In this document: positions 1-43,735 of the stretch, piece after piece
Position numbering within the stretch: the first letter of the stretch is position 1
Layout: the number at the start of each line of letters is the position of its first letter
DNA from: a virus
Length of the DNA stretch: 43,735 nt
Reading direction: 5' to 3' (one strand)
IMG/VR virus record: IMGVR_UViG_3300017991_004323
Span: 1-43,735 of that record
Made by a program: the position numbers and the translations under genes
Notes under the pieces: model-generated
Seen by the model: the letters and a program-made list of their open reading frames with translations, nothing else
What the model was told of the DNA's origin: nothing
The model's database searches: none

Positions 1-1
1 C

Positions 2-255
2 GTGGCAGGTAAATAGGCCCCTGCCAGGACTTGTTGCCGGCACGATCCCGCTCGCGACGCTGGAGTCGTGGCAGGTAAATAGGCCCCTGCCAGGACTTGT
101 TGCCCGCTGGGCAGAGGAGGCAAAGGTGGCCTCGGGTCTCGTGGCAGGTAAATAGGCCCCTGCCAGGACTTGTTGCGGCGCTCAATCGCGATCGCAACGC
201 GCCGCCCACCGACCCCTCTGTGGCAGATAAATAGACCCCTGCCAGGACTTGTTGC
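2..255 (-). CRISPR. CRISPR array (at least 4 repeats, truncated by window edge)
   Basis: Four 36-base repeats lie at 2-37, 68-103, 141-176 and 220-255. The first three are identical and the cas-proximal one differs at two positions. Spacers are 38-67 (30 bases), 104-140 (37) and 177-219 (43), which is unusually uneven. On the minus strand each repeat reads GCAACAAGTCC followed by a 7-bp stem (TGGCAGG/CCTGCCA, 10-base loop) ending one base before the spacer. That is the layout of a type V crRNA 5' handle, so the array is read on the minus strand, the same strand as cas12. Only 10 bases separate the cas12 stop from the array, so there is no room for a separate leader and co-transcription is likely. 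The array continues left of the window. That it is a working array is inferred from the adjacent Cas12. Confidence 0.85.
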
Positions 256-265
256 GCCGTGCCTC

Positions 266-736
266 CTAAGCCTCTTCGCCGCCTTCGTTTTTGCGCTTCA
301 TTTCGAGCGCTCGCTTTTTCGCAATCGTCTTCCTCCTTCGCTTGTTGGGCTTTTCGCTGTAAGTCCACACCTCGTCCGGCTCGAGCGCCGGTCGATCCCA
401 GTTCACCTTCGCGCCGCTCGCGGCGAGGAGGTTGCGAGACGCGTTCACGTCTCGATTCCAGGTCTCTCCACAAGAGCAGGTGAACACCTGCGCAGAGCCG
501 AGGCTGCGGTTCCGCTTCCCGCAAGACCAGCAGGTCTGGCTCGTGTAGGCCGGGTTCAGCGTGTCGATATCCTCGAAGAAGACGTTCTGAAGCGACTTCT
601 TGAGAACGCTCAGCGCCGCGTGCCTCTTGTTCTTGTTGATCCGGTCCTGCTTCTTGTTGTCGCCCGCCTTGTTTCGCTCTTGCATGTGCGCGAGGTTCAT
701 TTCCTCGATCACGCAGTTCTTGTAGCGCCTCCCCAT
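266..736 (-). CDS. C-terminal cas12 fragment (possible reinitiated ORF)
   Basis: This is the 156-codon part of the cas12 frame from the first ATG after the internal TGA. It carries RuvC-II (IEEMNL), the four-cysteine zinc ribbon (TCWSCG and FTCSCG) and RuvC-III (NRDVNAS), then a basic tail. No good ribosome-binding site precedes the ATG; a purine-rich stretch lies about 30 bases upstream. The 22 codons between the TGA and this ATG already fit the Cas12 fold (DLYRRFARDM), so the ATG is not a natural gene start. A separately translated product is possible but unsupported. Listed so the reader sees both halves of the broken gene. Confidence 0.35.
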   Translation of the reverse strand: MGRRYKNCVIEEMNLAHMQERNKAGDNKKQDRINKNKRHAALSVLKKSLQNVFFEDIDTLNPAYTSQTCWSCGKRNRSLGSAQVFTCSCGETWNRDVNASRNLLAASGAKVNWDRPALEPDEVWTYSEKPNKRRRKTIAKKRALEMKRKNEGGEEA

Positions 737-2389
737 GTCGCGGGCGAATCGACGGTAAAGGTCCCGCCTGCTCCCCTGCAGCTGGCCGCGGAGAGGATCG
801 CGTCAATCGGGCCCGAGGTGGAGTTGGCGGCCACGCCAGTGCCAGAGCCAGTCGAGGCAGCTGTCCTCGTCCTGGTCGCGCCACTTCTTGACGAGCTTGG
901 ACAGCTTCTTCGGGCTCCTGAACTGGTGAAGGTTCTTGAACTCCTTCCGGAGGCCTTTCGGAATACAGCCCCGCCCTTCGACCTTGAAGTAAGCGATCAG
1001 GTTATCGACCGCTTCGTTGAAGTCCTTCTTCACGAGGCTCTGGAGGTTCTCCACCTGCTTGGCCTCTCGAAGCCACCAGCAAGGCAAAGCGACCTTGCCC
1101 TCCCTGCCGTCGCTCCCGGAGAACGTCGCGACGACGATCGAGCCGTTGTCGTAGCGCCAGCCGACGTCGATCGCGACGGTGCCTTCCTTCGCTCGGTCCG
1201 GACGGGGTCCGACGTCAGCAAGGCTCAGCTGAACCGACCACTTCAGGCGACGCCCCTCCTTCTTTCGAACGACCTTGGCGTGAGTGATTCGGACTCCCTC
1301 AGGGATCTCGCGCTTCATGAAGAACGGGATTCGAGCCCAGACGGGCTTCTTCCCCTCACTCCTTACGCGGAGGTAGAGGATCGCGTCACCCCTCTTGGCC
1401 GCGCGGTCCCTTCCCGCCACCCAGACGCCAGTCGGATACCGAACGATTCGGGCATGGCCCTGGCCCAGGTCGCCGCTGAAGATTACCTCAGGGGCCTGCT
1501 TCTCCCGCGACTGGTAAGTCTGGCCACCAATAATTCCAGAGCCGTCCCAACTCTTGAACTTCGGCGGGGGGCCCTTCCGGTGTTGACGGAGTGCCTCGTG
1601 ACGCGTGTTCCTGGTGTTCCAGTGTAGTTCAGGAAACCGCTCGCGTCCCTCCTTGGCGGCGTCGCTCTTCGCGTCGTCGAAAGCCTTCTTGTCGTAGGAG
1701 TCCAACTCGCGCGCCTCTTTGCATATTTTTTGCCGATCCTCCCAGGCATTCTTGAGCTTTTTGTGAAGCGCGGAGATCTCCGCCCTCTCTTCCGGGGTGA
1801 GCGTATCGTCTCGATTCTTCGAGTTGCGCTTGCGCTGCTCTTCGTGAACAGCATGAAGCGCCTTCTTGATCGCTGCGTACTTCGCGTCGGCCTCAAGGAT
1901 CTCGTCCTTCAACTCGGTCTTGAGCATGAACTTCATGTCAAGGTCGCGCATGCTGTGGTCGATCTCCACAGTGTCGTTGCGCATGCGCTGACTGTGGAAG
2001 AAGTGATCGTCGACGAACTCGACGCCCTCGAGGAGCAGACCTTCTTCATGCGCACGCCGCCGCATTTCGGCGGAGATCAGGTCTTTGTTGACGCGGTCGC
2101 CTTGCTCAGCAAGCTGGCCCAGGAATCGGTGCTCATTCTCGAACCCGAGGGGAAGGGTTCGGTTCGCCGGGTACTTGTAGACCCGAACCCCCGTGTCCTT
2201 GTACTTGATACCCTTTTCCTTGTCCTTCTCCTTGGCCTTCTTCTTGGCCTTGTTCCGCTTGCGCATGCGCGCACGCTGGGCCTCGCGCAACTCTTCCTTG
2301 CTGCGCTTCTTGCGCCCGCCACGCTTCTTGGTCTTGCTCTGAGTCGTCACGACCCCCCCCCTCCTCACTTGAGCTCCCATCATACTCAC
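266..2389 (-). pseudogene. cas12m: Cas12m-like type V CRISPR effector, interrupted by an in-frame TGA
   Basis: Single-frame gene of 707 codons with one internal TGA at 803-805 (codon 529). Without that stop it would be a complete effector. Codons 1-60 are Lys/Arg-rich. A WDGSG motif at about 281-285 and a beta-rich stretch around 337-390 match the pattern of Cas12m proteins. RuvC-I is IDVGW (D408). After the stop come a helix leading into RuvC-II (IEEMNL, E562), a zinc ribbon (C620, C623, C638, C640) and RuvC-III (NRDVNAS, D647). Family members are roughly 600 aa, use no tracrRNA, and the studied ones bind DNA rather than cut it. Here all three acidic residues are present. The start is ATG at 2389 behind GGAGG. 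As read, translation gives a 528-aa product lacking RuvC-II/III unless TGA is read through. TGA is a normal stop in neighbouring genes. A TnpB-like ancestor is less likely because of the array and length. Confidence 0.8.
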
Positions 2390-2397
2390 ACCCCTCC

Positions 2398-2430
2398 GAC
2401 AGGTAGCGTAAGCCTTTGCCAGCTAAGACG
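2398..2430 (-). repeat. very degenerate CRISPR-repeat-like sequence in cas12 leader
   Basis: The plus strand reads GACAGGTA, a short divergent middle, then GCCTTTGCCAGC. Compared with the array repeat (GGCAGGTA...GCCCCTGCCAGG) both stem arms are recognisable but the middle is 1-2 bases different in length and the stem is imperfect. It lies about 10 bases upstream of the cas12 ATG in the same orientation as the array repeats. It also overlaps the stop of the preceding gene. The similarity could be chance. Confidence 0.3.
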
Positions 2431-2806
2431 CTTCGAGCTTCGCCAGCCCCTCGCGGAGCATGGCGCGAAACTCGTCCTCGAGCTTCATGGCGCGGTGAGC
2501 CTGGCCGAGCATGCTGCGCACGGACGTCAGGTCCTTCGGCTTGGGGTAGTCGCCCTGGCGGTTCATGAAGCTGTAGGCCTCCTCGATCACGGAGAGCGAC
2601 TTCTGCTCCTTCTCGGTCAGCGGAAGAGGCTCGACGCCTTCGACCAGGTTGTGGCCGCGGACGACCTGGCGCACGTACTGGTTGCCGGTCCACACGTAGG
2701 CAGCCACGATCGTCTGGTTGCCCTCGACGCGCAGGCGCTCGATCTCGTCACGAACGGCCTGCTGCTTGCGGGCCTTGTTGGCCAACTTGTTCCTCTTCGC
2801 GCTCAA
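2423..2806 (-). CDS. hypothetical protein, 127 aa
   Basis: Not recognised. The protein has a basic N-terminus (SAKRNKLANKARKQQ), a central beta-like stretch around residues 30-55 and a helical C-terminal half ending in a charged helix. The start is TTG at 2806, supported by a strong AAGGAGG seven bases upstream, and it overlaps the TGA of the bL12-like gene (TTGA), so the two are translationally coupled. It is the last gene before cas12, which begins 33 bases further on, so it may share a transcript with the CRISPR locus. No motif points to a Cas accessory function. Confidence 0.75.
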   Translation of the reverse strand: MSAKRNKLANKARKQQAVRDEIERLRVEGNQTIVAAYVWTGNQYVRQVVRGHNLVEGVEPLPLTEKEQKSLSVIEEAYSFMNRQGDYPKPKDLTSVRSMLGQAHRAMKLEDEFRAMLREGLAKLEAS

Positions 2807-3162
2807 CGGGGCGCCTCCTTCTTGGTCACGATCTTTCGGTAAAGGCCCCCGGCTCCGGGTTCCTTGCTGCAGTAAAGGTGAGAGGCGATCTCGCCCCAGA
2901 GGCTCGCCTGAACGCGAACCCAGCCCGGCTGACTCTCCTCGTCGACGAGCGCCTGCCCCGTCTCCGCTCCGTCCACGACGACCCTCGCGCCGGACTCTTC
3001 GAGGTCGCGGATCAACTCGTGGATCGTGTCGCAGGGAGGGATCTCGACAGGCGCTTGGTCCGCCAACTTCTTCGCCAGGACGAGCGAGAGGCCGAGGTGC
3101 TGGCGTAGGTCCTTGATCACCGAGATCTTTCGGTGGCCCGTGCTCTCGAGGACAACTTTCAT
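2803..3162 (-). CDS. bL12 (ribosomal L7/L12) C-terminal-domain-like protein
   Basis: Residues 1-55 (MKVVLESTGHRKISVIKDLRQ and on) match the C-terminal domain of ribosomal protein bL12. The match includes K-I-x-V-I-K-x-L-R, then G-L-S-L-x-x-A-K-K-L-A-D-x-A-P and a final L-E-x-S-G-A-R-V-V-V, where the family has L-E-x-A-G-A-K-V. In the ribosome this domain recruits translation GTPases. The N-terminal dimerisation domain and hinge are missing, and a further 60 residues of unknown fold follow. I chose ATG 3162 with GGAG ten bases upstream over an in-frame GTG at 3222 whose putative ribosome site is too close. Some phages carry bL12 or bS21 homologues, so a role in adjusting host translation is a reasonable inference. 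Confidence 0.7.
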   Translation of the reverse strand: MKVVLESTGHRKISVIKDLRQHLGLSLVLAKKLADQAPVEIPPCDTIHELIRDLEESGARVVVDGAETGQALVDEESQPGWVRVQASLWGEIASHLYCSKEPGAGGLYRKIVTKKEAPR

Positions 3163-3235
3163 AGGGACAACACTCCGATCAGGAGGATCAAACCAAGGCA
3201 GGCGGCCTGGAACAACCGCCACTCTTCCTCAGGCG

Positions 3236-3757
3236 TCAAATCGCGGCCCACCTAGGAGCACGCGGAGCTCGCAGGCGCGGGCAGGTCGCCATGGGAGACA
3301 GCGCCGACTGGGGAACGAAGAACGCCGGACGACCGGTGCCAGGATCCCTCCAGAACTTCTGCCGCTTGCCGTGCTCTCCGTAGATCCAGCCACGCAGCTG
3401 GAGGTAGGGAGCCCGGCCCGTGACGAGCACGAAGGGCCGGTGATCGGGCGAGGTCGCGTGGAGGATCAGACTTCCGTCCAAGCGAGGCGTCGTACGAACC
3501 TCGATCTCCCCCACGTCGCCGGCGCCGAACTCTCCGAACGACCCGCTCCAGAACATGTCCATGTAGCGCGCGACCGCGAGCTCGCCGGCGGCGCCTTCGA
3601 CGTGAATCGACCAGCCGTTCGACGACCCGTTGGTGAGGCCGTGCTTATGCTGAAGTCCGTTCATGACGTTAGTGGCTTGGCGCTGAATTCCGACCTGCGC
3701 AGCAAGGCGGAACTCGCTCGGAGTGAGCGTAATCGGCACGGGGGCAGGGGCGGTCAT
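3236..3757 (-). CDS. hypothetical protein, 173 aa; possible PD-(D/E)xK-like fold
   Basis: Starts at ATG 3757 behind GCGGAG; an upstream in-frame extension to 3913 only overlaps the previous gene. A conserved-looking core contains EGAAGELAVARYM, then GDVGEIEVRTT and a later hydrophobic strand (PFVLVTG). The order helix-Glu, Asp, then Glu-x-Arg is reminiscent of PD-(D/E)xK nuclease or very-short-patch-repair-like folds, with Arg where Lys is usual. That reading is weak. The tail is Pro/Arg-rich. It sits two bases after the preceding gene in the 2420-4963 operon. Confidence 0.65.
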   Translation of the reverse strand: MTAPAPVPITLTPSEFRLAAQVGIQRQATNVMNGLQHKHGLTNGSSNGWSIHVEGAAGELAVARYMDMFWSGSFGEFGAGDVGEIEVRTTPRLDGSLILHATSPDHRPFVLVTGRAPYLQLRGWIYGEHGKRQKFWRDPGTGRPAFFVPQSALSPMATCPRLRAPRAPRWAAI

Positions 3758-3759
3758 TC

Positions 3760-4023
3760 TTAGCTCCGCTTCTCTAGAGCAGCCCGGCCAGGCAGGCTGA
3801 GGGCAGCGATCTTTTCCCAGCCCAACTCCCTGAAAAGGGCCTCGAAGGTCGCTCTGTAGCAGGTGTCGTAAGTGCCTTCGTGGCTTGCCGTCGAGGTGCC
3901 CGTTCGGAGGCACTCGTCCCGCTGCCGGATCGCGCGCTCGCCCTCCCAGATCGCCAGGAAGGAGAGCGCGTCAAGGACCGTATCCTCTTCGAGCGCGCGG
4001 TCGAGTGCCTCCTTGAGGTTCAC
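3760..4023 (-). CDS. hypothetical protein, 87 aa
   Basis: Not recognised; mostly helical, acidic at the N-terminus (LKEALDRALEEDTVLDALSFLAIWEGERAIRQRDE). The GTG start at 4023 overlaps the stop of the MazG-like gene (GTGA), and the gene ends two bases before the next start, so it belongs to the same operon. The hydrophobic segment around residues 15-27 is not long enough to be a confident membrane helix. Confidence 0.65.
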   Translation of the reverse strand: MNLKEALDRALEEDTVLDALSFLAIWEGERAIRQRDECLRTGTSTASHEGTYDTCYRATFEALFRELGWEKIAALSLPGRAALEKRS

Positions 4024-4754
4024 GCGTAAGCCTGTCGCTGTCGCTCGATCTCGCCAGCCACGTCAGGAGTCGGGTGACCCGGCGCCTTAATGAACTTGCC
4101 CGTCACGGGGTCCTTGCTGGCCGTTGCGATCTTGAGCAGGTTGTTCTCGTCCACGAGCTCGAGCAGCGGGCGGTTCTTCAGGCCGCAGGCGCTCATGGTC
4201 CCGATCGTCACGACCGAGATATCGACGCAACCGTCCGCGATCTCGGTCAGGTCGGGATCGTGGGTGGCTGCGAACTCGAGACCGTCGAACTCGACCTTCG
4301 TCCCCTCGGCCCGCACCGTCACGCCGAGGGCCTCGATCGTCTCCAGGCACTCCTCGAGAATCAGGCGCGCCCGAAGCGTCCGCGTGTGGGCGTCGGGGAC
4401 CGTCGGCACCTGAGGCACTTCTTGGCCGAACCCGTACATCATGTGTTCGACGCGAATCTGGTGATTCGTCTGGTCGCGGTGCTTCGTTTCGACCTCGACG
4501 GGCGCGGCCTCAGCGATCGCGTCGTTGTAGGTGTCCTCACCGAGCCCGTCGAGCTCAGCCAAGCGACGGAGGCCATACCAGACCGCCTTGCCGACCTGCT
4601 CACGCAGGACACCCTTCTTGTTCCAGCGCGAGAGGTATTTGCCCACGTTCCACAGCAGCGCGTCCCGCTCGAGTCCCCAGGCCTTCAGGACCTTGATCGT
4701 CTCGTAGGCGTTCTCCTTGCCGCCGTAGTGATCCGGGTGATCGACCGAGCTCAC
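4020..4754 (-). CDS. DUF3310-MazG-like nucleotide pyrophosphohydrolase fusion
   Basis: Residues 3-70 (VDHPDHYGG, then YLSRWNKKG and a W-Y-G-L-R-R-L helix) match DUF3310, a small phage domain often beside or fused to nucleotide enzymes. Residues about 120-230 carry a MazG/PRA-PH pattern: L-I-L-E-E-C-L-E-T, then D-L-T-E-I-A-D-G-C-V-D, then V-D-E-N-N-L-L-K and a D-P-V-T-G-K-F-I-K-A-P-G-H loop. The acidic E-E-x-x-E and E-x-x-D residues would bind Mg. These enzymes hydrolyse (d)NTPs to monophosphates and may shape the nucleotide pool during infection. The GTG start at 4754 overlaps the upstream TGA and has GGAGG five bases away, so the longer frame to 4802 is rejected. Confidence 0.8.
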   Translation of the reverse strand: MSSVDHPDHYGGKENAYETIKVLKAWGLERDALLWNVGKYLSRWNKKGVLREQVGKAVWYGLRRLAELDGLGEDTYNDAIAEAAPVEVETKHRDQTNHQIRVEHMMYGFGQEVPQVPTVPDAHTRTLRARLILEECLETIEALGVTVRAEGTKVEFDGLEFAATHDPDLTEIADGCVDISVVTIGTMSACGLKNRPLLELVDENNLLKIATASKDPVTGKFIKAPGHPTPDVAGEIERQRQAYA

Positions 4755-4963
4755 AGGCCCTCCTTCACGTTGTTGATCAGGACCGAGGTCGCCTGCGGCC
4801 ACTGCTCACGCGCCTGGTAGCTGGCGTGCGCCGCCGCGGCCTTGGAGTCGTCGGCGAAGACGTCGTAAGACTGCCACCAGCGGGAGTCGCGACTCAGCCG
4901 ACCCTTCTCGCCCATTTCCTGGTGGCGGCACTCGACACGGACACGAAACATGGATCCAGACAC
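4751..4963 (-). CDS. hypothetical protein, 70 aa
   Basis: First gene of the leftward operon. Start is GTG 4963 with AAGGAGGT six bases upstream. The product contains two tryptophans in a S-R-W-W-Q-S-Y-D-V-F stretch and an alanine-rich helix after it. It resembles small phage proteins with a single alpha/beta domain but I cannot name a family. Two CRISPR-repeat-like sequences sit 23 to 97 bases upstream of its start codon, in the same orientation as the mRNA, which makes this leader interesting. GTGA overlap couples it to the DUF3310-MazG gene. Confidence 0.7.
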   Translation of the reverse strand: MSGSMFRVRVECRHQEMGEKGRLSRDSRWWQSYDVFADDSKAAAAHASYQAREQWPQATSVLINNVKEGL

Positions 4964-4985
4964 AGCGACCTCCTTGTTGAGGAAA

Positions 4986-5020
4986 GTGGCAGGTAATAGG
5001 CCCCTGCCAGGAATTGTTGC
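4986..5020 (-). repeat. solo CRISPR repeat in a gene leader
   Basis: A 35-base copy of the array repeat, with one A missing from the loop (TAATAGG for TAAATAGG) and one substitution (GGAATTG for GGACTTG). The 7-bp stem TGGCAGG/CCTGCCA is intact. It lies 22 bases upstream of the GTG at 4963 and would be part of that mRNA's leader, in crRNA-sense orientation. The sequence 3' of it, where a spacer would be, contains the ribosome-binding site and start codon. Confidence 0.8.
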
Positions 5021-5025
5021 CGAGA

Positions 5026-5060
5026 ATGGCAGGCAAATAGGCCCTTGTTGGACTTACTGC
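5026..5060 (-). repeat. degenerate CRISPR repeat copy next to solo repeat
   Basis: A 35-base degenerate copy of the same repeat (starts ATGGCAGGCAAATAGGCCC on the plus strand). It is separated from the neighbouring copy by only five bases, too few for a spacer. One stem arm is changed (CCTTGTT for CCTGCCA), so the hairpin is lost. Together the two fill most of the 159-base gap between the divergent genes at 4963 and 5123. Confidence 0.65.
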
Positions 5061-5122
5061 CACCCGCCGCACCAACCTAACAACCCCAGCCGACAAGTTC
5101 ACGGAAAACTAAAGGTGGCAAG

Positions 5123-5662
5123 GTGAAAACCTGGATCTTGTCCGACCGGAGTCGTATCCTGGCCCCAGCAACGGAACGGGACTGGCAAGGGAGGACCGTG
5201 GACGGAATCGGAACGATCAATCACCTTTTGCAGCCGCCCCCGAAGCGAACTCGCCCCCGCCGTTGCAGCGTCGAAGGGTGCTCGAAGCCGACGAGGGAGA
5301 ACAAGCCGGTCTGTACCGACCATGTGCTTGAGCTCCCCTATGCACGCCGGGTTGCAGAAATGGCCCAGCGGATCGAGAAAGAGCACAAAATGCTCCTCCG
5401 GGGCCGGCGCCCGAACCAAGAATGGCTCCTGGTTGAGGACGCGCTGATCTCGATCGCCTTCCAGGAAGAGGAGGAGGTCCCGACGGTCAAGATCTGCAGG
5501 ACGTGCGACGTCCCTCCCAAGCTTGCGCTCAAGCTGGCGCGGGCCGGCGGGCTTAGCTACCGAGCTCGGAGGCGGAGTCACGTCTTCAACGTGAAGGACG
5601 CGCGCAAGATCGTGATCGCGCGAATCATTGGCCGTGACGGGCCCAGGGCGCGCAGGTCGTAA
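5123..5662 (+). CDS. hypothetical zinc-binding protein, 179 aa
   Basis: First plus-strand gene, GTG start with AGGTGG upstream. Residues 48-67 form a small zinc-binding knuckle of the form C-x4-C-x(n)-C-x2-H (CSVEGCSKPTRENKPVCTDH) of a kind common in phage proteins. A basic C-terminal half includes a C-R-T-C pair and a helix-turn-helix-like stretch (VPPKLALKLARAGGLSYRARRRSH) that could bind nucleic acid. It overlaps the next gene by one base. Function unknown; DNA or RNA binding is an inference from composition. Confidence 0.75.
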   Translation: MKTWILSDRSRILAPATERDWQGRTVDGIGTINHLLQPPPKRTRPRRCSVEGCSKPTRENKPVCTDHVLELPYARRVAEMAQRIEKEHKMLLRGRRPNQEWLLVEDALISIAFQEEEEVPTVKICRTCDVPPKLALKLARAGGLSYRARRRSHVFNVKDARKIVIARIIGRDGPRARRS

Positions 5663-6153
5663 TGGACGACAGCATTCGGCCGCACGAACTCGAGATCATT
5701 GAGGAATACGAGGACGACGACTACGAGGTCTTCCGACGCCACCTCCATTGGACCAGGAAAGAGGGTCGGCGAACCCCCTTCAATCAGCGGGCCTTCGAGG
5801 AGGCATGGAGGGGCTTCGTCGAGAATATCGGCTGGCGGGGCAGCGGGTCCAAGGTGACGGCCATGGTTCGAATGCTCAACTGGCTCCCCTCCCTGAAACA
5901 GCATGCTGAAAAGGGAAGCCTGCGACTCGGGCGCCCAGGTCGCTACTGGAGCGCCTCCGAGCTCGAGCGCTGGGCCGCGACGACTTGCGCCTCGCCGCGG
6001 GCGATTCACTCCGCCCGCTTCCTGCTCTACATTTGGGACCCTGACCAAGAGTGGGCCTGCGGCAACTTCAACCTCAAGCAGGCCTTCAACGCATGGGACG
6101 AGGAGCACCGCAGCGTCTTCGTGCGCTGGGCCGCGGATCCCTGGTGGGGATAG
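5662..6153 (+). CDS. hypothetical protein, 163 aa
   Basis: Not recognised. The N-terminus is acidic (EIIEEYEDDDYE); the rest is tryptophan-rich and helical, ending DPWWG. It follows the preceding gene with a TAATG-type one-base overlap and is followed by another small gene seven bases later, so the plus-strand genes 5123-6663 form one operon. Confidence 0.75.
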   Translation: MDDSIRPHELEIIEEYEDDDYEVFRRHLHWTRKEGRRTPFNQRAFEEAWRGFVENIGWRGSGSKVTAMVRMLNWLPSLKQHAEKGSLRLGRPGRYWSASELERWAATTCASPRAIHSARFLLYIWDPDQEWACGNFNLKQAFNAWDEEHRSVFVRWAADPWWG

Positions 6154-6160
6154 GAGCGAC

Positions 6161-6400
6161 ATGATCGACGAGATTGTTGAATACGGAGACTTTATCGACG
6201 GCGACGCGAGCTCGATCAGCTTCGCCGCGATCACCTTCAAGAAGGACTTCGGGCCTTGGAAGAAGGGTCAGAAAATCGACAGTCTCACGCTCCAGTTTTG
6301 CCAACTGGGCGAGGACAACGCCCCCTGCCCCACCCTTCAGGAGTGGAGTTTCGACGGTGACCTGATCCGCGAATGCAGGGTCAAGCTGGTGCCGGCATGA
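6161..6400 (+). CDS. hypothetical protein, 79 aa
   Basis: Small acidic protein, predicted mixed alpha/beta (IDEIVEYGDFIDGDASS; SISFAAITFKKDF). ATG at 6161 is supported by GGAG seven bases upstream and the TGA overlaps the next ATG (ATGA). The upstream part of this reading frame is only a shadow of the 5662-6153 gene and is not included. No family recognised. Confidence 0.7.
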   Translation: MIDEIVEYGDFIDGDASSISFAAITFKKDFGPWKKGQKIDSLTLQFCQLGEDNAPCPTLQEWSFDGDLIRECRVKLVPA

Positions 6401-6663
6401 GCGAGCTCTCCTCCGCCCAAGAACGCGTTCTCAAGGCCTTCCCGCCGGGATCTCGGTGCTGGACCTGCGGCGGCCCCAACTCGGCGCACCGGATCATGGA
6501 CGAGATCCGCGGCCGGCATGAAGCCGGCGACTCCGCCCGCAGGCTCGCCGAGGAGTTCGGCAAGCCCAAGATCGCGATCAACTGCCTGCTCCGCATGTCC
6601 GAAAAGGACTACGAGGCCATGCTCTTGGCGTCTGCCCTGCCCGAGCACGAAGAGGTAGACTGA
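6397..6663 (+). CDS. hypothetical zinc-knuckle protein, 88 aa
   Basis: ATG at 6397 sits in an ATGA overlap with the previous gene. Residues about 20-27 contain a C-W-T-C pair (SRCWTCGGPNS), followed by a helix-turn-helix-like region (ARRLAEEFGKPKIAINCLLR) resembling the recognition part of small DNA-binding proteins. A phage transcription regulator is possible but unproven. It is the last protein gene before the tRNA-Thr gene nine bases downstream. Confidence 0.7.
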   Translation: MSELSSAQERVLKAFPPGSRCWTCGGPNSAHRIMDEIRGRHEAGDSARRLAEEFGKPKIAINCLLRMSEKDYEAMLLASALPEHEEVD

Positions 6664-6671
6664 ACAAAATT

Positions 6672-6744
6672 GCTGGAGTAGCTCAACCGGCAGAGCACTC
6701 GCCTTGTAAGCGAACGGCTGCGGGTTCGACCCCCGCCTCCAGCT
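6672..6744 (+). tRNA. tRNA-Thr (anticodon TGT)
   Basis: Cloverleaf with 7-bp acceptor GCTGGAG/CTCCAGC, D stem GCTC/GAGC, anticodon loop CTTGTAA (anticodon TGT, reading ACA) and T arm GCGGG-TTCGACC-CCCGC. The outermost anticodon-stem pair is a C-A mismatch. CCA is not encoded. It lies in the plus-strand operon. Confidence 0.93.
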
Positions 6745-6810
6745 TGCGCAGCCCGCGACGGTCGCGGTGCGTCGCGCGTTCAAGTGGTTACGTTTTTAAA
6801 GTGAGTCAGG

Positions 6811-6893
6811 AACGATCAGCGAGAATCGTTAAGCGCGCGCTTCGGATACGGGGAGTCCTGCACGGCTCAACACCGACCCCCTGCAAAGCGCGC
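6811..6893 (+). ncRNA. candidate structured RNA between two tRNA genes
   Basis: Two hairpins in tandem. The first is AACGAT (6811-6816) with ATCGTT (6825-6830), loop of eight. The second is a nested stem: GCGCGCTT (6835-6842) with AAGCGCGC (6886-6893), containing an inner GGGG/CCCC pairing and a CGG/CCG apical stem. No T-run follows, so a simple terminator is unlikely, and I do not recognise a riboswitch or tRNA. Strand is assumed from the flanking tRNA genes; the rest of the 6745-6902 gap shows nothing else. Confidence 0.4.
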
Positions 6894-6902
6894 TCTCGTC
6901 AT

Positions 6903-6974
6903 GGCCCCGTCGACTAGTGGTTAGGTCACCAGCCTTTCAAGCTGGCTGCGCGGGTTCGAGTCCCGTCGGGGTCA
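6903..6974 (+). tRNA. tRNA-Glu (anticodon TTC)
   Basis: Acceptor GGCCCCG/CGGGGTC with one G-T pair, anticodon stem CCAGC/GCTGG around loop CTTTCAA (anticodon TTC, reading GAA), T loop TTCGAGT and discriminator A. CCA is not encoded. The next gene starts 14 bases downstream. Confidence 0.93.
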
Positions 6975-6987
6975 AAGGAGAAGAGAA

Positions 6988-7224
6988 ATGCAGAATCCCA
7001 GTCTCGGCCGAATCGTGATCGTCAGGGAACGCATGGGCCCGGAGCCTGCGATCGTGATCAACGTCCGCAGTCCCACCTGCGTTGACGTGCGCCTGCTTGG
7101 CGCAGACCCGACCTGCCTGACTACGGGCGGAGCGACGAACGTCAAGAAGTGCCTCGACTTCGAGAGCCAGTCTGACTACAAGTCGATCAACCCGGGGACG
7201 TGGACGTGGCCGGCTCGCGTCTGA
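6988..7224 (+). CDS. hypothetical protein, 78 aa
   Basis: ATG at 6988 with AAAGGAGAAGAG upstream. The first 40 residues read as a small beta-rich domain (GRIVIVRERMGPEPAIVINVRSP, then VDVRLLG), like the SH3-type folds common in phage small proteins. It overlaps the next gene by 25 bases. No family assigned. Confidence 0.7.
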   Translation: MQNPSLGRIVIVRERMGPEPAIVINVRSPTCVDVRLLGADPTCLTTGGATNVKKCLDFESQSDYKSINPGTWTWPARV

Positions 7225-7409
7225 TCGTTCCCGAGGACCCGCTTGCCCAGAAGGCGGAGACCTGGCTCAAGGATAAGTCTGGAGCCGCCTGTCGGCGGTG
7301 CGGCGTCAACATAGACCTCGGTCACCGCTACTACGCCGAGGCGAACGGTCTGATCCACTACGCCTGCAAGGCAAGAGAAGAGGTTGACCTCCGCGCGATC
7401 GGATTCTAG
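7200..7409 (+). CDS. hypothetical zinc-knuckle protein, 69 aa
   Basis: GTG start at 7200, inside the end of the preceding gene. It has a C-R-R-C pair followed by an H-R-Y-Y and a later H-Y-A-C, giving a plausible C2HC zinc site (residues about 31-56) of a type seen in phage recombination endonuclease-like or PARP-like knuckles. Last plus-strand gene: it converges on the minus-strand gene ending at 7406 with a four-base overlap of the stops. Confidence 0.65.
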   Translation: MDVAGSRLIVPEDPLAQKAETWLKDKSGAACRRCGVNIDLGHRYYAEANGLIHYACKAREEVDLRAIGF

Positions 7410-7630
7410 GCCAGTCGGAACTCCTCGAGCGTGTCCTCGATCACGTAGACCGTGACCTCTCGGTAGTCCCAAATGCCTGGAGAACTCGGCGCTGGATCCT
7501 TGCGGCGGAAGACTCGACTTCCCCACACGCAGCACTCAGCAACGTGCTCGACCGGAACGATCGCGACCTCGTAGCCCATGCTGTCGAACAAGCGGACCCG
7601 AGGTTTGGAGCTTGGGGTCAGGTCAGCCAC
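7406..7630 (-). CDS. hypothetical protein, 74 aa
   Basis: GTG start at 7630. A mostly beta-stranded small protein (VRLFDSMGYEVAIVPVEHV, then EVTVYVIEDTLEEF). It overlaps the upstream minus-strand gene by 13 bases and meets the plus-strand operon tail-to-tail. Not recognised. Confidence 0.65.
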   Translation of the reverse strand: MADLTPSSKPRVRLFDSMGYEVAIVPVEHVAECCVWGSRVFRRKDPAPSSPGIWDYREVTVYVIEDTLEEFRLA

Positions 7631-7842
7631 TCGAACTCCAACTCGTCGTCTGAGTCCTCGAGCGCGTCAACGCCCGTCTTGCTGCCGGCCGCCCTCCCCT
7701 CCAGTCGGTGCTCGTGGCTGAAGTCCGTCTTGCGGAGGTGCTCGAGGAGCTCGATCGCCTCGGCCCGATCTCGACAGAATCGCTCTTTGACGACCCGTCC
7801 AATCAAGTCCAGAGACACGACGTAGTAAGCGATCGAACTCAC
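7618..7842 (-). CDS. hypothetical protein, 74 aa
   Basis: GTG start at 7842, reading SSIAYYVVSLDLIGRVVKERF. It has a small alpha/beta N-terminal part with an acidic tail (LEDSDDELEFEWL). It follows the terminator at 7857-7884, so it is likely to start a new transcript. No family recognised. Confidence 0.65.
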   Translation of the reverse strand: MSSIAYYVVSLDLIGRVVKERFCRDRAEAIELLEHLRKTDFSHEHRLEGRAAGSKTGVDALEDSDDELEFEWLT

Positions 7843-7856
7843 CCGTTCAGTCTAAG

Positions 7857-7884
7857 AGAAAAGCCCGGCGAACGCTCGCCGGGC
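7857..7884 (-). terminator. rho-independent terminator
   Basis: A perfect 9-bp stem GCCCGGCGA/TCGCCGGGC with an ACGC tetraloop (7863-7884). On the minus strand it is followed by TTTTCTCT. It lies downstream of the 7933-8265 gene and would end that operon's transcript. Confidence 0.85.
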
Positions 7885-7932
7885 CCCTCCCCCTATGACG
7901 GCCTCGCGGCCTAAGCCGCTTGGTGACTTCGT

Positions 7933-8265
7933 TTACTTGCGACTGCGGACCAACTGCATGACCGCGTTGTAGCTGAGGATCAACCCCAGCGCCCCGCCCG
8001 CAATACCCAGAAAGGTGTTGACCTTGTTCCAGGTCTCGGCGCGGGCCACTCGCTTGAGCTCGTCCTCGCTCGGCTGCAGGTCCCAGGGCAGCGGCTTGAT
8101 ATCCGGCGTCTCGGTCGCGCCGAGCTCGCGGTAAAGGTCCGTGAATCCCGAACCAACCCGCCCATAGATCGGGTGAACAACACCGCTGCTGGCGAGGACC
8201 TTCCTTCCGCGGTCGGTCAGCCCGCTGCCAAGTGGGTCATTGGAAGTGAGTTCGAGATACGACAC
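7933..8265 (-). CDS. hypothetical protein with C-terminal membrane helix, 110 aa
   Basis: GTG start at 8265. Residues about 85-105 form one hydrophobic helix (FLGIAGGALGLILSYNAV) followed by a short basic end (LVRSRK), suggesting tail anchoring with the bulk on the opposite side. The remainder is charged and has no recognised motif. It lies 20 bases after the upstream gene and is followed by a strong terminator. Confidence 0.7.
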   Translation of the reverse strand: MSYLELTSNDPLGSGLTDRGRKVLASSGVVHPIYGRVGSGFTDLYRELGATETPDIKPLPWDLQPSEDELKRVARAETWNKVNTFLGIAGGALGLILSYNAVMQLVRSRK

Positions 8266-8284
8266 GGCGCGCCCCTGCTGGACT

Positions 8285-8839
8285 CTAGAAAGAGTATTTC
8301 TTCAGCGAGTGGTCGGCCATGACCTTCGTGAACGTGCTGCGGACCGACCACTCGCTTCCGTCGGTCCGCTTGAGCGCCTTGCAGAGATCGCGCACGAGCG
8401 GGCTCGGGAACTCGCCCTGGGTCTTGCTGCTGGCCCGCTTCTTCTTCGTCCTGCGTCGTGAAGTCGTCAAGAGAGCTCCTCTCAGTGAGCCCAAAGGCTC
8501 CTTCTTCTTGGATTCGGGGCGCGGCGGCGTCGAGAAGAAGCTGCTCGCACGGCGCTTCTTGGTCTTCTTCCGAGGCTTGCGAGGCCTCTTGATCTCCTCG
8601 GACGCCTCTTGCTGCTCCGGGTGGGAAACGATCGGCGTCTCGTCGTCCGGCTTGAGCGCGCGGGCGCCACGGACCAGCGAGCGACCGCTGACGTTCCCCT
8701 GGGCGTCGACCCGACGGACCTTGAACTCCGTGCCGCCACCCTCCTTGGACTGCTTGGCGATCACCTTGACTCGAGTCGGGGTGCCCTGGATCGAAATCTT
8801 CCAGGTCGAACCGATCTTGACTTTGCTTGCGCTTGCCAT
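8285..8839 (-). CDS. basic hypothetical protein, 184 aa
   Basis: Residues 1-70 look like a compact beta domain (SKVKIGSTWKISIQGTPTRVKVIA, FKVRRVD). Residues 80-135 are a low-complexity Lys/Arg/Ser linker (KRPRKPRKKTKKRRASS and similar), and a helical C-terminus follows. The composition suggests nucleic-acid binding. Its ATG has AGGAG seven bases upstream, but those bases form the arm of a long hairpin (8848-8895), so translation may be controlled. Confidence 0.7.
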   Translation of the reverse strand: MASASKVKIGSTWKISIQGTPTRVKVIAKQSKEGGGTEFKVRRVDAQGNVSGRSLVRGARALKPDDETPIVSHPEQQEASEEIKRPRKPRKKTKKRRASSFFSTPPRPESKKKEPLGSLRGALLTTSRRRTKKKRASSKTQGEFPSPLVRDLCKALKRTDGSEWSVRSTFTKVMADHSLKKYSF

Positions 8840-8845
8840 GTAAGA

Positions 8846-8895
8846 CTCCTGGCCGGGCTGTGGGGGGGGCTTGAGTGAAAGAAGGCCCGGCCAGG
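8846..8895 (-). promoter_or_regulatory. leader hairpin overlapping the ribosome-binding site
   Basis: An 11-bp perfect stem (8848-8858 with 8885-8895; CCTGGCCGGGC/GCCCGGCCAGG) with a 26-base loop containing a run of C on the minus strand. The 3' arm includes most of the AGGAG that serves the ATG at 8839. Folded mRNA would hide the ribosome site. It could also be a terminator remnant, but the U-run is on the wrong side for the minus strand. Confidence 0.5.
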
Positions 8896-8920
8896 ATTTC
8901 TTTCATTTTAGCAGCCAGGG

Positions 8921-9109
8921 TCACCCCTGCTCCGGCGCGCCTTCGCGGTGAAAGCGCGATCCGCAACTACATTCCGAGCTCAGGGTCGCTAGAGCGCGCT
9001 TGACGGATCGCTCGCCTGATACCTGTTTGCGTTCAGGATCCTGGTCGTTAAACTGGATAACGTTCAGAATCGTGAACATTATGGTTCGGTCGCTCTGTCT
9101 GGGTTGCAT
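8921..9109 (-). CDS. possible small protein, 62 aa
   Basis: Open frame from ATG 9109 (MQPRQSDRTIMFTILNVIQFNDQ), with a C-terminal E-C-S-C-G-S pair. The ribosome site is weak (GGAT 12 bases upstream) and third-position GC looks lower than in neighbouring genes, so it may be chance. If real, its leader carries the solo CRISPR repeat at 9137-9172, 27 bases upstream of the ATG. Confidence 0.35.
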   Translation of the reverse strand: MQPRQSDRTIMFTILNVIQFNDQDPERKQVSGERSVKRALATLSSECSCGSRFHREGAPEQG

Positions 9110-9136
9110 GAGGTGGAGATCCAATAACGATCACTA

Positions 9137-9172
9137 GCGGCAGGTAAATAGGCCCCTGCTAGGACTTGCTGC
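9137..9172 (-). repeat. solo CRISPR repeat, intergenic
   Basis: A 36-base copy of the array repeat with three substitutions. The stem keeps five Watson-Crick pairs, with one G-U and one C-A. Orientation is the same as the array. It sits alone in the 9110-9324 gap between two minus-strand genes. The remainder of that gap shows no convincing gene; a 43-codon frame ending inside the repeat lacks a ribosome site. Confidence 0.75.
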
Positions 9173-9324
9173 TTCACGAATTTCCGCCGGCGCGACCTCG
9201 TTCGCCCGAGCACGCTTCCTTGATTCTCGATCCGAACGAACCTTGGTCAACGCACAGATCCGGTCCATGATCTGCGAGCCCGATTCCTCAGCACCGAGCC
9301 CATGGAAGCAATCGAGCTCGGCGC

Positions 9325-9729
9325 TCAGAACGACTGCGGCCCGGTCGGGGGCGGCGGGGGAGCATGGCCGCGGGACCAGCCCGCGCTGCGACGGTGGTGC
9401 TGGTAGGCCTGCTGAGCCTGAGCCTGAGCTTGAGCCTGAGCCTCCAACTGCTTCTGCATGTTGCGCTCGTCCGCCCACTGCTGAGCCATTCGCGCCAGCT
9501 TGGGGATCAGCAGAGGCAAGGCCGCGGTCGCGCCGACGCCGATCACCTCTTGACTCTTGCAGCGAAAGCAAACCTCTTCGGCGCCGCAGCCCTTGCAGGC
9601 GAACTGCTTTTCGATTCGAGTCGCTCCGTCAGCGCTGACCTCGCGCTCAAAGTCGCGCAGAACCTGCTCCGGGTCGTGCTCGCCGTCAAACAGCTTCGCC
9701 AGCGTCTTGTGGATCCGATCCTCGCTCAC
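9325..9729 (-). CDS. zinc-ribbon protein with Ala-Gln repeat, 134 aa
   Basis: GTG start at 9729 with GAGGAGG seven bases upstream; the longer frame to 9780 overlaps the previous gene and is rejected. Residues about 45-60 hold C-K-G-C and C-F-R-C pairs (a zinc ribbon). A hydrophobic segment (GVGATAALPLLIPKLA) follows, then an Ala-Gln repeat (EAQAQAQAQAQQAY) and a Pro-rich tail. The repeat is encoded by a run of GCTCAGGCTCAG-type hexamers, prone to slippage. Function unknown. Confidence 0.75.
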   Translation of the reverse strand: MSEDRIHKTLAKLFDGEHDPEQVLRDFEREVSADGATRIEKQFACKGCGAEEVCFRCKSQEVIGVGATAALPLLIPKLARMAQQWADERNMQKQLEAQAQAQAQAQQAYQHHRRSAGWSRGHAPPPPPTGPQSF

Positions 9730-10027
9730 GCTCGGCCTCCTCTCGTTGCTTCTGCAGGTGTATCTGGACGGCGCGGGCATTGATCAGCGCGATCTGGTCC
9801 TTCTCGGAGAGGGACTCGAACTCGTCACGATCGACGAACACGAGCTTGAGCGCCCCGCCCTCGCCGGCGACGGCCGAGAAGCGAAGGTAGGAGAGGCAGC
9901 TGCTGCATACCGACAAGTCGTTCTCGCGAGGCTTGCGCGCCCGGCTCTCGTCCGCACAGCCGCTGACCGGAATCGGCGTGAAGCAGGAAGGGCACTTCAG
10001 GTCGTTGTGAACCCAGTATTCAGTCAC
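9686..10027 (-). CDS. zinc-ribbon protein, 113 aa
   Basis: GTG start at 10027 in a GTGA overlap with the gene before. Two cysteine pairs (C-P-S-C near residue 12; C-S-S-C near 41) can make one treble-clef-like zinc site. The C-terminal half is helical and charged (a coiled-coil-like QKQREEAERER). The 44-base overlap with the next gene is large for this region. Confidence 0.75.
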   Translation of the reverse strand: MTEYWVHNDLKCPSCFTPIPVSGCADESRARKPRENDLSVCSSCLSYLRFSAVAGEGGALKLVFVDRDEFESLSEKDQIALINARAVQIHLQKQREEAERERGSDPQDAGEAV

Positions 10028-10257
10028 AAGGCCCCCTGAATCGGAATCTCGCCGACCGGCTTATTGCTGTAGAGCGTGCAGTCCTCAGCGAACTGCTTCA
10101 TGGCCCCGCCCGGGTGATAGTAAGCATAGCAGGCCCAGCACTCCAAGCAGCAGGCGTAAGACCCAAGCGTGATCGAACCCGGCCAAACTTGAAGTTCGAG
10201 CGGGCGCGAACACATGCCACAGCGATCTGCTTCAGGCCCATGACTGCGGTCGTTCAT
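10024..10257 (-). CDS. cysteine-rich zinc protein, 77 aa
   Basis: ATG at 10257 (ATGA overlap; GGTGG upstream). It contains C-G-M-C, then C-C-L-E-C-W-A-C, enough ligands for one or two zinc ions. It resembles other small Cys-rich proteins in this window but shares no obvious sequence with them. Not recognised. Confidence 0.7.
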   Translation of the reverse strand: MNDRSHGPEADRCGMCSRPLELQVWPGSITLGSYACCLECWACYAYYHPGGAMKQFAEDCTLYSNKPVGEIPIQGAL

Positions 10258-10484
10258 GGCTTCCACCTCTTCACCTTGGACCTTAGCTCGCGAGCGCGAT
10301 TCTCATGACCCTCGGCGAGCTTCAAGAGCCTCTCTGCCCAGGCCTCCCACGCCTCTTCGACCGTGGGGTAGAACTTCGTCGACGGGCTCGCGTTGGGAAA
10401 CGTTTCCTTTTCCGACTCCTCAAAAGGAACGAAACCCCCGGAGGCGGAATAGGTAATTGCCCAGCGACGGACCTTGCCGCTCAT
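10254..10484 (-). CDS. hypothetical protein, 76 aa
   Basis: ATG at 10484 overlaps the upstream TGA (ATGA), so the longer open frame is not used. The N-terminal part is beta-like (VRRWAITYSASGGFVPF) and the C-terminal part is a long charged helix (EEAWEAWAERLLKLAEGHENRARELRS cut short here). Small phage protein of unknown role. Confidence 0.7.
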   Translation of the reverse strand: MSGKVRRWAITYSASGGFVPFEESEKETFPNASPSTKFYPTVEEAWEAWAERLLKLAEGHENRARELRSKVKRWKP

Positions 10485-11071
10485 GCTCCACCCACTCCAC
10501 GCTCGATCCGAACGCAGTTCCACTTGATCGAGGTGCGGTCGGAAAACGGGTTCGAGACGAGCTCGCTTCGATACACCCCGTTGTTGTCGAGCACGAGGCA
10601 CGAGGCACCCGATCGAACGTTGAGGGCGTCTCGCTCGGCCAGGGTCTTGACGACCATGAAGGGATAGCCGGGGGGAGACGAGGACAGGCGGGCAACCGCA
10701 TGCCAGCGGTGATCTTCGCCGTAGCGGAACACGCGGCGTTGCTGCTGGGCGTAGATCGTCAGACCCGGCTCGCGGATCTCGCGCGGGACCGTGTGCAAAC
10801 TGTCCGCGTCCGCGACCTCCCGAAAGAGCGCGCGGAGCGAGGTCAGCTGCTCCTCGCTCAACGACCTTCCCTCCTGGCGCAGCCAGTTGATCTTGTCCCA
10901 GACCCCAGGAATGCGCCCGTCCTGCTGAATCGTCAAGACGGCCTCGAGCAAGCGGTCGATCACCTCGCCGCCGTCATTGAGGCGCAGCAGCGACCAGTAG
11001 AGCTCTTCGGTGGCCTCGTAGTCGCCCTCCTTGGCGGCGCGCTCGAGTCGCCGAATTCGCTCGTCGCTCAC
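10481..11071 (-). CDS. protein with N-terminal RIRxLER module, 196 aa
   Basis: GTG at 11071 in a GTGA overlap with the kinase gene; the open frame upstream is a shadow of that gene. Residues 2-30 (SDERIRRLERAAKEGDYEA) are one copy of a helical module that recurs in at least six other proteins of this window. The middle is helical. Residues about 130-196 look like a small beta domain (GYPFMVVKTLAERDALNVRS). I cannot assign a function. The module may be an interaction or sorting element. Confidence 0.75.
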   Translation of the reverse strand: MSDERIRRLERAAKEGDYEATEELYWSLLRLNDGGEVIDRLLEAVLTIQQDGRIPGVWDKINWLRQEGRSLSEEQLTSLRALFREVADADSLHTVPREIREPGLTIYAQQQRRVFRYGEDHRWHAVARLSSSPPGYPFMVVKTLAERDALNVRSGASCLVLDNNGVYRSELVSNPFSDRTSIKWNCVRIERGVGGA

Positions 11072-11622
11072 AGCAAGAGGAACCGCTTGACCGCTTCCGC
11101 GGCCTTCGCCCCTAACTCCTGAGGCGTTCCGTCGTTGACGAGGACTTCGTGCCAGGGGTAGTCCTCGGGGATCATGTGATCGAGGGCCTGGGTCGAAGGT
11201 GCGTCGGGGCGGACGATCTTCAACAAGAGGCCGCCACGCTCGCGAATGGCCTCGGCTTCGTTCACTCCACGGACGTCGGTGAAGATACAGAGCCCCTTGT
11301 CGGGCAGATCGTCGAGGGCCTGATCGCGCCATACGTGCTCGTGAATCTCGCGCCCCTTGCCGCCAACTTCGATCATGAGCTCGAGCGGCGTCTTACCGAT
11401 CCCGGGGAGCGGCTTGGATCGCTCTTCTCTGTGCTGCTCGTAGTAGTCCGGCGGCTGCATGCCGTAGCACTTGAACATGAGGTAGGTGATGTACTTCAGG
11501 TCGTAGGCGAACTTGCGCACCTCGACGCTGATCCAGGGGAGGTAGGCGCGGATCCCGCGCGCGGCGGTGTCCTTGCCTACCCCCGTCTGGTGCCCCATTC
11601 CGATCAGGACGAGCTTGGACAC
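11068..11622 (-). CDS. P-loop nucleotide kinase (dNMP-kinase-like), 184 aa
   Basis: Walker A-like GHQTGVGKDTAA at residues 10-21, as in phage deoxynucleoside-monophosphate kinases and other adenylate-kinase-like proteins. A later strand with an acidic end (LCIFTDVRGVNEAEAIRERGG) fits the base-contact/Walker B region. The expected reaction is phosphoryl transfer from ATP to a (d)NMP. With the MazG-like protein at 4020-4754 it suggests nucleotide-pool control. GTG start at 11622, two bases after the upstream gene. The exact substrate cannot be told. Confidence 0.75.
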   Translation of the reverse strand: MSKLVLIGMGHQTGVGKDTAARGIRAYLPWISVEVRKFAYDLKYITYLMFKCYGMQPPDYYEQHREERSKPLPGIGKTPLELMIEVGGKGREIHEHVWRDQALDDLPDKGLCIFTDVRGVNEAEAIRERGGLLLKIVRPDAPSTQALDHMIPEDYPWHEVLVNDGTPQELGAKAAEAVKRFLLL

Positions 11623-11623
11623 G

Positions 11624-12061
11624 CTACCGCCGGGGCGTCTTGGGGAGGACGTCCTTCTCGCAGCCAGCGACCCGCTTCTTGGCGGGGTTCGCGACCTCGC
11701 ACATGTAGTGGTAGCTGTCGGGGTCGTAGTTGGAGTGCTTCTTGAGCGCCGTCGAGAAGACCCCGTCGTAGTTCTCCTCGCCGTCCTGGAAGTTGTCGTA
11801 GACCGCGATCACGTTGGCGAGCGTCTTGCCGCCCTGACCAGGAATCCAGATCTGGTCGCCGACCTTGTAGAGGGGCTTGGGCTTCACCGGGCGGATCGGC
11901 TTGGGGGGCTTCGGAGGGCTGACCGGCTTCGGCAGATCGGCGACGGTGGGCGTCTCGGCCGCAGGAGCAGGGGCGTCCGCCGGAGCAGGAGGGGAAGCGT
12001 CGATCACCTCGCCCTCGATCTCCTCGGGGTCAATGGGGGTCGGATCGTTTTCGTTCGTCAT
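11624..12061 (-). CDS. Pro-rich linker plus SH3-like domain protein, 145 aa
   Basis: ATG at 12061 (MTNENDPTPIDPEEIEGEV). Residues 20-75 are a Pro/Ala-rich and then Pro-Lys-rich linker (PKPPKPIRPVKPKP). Residues 78-145 begin LYKVGDQIWIPGQGGKTLANV, a pattern of small SH3-like barrels. The architecture suggests a flexible tether for a binding domain. Function unknown. Confidence 0.75.
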   Translation of the reverse strand: MTNENDPTPIDPEEIEGEVIDASPPAPADAPAPAAETPTVADLPKPVSPPKPPKPIRPVKPKPLYKVGDQIWIPGQGGKTLANVIAVYDNFQDGEENYDGVFSTALKKHSNYDPDSYHYMCEVANPAKKRVAGCEKDVLPKTPRR

Positions 12062-12069
12062 GACGGGTC

Positions 12070-12417
12070 CTAGCAGTTGAATGTGCAGCTGGCACGGTTG
12101 GCGTTCCAGAGCATGCACTTCTCGCGCACGCAGGGAACCTTGATCGTATCCGCTACGAGCGGCGGATTTGGGTTTTCCTTGGTCGGCTGGGTCTTGGCGT
12201 TGTAGCCGAGACCACCCTGAACCTCGTAGACCGGGACCTCGCGCCCGCCCGCCTGGGGTAGCTGGAGCGCCGACTTGAGATCCGCTGTGTTCAGCTGGGG
12301 CCCCATTTGTGCCATGCCGACGGGAGTAACCCGCACGGCCAGGGTTCTGGGGATCAGCTGCATTCCGGTCATGAAGGGACAGACCTTGACGTCCTCGGAC
12401 TGATTTTCCTGGGTCAC
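12070..12417 (-). CDS. four-cysteine protein (possible metal or Fe-S site), 115 aa
   Basis: Cysteines are placed as K-V-C-P-F-M near the N-terminus and P-C-V-R-E-K-C-M-L-W...C-T-F-N-C at the C-terminus. This C-P-F ... C-x4-C-x-x-W ... C arrangement occurs in many bacterial and phage proteins of unknown role and probably binds a metal or Fe-S cluster. It ends eight bases before the next start. Confidence 0.7.
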   Translation of the reverse strand: MTQENQSEDVKVCPFMTGMQLIPRTLAVRVTPVGMAQMGPQLNTADLKSALQLPQAGGREVPVYEVQGGLGYNAKTQPTKENPNPPLVADTIKVPCVREKCMLWNANRASCTFNC

Positions 12418-12445
12418 GCGGATTCCTCTCGCACGACCCCTCCTG

Positions 12446-12751
12446 CTAGAGAACGACGGGGCCGTATCCGTTCATGACTTGGCAGAGCGCGAAGAGGTCT
12501 TGCTGGAGTCCGCCGCAGCGAGCTCGAGCTTGATCCGGCCCCGCATTGAGCTCGCGCTGGAGCTCAGCAAGCCACTTTCGATTGTCCGTCACTTGGTAGA
12601 ACGGCCCGCCGCGGAAGAAACCGCTGCCGATCTGCTGTGACTTAGACACTTTGAGAGGCCAGGGCGCTTCTGGCAAGTCCTCGGGACGAAGTGAAAGTGC
12701 GTAGGACGCTGCGAGGGCGACTTGAGGGTCGCCCCAAGCATTGAGGCTCAT
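12446..12751 (-). CDS. hypothetical protein, 101 aa
   Basis: ATG at 12751 in an ATGA overlap with the acidic-repeat gene. Mostly helical, with a short Gly-Phe stretch (GSGFFRGGPFYQV) in the middle. No motif recognised. Confidence 0.65.
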   Translation of the reverse strand: MSLNAWGDPQVALAASYALSLRPEDLPEAPWPLKVSKSQQIGSGFFRGGPFYQVTDNRKWLAELQRELNAGPDQARARCGGLQQDLFALCQVMNGYGPVVL

Positions 12752-13119
12752 TCCTCGTCCTCGTCGTCGAGGTCTTCGTCGTCGTCGAGATCCTCGTCGT
12801 CGTCGAGGTCTTCGTCGTCGTCGAGGTCTTCGTCGTCGTCGAGGTCTTCGTCGTCGAGGCCTTCGTCGTCGAGGCCCTCGTCCGGCTCGAGTTCCTCGTC
12901 CGGCTCGAGTTCCTCGGGGAAGAGGTCGATCGTGTTCCTGACGAGATCGAAGTCCTCGTCCTCGTCTTCGTCGAGCTCGTCCAGGTCGAGGAGCTCGTCC
13001 ACGGCCGTCATGACTCGGTCGAGCAGCATGCGCCCCTTGCGGTCCAAGGACGAGTCCTCGAGAAACGTCTTCACGTCACTCAGGAGCTCAAGGGTCTGGT
13101 GCTCTTCAGGGCTCAACAT
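12748..13119 (-). CDS. highly acidic Asp/Glu repeat protein, 123 aa
   Basis: Residues 1-45 are a helical domain. From about residue 46 the protein is almost wholly Asp and Glu, ending in four tandem copies of a six-residue D-D-E-D-L-D unit plus related shorter units. Such polyacidic tails can mimic DNA or buffer basic proteins, which would suit a neighbourhood with several very basic proteins, but this is inference. The DNA repeat is described separately. Confidence 0.75.
   Translation of the reverse strand: MLSPEEHQTLELLSDVKTFLEDSSLDRKGRMLLDRVMTAVDELLDLDELDEDEDEDFDLVRNTIDLFPEELEPDEELEPDEGLDDEGLDDEDLDDDEDLDDDEDLDDDEDLDDDEDLDDEDEE
12753..12905. repeat. tandem repeat encoding the acidic tail
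   Basis: About 150 bases of near-identical tandem units, mostly 18 bases built on TCGTCGTCGAGGTCTTCG (plus strand), with some 15-base units at the right end. They lie inside the 12748-13119 gene and keep its frame. Copy number is likely to vary between relatives. Confidence 0.85.
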
Positions 13120-13352
13120 GAGCTCTCCACTCGGCTGTAGCCGCGCTTGGTGCCGTTGAATCGGCTCAGCTTGGCGTAGAAATATTCGCGCTGGTTGGGG
13201 TGCGGGTCTTTGATCTTGCAGCGAGCTCGACCATGGGGGCCGTAGTCTTCTTCGACCTCAATGACTTCGAATGTGCGCTTGCCAAAGGTCTGGCGCGGAT
13301 CGTTGTCGATCCATACTTGACCCTTGCTCACTTGGTGCGGATTCTTGCTCAC
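13113..13352 (-). CDS. hypothetical SH3-like protein, 79 aa
   Basis: Begins MSKNPHQVSKGQVWIDNDPRQ and continues with strands FEVIEVEED and RARCKIKD. The pattern 'G-Q-V-W-x-D-N-D-P-R' is typical of small phage and bacterial SH3-like/KOW-like domains. It overlaps the next start by seven bases. Function unknown. Confidence 0.7.
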   Translation of the reverse strand: MSKNPHQVSKGQVWIDNDPRQTFGKRTFEVIEVEEDYGPHGRARCKIKDPHPNQREYFYAKLSRFNGTKRGYSRVESSC

Positions 13353-13404
13353 AGCGACCCCGATCGATCTACCCAGTATATGCCTGCCGTCTTGGCTTTG
13401 GAGG

Positions 13405-13761
13405 TCAGCCGATCGCCTTCAGCAAGATCAAGTGAAAGCGGGCGTCGCCCTTGTGAGCCTTGTCGTGATCTTGGAACGTCTGCAGGAGCCGCTCCGAAGC
13501 GTCGCGGAAATCCTTCTCGCGATCCCTGGCAGCCCAGACGCGGAGGGCGTGCTTGTTGAAGGTCTCGGTCGCGATCTCGAAGGCGCCAGTGGGCACCGAG
13601 CGCTTCTTGCAGTTATCGAGGTAGCGGATAATCTTCCGCGCCTCGCCCAACTGATCGCGCATGTCCCTGCGCCCGCACGTGTCGGCGAGCAGGCGCAGGG
13701 ACTTGATCGCTGCCTCAACGAGATAGCGAGGGACCGCAACCTCGTTCGGCTCCTGACCCAC
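13405..13761 (-). CDS. hypothetical helical protein, 118 aa
   Basis: All-helical by eye, with amphipathic stretches (VEAAIKSLRLLADTC; EARKIIRYLDNC). One-base overlap with the upstream gene stop. No family recognised. Confidence 0.65.
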   Translation of the reverse strand: MGQEPNEVAVPRYLVEAAIKSLRLLADTCGRRDMRDQLGEARKIIRYLDNCKKRSVPTGAFEIATETFNKHALRVWAARDREKDFRDASERLLQTFQDHDKAHKGDARFHLILLKAIG

Positions 13762-14159
13762 TAGAAGCCAGCGGCAGCGGCGGCGGCCTCCTGCTGAGCC
13801 GGAACCGAGGGCTCAGTCGAGACAGGATCCGACGGAGCGGTCGGAGCGGTCGGGGACTTCGTCGCCTGGGGATCCGAATCGCCGGGAGGAGTCGCGAGCG
13901 CCTCCTCGTCCGAGAAGACCGCGGCCATGTTGATCTTGTTGCGCCCGCTCGCGATCACGCGACCGACCACGTCGTTGACCGTGGGAGGGTTGACGGTGTC
14001 GATCGCCTTGGGGAGTCCGGTCTCGATCAGATCGATCACGCCAGTGAAGAACTGGACCGAAGCGGTCTTGATCTCAGGGGGCTGGCTGCCCTCCTCGAGA
14101 ATCTTGATCTGCTTCTGGAGGTTCTTGATCGCGAGCTTGAAAGGGGGAGTCTTGGCCAT
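13761..14159 (-). CDS. hypothetical protein, 132 aa
   Basis: N-terminal helical region (KLAIKNLQKQIKILEEGS) followed by a domain up to about residue 90 and a Pro/Ser/Ala-rich tail ending in a six-alanine run. The tail looks like a flexible linker. It is the first gene of its operon: the terminator of the tmRNA unit lies 69 bases upstream. Confidence 0.7.
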   Translation of the reverse strand: MAKTPPFKLAIKNLQKQIKILEEGSQPPEIKTASVQFFTGVIDLIETGLPKAIDTVNPPTVNDVVGRVIASGRNKINMAAVFSDEEALATPPGDSDPQATKSPTAPTAPSDPVSTEPSVPAQQEAAAAAAGF

Positions 14160-14227
14160 GTGTTTGTTCTCCTTGCGCGGCGGAACTGCCGTCGCGAAGA
14201 GAAACTAACAAGCCGATCCGACAACAA

Positions 14228-14269
14228 CCAAAAAGAATCGGCGCGGAGGTCGTGTCCCCGCGCCGATTC
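14228..14269 (-). terminator. terminator of the tmRNA/tRNA-Gly unit
   Basis: A perfect 12-bp stem GAATCGGCGCGG/CCGCGCCGATTC (14235-14246 with 14258-14269), 11-base loop, followed on the minus strand by TTTTTGG. It lies 46 bases past tRNA-Gly. Confidence 0.88.
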
Positions 14270-14314
14270 AATTCACCCAGATAGCCCAACCCACCGCACC
14301 AAGCGGAGAGTCCA

Positions 14315-14386
14315 AGCGGGCGGCGGGGATCGAACCCGCGACGAACGGGTTGGAAACCCGACGCTCTACCGCTGAGCTACGCCCGC
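14315..14386 (-). tRNA. tRNA-Gly (anticodon TCC)
   Basis: Acceptor GCGGGCG/CGCCCGC, D stem GCTC/GAGC, anticodon loop TTTCCAA (anticodon TCC, reading GGA), T arm with TTCGATC. CCA is not encoded. It lies 80 bases downstream of tmRNA and is probably processed from the same transcript. Confidence 0.93.
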
Positions 14387-14466
14387 GTTTTCAGCTGCGA
14401 CACCCCACCCTCCGTGCCGCCTCACCCCGTGTCGACGAGGTCCCTGTATCTACCACTCCTGGTCAA

Positions 14467-14875
14467 TGGAGGTGCCGGGAGTCGAACCCGGGTCCGCGAT
14501 AGCCTCCGACCGCGCGCTCTACGTGTGTATCCGTCTGTTTGATTTCGCTGCCCGAGCTCGAAACGGCACGATCTCGGTCAGCTATCCGTCGATTTTGCTT
14601 CGGATCGAGCTAGGCGGACTCGCTCGAATTCCTAGTCCGTCTTTTGGCCCCGGACCCCTTCCTCACGGACGGGATGTCAGGCCGGGGTGGTCGAGCTAAG
14701 CGACCAGGGCGGGCTTGGCGGCGCCGTCGATCCACGCGTGGATCTGGGCGTCGGTCAGGCCCTGCTCGTTGCTGTTGGCAAATGAGCTTTTTGATCGGCT
14801 TTTAACGCAGCCAACCGATCAACTGCGACACGCACGCACGACTTCGTCTAGCACGTCGAAACCAAGGTCACCCCC
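14467..14875 (-). ncRNA. ssrA: tmRNA (SsrA) with a 27-residue tag
   Basis: The 5' end GGGGGTGACC...TTCGAC and 3' end CCGGGTTCGACTCCCGG plus CACCTCCA are the hallmark ends of one-piece tmRNA. They pair as a 7-bp acceptor with the G3-U pair that specifies alanine. A stem GATCGG...AAAGCCGATC precedes the resume codon. Reading from GCC at 14777-14779 gives a tag starting ANSNEQGL and ending KPALVA before TAG at 14696-14698. Typical tags are about 8-20 residues and end in ALAA, so this one is long and ends LVA. It would rescue stalled ribosomes and mark proteins for proteolysis. CCA is not encoded. Confidence 0.93.
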
Positions 14876-14888
14876 TTGTTGTGGAGGA

Positions 14889-14917
14889 AGACTACCAAGG
14901 CGGGCCTGCGTGGTCAA
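14889..14917 (-). promoter_or_regulatory. likely sigma70-type promoter of tmRNA
   Basis: On the minus strand TTGACC (14912-14917), a 17-base spacer and TAGTCT (14889-14894) lie 13 bases upstream of the mature tmRNA 5' end. The -35 is close to consensus; the -10 is moderate. Confidence 0.5.
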
Positions 14918-14922
14918 GAAAA

Positions 14923-16152
14923 TCACAACCCTAGATTTGCCAGGATCATGTTCAGCGCCGACTCGTTTTCGGCGGTCCCGACGAACACGTCCGGCTCGTC
15001 CGGGTTGAATGTCGTTCCCAAGTGGACCGAGTACGGCTCGGCGCCCTGGACCCACTCCTCGGAATCAGCCTGGTTCAACGCCATGCACCGGACGATCACA
15101 GCTACCTCCTCGTCCGGCCAGAGCGGGTTCCCCGCTTCGTCGAGCTCGAAGTTGATCCCGCTCGGATCCCACTCGATCCTCAGGTTCGGAGGCCTCCCGA
15201 CGGGAAGCACAGCCGTCGCCCAAGGATCAAGGTTGCTGCTTTCGTCTTCGAACCCGAACTCTCGCAGGAGGTGGGGGAACGGAACCAAGGGCTGGTAGTC
15301 GAACCCATGAAGCGGGAGCACGCTGTGGTCGCGGCCGGGATCGGCCGTTCTCATGCTCGAGTCGACGTAGTCGACCGCTCGACGCTGATCGCGCTCGATA
15401 GGGATCCAGGCCCGATAGAACAGCGGCTGCATGATCTCCTGATAGGCGTAATCCGGATCCTCGTCGACCGCGAACCCCTCCTCGGTTGCGAGGTAGTCAA
15501 CGAACCAGTTCACCGGAAACAGAGCGCGTGGGTAGTGCCCCAGGTCCATGTGCCAGGCCATGACGCCCAGTAGGCGAGGTCCAGGCTCGACGAGCGCTCG
15601 GGCCGCGGCGAGCAGGTATTCGACCTGATCTTCACCCCGGATCATGCGATTGACCGCGGGTGGCATGCGAAACTCGCCCTCACCGTATAGGTAAACCTTT
15701 CCACCGCGGCCGCCGAAGTTCCACGGCCTCCTTTCCGCAGGAAGATCGAGCCAGGAAGCGTCGAGGGTAGCGAAGCAGGCGACCTGGTCCTCCCCTTCGA
15801 CGTCCGACCAATCCACCGGTCGATCGCTCAGCAAATCAGGCCAGCCGATCAGCAGCAGCGCGTCACCAGGCAACAACCTGCCGAGAATGAAGTTCGGGGC
15901 CTTGGGGTAGGGAACCAGGAACCAGTCCGAACCGAGCTCCTGAGCGGCGAGCACGAAAGGTTCGAAGGCCTCGTCGACCTGGCCCGCGCGCAGGAGCGCG
16001 GTGGCGTAGGCGAGCACGTCTTCGCTCGAGCCGGTCTCCTCGGCGCGGCGCTCAAGGTCTCGGAGGCGTCCTGCTGGGTTTCGCTTCACCGAATCGTGTC
16101 CGCTGCGCTCACGCCAGCGCCGGCCCTCGTCGCTGTTGCGTCGGTATCTCAT
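14923..16152 (-). CDS. large protein with KRNP junction and RLRDLER module, 409 aa
   Basis: ATG at 16152 (ATGA overlap with the gene before); the open frame upstream is a shadow. Residues 1-27 are a basic N-terminal arm ending KRNP, followed at once by a helical GRLRDLERRAEETGSSED module (residues 28-60). The remaining 350 residues form one or more domains rich in Trp and Pro (WFLVPYPKAPNF; MAWHMDLGHYPRALFPVNWF) with no motif I know. The arm-NP-module order is the same as at the internal junctions of the mosaic proteins at 19376-28364. Confidence 0.75.
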   Translation of the reverse strand: MRYRRNSDEGRRWRERSGHDSVKRNPAGRLRDLERRAEETGSSEDVLAYATALLRAGQVDEAFEPFVLAAQELGSDWFLVPYPKAPNFILGRLLPGDALLLIGWPDLLSDRPVDWSDVEGEDQVACFATLDASWLDLPAERRPWNFGGRGGKVYLYGEGEFRMPPAVNRMIRGEDQVEYLLAAARALVEPGPRLLGVMAWHMDLGHYPRALFPVNWFVDYLATEEGFAVDEDPDYAYQEIMQPLFYRAWIPIERDQRRAVDYVDSSMRTADPGRDHSVLPLHGFDYQPLVPFPHLLREFGFEDESSNLDPWATAVLPVGRPPNLRIEWDPSGINFELDEAGNPLWPDEEVAVIVRCMALNQADSEEWVQGAEPYSVHLGTTFNPDEPDVFVGTAENESALNMILANLGL

Positions 16153-16643
16153 TCGAACTCCACGTCCCCCTGGAGTCGCCAGGTAGCACCGCAGTCCGAA
16201 CACGAAAGGAGGTTTGTCCAACCTCCCGTAATGTCGTGGTCCTCGTAACCGATCGTCGCGCGGTCCTCGTAGATCGTAGGAGAGGAAACGATTCCGTAGT
16301 TGTTCTCGAGCGTAAAGTATGTATCTCCGCTGGAGTGGTAGTAATCGGGGTCGTCTTCGTCTCGCCAAAACTGAAACGCGGCGTGACCCCTCGGGCAGAC
16401 GAGGTTGTTCTCCCAGTCAGGGAACCAGTTTCCGTTGCGGCGCTCCCACCGAATGAGGTGCTCTTCGTCGCTGACGTAATTGGGCAGCGCGTCCATGACC
16501 GCCCGGTAAAGCGCGACCTGGTCTTCGAGCGAGAGCGCTTCGATCATGCCCTGCCGAAGCCGCAGCGCGATCAACGACGTCCGGGCGTCCAGGTCACCCT
16601 GGCCGGCGCGGCGCTCGAGCTCGCGGGCGCGCGGGTCAGTCAC
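16149..16643 (-). CDS. RARELER-module plus zinc-ribbon protein, 164 aa
   Basis: Residues 2-33 (TDPRARELERRAGQGDLDAR) are another copy of the recurrent helical module. The C-terminal two thirds contain V-C-P-R-G-H and later L-S-C-S-D-C-G, a split zinc site, around an acidic, tyrosine-rich middle. Not recognised beyond that. Four-base overlaps on both sides place it in the 14923-17364 operon. Confidence 0.75.
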   Translation of the reverse strand: MTDPRARELERRAGQGDLDARTSLIALRLRQGMIEALSLEDQVALYRAVMDALPNYVSDEEHLIRWERRNGNWFPDWENNLVCPRGHAAFQFWRDEDDPDYYHSSGDTYFTLENNYGIVSSPTIYEDRATIGYEDHDITGGWTNLLSCSDCGATWRLQGDVEFE

Positions 16644-17029
16644 TCAGACCCTTCGATCCATACACCAGATCGAAGATCCTCCGGCATGAGCTCGCCGCGA
16701 TCGACCAATTCCTTGGCAGCTTCAAAGACGTAGCTCGGAGAGGCGTGCCCGCCAGTCAACCGCTTCTCCAAAAGAATCTCGTAGTGGAAGTCATAGAGCT
16801 CGTCGTCTGCGTGTTCAACCGAAGTGATAAACCCAGCGTCTTCTAGATTATTCAACTCCTCTCTCCACCTCTCGATTGAACCCTCGAACGTGCGAAGGTC
16901 GCCGTCATGGTCGTAAAACTCAACCCGGACCACAGCTTCGACCCCCAGGCTCGCAAGGAACTCGCGCTGCAGGCCGGGTGTGTTGCGCAGGATAGCTGAC
17001 GCGCGAGCGAGGATTTCGTCCGGGCTCAC
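16640..17029 (-). CDS. hypothetical protein, 129 aa
   Basis: GTG start at 17029, overlapping the previous stop. Acidic alpha/beta protein (VVRVEFYDHDGDLRTFEGS). No recognised motif. Confidence 0.7.
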   Translation of the reverse strand: MSPDEILARASAILRNTPGLQREFLASLGVEAVVRVEFYDHDGDLRTFEGSIERWREELNNLEDAGFITSVEHADDELYDFHYEILLEKRLTGGHASPSYVFEAAKELVDRGELMPEDLRSGVWIEGSE

Positions 17030-17364
17030 TCGAGGAACTCCTCGATCTTGTAGCCCACGTAGGTCGAGACCATGTCGGTCAGCACGTTCGCCGCAGACTC
17101 AGGGCTCCCCCAGAGCAGGTCCGGCCGCGTTACCCGCACGCCGAACTCAACCGCCTCGTTGAGCGTGGTCAAGACCAAAACCTCATGCTCCGTGACGCCC
17201 ATGCGCCGGCCGATCATGCCCCAGATCACATGCGTCGCCGTCCAGCCGTCCACGGCCTTACCGGGACGCTCTTCCTTCCAGCGCCTCCAGGGGCCGTCGA
17301 TTGCGTGCAACGCCGCCACGTAAGCTGCGTAGAGGGCGCAGTAAGCAATAAGGTTCTTGGACAC
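17026..17364 (-). CDS. membrane-associated hypothetical protein, 112 aa
   Basis: Residues 4-22 are a hydrophobic helix (LIAYCALYAAYVAALHA). The rest has spaced His, Glu, Trp and Asp residues: T-H-V-I-W-G, L-N-E-A-V-E-F-G, L-L-W-G-S-P-E-S, L-T-D-M-V. This is reminiscent of bacterial DUF2585/VanZ-like membrane proteins, but the match is loose. Start context is GTG overlapped by none; four bases separate it from the next gene upstream. Confidence 0.65.
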   Translation of the reverse strand: MSKNLIAYCALYAAYVAALHAIDGPWRRWKEERPGKAVDGWTATHVIWGMIGRRMGVTEHEVLVLTTLNEAVEFGVRVTRPDLLWGSPESAANVLTDMVSTYVGYKIEEFLE

Positions 17365-17368
17365 AGGA

Positions 17369-17701
17369 CTAGGCGATCTTCTTGATCTTGCGGTAGATGT
17401 ACGTGCCCGTCAGCCCGAGCGCCATGCCCGCCACGCCGATCGCAAGGATCCGCGAAAGAGGGCCAGGCTCGCCGTAGGGCGCGACCGTCACCGTGCCCGC
17501 GATCGTGTTCACGTCGAAGGTCGGCTTGAGCGCAGCCAGGAAGAACTCACCGATTCCGGGAGTGCGACTGCTCTGGCCGGTCAGATCGGCTCCGGTGTAG
17601 GTGACCGAAGGACTCAACGTTGAGCGGAAGGTGACGGAACGGATCGGGTTCGCCGCGGCACCGCTGATCGCGCTCGAGACAACGCGGGTAAGGTCAGACA
17701 T
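17369..17701 (-). CDS. hypothetical protein with C-terminal membrane helix, 110 aa
   Basis: An N-terminal amphipathic helix (LTRVVSSAISGAAANPIRS) ends in an Asn-Pro like the junctions in the mosaic proteins. A Ser/Thr-rich beta stretch follows, then a membrane helix at about residues 83-103 (ILAIGVAGMALGLTGTYIY) and a basic RKIKKIA end. Likely anchored in the membrane with the N-terminal part outside or in the virion; inferred from composition only. Confidence 0.7.
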   Translation of the reverse strand: MSDLTRVVSSAISGAAANPIRSVTFRSTLSPSVTYTGADLTGQSSRTPGIGEFFLAALKPTFDVNTIAGTVTVAPYGEPGPLSRILAIGVAGMALGLTGTYIYRKIKKIA

Positions 17702-17760
17702 AGCTTGACTCCTCTTTCCTTCAGTTTAGCGGAGTTACAGGGGCCTGCCGTACAGCAGAC

Positions 17761-17783
17761 GACCCCCGGACGAACCGGGGGTC
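17761..17783 (-). terminator. hairpin, possible terminator
   Basis: A perfect 9-bp stem GACCCCCGG/CCGGGGGTC with a five-base loop. It lies between the 17806-18285 gene and the next gene downstream. No U-run follows on either strand, so it may be a processing or partial termination site. Confidence 0.45.
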
Positions 17784-17805
17784 TACTGTCGATCCGGGGG
17801 CTGCG

Positions 17806-18285
17806 TTACGACGTCGGGGGGCGGAACTTCTTCTTCTCGCCCTTGGGCTTGGTCCCGCGGACCTGCTCCTTGAAGTTCTCGGCCTGAATGGCGGAGACCT
17901 CCTCCTCGAACAGCTGGGCCTGCGCGGCCTGAAGTTGCTGCTGAGCGGCGAAGAGGTTCTCGGACGCGTCGAGCAAGGCGTCCATGCGCTCCACGATTCC
18001 GTCGAAGGCCTCGATCTCGGGGACGTTGAGGTTTTCGCCCCAGCCGAAGCTACGGACCTCCTTCGAGTCCACCACGACCTTGTTCAGCACGAAGGCCGCG
18101 CCGGTCTCCTTGGCCTGGCAGAACTTCGTGAAGACCTCGTCATGAGTCGGGCCGTCGTCGGGGTGCTCGATCGTCTGAAAGCGACCGTCCTTGAACATGA
18201 TCGCCCAGAAGTTGTCGTCCCCGTCGGAGTCGGAGTCGTCTTCGTCAATGTCCGGCAGAGCCGGGTCCAGCACTTCGGTCGTCAT
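17806..18285 (-). CDS. acidic coiled-coil protein, 159 aa
   Basis: N-terminal 25 residues are Asp-rich (DIDEDDSDSDGDDN). A small alpha/beta part follows, and residues 95-140 form a Gln/Ala-rich coiled coil (LFAAQQQLQAAQAQLFEEE), ending in a basic tail (KPKGEKKKFRPP). Ten bases after the upstream gene. No family recognised. Confidence 0.7.
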   Translation of the reverse strand: MTTEVLDPALPDIDEDDSDSDGDDNFWAIMFKDGRFQTIEHPDDGPTHDEVFTKFCQAKETGAAFVLNKVVVDSKEVRSFGWGENLNVPEIEAFDGIVERMDALLDASENLFAAQQQLQAAQAQLFEEEVSAIQAENFKEQVRGTKPKGEKKKFRPPTS

Positions 18286-18295
18286 TCTCTTCTCC

Positions 18296-19321
18296 TCAGA
18301 GATCGGGGGTTTGGGTCGGACTGCTCAGGTCCGGGGTTTGAGAGGCGCCCAGATCCGAATTGATCGAGACCTGCGGCCGCGCCTTGAATTCCTTCTGGGC
18401 CCAGTCAGGCGCCTCGCGGCGCAGTTCCTCGCCGGCATACTGCAGGACGTGAAGCTTCTGCTGGAGCTCAGGGACCTGGTCGCAGTACTCGAGCATGCGC
18501 TGCAGGCCCTCGTAGGTCAGCTTGAAGCCGATCGTGAATCCTGCCTCGTCTTCCCAGACCAGGTCAGACATTTCCCGGTCGTTGGGGTTGATCGGGCGCT
18601 TGTCGAAATACCCCCGCTCGGCGAGTTCGTGGATCTTGCGCTTGATCTGGAACGCGTTGGCCTCGACGGCCTCGAACTCTTCGGGCTTCCAGTTGGGCTT
18701 GCTGCCCTTCCCTCCACAGACGCCGCAGGTCACCAGAATCGGATTCCCCTTAAACAGAGTCTGGACCTTGCCGCGCCCCTGGCAGTCGGGGCAGGGGATC
18801 TCCTTCGGCTTGTAGGCGAGGGCCTGCCAGTGCTCGAGCTCGTTCCCCCAAGTCTCGCTGTTCTCGTCCATGGGGCACGGCGGCAACCAGGTCGTCGTGG
18901 CCGCAGCCAGATCCTCGGGGGGAATGATCGCGCCCAGGCACAGCTGGGCGCCGCTGACGATCCCACGGCCCGAGGCGAGGTCGTTCGCCGTCTGGGGGAG
19001 TCCAGTCCCGGCGTGCAGGACGCCGGAGAGGTCCGCGTCGGCGGCCACCTGTCCGCGGAGATCGTCCGTGATCCCCTTGTAGTGGTCCTCCTGCTTGCTC
19101 GTCGTGAACCAGCGGCTGACCTGCTTCTGGACCTTGGACCAGAGTCCGATCTGCTGCTCCTCGCGTTGCCGGAGCTCGTGGCGCTCCTCTTCGCTCAGCG
19201 TGTCGCCGGGCTCGGATCGAATCGGCGCCGTGCGGCGGTCGCGGCTGTGATACAGCTGCCAGTAGAAGGCCCAGACCGCGCGCTCGGCGTCGTCGGGGCT
19301 CATATAGCCTTCGCGGCTCAT
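18296..19321 (-). CDS. protein with DnaJ-type zinc finger, 341 aa
   Basis: Two C-x2-C-x-G-x-G elements (CPDCQGRG at 177-184 and CGVCGGKG at 199-206) make one DnaJ-like zinc finger, which in chaperones binds unfolded substrates. The J domain (HPD) is absent. The N-terminal 120 residues are charged and helical, and the C-terminus repeats a short QTPDL motif. A chaperone-adaptor or nucleic-acid role is possible. Followed by a 54-base gap (19322-19375) with nothing obvious. Confidence 0.75.
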   Translation of the reverse strand: MSREGYMSPDDAERAVWAFYWQLYHSRDRRTAPIRSEPGDTLSEEERHELRQREEQQIGLWSKVQKQVSRWFTTSKQEDHYKGITDDLRGQVAADADLSGVLHAGTGLPQTANDLASGRGIVSGAQLCLGAIIPPEDLAAATTTWLPPCPMDENSETWGNELEHWQALAYKPKEIPCPDCQGRGKVQTLFKGNPILVTCGVCGGKGSKPNWKPEEFEAVEANAFQIKRKIHELAERGYFDKRPINPNDREMSDLVWEDEAGFTIGFKLTYEGLQRMLEYCDQVPELQQKLHVLQYAGEELRREAPDWAQKEFKARPQVSINSDLGASQTPDLSSPTQTPDL

Positions 19322-19375
19322 AGTGGAACTCCTCGCACTAACAAGTAGTGAAGCACGAGAAGCAAGTCTGTCCAG

Positions 19376-21454
19376 CTATCGGGACTTGCGCTTTTTCAGC
19401 GCGCCTCCTGCCAGCGCCGCGGCTCCCGCCGCCCCGGCCGCGGTTGCGACCGCCGTCGTGACGCAGACTGGGCAGGGGTTGCTGCGAACCCGCCGCTGAG
19501 CAAACGCGTGATCGCTCAAGGTCAGTTGATCGCTGGCAATCTCGCCGTCGGCCCACAGCGTGCTCAGCCACTCCCAGGCGAGATCGGCTTCGATCACTCG
19601 CTCGTAGTTGGGTTCGAGTCCGTTCTCGCCCCCGATCGCCGTTACGGTCGCCAGGTGATTGGCCGTTTGGATCGGCTCGCCCTCGTAGAGGCTCACGACG
19701 TAGTAGAAATCTTCGTAGTTCTCCATGTGCGACAGCGACCAGTCGTATTCAACCCCGAAGACCCAGCCCCTTTCTTCCGCCTCGCGCTCCGCCCAGGCCA
19801 GGTCGACCGCGTTGCGCACACGGTGCTCGATCTGCTCAATCGCGTCCGCGCCAGCAGGGTGCGACCAGCCTGCCCACTCATACATGTATCGCTCGGCTTC
19901 GTTGAGGTTGAAGCGAGCGAGGACCGTCTCCTCAAGCTTGCCGTGAAGTTCAAGCAGGCGAATGTATTCCTCCTGCTCCTCGGGCGTGCGCTGCTTGCGC
20001 TCGAGCTCTCGGATCCGCTGGTCGCCGCGGGGTGGATTGAAGCCGATCCTCCTCCTGAGAATGGCCTGGCGAATCGACTCGATTCCGATCTTGTCCCAAG
20101 GCGACCCGCACCTGCCCTGCATGACGAACGCATGAAGTTCGTGAGGGGCGTAGTACCTCAGCAGCATGTCGGCTCGGAGCAATCGAGGCTCCTGGGCCTG
20201 TGAAGTCGGGGCGTCCCGCTCAAGGACGATCTGGCCGTCGCGGGTCAGAGCGCAATCAACAAGATCCTCGCTCATGACCTCAACGACTTCGAACTTTATT
20301 CCGTGAGCGTCCCCCAGGGCCTCAGCACATGCCAGCATTTTCGCGTTCTGGATCCGAGCTTCGATTCGAGCCATTTCACCGCGGCGGCGTTCGTCAAAAG
20401 CGGACCACCCGTAGCCAGATCGCTCGTAGAAGTAACGCTCGGCAGGAGTGAGCGTCTGCGGGATCACGTGCTCCTCCAAGCGCCCGAGCTCGCCATGAAG
20501 TTCAAGCAGGCGAATGTACTCTTCCTGCTCTTCCGGCGAGCGCTCGATCCGCTCGAGCTCGCGAATCCGCTCGTCCCCGCGAGGCGGGTTGAGCATGACG
20601 ACGTCGTGCCCCTCGGCCGCCAACTCCCGCAGGAGTCGCTTCAGACTCGTGAGCGCGTTCTTCCAGGATCGCGGGTCACTGGCCGTCTTGGGAAAACCGA
20701 TCGTCTTGCCCTTGATCTTGTAGATCAAGTGCTTCTTGCTGCGAACTAGCTTGGCGTCGTTCTGCTCGAGCAGCCACTTGACCTGGGAGAGCGCGTCACT
20801 GGAGCGCCCCTTCTTCTTGCCCTTCTTCCTCTTCTTCTTGGGATTCCTGCGCACGATCACGCTCCATTGCCGTTCGTTCAATCGCCCCAGGAACTGGTCC
20901 AGCGCGAGCTCGAGATCGTCGGTCGGGGCCGTGCTCCCGTAGCTCATGAGGCCCGGCGTCGCGTCCCGGACCGCCCAGCGCAGCGCAGACGGATCGCCCT
21001 GCTCGAGCCAGGCACGCAGCAACTCCTTGCGCCAGGGCTCGGCGCGCCGCTCGGCGAGCGTCCCCCAGAACGGGGTCAGCGAAATCGTATCAACGCGAAG
21101 GAAGTCCCCCGCCGCGGCCCGCGCCTGAGGCGTCGAGCGGGACAGGCGCCTTATGCGGGCCTCTACGTGATCCAGGAGCTCGTCGTCCAGAACGCGTTCG
21201 CCGGACGTAAAGGGCGAGGCGATCGGGTTGCTCATGACGCCCTCAAACAGAGGTCCTGGGCCCTCGTCTTCACGCGGGTCGTAGATCGGCGGAGGTTCAA
21301 TTCCGACGCGATCTCGCTTCTGCTTGGCGTCGAGCCAACTCTGGTAGCTCTTCTCGAGCTCTTCGCGCCGGGCTCGCCGATCTTTGATCGCGCGAATGCG
21401 GGCGCGCTCTCGCTCGCTCGAGATCCACCAGGCCCAGTCTTCCCATTCGCTCAT
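19376..21454 (-). CDS. mosaic protein with five NP junctions and HicA-like domain, 692 aa
   Basis: ATG at 21454 (GAGGG upstream). Asn-Pro junctions lie at residues 76, 204, 289, 473 and 659 and divide it into unlike segments. Residues 218-282 (LLEQNDAKLVRSKKHLIYK, then SDPRSWKNAL) resemble the HicA mRNA-interferase fold, though without a clear catalytic His in the usual place. Residues 291-472 and 475-658 are paralogous and each begins RGD-x-R-I-R-E-L-E-R, followed by EEYIRLLELHG. The last 33 residues are C-P-V-C plus a glycine/alanine membrane-like helix and KKRKSR. Five of about 16 asparagines precede proline. It may be a polyprotein or a string of fused genes; no function known. Confidence 0.8.
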   Translation of the reverse strand: MSEWEDWAWWISSERERARIRAIKDRRARREELEKSYQSWLDAKQKRDRVGIEPPPIYDPREDEGPGPLFEGVMSNPIASPFTSGERVLDDELLDHVEARIRRLSRSTPQARAAAGDFLRVDTISLTPFWGTLAERRAEPWRKELLRAWLEQGDPSALRWAVRDATPGLMSYGSTAPTDDLELALDQFLGRLNERQWSVIVRRNPKKKRKKGKKKGRSSDALSQVKWLLEQNDAKLVRSKKHLIYKIKGKTIGFPKTASDPRSWKNALTSLKRLLRELAAEGHDVVMLNPPRGDERIRELERIERSPEEQEEYIRLLELHGELGRLEEHVIPQTLTPAERYFYERSGYGWSAFDERRRGEMARIEARIQNAKMLACAEALGDAHGIKFEVVEVMSEDLVDCALTRDGQIVLERDAPTSQAQEPRLLRADMLLRYYAPHELHAFVMQGRCGSPWDKIGIESIRQAILRRRIGFNPPRGDQRIRELERKQRTPEEQEEYIRLLELHGKLEETVLARFNLNEAERYMYEWAGWSHPAGADAIEQIEHRVRNAVDLAWAEREAEERGWVFGVEYDWSLSHMENYEDFYYVVSLYEGEPIQTANHLATVTAIGGENGLEPNYERVIEADLAWEWLSTLWADGEIASDQLTLSDHAFAQRRVRSNPCPVCVTTAVATAAGAAGAAALAGGALKKRKSR

Positions 21455-21461
21455 GCTGCCC

Positions 21462-24293
21462 TCAGAACAAGTAGGCCTGGCGGGGATCGTCGAGCAGCCG
21501 GCCGCAGCGAACGATAATGTTCGCCCCGAGTTTGCTGAGGTAGATCTCACCCCCCTCGTAGAGAGTGCGCAACGCCTCGGCCGCCTCAGCGCCCAGCCTA
21601 CCCAGCACGAAGTGCTCGTGACCGAAAGCGTGAACCATGCGGCACCAGGTCCGCAGCAACGCTCGCAGTTCGTTCAGGTCCGAAAAGATCACGTCGTAGA
21701 GCACGAGCGACTTACCGAGCCGGGCGACCAGGCCCCCTCCGCGCTCGCTCGCGCCGCGCCCCCCGAAGCGACCGGCGACGATCGCGCCCGAGAACGGGTC
21801 CATGGGCAGGTAGCCGATCTCGACAACCGACTCTTGCCCCCAGCCCGACCGCATGCTGATCTCGAGCCCGCTCTCTGCGTCGCGCCAGCTGTACTCCTTC
21901 GGATTCTCGACCGGCCGGAGCACATACTTCCGCCCTTCCTTGCCGAGCTCGGCACGCAAGGCGTCGAAGGAGCGATCGAAGACACGATCAGAGAACAGGA
22001 CTGGAGGTGCCCCGGCGCTCAAGGACGCGTCGATCTGCTCCGGGGTCAGATCCGTCGATCGGTCGTTCGCCCGTCCCAAGGCGTCGACAAGGACCTCGCG
22101 CGACAAGGCGACGTTGCCCTCCAAGAGCTCGCGACGGACACCGGGAGCCATGCGGCGGAACGCCGTGACGAGCTCGGCGCGCAGGGCGTTGCTTCGGTCC
22201 TGCTTGGTCTCGCGCCGCTTCTTGGCACGCTTCTTGGTCTTGGCGCGCTTCTCCTCCAGGCGCTCGACGGCTCCGCCGCCCTCGTAGCGCTGCCGAGCGG
22301 CAGCGAGGAGTTCCTCGCCCCGCTTCTTCATGGACCCGCCGCTCGCCTTGTGCCAGTTGCCGGGCTTGCCCTTGAGCAACTCGTAGCTGCGCTTCTTGAA
22401 CTTGATCCGCCGGTTGCCGTCGGGGTGGCGCAACCCGCCCCACTGATCGCGCGTCCAGCCTCGGCCCAGGTAGTAGGCAGAGATCAGATCGGCGCCCAGG
22501 TCCGTCGTGACCTTCTTCTTGCGGCCGGCAACCTTGAGCACTTCAGCGTCGCCGGGCTCGAGTCCGAGCGCTAGTCGAGCAACCTCGTCCTTGTTCGCAG
22601 CCTGAGTGAGCACGCGACCCTTGTCGGCCTCACCGATCCGCAACCGCTCGCGCAGCAAGTTCGCCTCAGCCTCAGGCGTCGGCGATTCCTGGAACTCCCG
22701 TTCGGCGCGGGCAAAGCGATCGTCGGGGTTCATTTGCCGGGGCGGCCCGGAACGCTGGTAAGGGCGAGGTGGCCAGTTGTCCGCAAACTCTTCGATCGAA
22801 GCCATGGCGTAATCGACGCTGGCCTTCGCTTCTTCGATATGGCCGTTTTCGATTTGGTGGACCGCGGAAACGACCGCGGACAGAGGCCCGCGCAGTTCTT
22901 CTTGGTGACCGCTTTGGACGTAGAGGTCGTCCGTTCGACTCAAGAGCCTGCGGAGATCGGCGCCTGCGTACTGCGCGTACCGATCCGGATCGGTGTGCAG
23001 TCCCTCCCAAACGTCCAGGAGTCGATCAGAGAGGTTCTTAGCGATCCAGGCCTGGTAATCACTTCGGGCAGGATTTCCGCGCGCAGGCCAAACCGGGCGC
23101 CCGTCGCGCGGCGGCGGCTCGTGCAGGTAGGCCCACATGATCAATCCGAGGTGCTGGCGCGTCGGGATCCAAGCGCCTCGCTTCGCGCTCCACTCCCAAA
23201 ACGGACGGCCGCTCTCTTCCATTTGGGTGACGTGCCGGGCAATGAACTCGCCGCGGCGATCCCACCAGGACGTCTTCGCTGTCGCCTTGCGCTTCTTGAG
23301 CGCTGACTTCTTTCCTTTGACCGCCTTGTAGGCCTGAAGGAATCCTTCGCCTGTGACCTTGCTGCTTCCCTTGCGAGCCACCTCGCTGACACCACGCTCC
23401 TCAGCCAACGGCTCCCACTTCCTGACCTCGGCCAGGGAGAGGTAGGGACGAGCGGCGCCCCACCTCTTCGTACGGCTTGGGTTTGCCTTGACGAGCTTCC
23501 GAGCCGCTCCAGCCGCGTCCCTGGCAGCGCCAACGGCTCCCTCGCCTGCTTTGGTGATCGCGCCCTCGGCGAGGTCGGTCACAGGCTGGGTAATCCACTT
23601 GTCGATCCGGTTGGTCACGAGCTCGGCAGCAGCACCCGAAGCCGTCCAGCCGATCAATTTGCCCACGAGCTCGGTCCCCGAAAGGCCGAACGGATTGTCT
23701 CGATAACGGCGCTGGAGCGTGCGCTCGTGCTCCGCCTCGTCGAAGTATGCGTCGATCGCGTCCTGGATCTCGCCCAGCGAGACCTCCGAGGGCTCCATGT
23801 CGGCACGCAGGTAGCCCACGCGCTGCAACTCACGGGCGAGCTCGGTCAGCAGGCGCGCATATCGCTCTCCGCTCGAGGCGTGCAGCTGCCGGTAGAGCAA
23901 GCGCATGCGCTCGTCCCGGCTCGGGTTCCTCTTCGCCTTGGAGGGCTTGTCCTTGGGGGTCATTTCGTTTGCCTCGCGAACGAGCTCGGCGATCTCAGGG
24001 GGGTAGGGGACGCGTTGACCCTTTTTGGCCTTGACCTTCTTCTTGACCTGCTTGAGCAAGATCGAGCGACCCTGCTTGGTCTTGTTGAGCTCTCTGATTG
24101 CGTGAATCGGCAGGCAGAGCGGCGGGCGATCGCCTGAGAGACGGGTGCCCTTCGCGCCGCACTTGTGCGACCAGTCCAGGTCCTTGTTATATTGTCCCTT
24201 CTTCAGCGGCGTGCTGTCGCGATTCTTGCGCAGCAAGATCGAGCGCCAGTCTTGCTGGGTCCACTGCCACGACTGGTATCCAGGCGCTCCCAC
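21462..24293 (-). CDS. mosaic protein with six NP junctions, 943 aa
   Basis: GTG start at 24293. Junctions KRNP (122-124), RDNP (199-201), KANP (270-272), RGNP (406-408), MNP (521-523) and ENP (796-798) split it. Segment 1 has a Lys-rich end. Segment 2 starts SRDERMRLLYRQL (the recurring module). Segment 3 (201-270) is a Gly/Ala-rich amphipathic region (LIGWTASGAAAELV). Segment 6 starts DDRFARAEREFQ (the module again) and has a long basic coiled part (residues 640-700). The last segment is a beta-rich domain ending DPRQAYLF. No enzyme motif is seen. The parts look like separate phage proteins joined end to end. Confidence 0.8.
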   Translation of the reverse strand: MGAPGYQSWQWTQQDWRSILLRKNRDSTPLKKGQYNKDLDWSHKCGAKGTRLSGDRPPLCLPIHAIRELNKTKQGRSILLKQVKKKVKAKKGQRVPYPPEIAELVREANEMTPKDKPSKAKRNPSRDERMRLLYRQLHASSGERYARLLTELARELQRVGYLRADMEPSEVSLGEIQDAIDAYFDEAEHERTLQRRYRDNPFGLSGTELVGKLIGWTASGAAAELVTNRIDKWITQPVTDLAEGAITKAGEGAVGAARDAAGAARKLVKANPSRTKRWGAARPYLSLAEVRKWEPLAEERGVSEVARKGSSKVTGEGFLQAYKAVKGKKSALKKRKATAKTSWWDRRGEFIARHVTQMEESGRPFWEWSAKRGAWIPTRQHLGLIMWAYLHEPPPRDGRPVWPARGNPARSDYQAWIAKNLSDRLLDVWEGLHTDPDRYAQYAGADLRRLLSRTDDLYVQSGHQEELRGPLSAVVSAVHQIENGHIEEAKASVDYAMASIEEFADNWPPRPYQRSGPPRQMNPDDRFARAEREFQESPTPEAEANLLRERLRIGEADKGRVLTQAANKDEVARLALGLEPGDAEVLKVAGRKKKVTTDLGADLISAYYLGRGWTRDQWGGLRHPDGNRRIKFKKRSYELLKGKPGNWHKASGGSMKKRGEELLAAARQRYEGGGAVERLEEKRAKTKKRAKKRRETKQDRSNALRAELVTAFRRMAPGVRRELLEGNVALSREVLVDALGRANDRSTDLTPEQIDASLSAGAPPVLFSDRVFDRSFDALRAELGKEGRKYVLRPVENPKEYSWRDAESGLEISMRSGWGQESVVEIGYLPMDPFSGAIVAGRFGGRGASERGGGLVARLGKSLVLYDVIFSDLNELRALLRTWCRMVHAFGHEHFVLGRLGAEAAEALRTLYEGGEIYLSKLGANIIVRCGRLLDDPRQAYLF

Positions 24294-24715
24294 TAGGACG
24301 GCTCCTTCGCAAGCACGACCGCGCGCTCTCCGAATCCGTCGTAGACCTTGAGGAGGACAACCTCGGCGGCCCCCTCGAACGTCTCCTCGGTGTCACGATA
24401 GAAGAAGTGCGGACCGTGGGTCATGCAGTTGTAGCGAAGCTCGCGCCAGGGGCCCGGCGGGACCTCCTTGACCTCGCCGTCGATCTCTCCGTCCAGGTAA
24501 GCGTGAACGTTGCGCTGACCCTTCTCGCGAGCCCGCTCCCAGCCCGAGCAAACGACATGAGGCTTGCAGCCCCTCAAGCGCAGCCCGCGGGCGTACCCTT
24601 CGACCTTTCCGTCACGCGTAACCGCAAAGCAGAGGTTGTGCAGGTTGTAGTGGACGCGCGCCTTGCCCGAAAAGTTGGTCAGCGGGCGGTCGATCGGATC
24701 GCAGCAGCGGATCAT
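24293..24715 (-). CDS. hypothetical protein, 140 aa
   Basis: ATG at 24715 overlaps the previous stop by four bases. It reads as an alpha/beta domain with a beta-hairpin (LCFAVTRDGKVEGYARGLRLRG in shorter pieces). Several Cys and His residues (C4, C5, H22, H26, C29) could bind metal. It lies between two mosaic genes. Not recognised. Confidence 0.7.
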   Translation of the reverse strand: MIRCCDPIDRPLTNFSGKARVHYNLHNLCFAVTRDGKVEGYARGLRLRGCKPHVVCSGWERAREKGQRNVHAYLDGEIDGEVKEVPPGPWRELRYNCMTHGPHFFYRDTEETFEGAAEVVLLKVYDGFGERAVVLAKEPS

Positions 24716-26955
24716 GATCCCTCCACGGGGTCCGGAAGGCCGTCGAACGGATCCTCCTCCAGGCCGAAGAATCGCTGCATGAACGAACGGTGCTCGAGGG
24801 GAACGTGGTTCACGTTATAGGGGTCATACTCTTCGACTCGAACCTGAAAGCTCCCAAGGCGGTATACCCAGCCAGGAACGAAGTCAGGGTCGACGCCGTA
24901 TCCTCCAGAGTTCAGAGGCCACAGCCGGATTCCCCCCGCCCCGCCCCCTGGGAAGCGAAAGTCGACGTGCGGAATCAAAAAGACCGGAGGGCCCTCGTCT
25001 TCACCAGTGAAAGCGAACTCGAAATAGACGCGGTCGACGACGACAACAGACCGGTCATTGTCAAGCCACTCTTCGGTCGTGTATCCATGACCGCTCGGAA
25101 AATTCCCCGCACGAAAAGCTCGGCGCGCCTGAACAGGCGACCAACGAAGCGTGATCTTCTCTCCGGGACTGGGCAGAAATCCGAGCTCCTGAAGGATCGC
25201 GAGGTCCTCCGCGAGCTCCCTGCTCGTCGGGATATCAAGTTCCCCCAAAGGACTGGCTCCCTCTGGAACGAAATGGTAGAGCGGGGGGCGTGGCTCGACC
25301 CCGCGACGGATACGCTCGATCCGAGCGGCGATCGGATCGCGACCGCGCTCGAGCCGCCGCATGCGCTCGTCGGGGTTGTTGCGGACGCGCCCCGGCCAGT
25401 CAATTTCAATTTCTTCGCCAATACGTGGCGCCTTCCAGGCGCCGCCGGCCAGCCTAGCGTCTATGTAAAACCTCGAGCCGCTTACCTCAAAATAGATCGT
25501 AGGCCGAAGCCAGTCTCCAGGGACAACCTCGCAAGGGTCTGGAAATTCATACCTCAGGTCAGCGCACTTCGTGACCACTTCTCCGTTCAAACCGCGGGAC
25601 CAACGAGGCCTAAACGACGGATAGCCCAACGAGGGATCCCAGCTAATCCTGATCTCTGAATCGAACTGAGGAAGCAGGCCGAGCTCCTGCTGAATCGAAA
25701 TGATCTCTTGGATCTCTTCCCGAGAGGGGATTCCGCCTCGGCCGAAAGCGTCTATGCCTGGGTAGCAGCGGCGGAGATCAACGTAACTCTCTTCCGCCGG
25801 GACGTTGTCGAACTTGAACTCGAGCGGAGGCACCGGCTCGACCCCGCGGCGAATTCGCTCGATTCGGGCAGCGATCGGATCGTCGCTGCGCCCGAGTCGG
25901 CGCATGCGCTCGTCGGGGTTGCTGCGGACGCGTCGCTTGAGGTAAGACCGGTAGCTCTTGGTGGTCGGGCGGACGTGCCCGGTCGGGCAAGACCCGTCTT
26001 CGAGACAGGCTCCCAGGCCGACGTCGGTGATCTTGGTCGGCACGGGATCAAAGCGTGCCAGCGCGTCGTTCACCAGGCGGAGGTGGTGGCCCGGCAGCGC
26101 CAGGTAGACCTCCTGATACTTGGGCGCGACCAGGCAGAACCAGTCCCCAATTCGATCGACGAGCTCAGCACGAGCCGCGCCGCGGAGGTGCTTGGGCGGG
26201 AAGTCGTAACCCGTCTGGGGGTATTCGCGCGACCATGCGTAGGGAACGATTCCGAGCGGCTCGCTGACCACGAACAGGTCGAGCTTCTTGCCCTTGAGCC
26301 CCTTGAGGTAGCCGTGCTTGTGGCTCGGCGCCTCAGGGAAGGGTTTGGTCCCAGCACAGGGGACGAGGACAGCCTTCTTGTGCTTCGGCTTGAAGCGGTG
26401 CGCCTTCTTACGGTTCTTGACGATCAGCGGGTGCTTGATCGCGCGCAGGCCCTGACGCGGCGAGCGGACGCGGAAGTAAGGCGGGTTCTTCCGGAACGAC
26501 TGACGCGACTTGTAGACCACGATCGGGATCATGTATCCGAACGCGCGCTCGAGGTCCACGTAGAGGTCGCCCTGTCGACTCCGGCGCCCCAGGTGTCGCA
26601 AACGGAGCTCCCCGGATTCACCTCCGAAGTCGAACAGGACGTCGATTACCTTGTAGCGCTCGCCGCGGCGATCGACCACGAACACGTCAGCCGTCCCGGC
26701 TCCGGCCGCGGCCAGAAGATCCTCCCAGGTGTTGGGGTTGGTGATCCCCATGACCGGTCCGACGGTCAGCATGCTCTGCAGCGCCTGGGTGATCGCCGGC
26801 TTCTCGTAGGTCCCCTCAGGCTGATAGATCAGCGGCGCCTCGCCCGAAGCGAGGTCGGCAAAGACGAGGCCGCGAGGCGGAGTCGTCATGGTCTTGGGTG
26901 CCGGCATGGGCAGGAACGCCTCGGCGGACGCCGGCAGGAGCGGCTCTTCGCTCAC
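24712..26955 (-). CDS. mosaic protein with DUF5591 (archaeosine-synthase-like) domain, 747 aa
   Basis: GTG at 26955, overlapping the zincin gene. Residues about 195-300 carry V-P-C-A-G-T-K-P-F-P-E-A-P-S-H, then VVSEPLGIVPYAWSREYP and Y-D-F-P. This matches the DUF5591 domain found with archaeosine synthase and tRNA-guanine transglycosylase-related proteins. Such enzymes act on 7-deazaguanine bases. NP junctions at 157 (RKNP), 346 (RSNP) and 527 (RNNP) bound four segments. The third and fourth are paralogous and both begin DERMRRL, followed by DPIAARIERIRRGVEP. Whether the DUF5591 part acts on tRNA, DNA or a free base is unknown. Confidence 0.8.
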   Translation of the reverse strand: MSEEPLLPASAEAFLPMPAPKTMTTPPRGLVFADLASGEAPLIYQPEGTYEKPAITQALQSMLTVGPVMGITNPNTWEDLLAAAGAGTADVFVVDRRGERYKVIDVLFDFGGESGELRLRHLGRRSRQGDLYVDLERAFGYMIPIVVYKSRQSFRKNPPYFRVRSPRQGLRAIKHPLIVKNRKKAHRFKPKHKKAVLVPCAGTKPFPEAPSHKHGYLKGLKGKKLDLFVVSEPLGIVPYAWSREYPQTGYDFPPKHLRGAARAELVDRIGDWFCLVAPKYQEVYLALPGHHLRLVNDALARFDPVPTKITDVGLGACLEDGSCPTGHVRPTTKSYRSYLKRRVRSNPDERMRRLGRSDDPIAARIERIRRGVEPVPPLEFKFDNVPAEESYVDLRRCYPGIDAFGRGGIPSREEIQEIISIQQELGLLPQFDSEIRISWDPSLGYPSFRPRWSRGLNGEVVTKCADLRYEFPDPCEVVPGDWLRPTIYFEVSGSRFYIDARLAGGAWKAPRIGEEIEIDWPGRVRNNPDERMRRLERGRDPIAARIERIRRGVEPRPPLYHFVPEGASPLGELDIPTSRELAEDLAILQELGFLPSPGEKITLRWSPVQARRAFRAGNFPSGHGYTTEEWLDNDRSVVVVDRVYFEFAFTGEDEGPPVFLIPHVDFRFPGGGAGGIRLWPLNSGGYGVDPDFVPGWVYRLGSFQVRVEEYDPYNVNHVPLEHRSFMQRFFGLEEDPFDGLPDPVEGS

Positions 26956-28364
26956 CCTTCACCTCGCAGGTAGCGCGTCAGGAGACCGTCGTCTCCGTAG
27001 AGGAGGTCCATACAGAAAGAGTCAAAGGCCTCCGAGTCCAATTCAAGGCGAACCAGAAAGTCGGCTTCATACGCGTCGCCGGCCGGGTGAACCTCCAAGA
27101 AGCCAACGACGCCATGCGCGCGATCGGCCAAGAGGTCCCAGTAGCCCTCGCGGCTCAGGTGCCCTTCGAGGAACTCGAGCCATATGTCCCACGGCCCAAG
27201 CGGCTCCTCGAGCGGAAGATCCCACTCAGAACGGAAGGCCGCGGCCGCGGCCGCAATGTCCCCCTGCTTGACCTCCACGAAAGGACTCAAAACGTCCAAC
27301 AAGAGATTACGAAGCGAAGCAAGAGGGCTCAGCATTCCGGAGATCTCTTCGTAGTAAAGAGACTCCCCTTCGCTCCGAGACTCCCTTGAATAGACGGCAA
27401 GATAGGGCGCGACGCCGTAGCCGCTCACGCTTGGCCCGAGGGACGGCCAGTCTACGAAGAGACGAGCGTCCTCTCGCTGCGCTTCGTCCCGCGCGTTCTC
27501 GACCAACCACTCGGACAGCGCGCCGACGACCCCCAATCTCGCCGCCTGCAGCCGGCGCTCCAGGCGCTCAGCAGGAATCTCGCGGCCAGCTTGCGACTCG
27601 CGCGAAATGTCGTAGCAGAACAAAGCGACGAACGCCCAGAGCGGCGGGCCAGACAAGTTGTCGACATAGGTCTGCTCGGCCAGCGTGCCGTCGAAGAGCA
27701 GTCGGAACGCGTCGTCGTCCAAGTCCTCGAGCAAAACGAATTCCGCTCGCTGACGGGGCGTCGCGTGGCACCCGCGGTCGACCAGGACCTTTGGGGCCGC
27801 CAACAGCCCGAGCAGGTAGGCGTCCGCCGGGTGGATCACGCCCCGACGTGTTGCCTCACGCGTGTACCGCTCCCAGGCCTCTTGGGTGTTGTCTTCTTGA
27901 GCGCGCCTCAGAACTTCGCGCAGGCGCTCGCGACGGGGGTTCAGCGCCACCTGGAGTCCCTTTGCACGCTTGGTGCTGGGCCAGCGCAGGTCGTAACCGA
28001 TCTTGACGCCCGTGACTGCCGACCCCGCTCGATCCGCCCCCGGCTCGTCCGCCTCAGGGTCGGCGACGTGACCGATCTCGTGCGCGAACAGCGCCTTGCG
28101 GTTCTTCCTGGGCAGCCAGCGCGTCTGCTCGGCGAGTTCGAAGATCGGTGGCTCTTCTCCGACGCGAACCTGGGCGTAACGGCGCGCGTTCTCCTCATGC
28201 GTCTGCGTGAGCTCTCGCGGCCAACGGAGCACGAAGGGCCCCTTGAAGCCCGCCTTGCGGTAGAGGGCCTCATACTCCCTGCGGATCTGATCGCGCGATA
28301 CAGGCCGCTTGAGCTTTGGGTGCTTATGTCTCCGGCAGAACTCTCGGCCGCTGGACCTGCTCAT
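26952..28364 (-). CDS. zincin metallopeptidase domain plus NP-linked module, 470 aa
   Basis: HEIGH at residues 95-99 (H95, E96, H99), then ADPEADEPGADRAG, where an acidic residue could be the third zinc ligand. This is the active-site pattern of a gluzincin/IrrE-like peptidase. The peptidase part ends about residue 140 in QVALNP, followed at once by RRERLREVLRRAQED (the recurrent module) and 300 residues of helical protein of unknown function. It is a candidate for cutting the NP-junction proteins encoded just downstream, but that is only inference from position. Confidence 0.78.
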   Translation of the reverse strand: MSRSSGREFCRRHKHPKLKRPVSRDQIRREYEALYRKAGFKGPFVLRWPRELTQTHEENARRYAQVRVGEEPPIFELAEQTRWLPRKNRKALFAHEIGHVADPEADEPGADRAGSAVTGVKIGYDLRWPSTKRAKGLQVALNPRRERLREVLRRAQEDNTQEAWERYTREATRRGVIHPADAYLLGLLAAPKVLVDRGCHATPRQRAEFVLLEDLDDDAFRLLFDGTLAEQTYVDNLSGPPLWAFVALFCYDISRESQAGREIPAERLERRLQAARLGVVGALSEWLVENARDEAQREDARLFVDWPSLGPSVSGYGVAPYLAVYSRESRSEGESLYYEEISGMLSPLASLRNLLLDVLSPFVEVKQGDIAAAAAAFRSEWDLPLEEPLGPWDIWLEFLEGHLSREGYWDLLADRAHGVVGFLEVHPAGDAYEADFLVRLELDSEAFDSFCMDLLYGDDGLLTRYLRGEG

Positions 28365-28773
28365 TCTTCGATCCTAGCGGATTATCCGGCCCCTTCCGCC
28401 GCAGCACGAGCCTGCCCATGGGGAAGCGGCGCATGTCGTCCTGCTCGAACAGAAAGACCTCGGGGCAGGAGAAGCTCAGCCATTCGACGTACTTGCTGTT
28501 GCAGCGCGGACAGGCTCCGTAGGGACAGCTGGGGTCCTTGGCGAGACAGAGCTCGCAGAACGGATCTCGGCAAGGGTGCTGGGGCGGCTGAACGCCTTCC
28601 TTGCGATTCGTCCGCTCGTGCCACTCGGACCCGCACTTCATGCACTCGTAGGACTCGCGCTTCCCTGGCTTCTTGCAGCGGCTCGAAGCGTCCGAGAAGT
28701 CCAGGCGCGCTACCTTCTTGCAGCGATCGCAGCCGTTGTACCAGCCAAGGTCAAGGCAGCGATCGCACGTCAT
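28324..28773 (-). CDS. cysteine-rich multi-zinc-ribbon protein, 149 aa
   Basis: At least five C-x2-C pairs (CDRC, CDRC, CMKC, CELC, CPRC) and further cysteines give two or three zinc ribbons, starting with the DnaJ-like CDRCLDLGWYNG. ATG at 28773 overlaps the stop of the preceding small membrane protein gene (ATGA). Its 3' end overlaps the zincin gene by 41 bases. Binding of protein or nucleic acid is likely but unproven. Confidence 0.75.
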   Translation of the reverse strand: MTCDRCLDLGWYNGCDRCKKVARLDFSDASSRCKKPGKRESYECMKCGSEWHERTNRKEGVQPPQHPCRDPFCELCLAKDPSCPYGACPRCNSKYVEWLSFSCPEVFLFEQDDMRRFPMGRLVLRRKGPDNPLGSKNEQVQRPRVLPET

Positions 28774-28877
28774 GGGAAAAGGCCCCTCAAGAACGGGAAG
28801 GTGGCGGCGCAGAAGGCGGCCAGGAAGAGCGCGACGGTAACAAAATCCACCCAGTGATAGGGATCCTTTTCGCTCAC
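28770..28877 (-). CDS. small membrane protein, 35 aa
   Basis: Begins SEKDPYHWVDFVTVALFLAA and contains one membrane helix (FVTVALFLAAFCAATFPFL) followed by RGLFP. The GTG at 28877 overlaps the preceding TGA (GTGA), and its own TGA overlaps the ATG of the next gene (ATGA), which strongly supports that it is translated. Single-helix proteins of this size in phages are sometimes holin or spanin parts, but there is no direct evidence here. Confidence 0.7.
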   Translation of the reverse strand: MSEKDPYHWVDFVTVALFLAAFCAATFPFLRGLFP

Positions 28878-29512
28878 CGGGTGTGCCGCCTCAGCGCCTG
28901 CTGGTAGCTCCGCTGAATGCCGGCGCGCACGAGCGCCTTGGCCTGATCGTCACTTAGCTGCCTTGTTGCCTGCTGCAGCTGGCGATTCCCTGCCGTGGCC
29001 CGATAGAGCATGGCGCGGGCCGCACGGGGATTCTTGGCTCGCTCCCGCGCCTGCATAGCCCGATAGCGAATGTAACTCCGCTTCCAGTCGTTGACCTTCT
29101 TCTCGGCCTGAGCCGCAGCGACAGACCCAACAGCCCGAGCAGCCGACACGCCCATACGAAGACGCTGGAGGAGGCTGAGGTCGCGATTCGGCTGCGACGC
29201 TGGGGCCGAGCGAGCCCGCTGATACCGAGCCGGAATCCTCAGCGTCGGTGGCTGACGAGGCTGGGTTCGGAACTGGACTGGGGCCGAGCCCGCAGGCTTT
29301 GCGGCGCGAGCCGGCGCAAACTTGGACGTCGTTCCGACCCTGGAGGGAGCGGTTCGACCGGCAGTCGGGCGATACTGGATCGGGTCCGGCCGAATCGGCA
29401 TGCGGACCTGGGTCGCCTGGCGTGCGTACCCTCCAGCTGGGAAGCCCTGGGGGAGCGCTGCCCCGGCGGGCGTAAAGATCGAGGGCGGATTGCCCAGCTG
29501 CAGCATGCTCAC
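28874..29512 (-). CDS. basic low-complexity protein, 212 aa
   Basis: GTG at 29512. The first 110 residues are Pro/Ala/Arg-rich and unstructured-looking (RTQPRQPPTLRIPARYQRAR). The rest is helical and basic, with an A-K-N-P-R-A-A-R stretch matching the NP junction motif. Net charge is strongly positive. It may be a structural or DNA-condensing protein. Its start overlaps the stop of the short coiled-coil frame upstream. Confidence 0.7.
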   Translation of the reverse strand: MSMLQLGNPPSIFTPAGAALPQGFPAGGYARQATQVRMPIRPDPIQYRPTAGRTAPSRVGTTSKFAPARAAKPAGSAPVQFRTQPRQPPTLRIPARYQRARSAPASQPNRDLSLLQRLRMGVSAARAVGSVAAAQAEKKVNDWKRSYIRYRAMQARERAKNPRAARAMLYRATAGNRQLQQATRQLSDDQAKALVRAGIQRSYQQALRRHTR

Positions 29513-29607
29513 GTTTCCCGCTCCATTGCGTCCTTCATGATCTCCTCGAACTCAACGAGGGCTCTCTCCTTCCATTCTATCTCCTTTCGCAGGCGCTCCT
29601 CTTCCAT
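29509..29607 (-). CDS. coiled-coil frame, 32 aa (probable 3' part of the gene at 29615)
   Basis: Reads MEEERLRKEIEWKERALVEF and continues to the TGA overlapping the next GTG start, so the frame is probably used. Upstream of the ATG the same frame continues as RRLLDLR back to a G-run at about 29641-29649. The membrane-helix ORF at 29615-29716 runs into the same G-run one frame off. Joined, they would give one membrane helix plus coiled coil of about 65 residues. Confidence 0.45.
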   Translation of the reverse strand: MEEERLRKEIEWKERALVEFEEIMKDAMERET

Positions 29608-29614
29608 TCGGAGG

Positions 29615-29716
29615 TCAAGGAGTCTCCGCTGAGCACGGCCCGCCCCCCCTCCAGGAGATCCAGACGAAGATCGGTAGCAAGATCAGTGAGATCGGACCGA
29701 AGACTTCAATGAACAC
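29615..29716 (-). CDS. short membrane-helix ORF, 33 aa (possibly frameshifted)
   Basis: GTG at 29716, AGGAG 12 bases upstream. Begins with a membrane helix (FGPISLILLPIFVWISW), then enters a Gly-rich stretch encoded by a run of seven G and stops. The stop is probably an effect of a frameshift in the G-run, either programmed or a sequencing error, because the other frame continues as a coiled coil. Confidence 0.5.
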   Translation of the reverse strand: MFIEVFGPISLILLPIFVWISWRGGGPCSAETP

Positions 29717-29718
29717 GG

Positions 29719-32700
29719 CTAGATCCGCTCCTCTTCGTCCCACTCGAGCGAATCAAGCAGGCTCTCTTTCTCGCGCAACGTGTCGAGAACCAGCTTGTCG
29801 ACAACGTGCTTCGCGACGAAGCGCACAATCAAGATCGAGTCGTGCCCCTCGGCGCCAATGCGGATCAGGCGACTCTCGGCCTGCTGGTTCTTGGCGGGGT
29901 TCCAGCTGAGATCGATAAAGCCGGCGACCTTGGCGCGGGTGAGCGTGATCCCCTCACCGCCGGCACCGATCGAGACCGCGAGCCCGCGCTCGATCTCGCC
30001 GGACTGGAAGGCCTCAACGATCTTCTGCCGCTTCTTGGCGGCGACGCCGCCGTGGAACACGTCCCAACCCGGCCGCCCGTCGAGGTAGCTCTCGCCTGCG
30101 AGCTTCTTGAGGATCGAGACGTGCTGGGAGAAGAGGACGACCGGCTCGTTCTCCTCCTCGCACTCTTCGATCCAGGCCTTGACCGCGGCGAACTTCGCCT
30201 GACTCAGCATGGACCGAATTCGGCTGAGCTCGTCGATTGTCGGCATTTGCGTGCGGCTGAGCAGGGCCTCCTGCACGGCCTCGAGGATCTCTTCGTCCTT
30301 GTTCCAGGGCCGCTCCTGGAAGTAGTACTCGACCCGCTCGTCGTAGATCAGACGGCGGCGATCGCGCTCGTCCGGGCTGAGGTGGGGCTCGAAGGGGCTG
30401 AGGATCTTATGGGGGCCACTGTCTGCGGTGACGTCCTGCCACGACCGCTTGACCGCGAGCATGTGGTGGACAGCCTCTTCGACCTCCCGGCGCGTCTTGT
30501 CATTGATCTCGACCTCAATGATCTTCTCGACACGCGGAGGCAGCTGCGAGAGGACGTCCTTGCGGCGACGGTTGATCTGCACTCGGCGCAGACGAGCGTG
30601 AAGCTCGTCACGAAGTTCGGCCGTCGGAGGCCGGCGACTCCCCTTCGGGTTCTCATACCAGTGCCGGAAGATTCGGAAGTAGTTGTCCCAGCTGCCGAAT
30701 GCCGCCCGCTCGAGCCCGAGCGACTTCAGCACCTCCCAGAACTCGCTCGGCTTGCCCTCGCACGGCGTGCCCGAGAGCCCGTAGACGAAGCCGTTCATGG
30801 CCCAGACGCGATCGCGCATGGCGCGCCAGCGCTGCGTGCGGAAACTGCTCGGGTTCTTGAACGCGTGGCATTCGTCAGCCAGCAGAACCATGGGCCCGGT
30901 GATCTCGGGGTAAGGGTTGGCCTGGTGGCAGGTGCGATCGATCGGCTCGCCGTGCTTGTCGTGCCCGCAGATCTTGACGGGGTCCGGATCGTCCACCCAC
31001 TCTTCGTACTTTCCGCCGTAGTGATACGGGATCACGCGACGGCGCCCGTCGACGACGAGCTCGAACGTGCGCGGGTGCTGAAAGTCTATGTGCGTGTGCT
31101 CGCAGCGCGGCAGGATCAGATTCCCAATCCGGCGCTCTTTGCGCAGATACCTCAGCAGACCGCGGAGGCGCTTGCAGCCCTTGCAGGGCTCGCCCGGCAA
31201 GACGCCGAACGAAGCAAGCAGGACGTCGCCCGGGGAAAGCGCCTTGAACTTCAAGGCGTAGTTCTTCATGGACGTCGCCATTTTCGGGCGAAGGTCCGGG
31301 CGCCACTTCTTGATTTCCTTCTGCCAGTTGTAGCGGACCGAGCTCGGGCTGAAGACGAGGTTCGGCATGTCGCTGCGCAGGGCGCCGAAACTCGAGATCA
31401 CGGTGTTGTGGCAGAGGATCCCCTCGGCCACATAGTTGTGATCCCTCTCGATCTCGAGATCGTAGACCCAGTCGTCGTAGTCGACCTCTTCGACCGAGAC
31501 GACGGTGGCGTAGTGGACCTCCTGCTCGATCAACCGCCAGGCCCGGTCGCGCGTGACCCGAAGGTCGTCATAGTCAAGTCGACGGAGTGCCTCGTCGATC
31601 CTCTCGCGGCGATACTTCCCGGCGAGATACTCCTCGGCAGCCTGGCCACTCAGCATGTTGTCCATGGCTTCAACGACAACCGCAAGCGACTCGCGCGAAA
31701 ACTCCTGCTTGCCCTTGAGGTAAACCGTCGAGAGCTTGTATTTCGGATCCAAGTGCCACCATGAGGCAGGGAGTCCCGCGCGATCGAAGGCGGCCCTTAT
31801 CAGATCAGAGGCCGGGAGGCCTTCGGTGTTGCTGTTGACCTTCTTCGCGCAGGCCCTCTCCAACTGCTCAGTCTTGTAGCCAACGGAGAACCCAACCTCG
31901 TCTCGATATCGACGAAGACTCGCTCCGCTGATCGTTCCTACCCAGTAGTCACGGTAGGGGCAGTTGGGGCTATTCGTTGCGCGGGCTCGCTTGCTGCGAA
32001 CTCGCACCCAGATACCAAAGCGACGGAAGAGGTGGACGAGCTCCTTGACGAGCAGCTGACTCGCGCTCGAGAACTCAACAATGCTCCCCCTCTTGGGGCA
32101 GGATCCCTCCGCGTCCATGTAGGCGCGCAGGAAGGTTCGAACGACCTCTGCATTTCCCTGCATGACCGGGAGCGGAACGCGGCGATCACGGGAGCGTGTG
32201 CCCCAGGGGTAGTCGAAGCGCAGCATGAATTCACGTAGGCCTGGATCAGAAACCAGGTCAAAAGCCAAGTGAGTGGCACGCGGCTCGTTAATAGACGGCT
32301 CGAATCCAAGGCGGGCAAGAATGCCGGCCAGTCGTTCGCAAACCATTCGATCTTTCTGGGTAAAGACCGAGCGACCGGACTCCTCGCGCCCGTCGCCAAT
32401 CAACCACCCCATGAGCTCTGCGAGCTCAAGGTCTAGATCGCCGCTCTCATGCAAGAGTCGGGCGGGAACGCAAATCCGGTCGCCAGGCCTGATCTCGTTC
32501 GTCCACACCTCAGGCCCGCGTAGCTTATGGGCCTTAGTGATCGTCGTCTCGCTGCCGTCATTCAGACGGACGCGGACGAGCTTCTCCCTGACCCTCTGGC
32601 GGTAGAGGCGCTTGACCGGGCGGCGAACGATCCTGCCCGTCGCGTCGTCGATCGAGTTGACGAAGAGAGGCTCGGTCGGTTCAGACCAATAACCCTCTCC

Positions 32701-33105
32701 GTCGAATTCAATGTTAGGACTCGCGTATTCATTCCAGGTGAATTCTGCAGTCTGAAGCTCGCCGTTGATTTGAGCTAAGTCCTTATATGATCGACACTTG
32801 CCGCAGCCCATTTGATGCCCGACCAGTAATGCACGCGTATTGCTAATCCTGCGCGCGTCGGTCTCCTGGAACCCCATGAGCGAGAGGCCGAGGTCAGGCA
32901 ACTCCCTGAGCCGGCGATCAAAGCCGTTGTCGGTGATCCCGTCGACCATGACGCACAAGGCGCAGCACAGCCGTAGCGGCGCCTGGACGAACTCGCCCTC
33001 GCCGGGATTAAGCGCCACGCCGCAGCGATAGCAGGTGCCCAGGTGCCGGTTGGGAAAGGGCTTGATTCGCTGGTGCAGTCGCTTCTTCTTGGCCATTTGG
33101 GCCAA
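29719..33105 (-). CDS. SNF2-family helicase containing an intein, 1128 aa precursor
   Basis: The N-terminal 60 residues carry a C-Y-R-C ... C-A-L-C zinc ribbon. Walker A (VGHQMGCGK, residues 95-103) is split after the Lys by an intein (104-567). After splicing it reads GHQMGCGKT. The rest shows SNF2 motif II DECH (744-747), a Cys/His insert between motifs I and II, F-S-Q-H (motif IV), G-A-G-G-E-G-I-T-L-T (V) and Q-A-E-S-R-L-I-R-I-G (VI). The spliced product would be about 664 aa. ATP-driven DNA or nucleosome-like translocation is the family activity; in phages these proteins are usually linked to replication, recombination or transcription. The ATG at 33105 or the one three codons later could start it. 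Confidence 0.9.
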   Translation of the reverse strand: MAQMAKKKRLHQRIKPFPNRHLGTCYRCGVALNPGEGEFVQAPLRLCCALCVMVDGITDNGFDRRLRELPDLGLSLMGFQETDARRISNTRALLVGHQMGCGKCRSYKDLAQINGELQTAEFTWNEYASPNIEFDGEGYWSEPTEPLFVNSIDDATGRIVRRPVKRLYRQRVREKLVRVRLNDGSETTITKAHKLRGPEVWTNEIRPGDRICVPARLLHESGDLDLELAELMGWLIGDGREESGRSVFTQKDRMVCERLAGILARLGFEPSINEPRATHLAFDLVSDPGLREFMLRFDYPWGTRSRDRRVPLPVMQGNAEVVRTFLRAYMDAEGSCPKRGSIVEFSSASQLLVKELVHLFRRFGIWVRVRSKRARATNSPNCPYRDYWVGTISGASLRRYRDEVGFSVGYKTEQLERACAKKVNSNTEGLPASDLIRAAFDRAGLPASWWHLDPKYKLSTVYLKGKQEFSRESLAVVVEAMDNMLSGQAAEEYLAGKYRRERIDEALRRLDYDDLRVTRDRAWRLIEQEVHYATVVSVEEVDYDDWVYDLEIERDHNYVAEGILCHNTVISSFGALRSDMPNLVFSPSSVRYNWQKEIKKWRPDLRPKMATSMKNYALKFKALSPGDVLLASFGVLPGEPCKGCKRLRGLLRYLRKERRIGNLILPRCEHTHIDFQHPRTFELVVDGRRRVIPYHYGGKYEEWVDDPDPVKICGHDKHGEPIDRTCHQANPYPEITGPMVLLADECHAFKNPSSFRTQRWRAMRDRVWAMNGFVYGLSGTPCEGKPSEFWEVLKSLGLERAAFGSWDNYFRIFRHWYENPKGSRRPPTAELRDELHARLRRVQINRRRKDVLSQLPPRVEKIIEVEINDKTRREVEEAVHHMLAVKRSWQDVTADSGPHKILSPFEPHLSPDERDRRRLIYDERVEYYFQERPWNKDEEILEAVQEALLSRTQMPTIDELSRIRSMLSQAKFAAVKAWIEECEEENEPVVLFSQHVSILKKLAGESYLDGRPGWDVFHGGVAAKKRQKIVEAFQSGEIERGLAVSIGAGGEGITLTRAKVAGFIDLSWNPAKNQQAESRLIRIGAEGHDSILIVRFVAKHVVDKLVLDTLREKESLLDSLEWDEEERI
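31405..32796 (-). mobile_element. intein with LAGLIDADG homing endonuclease (464 aa) in helicase Walker A
   Basis: Starts at Cys104 and ends His566-Asn567, with Thr568 as the first downstream residue, the full set for class 1 splicing. Block B has T-x-x-H (T190 to H193). Two dodecapeptide motifs (LAELMGWLIGDG at 228-239 and FLRAYMDAEG at 325-334) keep both acidic residues, so the endonuclease looks active. The C-terminal block is VYDLEIERDHNY...GILCHN. The GK^T position in P-loop ATPases is a well-known intein insertion point. Confidence 0.92.
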
Positions 33106-33149
33106 GATACGAACGCCCTACGACGTCTAGCGGGCCAGAAGGCGCTCGA

Positions 33150-33332
33150 TCACAAGCGGTTGGGAAGGCGGTTGCGCCGGGCCGTGCAACCCACGTAGCT
33201 AAGGCTCAAACCTCGAGCCCTGGACGTCCAGCGCAGGCCGAGTCCCCATAGACCGAGCTCGGAGAACCCGGCTTCCACCAGCAATCCGTAGCCGCACTCA
33301 TACGACAAACGAAGGCGTCGGCGCCGCCTCAA
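33150..33332 (-). CDS. Arg-rich small protein, 60 aa
   Basis: TTG start at 33332 overlaps the TGA of the preceding gene (TTGA). It begins MRRRRRLRLSYECGYGLL, then alternates hydrophobic residues (GFSELGLWGLGLRW; LSLSYVG), a beta-like pattern. It ends 45 bases before the helicase start. The start is chosen from overlap only; no good ribosome site. Confidence 0.45.
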   Translation of the reverse strand: MRRRRRLRLSYECGYGLLVEAGFSELGLWGLGLRWTSRARGLSLSYVGCTARRNRLPNRL

Positions 33333-33568
33333 CGAAACAGCCCTTTCCCGAAGCTGCGAGAAGGACCCTCTCCCATGCCCCGGCCGGTGGCCCGGCGGTC
33401 GAGGGGCTGCGACCCGGATCGAGAGAACCCATACCCCCTGCCGCCGCAGCCAATGCCCATGCTCCCGCAGCCAATGCCCATGCTCCCGTAGAGAGCAGGG
33501 CCGCCTAAGCCGATCGCCCGAAAGCCGCCGCGGTTGTAAGCGGCCCTCCTTTTCCGCTTGCGCCTCAT
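33329..33568 (-). CDS. Arg/Gly-rich protein with GSMGIGC repeat, 79 aa
   Basis: ATG at 33568 (ATGA overlap). Begins MRRKRKRRAAYNRGGFRAIG and contains a perfect tandem repeat of G-S-M-G-I-G-C, visible in the DNA as two 21-base copies at about 33446-33487. No family known. The basic N-terminus and Gly-rich body resemble small packaged or membrane-associated phage proteins. Confidence 0.55.
   Translation of the reverse strand: MRRKRKRRAAYNRGGFRAIGLGGPALYGSMGIGCGSMGIGCGGRGYGFSRSGSQPLDRRATGRGMGEGPSRSFGKGLFR
33446..33487. repeat. two tandem 21-base units in the Gly-rich gene
   Basis: Two copies of a unit containing GCCAATGCCCATGCTCCCG (plus strand), in frame with the 33329-33568 gene and encoding its GSMGIGC repeat. 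Confidence 0.8.
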
Positions 33569-33762
33569 TTCTTCCAGGCGTGGCACGGACAGCGACACGG
33601 CCCTTGGAGGAACCGGTTCTCGCCCCACTGAGAGTTCGAGCACTCGTGGGCCCTTCCGGACGTCGTCGTGCAGCGGAGCAGCGATCCGTCCTGAACTTCG
33701 CAGCGAGTGTAGTCGTCGTCCAGCACCTGAGGCTGATCGTCCTGAAGCTCTTCACCGGACAC
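33565..33762 (-). CDS. cysteine-rich protein, 65 aa
   Basis: Six cysteines including a C-R-C-P-C-H cluster at the C-terminus (QGPCRCPCHAWKK). The N-terminal 20 residues are acidic. It overlaps the upstream gene by 11 bases and the next by four. Possible zinc binding; not recognised. Confidence 0.6.
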   Translation of the reverse strand: MSGEELQDDQPQVLDDDYTRCEVQDGSLLRCTTTSGRAHECSNSQWGENRFLQGPCRCPCHAWKK

Positions 33763-34156
33763 GCAGCGCCTCCTTGATCTCCGCGAGCTCGCGGCGATAG
33801 ATCTCGTTCAATAACTGCTGGCCCTGCCAGCCAGGCCATGCCGCCTTGCAGCCCTGGCAGCGCACATGAAACACGGTCGGCGTCGTCGACTCGATCTTCA
33901 GCCAGGCGAGGTAGTGCGTGCATTCCCCCGCTATCCTCTGCGCGGGCCTCTTGGCTGGCGGCGGGACCGATCTCCCGCCAAGGGACTTCCAGATCGACTC
34001 GATCTCGTTACGGAGGCCTTCATTGACCTGGGCTTGGGCAGACCACGACCCAGACTGCTTCCCGCAAGCCCGGCAGCGAAACGCGAAGGTCGAAGGCGTG
34101 CTGCGGAACTCGAGCTCGAGCAAAGGGCAGCCGTCAGCTTCGCAGTCCTGGGTCAA
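33752..34156 (-). CDS. zinc-ribbon protein, 134 aa
   Basis: TTG at 34156 in a TTGA overlap with the upstream gene and with GGAG six bases away; the longer frame to 34225 has no better start. Two halves each carry a C...C / C-x2-C arrangement (CEADGCPL...CRACGK; CTHYLAW...CQGCKAAW), suggesting an internal duplication with one zinc site per half. Function unknown. Confidence 0.7.
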   Translation of the reverse strand: MTQDCEADGCPLLELEFRSTPSTFAFRCRACGKQSGSWSAQAQVNEGLRNEIESIWKSLGGRSVPPPAKRPAQRIAGECTHYLAWLKIESTTPTVFHVRCQGCKAAWPGWQGQQLLNEIYRRELAEIKEALRVR

Positions 34157-34431
34157 GACCTTCTCCGATCGATCACACTCTGCAGGCGAGATCGCTTGGC
34201 CCTCAAGTCTTCGTAGACCTTCCAAGCCGCTTGGTTCGCCTCGGGAATCCCAAGGTCGCCGACGAGCTCCATGCGTTCAATCCCTGAAGCGACGACCTGA
34301 ACCAATCCGGCGACCTCGTACGTGCTCATTCCCTCCGTGTACTCATTGATATCGAGAACGAACCAAGCGTCCTCAAGGCGCTCGAGGTCTTCGCCTACAG
34401 CGATCGCGCGCAGGTCGTCACGCGTCAGCAA
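34153..34431 (-). CDS. hypothetical protein, 92 aa
   Basis: TTG start at 34431 is supported by AGGAGG seven bases upstream; the open frame further upstream is a shadow of the methyltransferase gene. The protein is helical (LRAIAVGEDLERLEDAWFVL; RAKRSRLQSVIDRRRS). It overlaps the end of the methyltransferase gene by 14 bases. Confidence 0.65.
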   Translation of the reverse strand: MLTRDDLRAIAVGEDLERLEDAWFVLDINEYTEGMSTYEVAGLVQVVASGIERMELVGDLGIPEANQAAWKVYEDLRAKRSRLQSVIDRRRS

Positions 34432-35218
34432 CGGACGCCTCCTCCCAGCGGGCTCGAGCCGTGGCCGCGGTATCCGGGTCCACCTCGATTCCGTAAGCGC
34501 TCGCGCCCATGCGCTTAGCGACGCAGGCGACCGTTCCCCCTCCCAAGAAGGGGTCGCAGACCACGCTCCCGGCCATGACCCCGCTGACCTTGAGGCAGCG
34601 CTCGGCGAGCTCCTCAGGAAACTCGTAGGCCTTCTTGTGCCCTGACGTGTACTTCTTGGTCTTGGCGCCAGTGGTCTTGTAAGGAATGAACCACACGTCT
34701 CCGGCGCAATGAAGGTCACCGTTCTTCCCTCGAGTCCCTCGCTTGAGGTTGCTCTTGTCGGCGAACGGAACGCCGACAGCGAGTCGATCGAGTGACTCGG
34801 GCGGCTTGAACCAGGTCCAGACGAACTCCCAGCCGTAGTTCAGCGTCGGGGAGCGGGGGTGGATCGGCGTGTAGTGGCCGCGGGTCTTGCCGTCGATTGC
34901 GAGCGACTTGACCCATATGATCGTCTGGCCCGTCTTCAGCCGAGGGGCCTCGCGCTCGATTTCCTCGCGAGCGTCGTAGGGCTTGGAGAATCCCTCGGTT
35001 CGCAGCTGGGCAAAGTTGACGAACAGGCGACCGCCAGGGCGAAGGACGCGACTCGAGAACCTGCCCAACGCGGCGCAGAGCTCGAGGGTTAGTCCGTCGC
35101 GCCTCTTGTAAGGGGGCGAGGTGACGATCGCGTCAACCGATTCGTCGGGAACGTAATCGCTGTCGTCGTAGATCCCGCGCAGATCGGCCCCACCGATCTT
35201 GAGCCAAGGCTTTTCCAT
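34418..35218 (-). CDS. beta-class N4/N6 DNA methyltransferase, 266 aa
   Basis: Motif IV TSPPY at 33-37 precedes motif I (DPFLGGGT, 222-229), the order of beta-class DNA amino-methyltransferases. TSPPY rather than DPPY leans to N4-cytosine or N6-adenine. The domain between holds a target-recognition stretch (residues 80-200). Transfers a methyl group from S-adenosylmethionine. No restriction endonuclease gene is next to it, so it may protect phage DNA. ATG at 35218; 35219-35281 upstream shows nothing obvious. Confidence 0.88.
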   Translation of the reverse strand: MEKPWLKIGGADLRGIYDDSDYVPDESVDAIVTSPPYKRRDGLTLELCAALGRFSSRVLRPGGRLFVNFAQLRTEGFSKPYDAREEIEREAPRLKTGQTIIWVKSLAIDGKTRGHYTPIHPRSPTLNYGWEFVWTWFKPPESLDRLAVGVPFADKSNLKRGTRGKNGDLHCAGDVWFIPYKTTGAKTKKYTSGHKKAYEFPEELAERCLKVSGVMAGSVVCDPFLGGGTVACVAKRMGASAYGIEVDPDTAATARARWEEASVADA

Positions 35219-35281
35219 GCGGGGAAATTATCAGGAAGCCCGGACCACTTTCCAAGATTTTCCAGAGGTTCCCTGGAGTAC

Positions 35282-35731
35282 CTAGGAGGGATCTTCTTCC
35301 TTTTCAGGCACTTGCGGAAAATCTCGTCCCTTGGTCCGCTCGCTATCGAAGGCTCGCTCGATTCCCAGGCGATCGCATTCGACCCGGAGCTCGAGCAGCA
35401 TGGTCGTCCGATCGACTTGCTCCCCGTAGCTGGCCAGGTCAACCTTGCGGACCCCGCGCAGGCGGCGCCGGCGCGCCTCCTTCAGCATGGCGAGGTAGTG
35501 AGGAGAGGTGTGATCAGCCCACGTCTGCCTGTACACCTGCTGCGCAGCTTGATCGACGTCGTCATACCCTGAGGCCTGGGTCGCCCGAAGCATGTCGAGG
35601 GCCTCGGTTGCTCGTTTGAGGCTGGCGACCCGGATCAGAAGCCTGATCGTATGAACCAGGTGATCGTCGTCCATGTCCTTGATCGAATGCCGGCGGCCGT
35701 CCTTACTGGTCCACGTCTTGGGCAAGCTCAC
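35282..35731 (-). CDS. hypothetical protein, 149 aa
   Basis: GTG at 35731 (GTGA overlap). The opening [20 protein letters not shown] and the helix [13 protein letters not shown] are typical of a phage protein type of unknown function. The C-terminal half is charged and helical. Confidence 0.7.
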
Positions 35732-36027
35732 TGGATCCCCCAGCAGCAACGCTTGTACTTCTGACCGCTCCCGCAGAGGCATGGATCGTTGCGGCCAATC
35801 TTCGGTCCGCGGCGGCGGAGCATGTAGACGGGAGCCGTCTTCTCTGGGCCGCGGACGCCGTTGACGCCGTCTTCGAGGTCTTCGTCCTCGTCCTCGTCCA
35901 ACTCGTCAAGCTCGGCTTCGGTGTAGATCGGCTTCACGCCGACCTGGACGAGCTCAGCCTCCGTGCTCTTGATCTTGTGGCGGTTCGCCGCCTTGCGAAG
36001 AAGCGCTCGCCTTCGCTCTCTGCTCAT
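35728..36027 (-). CDS. SEC-C zinc-motif protein, 99 aa
   Basis: ATG at 36027 (AGGAT upstream). The C-terminus has [19 protein letters not shown], the SEC-C zinc motif of SecA and many small proteins, which binds partner proteins or ribosomes. The N-terminal 30 residues are basic and helical; an acidic D/E stretch ([13 protein letters not shown]) lies between. Confidence 0.85.
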
Positions 36028-36691
36028 GGTAATCCTCTTGAAACCGAATCTTCTCCACGTCGATCTTGAACGGGAGATCCAGGTCTGCAAGGCGAGTAAA
36101 CAGAGAATCGGCGCAGCGTAGCTCCCGGCGAGAGAGCAGCGGCTTGATCCGACGCTGGTATCTCGCCCAGGCCGACGACCAGTCCGTAACCTCCGCGAGC
36201 CAGCCAACCACGAAGTGATCGCTGATCCCCAGCAGGCTGAACACGATCGCGTCGAGCGTCGAGGTCACCGCCTCCTCTCGGTTGGAGTAAGCGTCCGTAA
36301 CGACACGCTTGTTGCGCCACCTCGGATCGAGCACCCCTTCCCACTTCTGAGCCTGAGCGAGCTCGAACATGTACGGAGCGGCGCCGAGGCCGAACTCGGG
36401 CAACTTCCTTCGACTCGGGGGAGTCACCCTCCAGTGGTTCACGTCATGCGCGAGGTGGAGGCTCCAGTCAAAATGACTGGCGCCGGGAGGCGCGTCCAGC
36501 GAGACCGACTTCCCGTCCCAGCGATACGGGATCGAGCGGAAGCGCCGGCGCGGGATCCCGGACCTGCGAACGTAGGCCAGCACCCGACGCCTGAGGAGGA
36601 GGTCCTGCCGCCTCCTCCTCAGCAGGCGGCAATGCGCGGCCCAGATCGCCTCCGCTCGAATCTCTTGGATCTTCTCTTCGCGAGACTTCAC
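35954..36691 (-). CDS. hypothetical protein, 245 aa
   Basis: GTG at 36691, starting [19 protein letters not shown]. It has a basic N-terminal helix region and a middle with [20 protein letters not shown] metal site from these histidines is possible. It overlaps the SEC-C gene by 74 bases, larger than elsewhere. Not recognised. Confidence 0.65.
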
Positions 36692-36693
36692 GC

Positions 36694-37053
36694 CTAGATC
36701 AACTCCTCCAGGAGATTGGGGTCGATCTCGACCTGGACGTCCAGATCCGCCTCCTCCCAGCACCCGACGAGATCGTCCACGACGACGCCGGACTCGGGGT
36801 GGAGGCGCCAGCCCTCGCCGTCGCTCAGGACGAGGTCCGTCTCAGCGGGTTCGGACTCGGTGTAGTCGAAGTCGTGGTACTCCCCCTCGTGGTAGCGGTG
36901 GATCGCGTGCTCAGGCGAGTAGGCCTCGACCTCGACCCGAATCACCCCTTCGAGCTCGAACTCCGCACAGTCAAAGAGAACGAAGTTTCGGGTCAGGCCG
37001 GGAATGAAATCCTGCGCAGGAAGGGCAGGCACACCCTCAGTCGAAACGGTCAA
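36694..37053 (-). CDS. hypothetical protein, 119 aa
   Basis: TTG at 37053 in a TTGA overlap with the previous gene, after GGTGGATC. Acidic beta-rich protein (GVIRVEVEAYSPEHAIHRYHEG is the strand-helix core, shortened here: VIRVEVEAYSPEHAI). It resembles small phage proteins with an E-A-Y-S-x-x-x-A helix. Function unknown. Confidence 0.65.
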   Translation of the reverse strand: MTVSTEGVPALPAQDFIPGLTRNFVLFDCAEFELEGVIRVEVEAYSPEHAIHRYHEGEYHDFDYTESEPAETDLVLSDGEGWRLHPESGVVVDDLVGCWEEADLDVQVEIDPNLLEELI

Positions 37054-37967
37054 TGGAGATCCACCAGTTCGCAGAGAATGGGGCTCTGGGACAAGCGACG
37101 CCTCTGCTCCGCCGAAAGTCCGTTTAAGAAACATTGGCCATGCTCGACCTCGAGCCTGGCGTCCGAGTTGCCGCGTGAGAGGTATCCGACCTCACGGGCA
37201 TGACCGACGAACTCTTCGATCTCGTCCGACCAGTCGTAGAGAACGGCGCGTGGATCTCCTTCGTGGTCCTGAATCAACTGCTCGAGCCGGCTGTGCAGAT
37301 CCCACGAGCGAATGGCGAGCGAAGGCGACAGGAGCCCGTCCAAAAGCTCGTCCTCGTCTTCGCGCTCCTGCTCCTCGTCGCCCCGGCCTTCACCGCCGAG
37401 GTAATCAAGGACGACCTGAGGCACCTCGCCCTGCAAGAGCTCGGGCTCGTCGCAGGTCTCACGGCACCAGGCGCAGAAGCGAACGCGTCCGATCCACTCG
37501 CAGCCCTGATTGACGAGGATCTGGCGCTGGCGACACGTCGGCTCCGCGTGATCGTTGTAGAGGTGAAAAGGCGTGTGAGCGATCCGGCAGAACCCGTCGC
37601 TGTGCGAGGGGATCTGGAAGACGTCCACGTTGTCGCTACCCGCCCAATTCTTCCAGTAGCGAAGGCGGGTTTGCTTCACGCGCTTCACGGCCTTGAAGGG
37701 ATCGCAGTACTTGACGACCGCCTCGCCCGAAGGGTCGGTCGAGATCGATTCGACATATCGAGAGGCAGACGCTCCCCAGGGGTAGGTGCAGAACAGGTCG
37801 CCCGGCTGAGGGTCCGTGCGCGGATTACGCCGGCCACTCTGGATCTTCTGCATGGCCGAGAGCGCCGCGTTCTGCAGGGCGTGCAGTTGGTCGAGACCCA
37901 GGCCGAAGTCGCCGAGGCCCTCGGTCAGGATCACATTGATTGCACGGCGGACGTTGAGATCAGCCAC
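37050..37967 (-). CDS. hypothetical protein with N-terminal RRNP junction, 305 aa
   Basis: GTG at 37967. Residues 1-47 are helical (INVILTEGLGDFGLG; LQNAALSAMQKI) and end S-G-R-R-N-P-R, the junction motif of the mosaic proteins. A domain follows (PGDLFCTYPWGASASRYVES) with two C...C pairs and a helical acidic C-terminus. It may be another arm-processed protein. No enzyme motif. Confidence 0.75.
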   Translation of the reverse strand: MADLNVRRAINVILTEGLGDFGLGLDQLHALQNAALSAMQKIQSGRRNPRTDPQPGDLFCTYPWGASASRYVESISTDPSGEAVVKYCDPFKAVKRVKQTRLRYWKNWAGSDNVDVFQIPSHSDGFCRIAHTPFHLYNDHAEPTCRQRQILVNQGCEWIGRVRFCAWCRETCDEPELLQGEVPQVVLDYLGGEGRGDEEQEREDEDELLDGLLSPSLAIRSWDLHSRLEQLIQDHEGDPRAVLYDWSDEIEEFVGHAREVGYLSRGNSDARLEVEHGQCFLNGLSAEQRRRLSQSPILCELVDLH

Positions 37968-38208
37968 GGCGCCCGACCTCCTCGCTGAGCTTGAGGTAGC
38001 GAGCCATGAGTTGATCGTGCTGCATGTTGACCCGCGCCTGATCCTCGGGGGTTCCGACGTAGTCGGTGCTCTGGATCGCGCGGATTCCGTCCGCGATCTC
38101 CTCCATGCGGCGGCGGAGATCCTCGCCGCTCATGGAGGACGGGTCCAGGTTGGTCAAGCTCATGTAGGCAGTCGCTCCGTCGCGGAGCCGCCTCTTCTGC
38201 TGACTCAC
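37960..38208 (-). CDS. hypothetical helical protein, 82 aa
   Basis: GTG at 38208 (GTGA overlap with the GHKL gene; GGAGGAG upstream). Helical and charged (GEDLRRRMEEIADGIRAIQST). Not recognised. Confidence 0.65.
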   Translation of the reverse strand: MSQQKRRLRDGATAYMSLTNLDPSSMSGEDLRRRMEEIADGIRAIQSTDYVGTPEDQARVNMQHDQLMARYLKLSEEVGRRG

Positions 38209-39806
38209 TCCCACTCCTCCTTATCGAACTGGCCCAACTGGTACATCAGCAGGCGACGAAGTTCGCTCAGGTCACCCGCCGCTTCAGCAGGGACCGCCTT
38301 GAACTTCTCCGAGATTCGATCTACAAGATCGAGGCAGTCCATGGCATTCGCCCGGGTGTGATTAATTCCAACAGAAATGCACTCTGCGCTAAACGCGTCG
38401 CTGAGGTGATCGCTGACCGTCTCGTGAGCGAACTCGTGGATCAGAAGCCGAAGTACTGGATCTGAGTGGGGGTGCTGCTCGAACCACTTCTTCCCCAACC
38501 TGGCGACGTTGAACGTGACCCGGTGCGGGCCACTCGAGTAGCACGCCCGGTAGCTGCCCGTGAAGTCGTTGACCAGTTCGGCGTGGACGGGAACGTTGAG
38601 CAGCTTGGTGCCCAGGCGCCCAGTGAAGCGAACGATCCGCTTCATTCCGTCGGTCCACTTCTCCAGCGGGTAACTCACGTCCTCGCCGTCAGCACCGAAC
38701 TGAACCCGGTGGCTCGGCGTGACCTTCGACGAGCTCTGGATCAGGCCTTCGTCGCGAGCTCGCGCCCAGACCTCCTTCGGGAGGTCTCGGCTGTAGATCA
38801 GCGTGTAGCCAGCGGCAACGGCGCGCTTGTTCGCCTCCGGGTCCGCCGGGTTCGCGCTGACGTGCTTCGGTCCGTGCCGCACGCCGAGGAACGCCTTGAC
38901 CGTCTCGGTCGGCGTGTCCTTGCGCTTCATGGCGTCGAGGATCCACTGCTCCTGCACCGTGTCTTCGGTCAGGTAGTCGTCGTGCTCGACGATCCAGTCG
39001 AGCAGCGCGGCGCGCAGCAGCTTGAGGATCGAGGGGCGGATCGAGCAGCGCTCGAGGTCCACCGGGAGCCGGGCCTGAACGTCGAGGTGATAGGGCTCAT
39101 TTCCAGGCAGCGGGACGACCGGAAGTCCGAGGCAGTAGAGCGTCGGGTCCTCGCTCTCCTCCAGGTCGTGGACGTTGACCTTCACCTTTCGAGGACGCTC
39201 GACGAGCGCCTGGCGCTCCTCGTCCCAGGCCATGATCTTCAGCCGACGCACCTCGAGTTCCGCCCGAGGCTCACGCGAAGAAATCAGCCTCCCGTTGTGG
39301 AACGTGCTGACGCCGGGGGGAGGGATCAAGGACATGAGCCCGAGCTCGACCTCCGCCTGCTCTTCGCGCGTCATGCGCAGGTTGCCGCGGAAGTAGCTGC
39401 CGCGGGGCGTCGTGATCGTGCGGCGCCGACGCGTGTTGCGCTCCAGGTCGAACTCGATCGTTCCGGTCGTGGAGCCGATCACGGCCCGGCCGGACATGCT
39501 GGCGAGCACGAGCTTCTCGCCCAGGTTGAACATGCCGCGCTTCGCCTCGTCCTCGACCTTGGTCGAGCGGGCGAAGAGCGTGTAAGCGTGGCTGAGGTCC
39601 ATAAAGCCGCCAGGACTGTCGTCGCTGACGAAGACCTCGACCAACGGGCTGTTGCTCCGCCGGATCAGGTCAACATGGACTTCGCGGACCCCGTCCGCGT
39701 CCCACGCGTTCTGCACGAGCTCGAGCAGGATCCAGAGTCGACTGGGCCGACGGGCTTGAAGCTCGCGCAGGCCCTTCAGGTCCACTTCGAGGGCAGGCTT
39801 GCTCAT
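38205..39806 (-). CDS. GHKL ATPase fused to a zincin-like domain, 533 aa
   Basis: The N-terminal 110 residues show the GHKL ATP-binding fold: N-box L-E-L-V-Q-N-A-W-D-A-D (28-38), G1 box S-D-D-S-P-G-G (61-67) and G2 box G-M-F-N-L-G-E (91-97), as in Hsp90, MutL and phage RIIA-like proteins. The middle is a second domain of transducer type. Near the C-terminus HEFAH (457-461) sits in a helix followed by SDHLSDAF, a metallopeptidase-like zinc motif. The combination could be an ATP-controlled protease or remodelling factor. It uses ATGA overlap with the gene before. Confidence 0.8.
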   Translation of the reverse strand: MSKPALEVDLKGLRELQARRPSRLWILLELVQNAWDADGVREVHVDLIRRSNSPLVEVFVSDDSPGGFMDLSHAYTLFARSTKVEDEAKRGMFNLGEKLVLASMSGRAVIGSTTGTIEFDLERNTRRRRTITTPRGSYFRGNLRMTREEQAEVELGLMSLIPPPGVSTFHNGRLISSREPRAELEVRRLKIMAWDEERQALVERPRKVKVNVHDLEESEDPTLYCLGLPVVPLPGNEPYHLDVQARLPVDLERCSIRPSILKLLRAALLDWIVEHDDYLTEDTVQEQWILDAMKRKDTPTETVKAFLGVRHGPKHVSANPADPEANKRAVAAGYTLIYSRDLPKEVWARARDEGLIQSSSKVTPSHRVQFGADGEDVSYPLEKWTDGMKRIVRFTGRLGTKLLNVPVHAELVNDFTGSYRACYSSGPHRVTFNVARLGKKWFEQHPHSDPVLRLLIHEFAHETVSDHLSDAFSAECISVGINHTRANAMDCLDLVDRISEKFKAVPAEAAGDLSELRRLLMYQLGQFDKEEWE

Positions 39807-40138
39807 TGACCGAGCGCCCGCTTCAGCCAGCCGTCGATCGCGAGTCCGAACTGCTCGACGCTGGAGAGCATGATCGCGGCAGGCTTGCCGTTCCCCATGG
39901 TCATGCAGGACCCGGGCTCAGGTCCCTGACGGCCCCAGTCGCCCACGCGCACGAGCGGGTCGAACCAGAGGGCAGTTCCGTTGCCCGAAGACTGGACGCT
40001 GACCAGCTTGCCGACGTAGTTCATGCGAGCCCCTTCGATATAGATCTCCTCGCCCATGAAAACGTTGCGCAGCGTGCTCTCGAACGCGTCCGGGGCAGTC
40101 GGCTCCCTGCTGGGATCAAACGAATTACTCTTCGCCAT
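39803..40138 (-). CDS. hypothetical protein, 111 aa
   Basis: ATG at 40138 (AAGGTG upstream); GTG 40147 is an alternative. Contains beta stretches (EEIYIEGARMNYVGKLVSVQ) and a Gly-rich loop. No family recognised. The start lies inside the previous gene by 14 bases. Confidence 0.65.
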   Translation of the reverse strand: MAKSNSFDPSREPTAPDAFESTLRNVFMGEEIYIEGARMNYVGKLVSVQSSGNGTALWFDPLVRVGDWGRQGPEPGSCMTMGNGKPAAIMLSSVEQFGLAIDGWLKRALGQ

Positions 40139-40430
40139 TGGTGTCACCTTGCTTCCTGGCAGTTCGAGTGAGTCGCAGCGACGAGGCCAGGTCCTCGGCG
40201 AGCGACGCCGCCAGCATGGGCGGCAGGGTGTCGGGAACCTGAGCGTGAACGGTCAGGCTGACCGAGAGGTAGTGCTCTCGGTCGTGTTTGTCGTAGACCT
40301 CGATCGCGAAGTCTCCCTCGGGGCGCTGCCGGAGCACGATCTGCACGGCGCCGTCGCCGGCTGCGACGTCCAGTTCAGACATGCGCTGCCTGTCAAGGCC
40401 CTCGCGGAAGTGGGCGTAGTCGATCCCCAT
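40125..40430 (-). CDS. hypothetical protein, 101 aa
   Basis: ATG at 40430, one base into the stop of the gene before. Alpha/beta (DYAHFREGLDRQRM; VQIVLRQRPEGDFAIEVYD). Not recognised. Confidence 0.65.
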   Translation of the reverse strand: MGIDYAHFREGLDRQRMSELDVAAGDGAVQIVLRQRPEGDFAIEVYDKHDREHYLSVSLTVHAQVPDTLPPMLAASLAEDLASSLRLTRTARKQGDTNGEE

Positions 40431-40615
40431 TACGACCCCTCCCTCAGAGGGCGCGTGCGGACCTCGAGTCCCTCGTGCATGGCCCACCACGCCGTCTTGG
40501 CGAGGTTCTGGCGCCCGCTCCGGGTCAAGAAGTCCAAGCGCTTGCGCTGAACCTCGTTCCCCTCACGGTCATGGACCGTGAGATCGATCCACAGGCTCTT
40601 GTGCTCGTCGCTCAC
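40430..40615 (-). CDS. hypothetical protein, 61 aa
   Basis: GTG at 40615 in a GTGA overlap with the gene before. Short beta N-terminus (SLWIDLTVHDREGN) and a helical C-terminus (RQNLAKTAWWAMHEG). The frame further upstream is a shadow. No family recognised. Confidence 0.6.
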   Translation of the reverse strand: MSDEHKSLWIDLTVHDREGNEVQRKRLDFLTRSGRQNLAKTAWWAMHEGLEVRTRPLREGS

Positions 40616-40917
40616 TCGCCCTCCCGGTCGTCCCTGGAACGGAGCCCGAGTTCGGCGCCGGCCAGGACGGCTCGCACCATGTTCGAGCTCGACTCCTCCG
40701 ACTGCCGGAAGCGCTCGGCGATGTACTGACCCTCGCACTCGGAAAAGGCCCTGTTCAGCGCCTCGCGAACGTTGTGGTCCAGGAAGAGCTCGAGCTCCGG
40801 GCCGACCAGCCTCATACCGGCCGGCCCGAACACGTAGAACGCCTCCTCCCGAAGCTTCTTCAGGATCTCGGTCGGATCGAACGTATCCCGCAGAAGCTTT
40901 CCCTCGATCTCGCTCAT
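40612..40917 (-). CDS. hypothetical helical protein, 101 aa
   Basis: ATG at 40917. Helical throughout (EILKKLREEAFYVFG; LFLDHNVREALNRAF). Nine bases after the previous gene; GTGA overlap with the next. Confidence 0.65.
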   Translation of the reverse strand: MSEIEGKLLRDTFDPTEILKKLREEAFYVFGPAGMRLVGPELELFLDHNVREALNRAFSECEGQYIAERFRQSEESSSNMVRAVLAGAELGLRSRDDREGE

Positions 40918-40926
40918 GCTGACCTC

Positions 40927-41349
40927 CTAGATCCGGGCCCCGGGGAACATGGACGAGAGGACGATCTTGCTCGCCTCCTCCTTCGTGAGCCCGAGGCGCT
41001 TGTTGAGCGCGGCAGCGATCTCCTGCGCCTGCTCGTAGCTCTCGTAGGTGCCGCCGAGGTCGGCCTCGTCCTTGATCGGGCTGTAGCCGGGCCTGTTGCG
41101 CTCGGCGACCCCCATGCGCACGTCGCCGCTCGTATCGATCACAGCCGTGTATGCCATGTCGATCTTCTTCGGCTCGATCTCTTCGGTGATTCCCTCCATG
41201 TTCAACTCCGACTCTTTCAGGCAGGTCGTGCAGACCTGGTGGTGGATCTTGTGCGACGAGCCCGTCCGTCGGGATCGCGCGCGAATGATTACGTCGGCCT
41301 CTACAGGGCGACCGTCGCGCCACTCGCATTGGCTTCTCAGGTGGATCAC
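40927..41349 (-). CDS. hypothetical protein, 140 aa
   Basis: GTG at 41349 (GTGA overlap), starting IHLRSQCEWRDGRPVEADV. It has a C-T-T-C pair near residue 40 and a C-terminal helical part (YESYEQAQEIAAALNKRLG). Not recognised. Confidence 0.65.
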   Translation of the reverse strand: MIHLRSQCEWRDGRPVEADVIIRARSRRTGSSHKIHHQVCTTCLKESELNMEGITEEIEPKKIDMAYTAVIDTSGDVRMGVAERNRPGYSPIKDEADLGGTYESYEQAQEIAAALNKRLGLTKEEASKIVLSSMFPGARI

Positions 41350-41750
41350 TCTTCCTTCAGGTGGACCTCGGTGATCGCCTCGAACCTGCGCCCGTCCGGC
41401 GTGTCGATCCAGACCTGAACCTGAGCCCGCAGGTAGAGCTCGCCCTTCTTGGCGTAGATCGTCGGGGACCCGCACTTCCACTCCAGGCCGGAGACGACGC
41501 AGCCCTCGTCCTGGATCTCAGGAGGCTCCGGCTTGTCGACACGGCGCAGCAGGTGGCAGGCCACCGATCGCTCGTTGCCGTCCTCCTCCAGGTCGAACTC
41601 GACTCGAGCGCGCACTCGGCCCAGTCCGACCACCGTCCCCTCCGACCCGGGGCCTGCGAGCCAGAGCGGCACGCCGACCCCTGAGGCAACCGCGGTCACC
41701 CGGTCGCCGACGCGCAGAGGGAACCCGTCACGGTCCTTGAGCTCGCTCAC
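41346..41750 (-). CDS. hypothetical SH3-like protein, 134 aa
   Basis: GTG at 41750 (GTGA). The N-terminal half is a small beta barrel type (FPLRVGDRVTAVASGVGV; GTVVGLGRVRARVEF), the second half another beta domain. Unknown function. Confidence 0.65.
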   Translation of the reverse strand: MSELKDRDGFPLRVGDRVTAVASGVGVPLWLAGPGSEGTVVGLGRVRARVEFDLEEDGNERSVACHLLRRVDKPEPPEIQDEGCVVSGLEWKCGSPTIYAKKGELYLRAQVQVWIDTPDGRRFEAITEVHLKEE

Positions 41751-41995
41751 TTCTTCGCTCCTGCGTTCGTCATGACAATGGGTGAGGCGTAGGGGCACGC
41801 CGGGCAGCCCATGTAGATCCCGTGCCCCTCGCCACCCTCGAGCAGCTTGTGCCCGACCAGCACCCGGACCTCCATGAGGTCGCAGCCGCAGTTCGGGCAG
41901 TCAGTTGGCGTGTCGGACTGCCTGGCCTTCGGGCTGCCGATCACCTCGGGGCGGACTCCCTGAGGGCCGCTGAAGTAGCTGCGCAGGTTGCTCAC
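41747..41995 (-). CDS. zinc-ribbon protein, 82 aa
   Basis: GTG at 41995 (GTGA). C-P-N-C-G-C and C-P-A-C form a zinc ribbon around a glycine-rich beta hairpin, typical of small phage proteins of unknown role. Confidence 0.7.
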   Translation of the reverse strand: MSNLRSYFSGPQGVRPEVIGSPKARQSDTPTDCPNCGCDLMEVRVLVGHKLLEGGEGHGIYMGCPACPYASPIVMTNAGAKK

Positions 41996-42291
41996 CGAAG
42001 CACCGCCTTCTGCCCGTTGCAGGACTGGCAGGTGACCGCGCTCGGGCAGCGCTGCTGGTGATCGTGCGTCTCGCAGCGCTTGCTGCGCCCGCTGCACTCC
42101 CACCCCTCGCCGTCGCAGTCCCCGCACCGGACGAGCGGGGAAGCGCGGTCGTACTTGATCACGAGGTCGAGCAGCTGCTGCTCGAAGGTCGAGCGGTGGA
42201 TCGGATCGATCTCGTGGAGGCGGTAGACGTGGTCCAGGATCACGTCGATCGAGAAGTCGGAGAGGCGGGGCTTGGTCGCGGAATTGCTCAC
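41992..42291 (-). CDS. zinc-binding protein, 99 aa
   Basis: GTG at 42291 (GTGA). Helical N-terminus (SIDVILDHVYRLHE) then Cys pairs C-G-D-C-D-G-E-G-W-E-C and C-Q-S-C with His residues between. A DnaJ-like zinc finger pattern is suggested by C-D-G-E-G and C-N-G-Q. Function unknown. Confidence 0.7.
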   Translation of the reverse strand: MSNSATKPRLSDFSIDVILDHVYRLHEIDPIHRSTFEQQLLDLVIKYDRASPLVRCGDCDGEGWECSGRSKRCETHDHQQRCPSAVTCQSCNGQKAVLR

Positions 42292-42755
42292 TGGGTCTCC
42301 TCCAAGCTCACCTCGAAGGTGAGGCAGTCGGCTGCGTCCAGGGCGACTGGCCTACCGTTCACGTCGCTCACGGCGACGTTGGCACCCTCGTTGTGCTCGA
42401 TCCCCAAGAGGGTCAGCAGCGCTGAGACGGGAACGACCGCCTTGCTCGTGCGCTGCACGATCAGCTTCTCCGAAACGTCCAGGTGGACGCCGAGGGACTC
42501 GATATCTGGCATGGGACCTTCCTCTTCTTGGGTCGGTGTCGGCTCCTCCGCCGACTTGAAAGCGCGGACCGCACGGCGCGTGTCTGCGAGTGTGTTTTTC
42601 CAGGCACGGGGCTCGCGGCTGCCGTCCCCCTCTCGGTAGACGACAACGCGCTGGTCCCCGATCGCCCAGAGGTCTCCGTGACGAACCTGACGGACGAACC
42701 TCCCGTGCTCCTTGAGCAGCCGACGCGTCTCGCGCTCTTCCTGGGTCTGGCCCAC
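42288..42755 (-). CDS. HicA-like domain protein, 155 aa
   Basis: GTG at 42755 after the preceding stop. Residues about 8-60 (RLLKEHGRFVRQVRHGDLW, VVVYREGDGSREPRAWKNTL) follow the HicA pattern: helix, strand with H, strand, then S/P-R-A-W-K-N. A histidine is present in the position used by HicA ribonucleases. No HicB antitoxin is adjacent, so a free-standing or modified role is likely. The second half (MPDIESLGVHLDV) is a separate domain or gene. Confidence 0.65.
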   Translation of the reverse strand: MGQTQEERETRRLLKEHGRFVRQVRHGDLWAIGDQRVVVYREGDGSREPRAWKNTLADTRRAVRAFKSAEEPTPTQEEEGPMPDIESLGVHLDVSEKLIVQRTSKAVVPVSALLTLLGIEHNEGANVAVSDVNGRPVALDAADCLTFEVSLEETQ

Positions 42756-42756
42756 G

Positions 42757-43014
42757 TCAATGACCCAGCATGCGGAAGAGTTCACGGATCTCGGCCGCGT
42801 CGAGCTCGCCGTCCGCACCGAACTTGTTCTCGAGTTCGCAGATCCGATCGTCGTCGTCGCGGATCGACTGGATCAGGCGACCGACCTCTTCGTAGAGCGA
42901 CTCTGCCGACTTGAGTGAACTCTGTGCTCGCTGCGCCGCTTCTACGGCAGCGCGCCGGACCTCGAGCGCGGTCGTGTCGATCTCCATGAGCCGCCGGCGC
43001 TGGTGCCTGTTCAC
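42757..43014 (-). CDS. coiled-coil protein, 85 aa
   Basis: GTG at 43014 (GTGA). Helical throughout with a heptad-like middle (SSLKSAESLYEEVGRLIQSI). Basic N-terminus (NRHQRRRLM). Not recognised. Confidence 0.65.
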   Translation of the reverse strand: MNRHQRRRLMEIDTTALEVRRAAVEAAQRAQSSLKSAESLYEEVGRLIQSIRDDDDRICELENKFGADGELDAAEIRELFRMLGH

Positions 43015-43373
43015 GCTTCCTCCCTCGCGAGTCGATAGCCCTTGCGGGCGCAGGCTGCGCCAAGACGAGCAGCGCAGCGCAACGTGCAGAACGGATACTC
43101 GTCGTCGCCGACGCCGCGGTAGCGCTCGTAGCGACCGAACCAGACCTGGTGCGTCGGGTTAAGCCAGCCGCTGCCCCGCTTGTCGCGCACGAGCCTGACG
43201 ACCCCCTCACCGCCAAAGTAGAGCGAGACCCGCTGTCCTACGCGCGGCTCGAAAGTCTCGTGGCGTTCGTAGTGAGCCTGGCCGTCGGTCGCGTCCGCCT
43301 TGAGGCGGATCGCGTCCAACCACTCTCGGTTGAGCTTCTTGCCACAGCTGCAGCAGATGTCACGCCGAATCAT
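43011..43373 (-). CDS. zinc-binding protein, 120 aa
   Basis: ATG at 43373. A C-C-S-C-G-K-K-L pair at the N-terminus and a C-T-L-R-C pair near residue 96 flank a beta-rich middle, giving a split zinc site like that of MYM/treble-clef proteins. Function unknown. Confidence 0.7.
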   Translation of the reverse strand: MIRRDICCSCGKKLNREWLDAIRLKADATDGQAHYERHETFEPRVGQRVSLYFGGEGVVRLVRDKRGSGWLNPTHQVWFGRYERYRGVGDDEYPFCTLRCAARLGAACARKGYRLAREEA

Positions 43374-43674
43374 TCGGTGCCTTCTCGGGCCAGTCCCAAG
43401 GCTGGCTGTGGCAGACGAAGTGAACGCCGTAGATCACGCGCGTCGAGAGCGCGTCGGGCTCGTGCTCGATCCAACCGGTGTCCATGACCTCGACCGGGCG
43501 CGGTAGCGTATCCAGGTCGCGAGGGCTCGAGATCGCTCCGATCACGGCGCTCTCCCAAGGGACGCCGAAGCGATCGAAGACGGCGATCGCCTGCTCCATG
43601 GGCGTCGGGTGAACCGTATCTCCGGTCCAGTCGTCCTGACGCGGGTGCAGAACGACCAGGTCGATATCGCTCAC
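43360..43674 (-). CDS. hypothetical protein, 104 aa
   Basis: GTG at 43674, starting SDIDLVVLHPRQDDWTGD; mixed alpha/beta. It overlaps the next gene by 14 bases and the previous stop by four. No family recognised. Confidence 0.65.
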   Translation of the reverse strand: MSDIDLVVLHPRQDDWTGDTVHPTPMEQAIAVFDRFGVPWESAVIGAISSPRDLDTLPRPVEVMDTGWIEHEPDALSTRVIYGVHFVCHSQPWDWPEKAPNDSA

Positions 43675-43735
43675 GAACCCAGGACGCGCGTCCTCGCCGT
43701 GGAGCGCGAAGCTGCCGCCGAGCCGGGCGCCGGCC
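43671..43735 (-). CDS. C-terminal end of a gene cut by the window edge
   Basis: An open frame from the right edge ends with TGA at 43671-43673, overlapping the GTG of the next gene (GTGA). Only about 20 codons are visible (ending TRVLGS). The overlap pattern suggests it is real, but nothing can be said of its product. Confidence 0.4.
   Translation of the reverse strand, partial: PAPGSAAASRSTARTRVLGS

What the first reader, a model, noticed from the sequence alone, without database searches (positions are those of the whole stretch)
4986..5060. CRISPR repeats outside the array, placed in gene leaders
A nearly intact copy of the cas12-array repeat (stem preserved) sits 22 bases before the GTG at 4963, with a decayed copy five bases away. 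Another solo copy sits at 9137-9172. All have the same orientation as the array and the downstream minus-strand genes. Where a spacer would be, the 4986 copy has the ribosome site and start codon. Cas12m is reported to process its own pre-crRNA, so a Cas12m-like protein could bind or cut these mRNAs, or use them as natural crRNA-like guides to control genes. Alternatively the repeats are remnants of arrays.
Basis: partly seen in the sequence, partly recalled or inferred. Interest (0 to 1): 0.87.

Follow-up and report, generated by a model that had tools for sequence, protein, structure and literature searches.

The report
Stray CRISPR repeats in a Cas12m phage
A large, little-known phage that carries its own Cas12m CRISPR system also has single copies of that system's repeat scattered between its genes, one of them just in front of a gene's ribosome-binding site; most are probably leftovers or decoys, but a natural Cas-controlled mRNA leader is not excluded.

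Summary
Near-intact V-M repeats lie at 4986-5020 and 9137-9172, with a decayed one at 5026-5061, all on the minus strand and far above chance. The window is a fragment of a 245-kb phage (99.99% identical) that encodes Cas12m, an 11-repeat array, no detected Cas1, and two further ectopic repeats: one 41 nt before an ATG, one decayed at a gene end. So two of four ectopic loci are true gene leaders; the 9137 copy is 297 nt from the next start. Leader placement is only marginally non-random (p about 0.04, threshold chosen afterwards). Sequences after the solo repeats match nothing else in the phage. Two other Cas12m-bearing phage contigs also carry stray cognate repeats, but at gene 3' ends (antisense) and before a tRNA; two Cas12m plasmids have none detected. 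Stray cognate repeats may thus be common in Cas12m phages, but the leader position is not conserved. I favour ectopic array relics. Rivals are an RNA decoy and a natural Cas12m-responsive leader at 4986, unproven but feasible: engineered versions with other Cas proteins work. In the window's own sequence cas12m carries an in-frame stop (W529*).

The parts
1..256 (-). V-M CRISPR array, cas-proximal end: 4 repeats of 36 nt; continues beyond the window edge
   Evidence: in the parent the array is 113195-113937 with 11 repeats and spacers of 30-43 nt
266..2389 (-). cas12m gene (707 aa in the parent); in the window broken by an in-frame TGA at 803-805 (W529*)
4986..5020 (-). solo repeat S1, stem intact, 22 nt before the GTG at 4963
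5026..5061 (-). decayed repeat S1', 5 nt upstream of S1; original stem lost, refolds with flanking bases
5074..5096 (-). promoter-like motif TTGTCGGCTGGGGTTGTTAGGTT upstream of the tandem repeats (speculative, post hoc)
   Evidence: no sigma-70 match
4969..4975 (-). ribosome-binding site AAGGAGG, in the position of a spacer; can pair with CCTC just after the repeat
   Evidence: sequence; fold
4751..4963 (-). 70-aa ORF of unknown function read from the GTG after S1
4020..4754 (-). DUF3310/MazG-like pyrophosphohydrolase, overlaps the end of the 70-aa ORF (same operon)
9137..9172 (-). solo repeat S2, intergenic, 297 nt upstream of the next called start
8285..8839 (-). 184-aa ORF of unknown function, next gene downstream of S2

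Best explanation
The solo repeats are ectopic, partly decayed copies of the phage's own type V-M (Cas12m) repeat, probably relics of former array ends or mini-arrays. They survive in intergenic spacers, where they do little harm. The closeness of S1 to an RBS is mostly a matter of where a repeat can be tolerated. If transcribed, they can still fold as repeat hairpins (S1 best), so Cas12m may bind or cut them, but no dedicated function in gene control is shown. Shown: repeat identity, positions, Cas12m identity, graded decay, similar stray repeats in other Cas12m phages. Inferred: the origin as relics, and that these RNAs are made.
For: Decay is graded: scores 64, 62, 60, 42 and 38 of 72 at the ectopic sites, and the array's own distal end is degenerate too (42). 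S1 and S1' form a tandem pair 5 nt apart, like a mini-array that lost its spacer. The array's terminal repeat lies 34 nt before the next gene's ATG, the same geometry as S1 (22 nt) and S3 (41 nt), so a leader position can arise simply by being the last repeat next to a gene. Two other Cas12m phage contigs carry stray cognate repeats in other contexts: two right after stop codons, antisense, in IMGVR_UViG_3300031718_000003, and one before tRNA-Met in Rctr197k. There are no trans targets. Pairing cells in the stem are no better than shuffled (93.3 against 93.9%), with no compensatory change.
Against: Three copies (S1, S2, S3) are still 92-94% identical to the array repeat, and S1 and S3 keep all stem pairs (S3 through one G-U), which could mean selection. 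S3's lowest-energy fold is nevertheless a different one. Leader placement is slightly above chance (p about 0.04). All three phage elements examined have stray repeats and neither of two plasmids has one detected (the Pelobacter plasmid was searched only to 3 mismatches), which pure drift does not predict, although n is small. No empty-site or ancestral-array comparison was possible.
Confidence: 0.47

Rival explanations
1. RNA decoy: the solo repeats are transcribed as repeat-mimicking RNAs that occupy Cas12m (of the host, of a competing element, or the phage's own), like RNA anti-CRISPRs (Racrs).
For: Solitary repeat units in phages are known; several work as Racrs, three of them against type V-A, and one is co-transcribed with an acr gene (PMC10651486). 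S1 keeps the repeat hairpin. Stray cognate repeats occur in all three Cas12m phage elements examined.
Against: This phage makes its own Cas12m, which a decoy would also inhibit. No bacterial genome with the core of this repeat was found (three single chance-like hits). The solo repeats described in the earlier surveys are not associated with cas genes (PMC10651486).
Confidence: 0.2
2. Natural Cas-responsive leader: Cas12m binds, and perhaps cuts, the hairpin at S1 (and S3) in the mRNA and thereby blocks the ribosome or destabilises the message, giving feedback control by the phage's Cas12m level.
For: Hairpin, then RBS and GTG at spacer position; second case S3 at 41 nt; promoter-like motif just upstream; Cas12m processes pre-crRNA independently of RuvC (PMC11013384). 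Engineered equivalents work: Cas12 proteins degrade mRNAs with pre-crRNA fragments in the UTR (PMC9943656) and Cas-binding motifs in the 5' UTR control translation (PMC10115826).
Against: Only 2 of 4 loci fit, with marginal significance. Stray repeats in other Cas12m phages are not in protein leaders. S3 follows a terminator-like hairpin with little room for a promoter upstream (sequence). In the window's own sequence cas12m is truncated. No transcript data.
Confidence: 0.2
3. Natural guide: the solo repeat plus the following 20 nt acts as a crRNA that directs Cas12m to a trans target (like scaRNA, tracr-L or CreR).
For: The crRNA layout (repeat then guide) is right, and Cas12m blocks transcription by binding DNA (PMC10442227; PMC11013384).
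Against: Matches of the first 12, 16 and 20 nt elsewhere in the phage are at chance level. The flanking base context at the home site (CCAC) is that of the array repeats, so self-targeting is not expected.
Confidence: 0.07

Closest known systems
Type V-M CRISPR-Cas12m (V-U1)
   Same: Effector matches Cas12m 23vw over residues 122-658 (E 3.5e-43) and PADLOC Cas12u1 (3e-74); D408, E562/E563 and D647 triad; the repeat shares the plan GCAA...CC, hairpin, AC with the A. silvanus V-M array
   Different: Carried by a large phage; N-terminal basic extension of about 110 aa; spacers vary from 30 to 43 nt; stray solo repeats
Solitary repeat units / RNA anti-CRISPRs (Racr; Camara-Wilpert 2023)
   Same: Single CRISPR repeats in intergenic regions of phages, hairpin kept in part
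   Different: Here the phage itself encodes the cognate effector and array; S1 has a partial copy next to it; anti-CRISPR effect untested
Engineered Cas-responsive UTR switches (CARTRIDGE; pre-crRNA in yeast UTRs)
   Same: A Cas-bound repeat hairpin in the 5' UTR close to the start codon
   Different: Those are synthetic, in eukaryotes, with other Cas proteins; here natural, and regulation is not shown
CRISPR-derived regulatory RNAs (scaRNA, tracr-L, CreR; from own knowledge)
   Same: Repeat-like elements outside arrays
   Different: Those need a guide with partial trans complementarity; none found here

Membership tests
Type V-M CRISPR-Cas12m | Effector homologous to Cas12m across most of its length, not only the zinc ribbon | tested here: met
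   residues 122-658, 31% identity to 23vw
Type V-M CRISPR-Cas12m | Adjacent array with 36-37 nt repeats ending in a 3' hairpin, no tracrRNA needed | tested here: met
   compared with the A. silvanus array; tracrRNA itself not tested
Type V-M CRISPR-Cas12m | Self-processing of pre-crRNA; DNA binding without cleavage | not testable with these tools
   Reported for other Cas12m proteins, including D-E-D types (PMC11013384)
Racr / solitary repeat unit | Full-length repeat match, intergenic, not part of an array | tested here: met
   S2 and S3; S1 has a partial neighbour, so it is not strictly solitary
Racr / solitary repeat unit | No cas genes with it; matches a host CRISPR subtype | tested here: not met
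   The phage encodes cas12m; host unknown, no host repeat found
Racr / solitary repeat unit | Expressed small RNA that inhibits the Cas effector | not testable with these tools
   Needs RNA-seq and an interference assay
Natural Cas-responsive leader | Repeat between promoter and RBS of an expressed gene | tested here: inconclusive
   S1 geometry fits; the promoter is only a post hoc motif
Natural Cas-responsive leader | Position conserved in relatives | tested here: inconclusive
   Only a 99.99% identical record found; other Cas12m phages lack leader placement
CRISPR-derived regulatory guide | Guide with trans complementarity above chance | tested here: not met
   within the phage genome; host unknown

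The most novel reading that the evidence does not exclude
The 4986 leader (and 241870 in the parent) is a natural Cas-responsive mRNA switch: the phage's Cas12m binds a solitary repeat directly in front of a ribosome-binding site and controls translation or stability of that message.
Probability: 0.18. Interest if true: 0.85.

Novelty: new variant of a known kind. Interest (0 to 1): 0.45.

Why it matters
Solitary repeats in phages are known as decoys against host CRISPR. Finding them in phages that encode the matching effector raises the question of what such copies do to the phage's own system: relic, brake, or mRNA switch. One copy has the layout that synthetic biologists built by hand to put an mRNA under Cas control, so a natural case can be tested directly with a reporter.

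Tried and rejected
Chance similarity: rejected. Self-targeting guides from array spacers or solo flanks: nothing above shuffles. Protospacers in phage and plasmid records: only weak matches, best E 0.8. Host with the same repeat core: three isolated 18-nt matches whose flanks are unlike the repeat. Conservation in relatives: no diverged relative of this phage found by repeat, cas12m or neighbouring proteins. Target-site duplications as a sign of insertion: absent at the phage's own sites; one 9-nt direct repeat beside one copy in contig 3300031718_000003, p 0.0125 among seven sites tested. Covariation in the stem: none. Known RNA family at the site: none. Cas1 for adaptation: not found in the 245-kb record.

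Full report
What is there. The repeat of the array at the window's left edge is GCAACAAGTCCTGGCAGGGGCCTATTTACCTGCCAC on the minus strand. Outside the array the window holds three copies: S1 at 4986-5020 (score 62 of 72), S1' at 5026-5061 (38) and S2 at 9137-9172 (60). Thirty shuffled windows never exceeded 24.

Where it comes from. The window is a complete IMG/VR record and a fragment. It matches positions 113683-157417 of IMGVR_UViG_3300017971_000001 (245,276 b) with five mismatches. No close relative of this phage was found in IMG/VR or in the phage records. In the parent the array has 11 repeats including a degenerate distal one (113195-113937), with spacers of 30 to 43 nt. No Cas1 match was found in the record.

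The effector. The parent's 707-aa protein aligns over residues 122-658 with a solved Cas12m (E 3.5e-43) and hits PADLOC Cas12u1 at 3e-74. It keeps D408, E562/E563 and D647 (read from the alignments). Cas12m proteins with D-E-D, H-D-D and N-D-D sites bind DNA without cutting dsDNA and take part in pre-crRNA processing, which does not depend on RuvC (PMC11013384). In the window itself one base (position 803) makes an in-frame TGA in place of tryptophan 529, removing RuvC-II, the zinc ribbon and RuvC-III. This may be a real variant or an assembly error.

All ectopic copies. The parent has two more: S3 at 241870-241905 (+, score 64), 41 nt before the ATG of a 175-aa gene, and S4 at 84035-84070 (-, 42), overlapping a stop codon, with the next called gene on the opposite strand. 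S1 is 22 nt before the GTG of a 70-aa gene that overlaps a DUF3310/MazG-like gene. S2 is 297 nt from the next called start. A random intergenic placement falls within 45 nt of a same-strand start with probability 0.083, so two of four has p about 0.04, with a threshold chosen after seeing the data. My gene calls come from a simple codon-usage caller, so distances depend on them.

Structure. S1 folds like the array repeat (-12.6 against -12.5 kcal/mol). S2 loses the outer pair (-7.9). S3 keeps all pairs through one G-U, but its lowest-energy fold is different. S1' refolds with upstream bases. Across 11 distinct copies there is no compensatory change, and pairing is no better than in shuffles. 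After S1, CCTC can pair with GAGG of the RBS.

Guides. The first 12, 16, 20 and 40 nt after each solo repeat, and all ten spacers, match the rest of the phage no better than shuffled sequence. No convincing protospacer was found in phage or plasmid records. The PAM and the host are unknown.

Comparison. I looked at four other Cas12m elements with arrays. Contig IMGVR_UViG_3300031718_000003 has two identical stray copies, both on the + strand just after the stop codons of minus-strand genes. Virus Rctr197k has one stray copy (48 of 72 against its best consensus; shuffles reached 26) just before a tRNA-Met, and a marginal second one. Plasmid pMESIL02 shows no stray copy above its shuffle maximum. 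pPRO1 has none within three mismatches. So stray cognate repeats recur in Cas12m phages, but leader placement does not.

Reading. The graded decay, the tandem S1'/S1 pair, the same geometry at the array's own end (34 nt to the next ATG) and the varied contexts elsewhere favour ectopic relics (0.47). An RNA decoy (0.20) and a Cas12m-responsive leader (0.20) remain open. Both are feasible: three V-A Racrs worked in tests (PMC10651486), and UTR-placed pre-crRNA fragments or Cas-binding motifs bring mRNAs under Cas control in yeast and mammalian cells (PMC9943656, PMC10115826). A trans guide is unlikely (0.07). Nothing here shows that any of these sites is transcribed.

Noticed in passing
window 803-805: In-frame TGA in cas12m (W529*) against TGG in the near-identical 245-kb record; one of five differences in 43.7 kb.
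   Followed up: partly
window 5074-5096 (-) and 5138-5160 (+); parent 113167-113189 (-), 127884-127906 (-): Promoter-like motif TTGTC[CG]G...TA[TG]..T: four sites in 245 kb, all intergenic and upstream of a same-strand gene; two flank repeats (before S1', after the array). The motif was partly built from these sites.
   Followed up: partly
L007 8403-9206 (-) and L122 8060-8935: In this phage the array is followed by an MT-A70 methyltransferase gene, and the A. silvanus Cas12m array by a DNA adenine methylase; possible recurring neighbour.
   Followed up: no
L131 25510-25645 (Rctr197k, minus): Next to the stray repeat, a T-arm plus CCCCCAC is followed after 7 nt by GTGGGGG and a D-arm: tRNA halves in inverted order, possibly a permuted or broken tRNA gene. 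ARAGORN calls no tRNA there.
   Followed up: partly
L133 3186-3222 and 4061-4097: Two identical stray repeats 875 nt apart in a Cas12m phage contig, each right after the stop codon of a minus-strand gene; one is flanked by a 9-nt direct repeat TTTTCAGAC.
   Followed up: partly
window 9137-9172 and 5026-5061; parent 241870-241905: S1', S2 and S3 share A-to-G at repeat position 4, absent from the array consensus; may point to a shared older source.
   Followed up: no

Follow-up and report, generated by a model that had tools for sequence, protein, structure and literature searches.

Asn-Pro dipeptides mark the joins between modules of long proteins in a group of large viruses

The window analysed here is a stretch of 43,735 nt that corresponds to positions 113683-157417 of the 245,276-bp IMG/VR contig IMGVR_UViG_3300017971_000001 (the parent contig, G001). 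A row of genes on its minus strand, the strand of all the window genes and junctions that follow, encodes long proteins divided by Asn-Pro (NP) dipeptides. The 470-aa gene (26952..28364) begins with a zincin-like segment (HEIGH, residues 1-141), which is followed by an NP at residue 142 (LQVALNPRRER; 27936..27941) and a second segment. In the adjoining 747-aa mosaic (24712..26955), an N-terminal segment leads through NP157 (QSFRKNPPYFR; 26482..26487) to a DUF5591 (archaeosine-synthase-like) domain (25921..26481; Pfam PF17884, 2.9e-10), through NP346 (RRVRSNPDERM; 25915..25920) to a helical module, and through NP527 (GRVRNNPDERM; 25372..25377) to another. A separate gene of 140 aa (24293..24715) encodes a Phage_L5_gp82-like domain, and the 943-aa protein beyond it (21462..24293) holds six NPs, at window positions 23922, 23691, 23478, 23070, 22725 and 21900. 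The last of the row is a 692-aa mosaic (19376..21454; NPs at 21224, 20840, 20585, 20033 and 19475) composed of a HicA-like segment between NP204 and NP289 (20618..20800; PHROG 2053, 1.5e-5; the label HicA-like is taken over from an earlier, sequence-only reading of the window), two paralogous helical modules and a hydrophobic C-terminal segment. Its junction at residue 473 occupies 20033..20038.

The sequence-only reading had proposed that these are mosaics of unrelated segments with NP at their joins, and that NP is a processing or sorting signal. Its NP counts of 5, 6, 4 and 1 for the 692-, 943-, 747- and 470-aa proteins and its 16 Asn for the 692-aa protein are correct, and so is its description of tandem paralogues (the 747-aa modules after NP346 and NP527, and the 692-aa modules after NP289 and NP473). 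NP does mark joins, but not every NP is one: NP73 of the 747-aa protein (26734..26739) lies inside the N-terminal segment and is SP in the homologue k89694. In a weak predicted model of the 747-aa protein (pLDDT 43.6), NP73 sits between two helices, and NP157 and NP346 lie in low-confidence linker stretches, the feature for which the model was used. The motif was also said to end N-terminal arms elsewhere in the window. This holds for the 409-aa protein (14923..16152), in which KRNP (16075-16080) directly precedes a helical module, and for the 305-aa protein (37050..37967), in which GRRNP at residue 48 (37821-37826) follows the arm; the NP at 17645-17650 is missing from a relative's h406. The module of the 409-aa protein also opens a separate gene (16149..16643), as MTDPRARELERR.

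We compared three viruses, the window's and two divergent relatives reached through a 212-aa protein, the best conserved of a late-looking gene cluster (low-confidence predicted structure, pLDDT 31.5). The first relative, G002, is a partial viral contig of 94,429 bp (58% identity in the 212-aa protein). The second, C66, is a 190,544-bp contig of MAG G003, 'Deltaproteobacteria bacterium OFTM107' (89% identity), to which the window's virus is tied by synteny and by 88 proteins with blast matches; because its ends form a 71-bp terminal direct repeat, C66 is apparently circular and complete. NCBI places the MAG's name in Myxococcota, and the host assignment from the MAG is uncertain, as the virus contig may be misbinned. 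The group is a little-known one of large viruses, whose hosts are probably soil bacteria. Neither a terminase large subunit (TerL, phrog_2; control positive in 13/14 genomes), nor an S78 prohead protease (PF04586), nor a packaging-type Walker A ATPase was recognised in G001, G002 or C66, and the PF03420 (S77) profile was silent everywhere, control genomes included. This lineage of 190-245 kb elements may not be one of tailed phages.

NP is enriched well beyond the window. The counts, here and in the relatives, use our own gene predictions, of which some start sites will be wrong; for the whole parent contig a small dicodon program gave 353 genes (85.5% coding). On these genes the genome-wide excess expected of a signal of this kind is evident, with 195 NPs against 108 expected over 245 kb (O/E 1.80, z = 8.3). 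Both relatives share it (O/E 1.66 in G002 and 1.80 in C66), and in proteins longer than 400 aa the ratio is 2.15 in G001, 1.55 in G002 and 2.20 in C66. The bacterial contigs of the same MAG gave 1.17, and other Pro dipeptides in these genomes are less enriched (DP 1.2-1.4, GP 0.9-1.2). The four window proteins together hold 16 NPs against 3.83 expected (Poisson P = 2.8e-6); taken singly, the excess is significant for the 692- and 943-aa proteins (each P about 0.001) and not for the 747-aa (P = 0.07) or 470-aa (P = 0.32) protein. Nor is the motif limited to this cluster. Its highest density is reached outside the window, in four genes of the parent contig (222-228 kb) with 5 to 9 NPs each, where tandem short repeats are bounded by it (PPRRNPRVYGDYGPPALPPRRNP). 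Basic residues in G001 are enriched at positions -2 (z = 5.8) and -4 (z = 3.7) from NP, and the -2 preference recurs in C66 (z = 2.8) and is absent from the bacterial contigs of that MAG (z = -1.1). The basic residues noted earlier before NP are frequent (11/17 junctions) but not obligatory, being missing at 6/17.

The same segments are grouped differently in the relatives, and the breaks coincide with NP or fall close to it. G001 has zincin and DUF5591 in adjacent genes and the gp82-like domain as a separate one. In C66, k81299 reads zincin, NP, GNAT, NP, DUF5591, NP, helical module, and the next gene, k83200, ends with helical modules, the gp82-like domain, an NP and a Cys-rich tail. Residues 1-143 of the 470-aa protein align with residues 1-138 of k81299 (55%), and the homology stops at an aligned NP (LQVALNP / LQVARNP). 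Aligned NPs flank DUF5591 on both sides in the 747-aa protein and k81299, and the N-terminal segment of the 747-aa protein corresponds to the C-terminal end of C66 k89694, after its HTH region. The gp82-like domain is fused into long proteins in both relatives, with an NP 11-16 residues after it, and DUF6884, which follows an NP in g29067, is a separate gene in C66. With aligned NPs accompanying this regrouping, an NP join of one virus thus corresponds to the border between two genes in another, which upholds the description of the long proteins as mosaics and the expectation that their segments would be found apart or regrouped elsewhere. Beyond this set, relatives of the 747-aa protein among viral contigs and sequenced phages came down to a weak match of the DUF5591 part in Sulfolobus STSV1/2. 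Searches of G002, C66, viral contigs and sequenced phages found no homologue of any segment of the 943-aa protein, so its six NPs are taken as joins by analogy only.

Across the three viruses' proteins, 23 of 207 homology breaks lay within 8 aa of an NP (12.8 expected, P = 0.0025); DP, NG, ND and N were not significant as controls, and GP (P = 0.047) and PP (P = 0.09) were weak. Where a gene start mapped inside another genome's protein, NP occurred within 12 aa in 9/40 cases (3.4 expected, P = 0.004), and for gene ends in 6/20 (1.5 expected, P = 0.002), most mapped starts (31/40) and ends (14/20) having no NP nearby. Two natural C-termini fall 0-2 residues from NP. C66 k83200 terminates as AWWREVPPGCGQ-stop (GCGQ) where h3870 of G002 continues as SWWTGGPPACER-NP-MKK (ACER-NP). 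A separate gene at parent contig 171641-172078 (g171641) ends in IGIESIRQAILRRRLA-stop (ILRRRLA), two residues before the position of NP473, where the 692-aa protein reads IGIESIRQAILRRRIGF-NP-PRGDQ (ILRRRIGF-NP); the DNA is identical over more than 40 bases, and the shared tract IGIESIRQAILRRR lies at 20048..20089 in the 692-aa gene. Recognised domains mostly avoid the motif (1 internal NP against 5.6 expected, P about 0.02), contrary to what would be expected if the NPs belonged to single domains.

The sharpest contrast came from the helical hairpin module, a lineage-specific unit that opens separate genes as 'MSDxR..' and also occurs inside long proteins. We trained an HMM only on gene-starting copies, without NP and with the first two residues removed. 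At E<0.01, an NP stood just upstream of 11/12 internal copies and 0/24 gene-starting copies (Fisher 2e-8). With NP contained in 5.9% of all 11-mers of the proteins concerned, 11/12 has a binomial P of 3e-13; the distance from NP to module start was 0-4 residues. At E<0.1 the counts were 12/15 and 0/29, the three exceptions being a copy that overlaps the gene-starting one, an apparently spurious match and a copy with RKNSD. With a looser module model a few gene-starting copies do carry NP or N[AS], and the gene-starting copy MIRRNPDAS is scored as lacking NP since its strict register begins upstream of it. A profile of module alignment A1, run against 284 genomes of G003's phylum, recovered only the C66 copies and two weak TPR-like matches.

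NP therefore marks module joins in these viruses, and because it lies at or near positions that are starts or ends of separate genes in relatives, it probably represents a site at which fused proteins are cut or linked. For cutting in particular our confidence is evenly balanced: the long chains would then be modular polyproteins cleaved at NP or next to it, and the zincin would be the candidate enzyme. In these chains small proteins that are otherwise independent (zincin, GNAT, DUF5591, HicA-like, L5-gp82-like, HTH and the lineage-specific helical hairpin) are fused and re-fused in changing orders, each join bearing Asn-Pro, in many cases with Arg or Lys at -4 to -1. Post-translational cutting, most likely by a virus protease, would release mature modules with a joint action; that these products are packaged or injected would be a further, unsupported step. 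The tightness of position, at 0-4 residues from module starts and 0-2 from two natural C-termini, favours cutting. The presence of NP at protein ends, its absence from gene-starting modules and its protein-level nature fit a processing site and a preferred linker alike. The sequence upstream of NP varies, loosely for a cleavage motif, which counts against cutting, and since proline at P1' blocks most proteases, cleavage would need a site before Asn or an unusual enzyme.

Among putative enzymes the zincin segment is the best candidate, as it carries an HEXXH motif, is 55% conserved between two viruses and belongs to the same gene cluster, which it heads in two of the viruses. Its profile had no match in the PDB, and G002, a partial contig, yielded no zincin. 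The known processing protease families MPTase-PolyVal (PF18818) and prohead protease S78 had no match in G001, G002 or C66. A second candidate is a transglutaminase-like protein, which both larger viruses encode in their late-looking cluster. The C66 copy (40398-42224) contains a Hint intein at the catalytic cysteine, and the G001 homologue (212676-213452) has none. Another possible protease is encoded at window 38205-39806 (minus strand); its N-terminus weakly resembles a sacsin-type ATP-binding region, and near the C-terminus it has the zincin motif HEFAH.

The main competitor, to which we give slightly more than a one-in-three chance, is that NP serves as a favoured linker: the chains stay intact, and their domains are held apart by a stiff Asn-Pro turn accompanied by basic residues. 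The location of NP between domains and the low-confidence linkers of the 747-aa model suit this reading, gene fusion and fission are possible without cleavage, and polyvalent proteins such as the N4 virion RNAP are packaged uncut (PMC5512222). Plain linkers, however, require no fixed dipeptide, and DP and GP are less enriched and weakly or not tied to homology breaks; nor would a linker need to keep so close to module starts and to some natural C-termini. A part in a targeting tag at each module start, for particle packaging or compartment import, appears unlikely. Some proteins do open with M..RRN[APS], and [RK].N[PAS] has 17 matches within the first 14 residues against 6.0 expected, but such a tag would be needed on both types of copy; since confident gene-starting modules lack NP and internal copies carry it, the sorting role suggested by the sequence-only reading is disfavoured.

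Asn-Pro is a common helix N-cap, and several junctions of the 747-aa model precede a helix. A structural cap or an effect of composition is nevertheless improbable, even more so than a tag: the same helix opens separate genes without NP, NP is also found at the ends of DUF5591 and zincin and in short peptides, and O/E in the bacterial contigs is 1.17. Least probable of all is that the joins reflect translation starting internally, or recombination or insertion at a DNA-level site. A Shine-Dalgarno-like stretch is present at 4/24 junctions, and one junction has more than 40 bp in common with the 3' end of another gene. Yet only 5/24 junctions have a start codon within 16 codons, just one of these with such a stretch, and NP uses both Asn codons and all Pro codons, chosen much as in the rest of the genome, amid varying flanks. 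Two narrower ideas were rejected. That the basic residues are translated Shine-Dalgarno remnants is true of one junction, AGGAGGAGG upstream of NP473, but AGG codons show no general enrichment; and for 2A-type ribosome skipping, DxExNPGP had no match and NPGP occurred only twice in the three proteomes.

Read as modular polyproteins, the NP-marked chains are closest to the polyvalent proteins of phages and conjugative elements, for which processing by embedded zincins has been proposed (Iyer et al. 2017, PMC5512222). As in that system, unrelated domains (zincin, GNAT, HTH and others) are combined in long proteins, two or more per polypeptide in k81299 and in the window's 747-aa protein, with separate versions elsewhere and fast re-fusion (PMC5512222). 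Here, unlike there, a fixed NP stands at the joins, and DUF5591, HicA-like, L5-gp82-like and a private helical module are among the parts. By that account, phages carrying polyvalent proteins are of the terminase-portal type (PMC5512222), whereas these viruses have no recognisable terminase, and the HEIGH zincin has no PF18818 (MPTase-PolyVal) match in G001, G002 or C66. For these two reasons we do not file the proteins as members, although they appear to work in the manner of such a system.

Prohead-protease processing in T4, phiKZ and SPN3US likewise uses a short motif common to several large-phage proteins, but that motif is A-X-E, acts mainly on N-terminal propeptides of head proteins (PMC10052503) and goes with an S78 protease of the kind not found in these contigs. 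In the PolA polyprotein of Thermocrinis Octopus Spring virus, likewise a bacterial DNA virus, domains are fused or separate depending on the member; it differs in being one replication protein, and we found no repeated junction motif reported for it (PMC7689252). PPEP-1, a zincin-type HEXXH enzyme with proline at the scissile bond, prefers Asn at P2 (PMC12828418). Pro-Pro endopeptidases are secreted bacterial enzymes that require Pro-Pro, and only some junctions here read NPP, so PPEP-1 serves as a precedent for a zincin accepting Asn-Pro before the cut and not as a relative. Our search, confined to the open-access literature, found no report of the NP junction motif.

Multi-site polyproteins, a typical feature of RNA viruses, have seldom been reported from bacterial DNA viruses. 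With a fixed mark at the junctions, viral chains that lack annotation could be divided into their real modules; the mark would also indicate a new site-specific protease and open the 2017 proposal that zincins process polyvalent proteins to a direct test, besides drawing attention to a virus lineage without a recognisable terminase. More tentatively, large tailless or non-canonical bacterial viruses might have dozens of chains cut at NP by a dedicated protease and swap modules there, a generalisation that we consider possible but short of probable.

Several further features of these genomes were recorded. Near the conserved 212-aa protein (parent contig 213-220 kb; C66 35-41 kb; G002 40-44 kb) there are runs of proteins that have a hydrophobic helix at the C-terminal end, in most cases with basic residues after it, and that resemble those of membrane-containing virions. 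All three contigs carry a gene for a patatin-like phospholipase, and the parent contig's Fe/Mn superoxide dismutase has a homologue in C66 (parent contig 11205-12038 and 165665-166252, respectively). A CRISPR array of about 11 repeats (GTGGCAGGTAAATAGGCCCCTGCCAGGACTTGTTGC; spacing mostly 66-79 bp; window 1-185, parent contig 113194-113950) adjoins a Cas12-like gene (window 803-2389, minus strand; PADLOC Cas12u1, 1e-45), and because both relatives have a Cas12-like homologue with similar adjoining arrays, a compact type V system looks conserved in the lineage. A lone degenerate copy of the repeat, intergenic and far from the array (window 9133-9170, plus strand), is possibly a tracrRNA-like or relic element. 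Finally, a SNF2-type helicase (window 29719-33105, minus strand) carries an intein-like insert in its Walker A motif, from which the C66 homologue k76566 is free.
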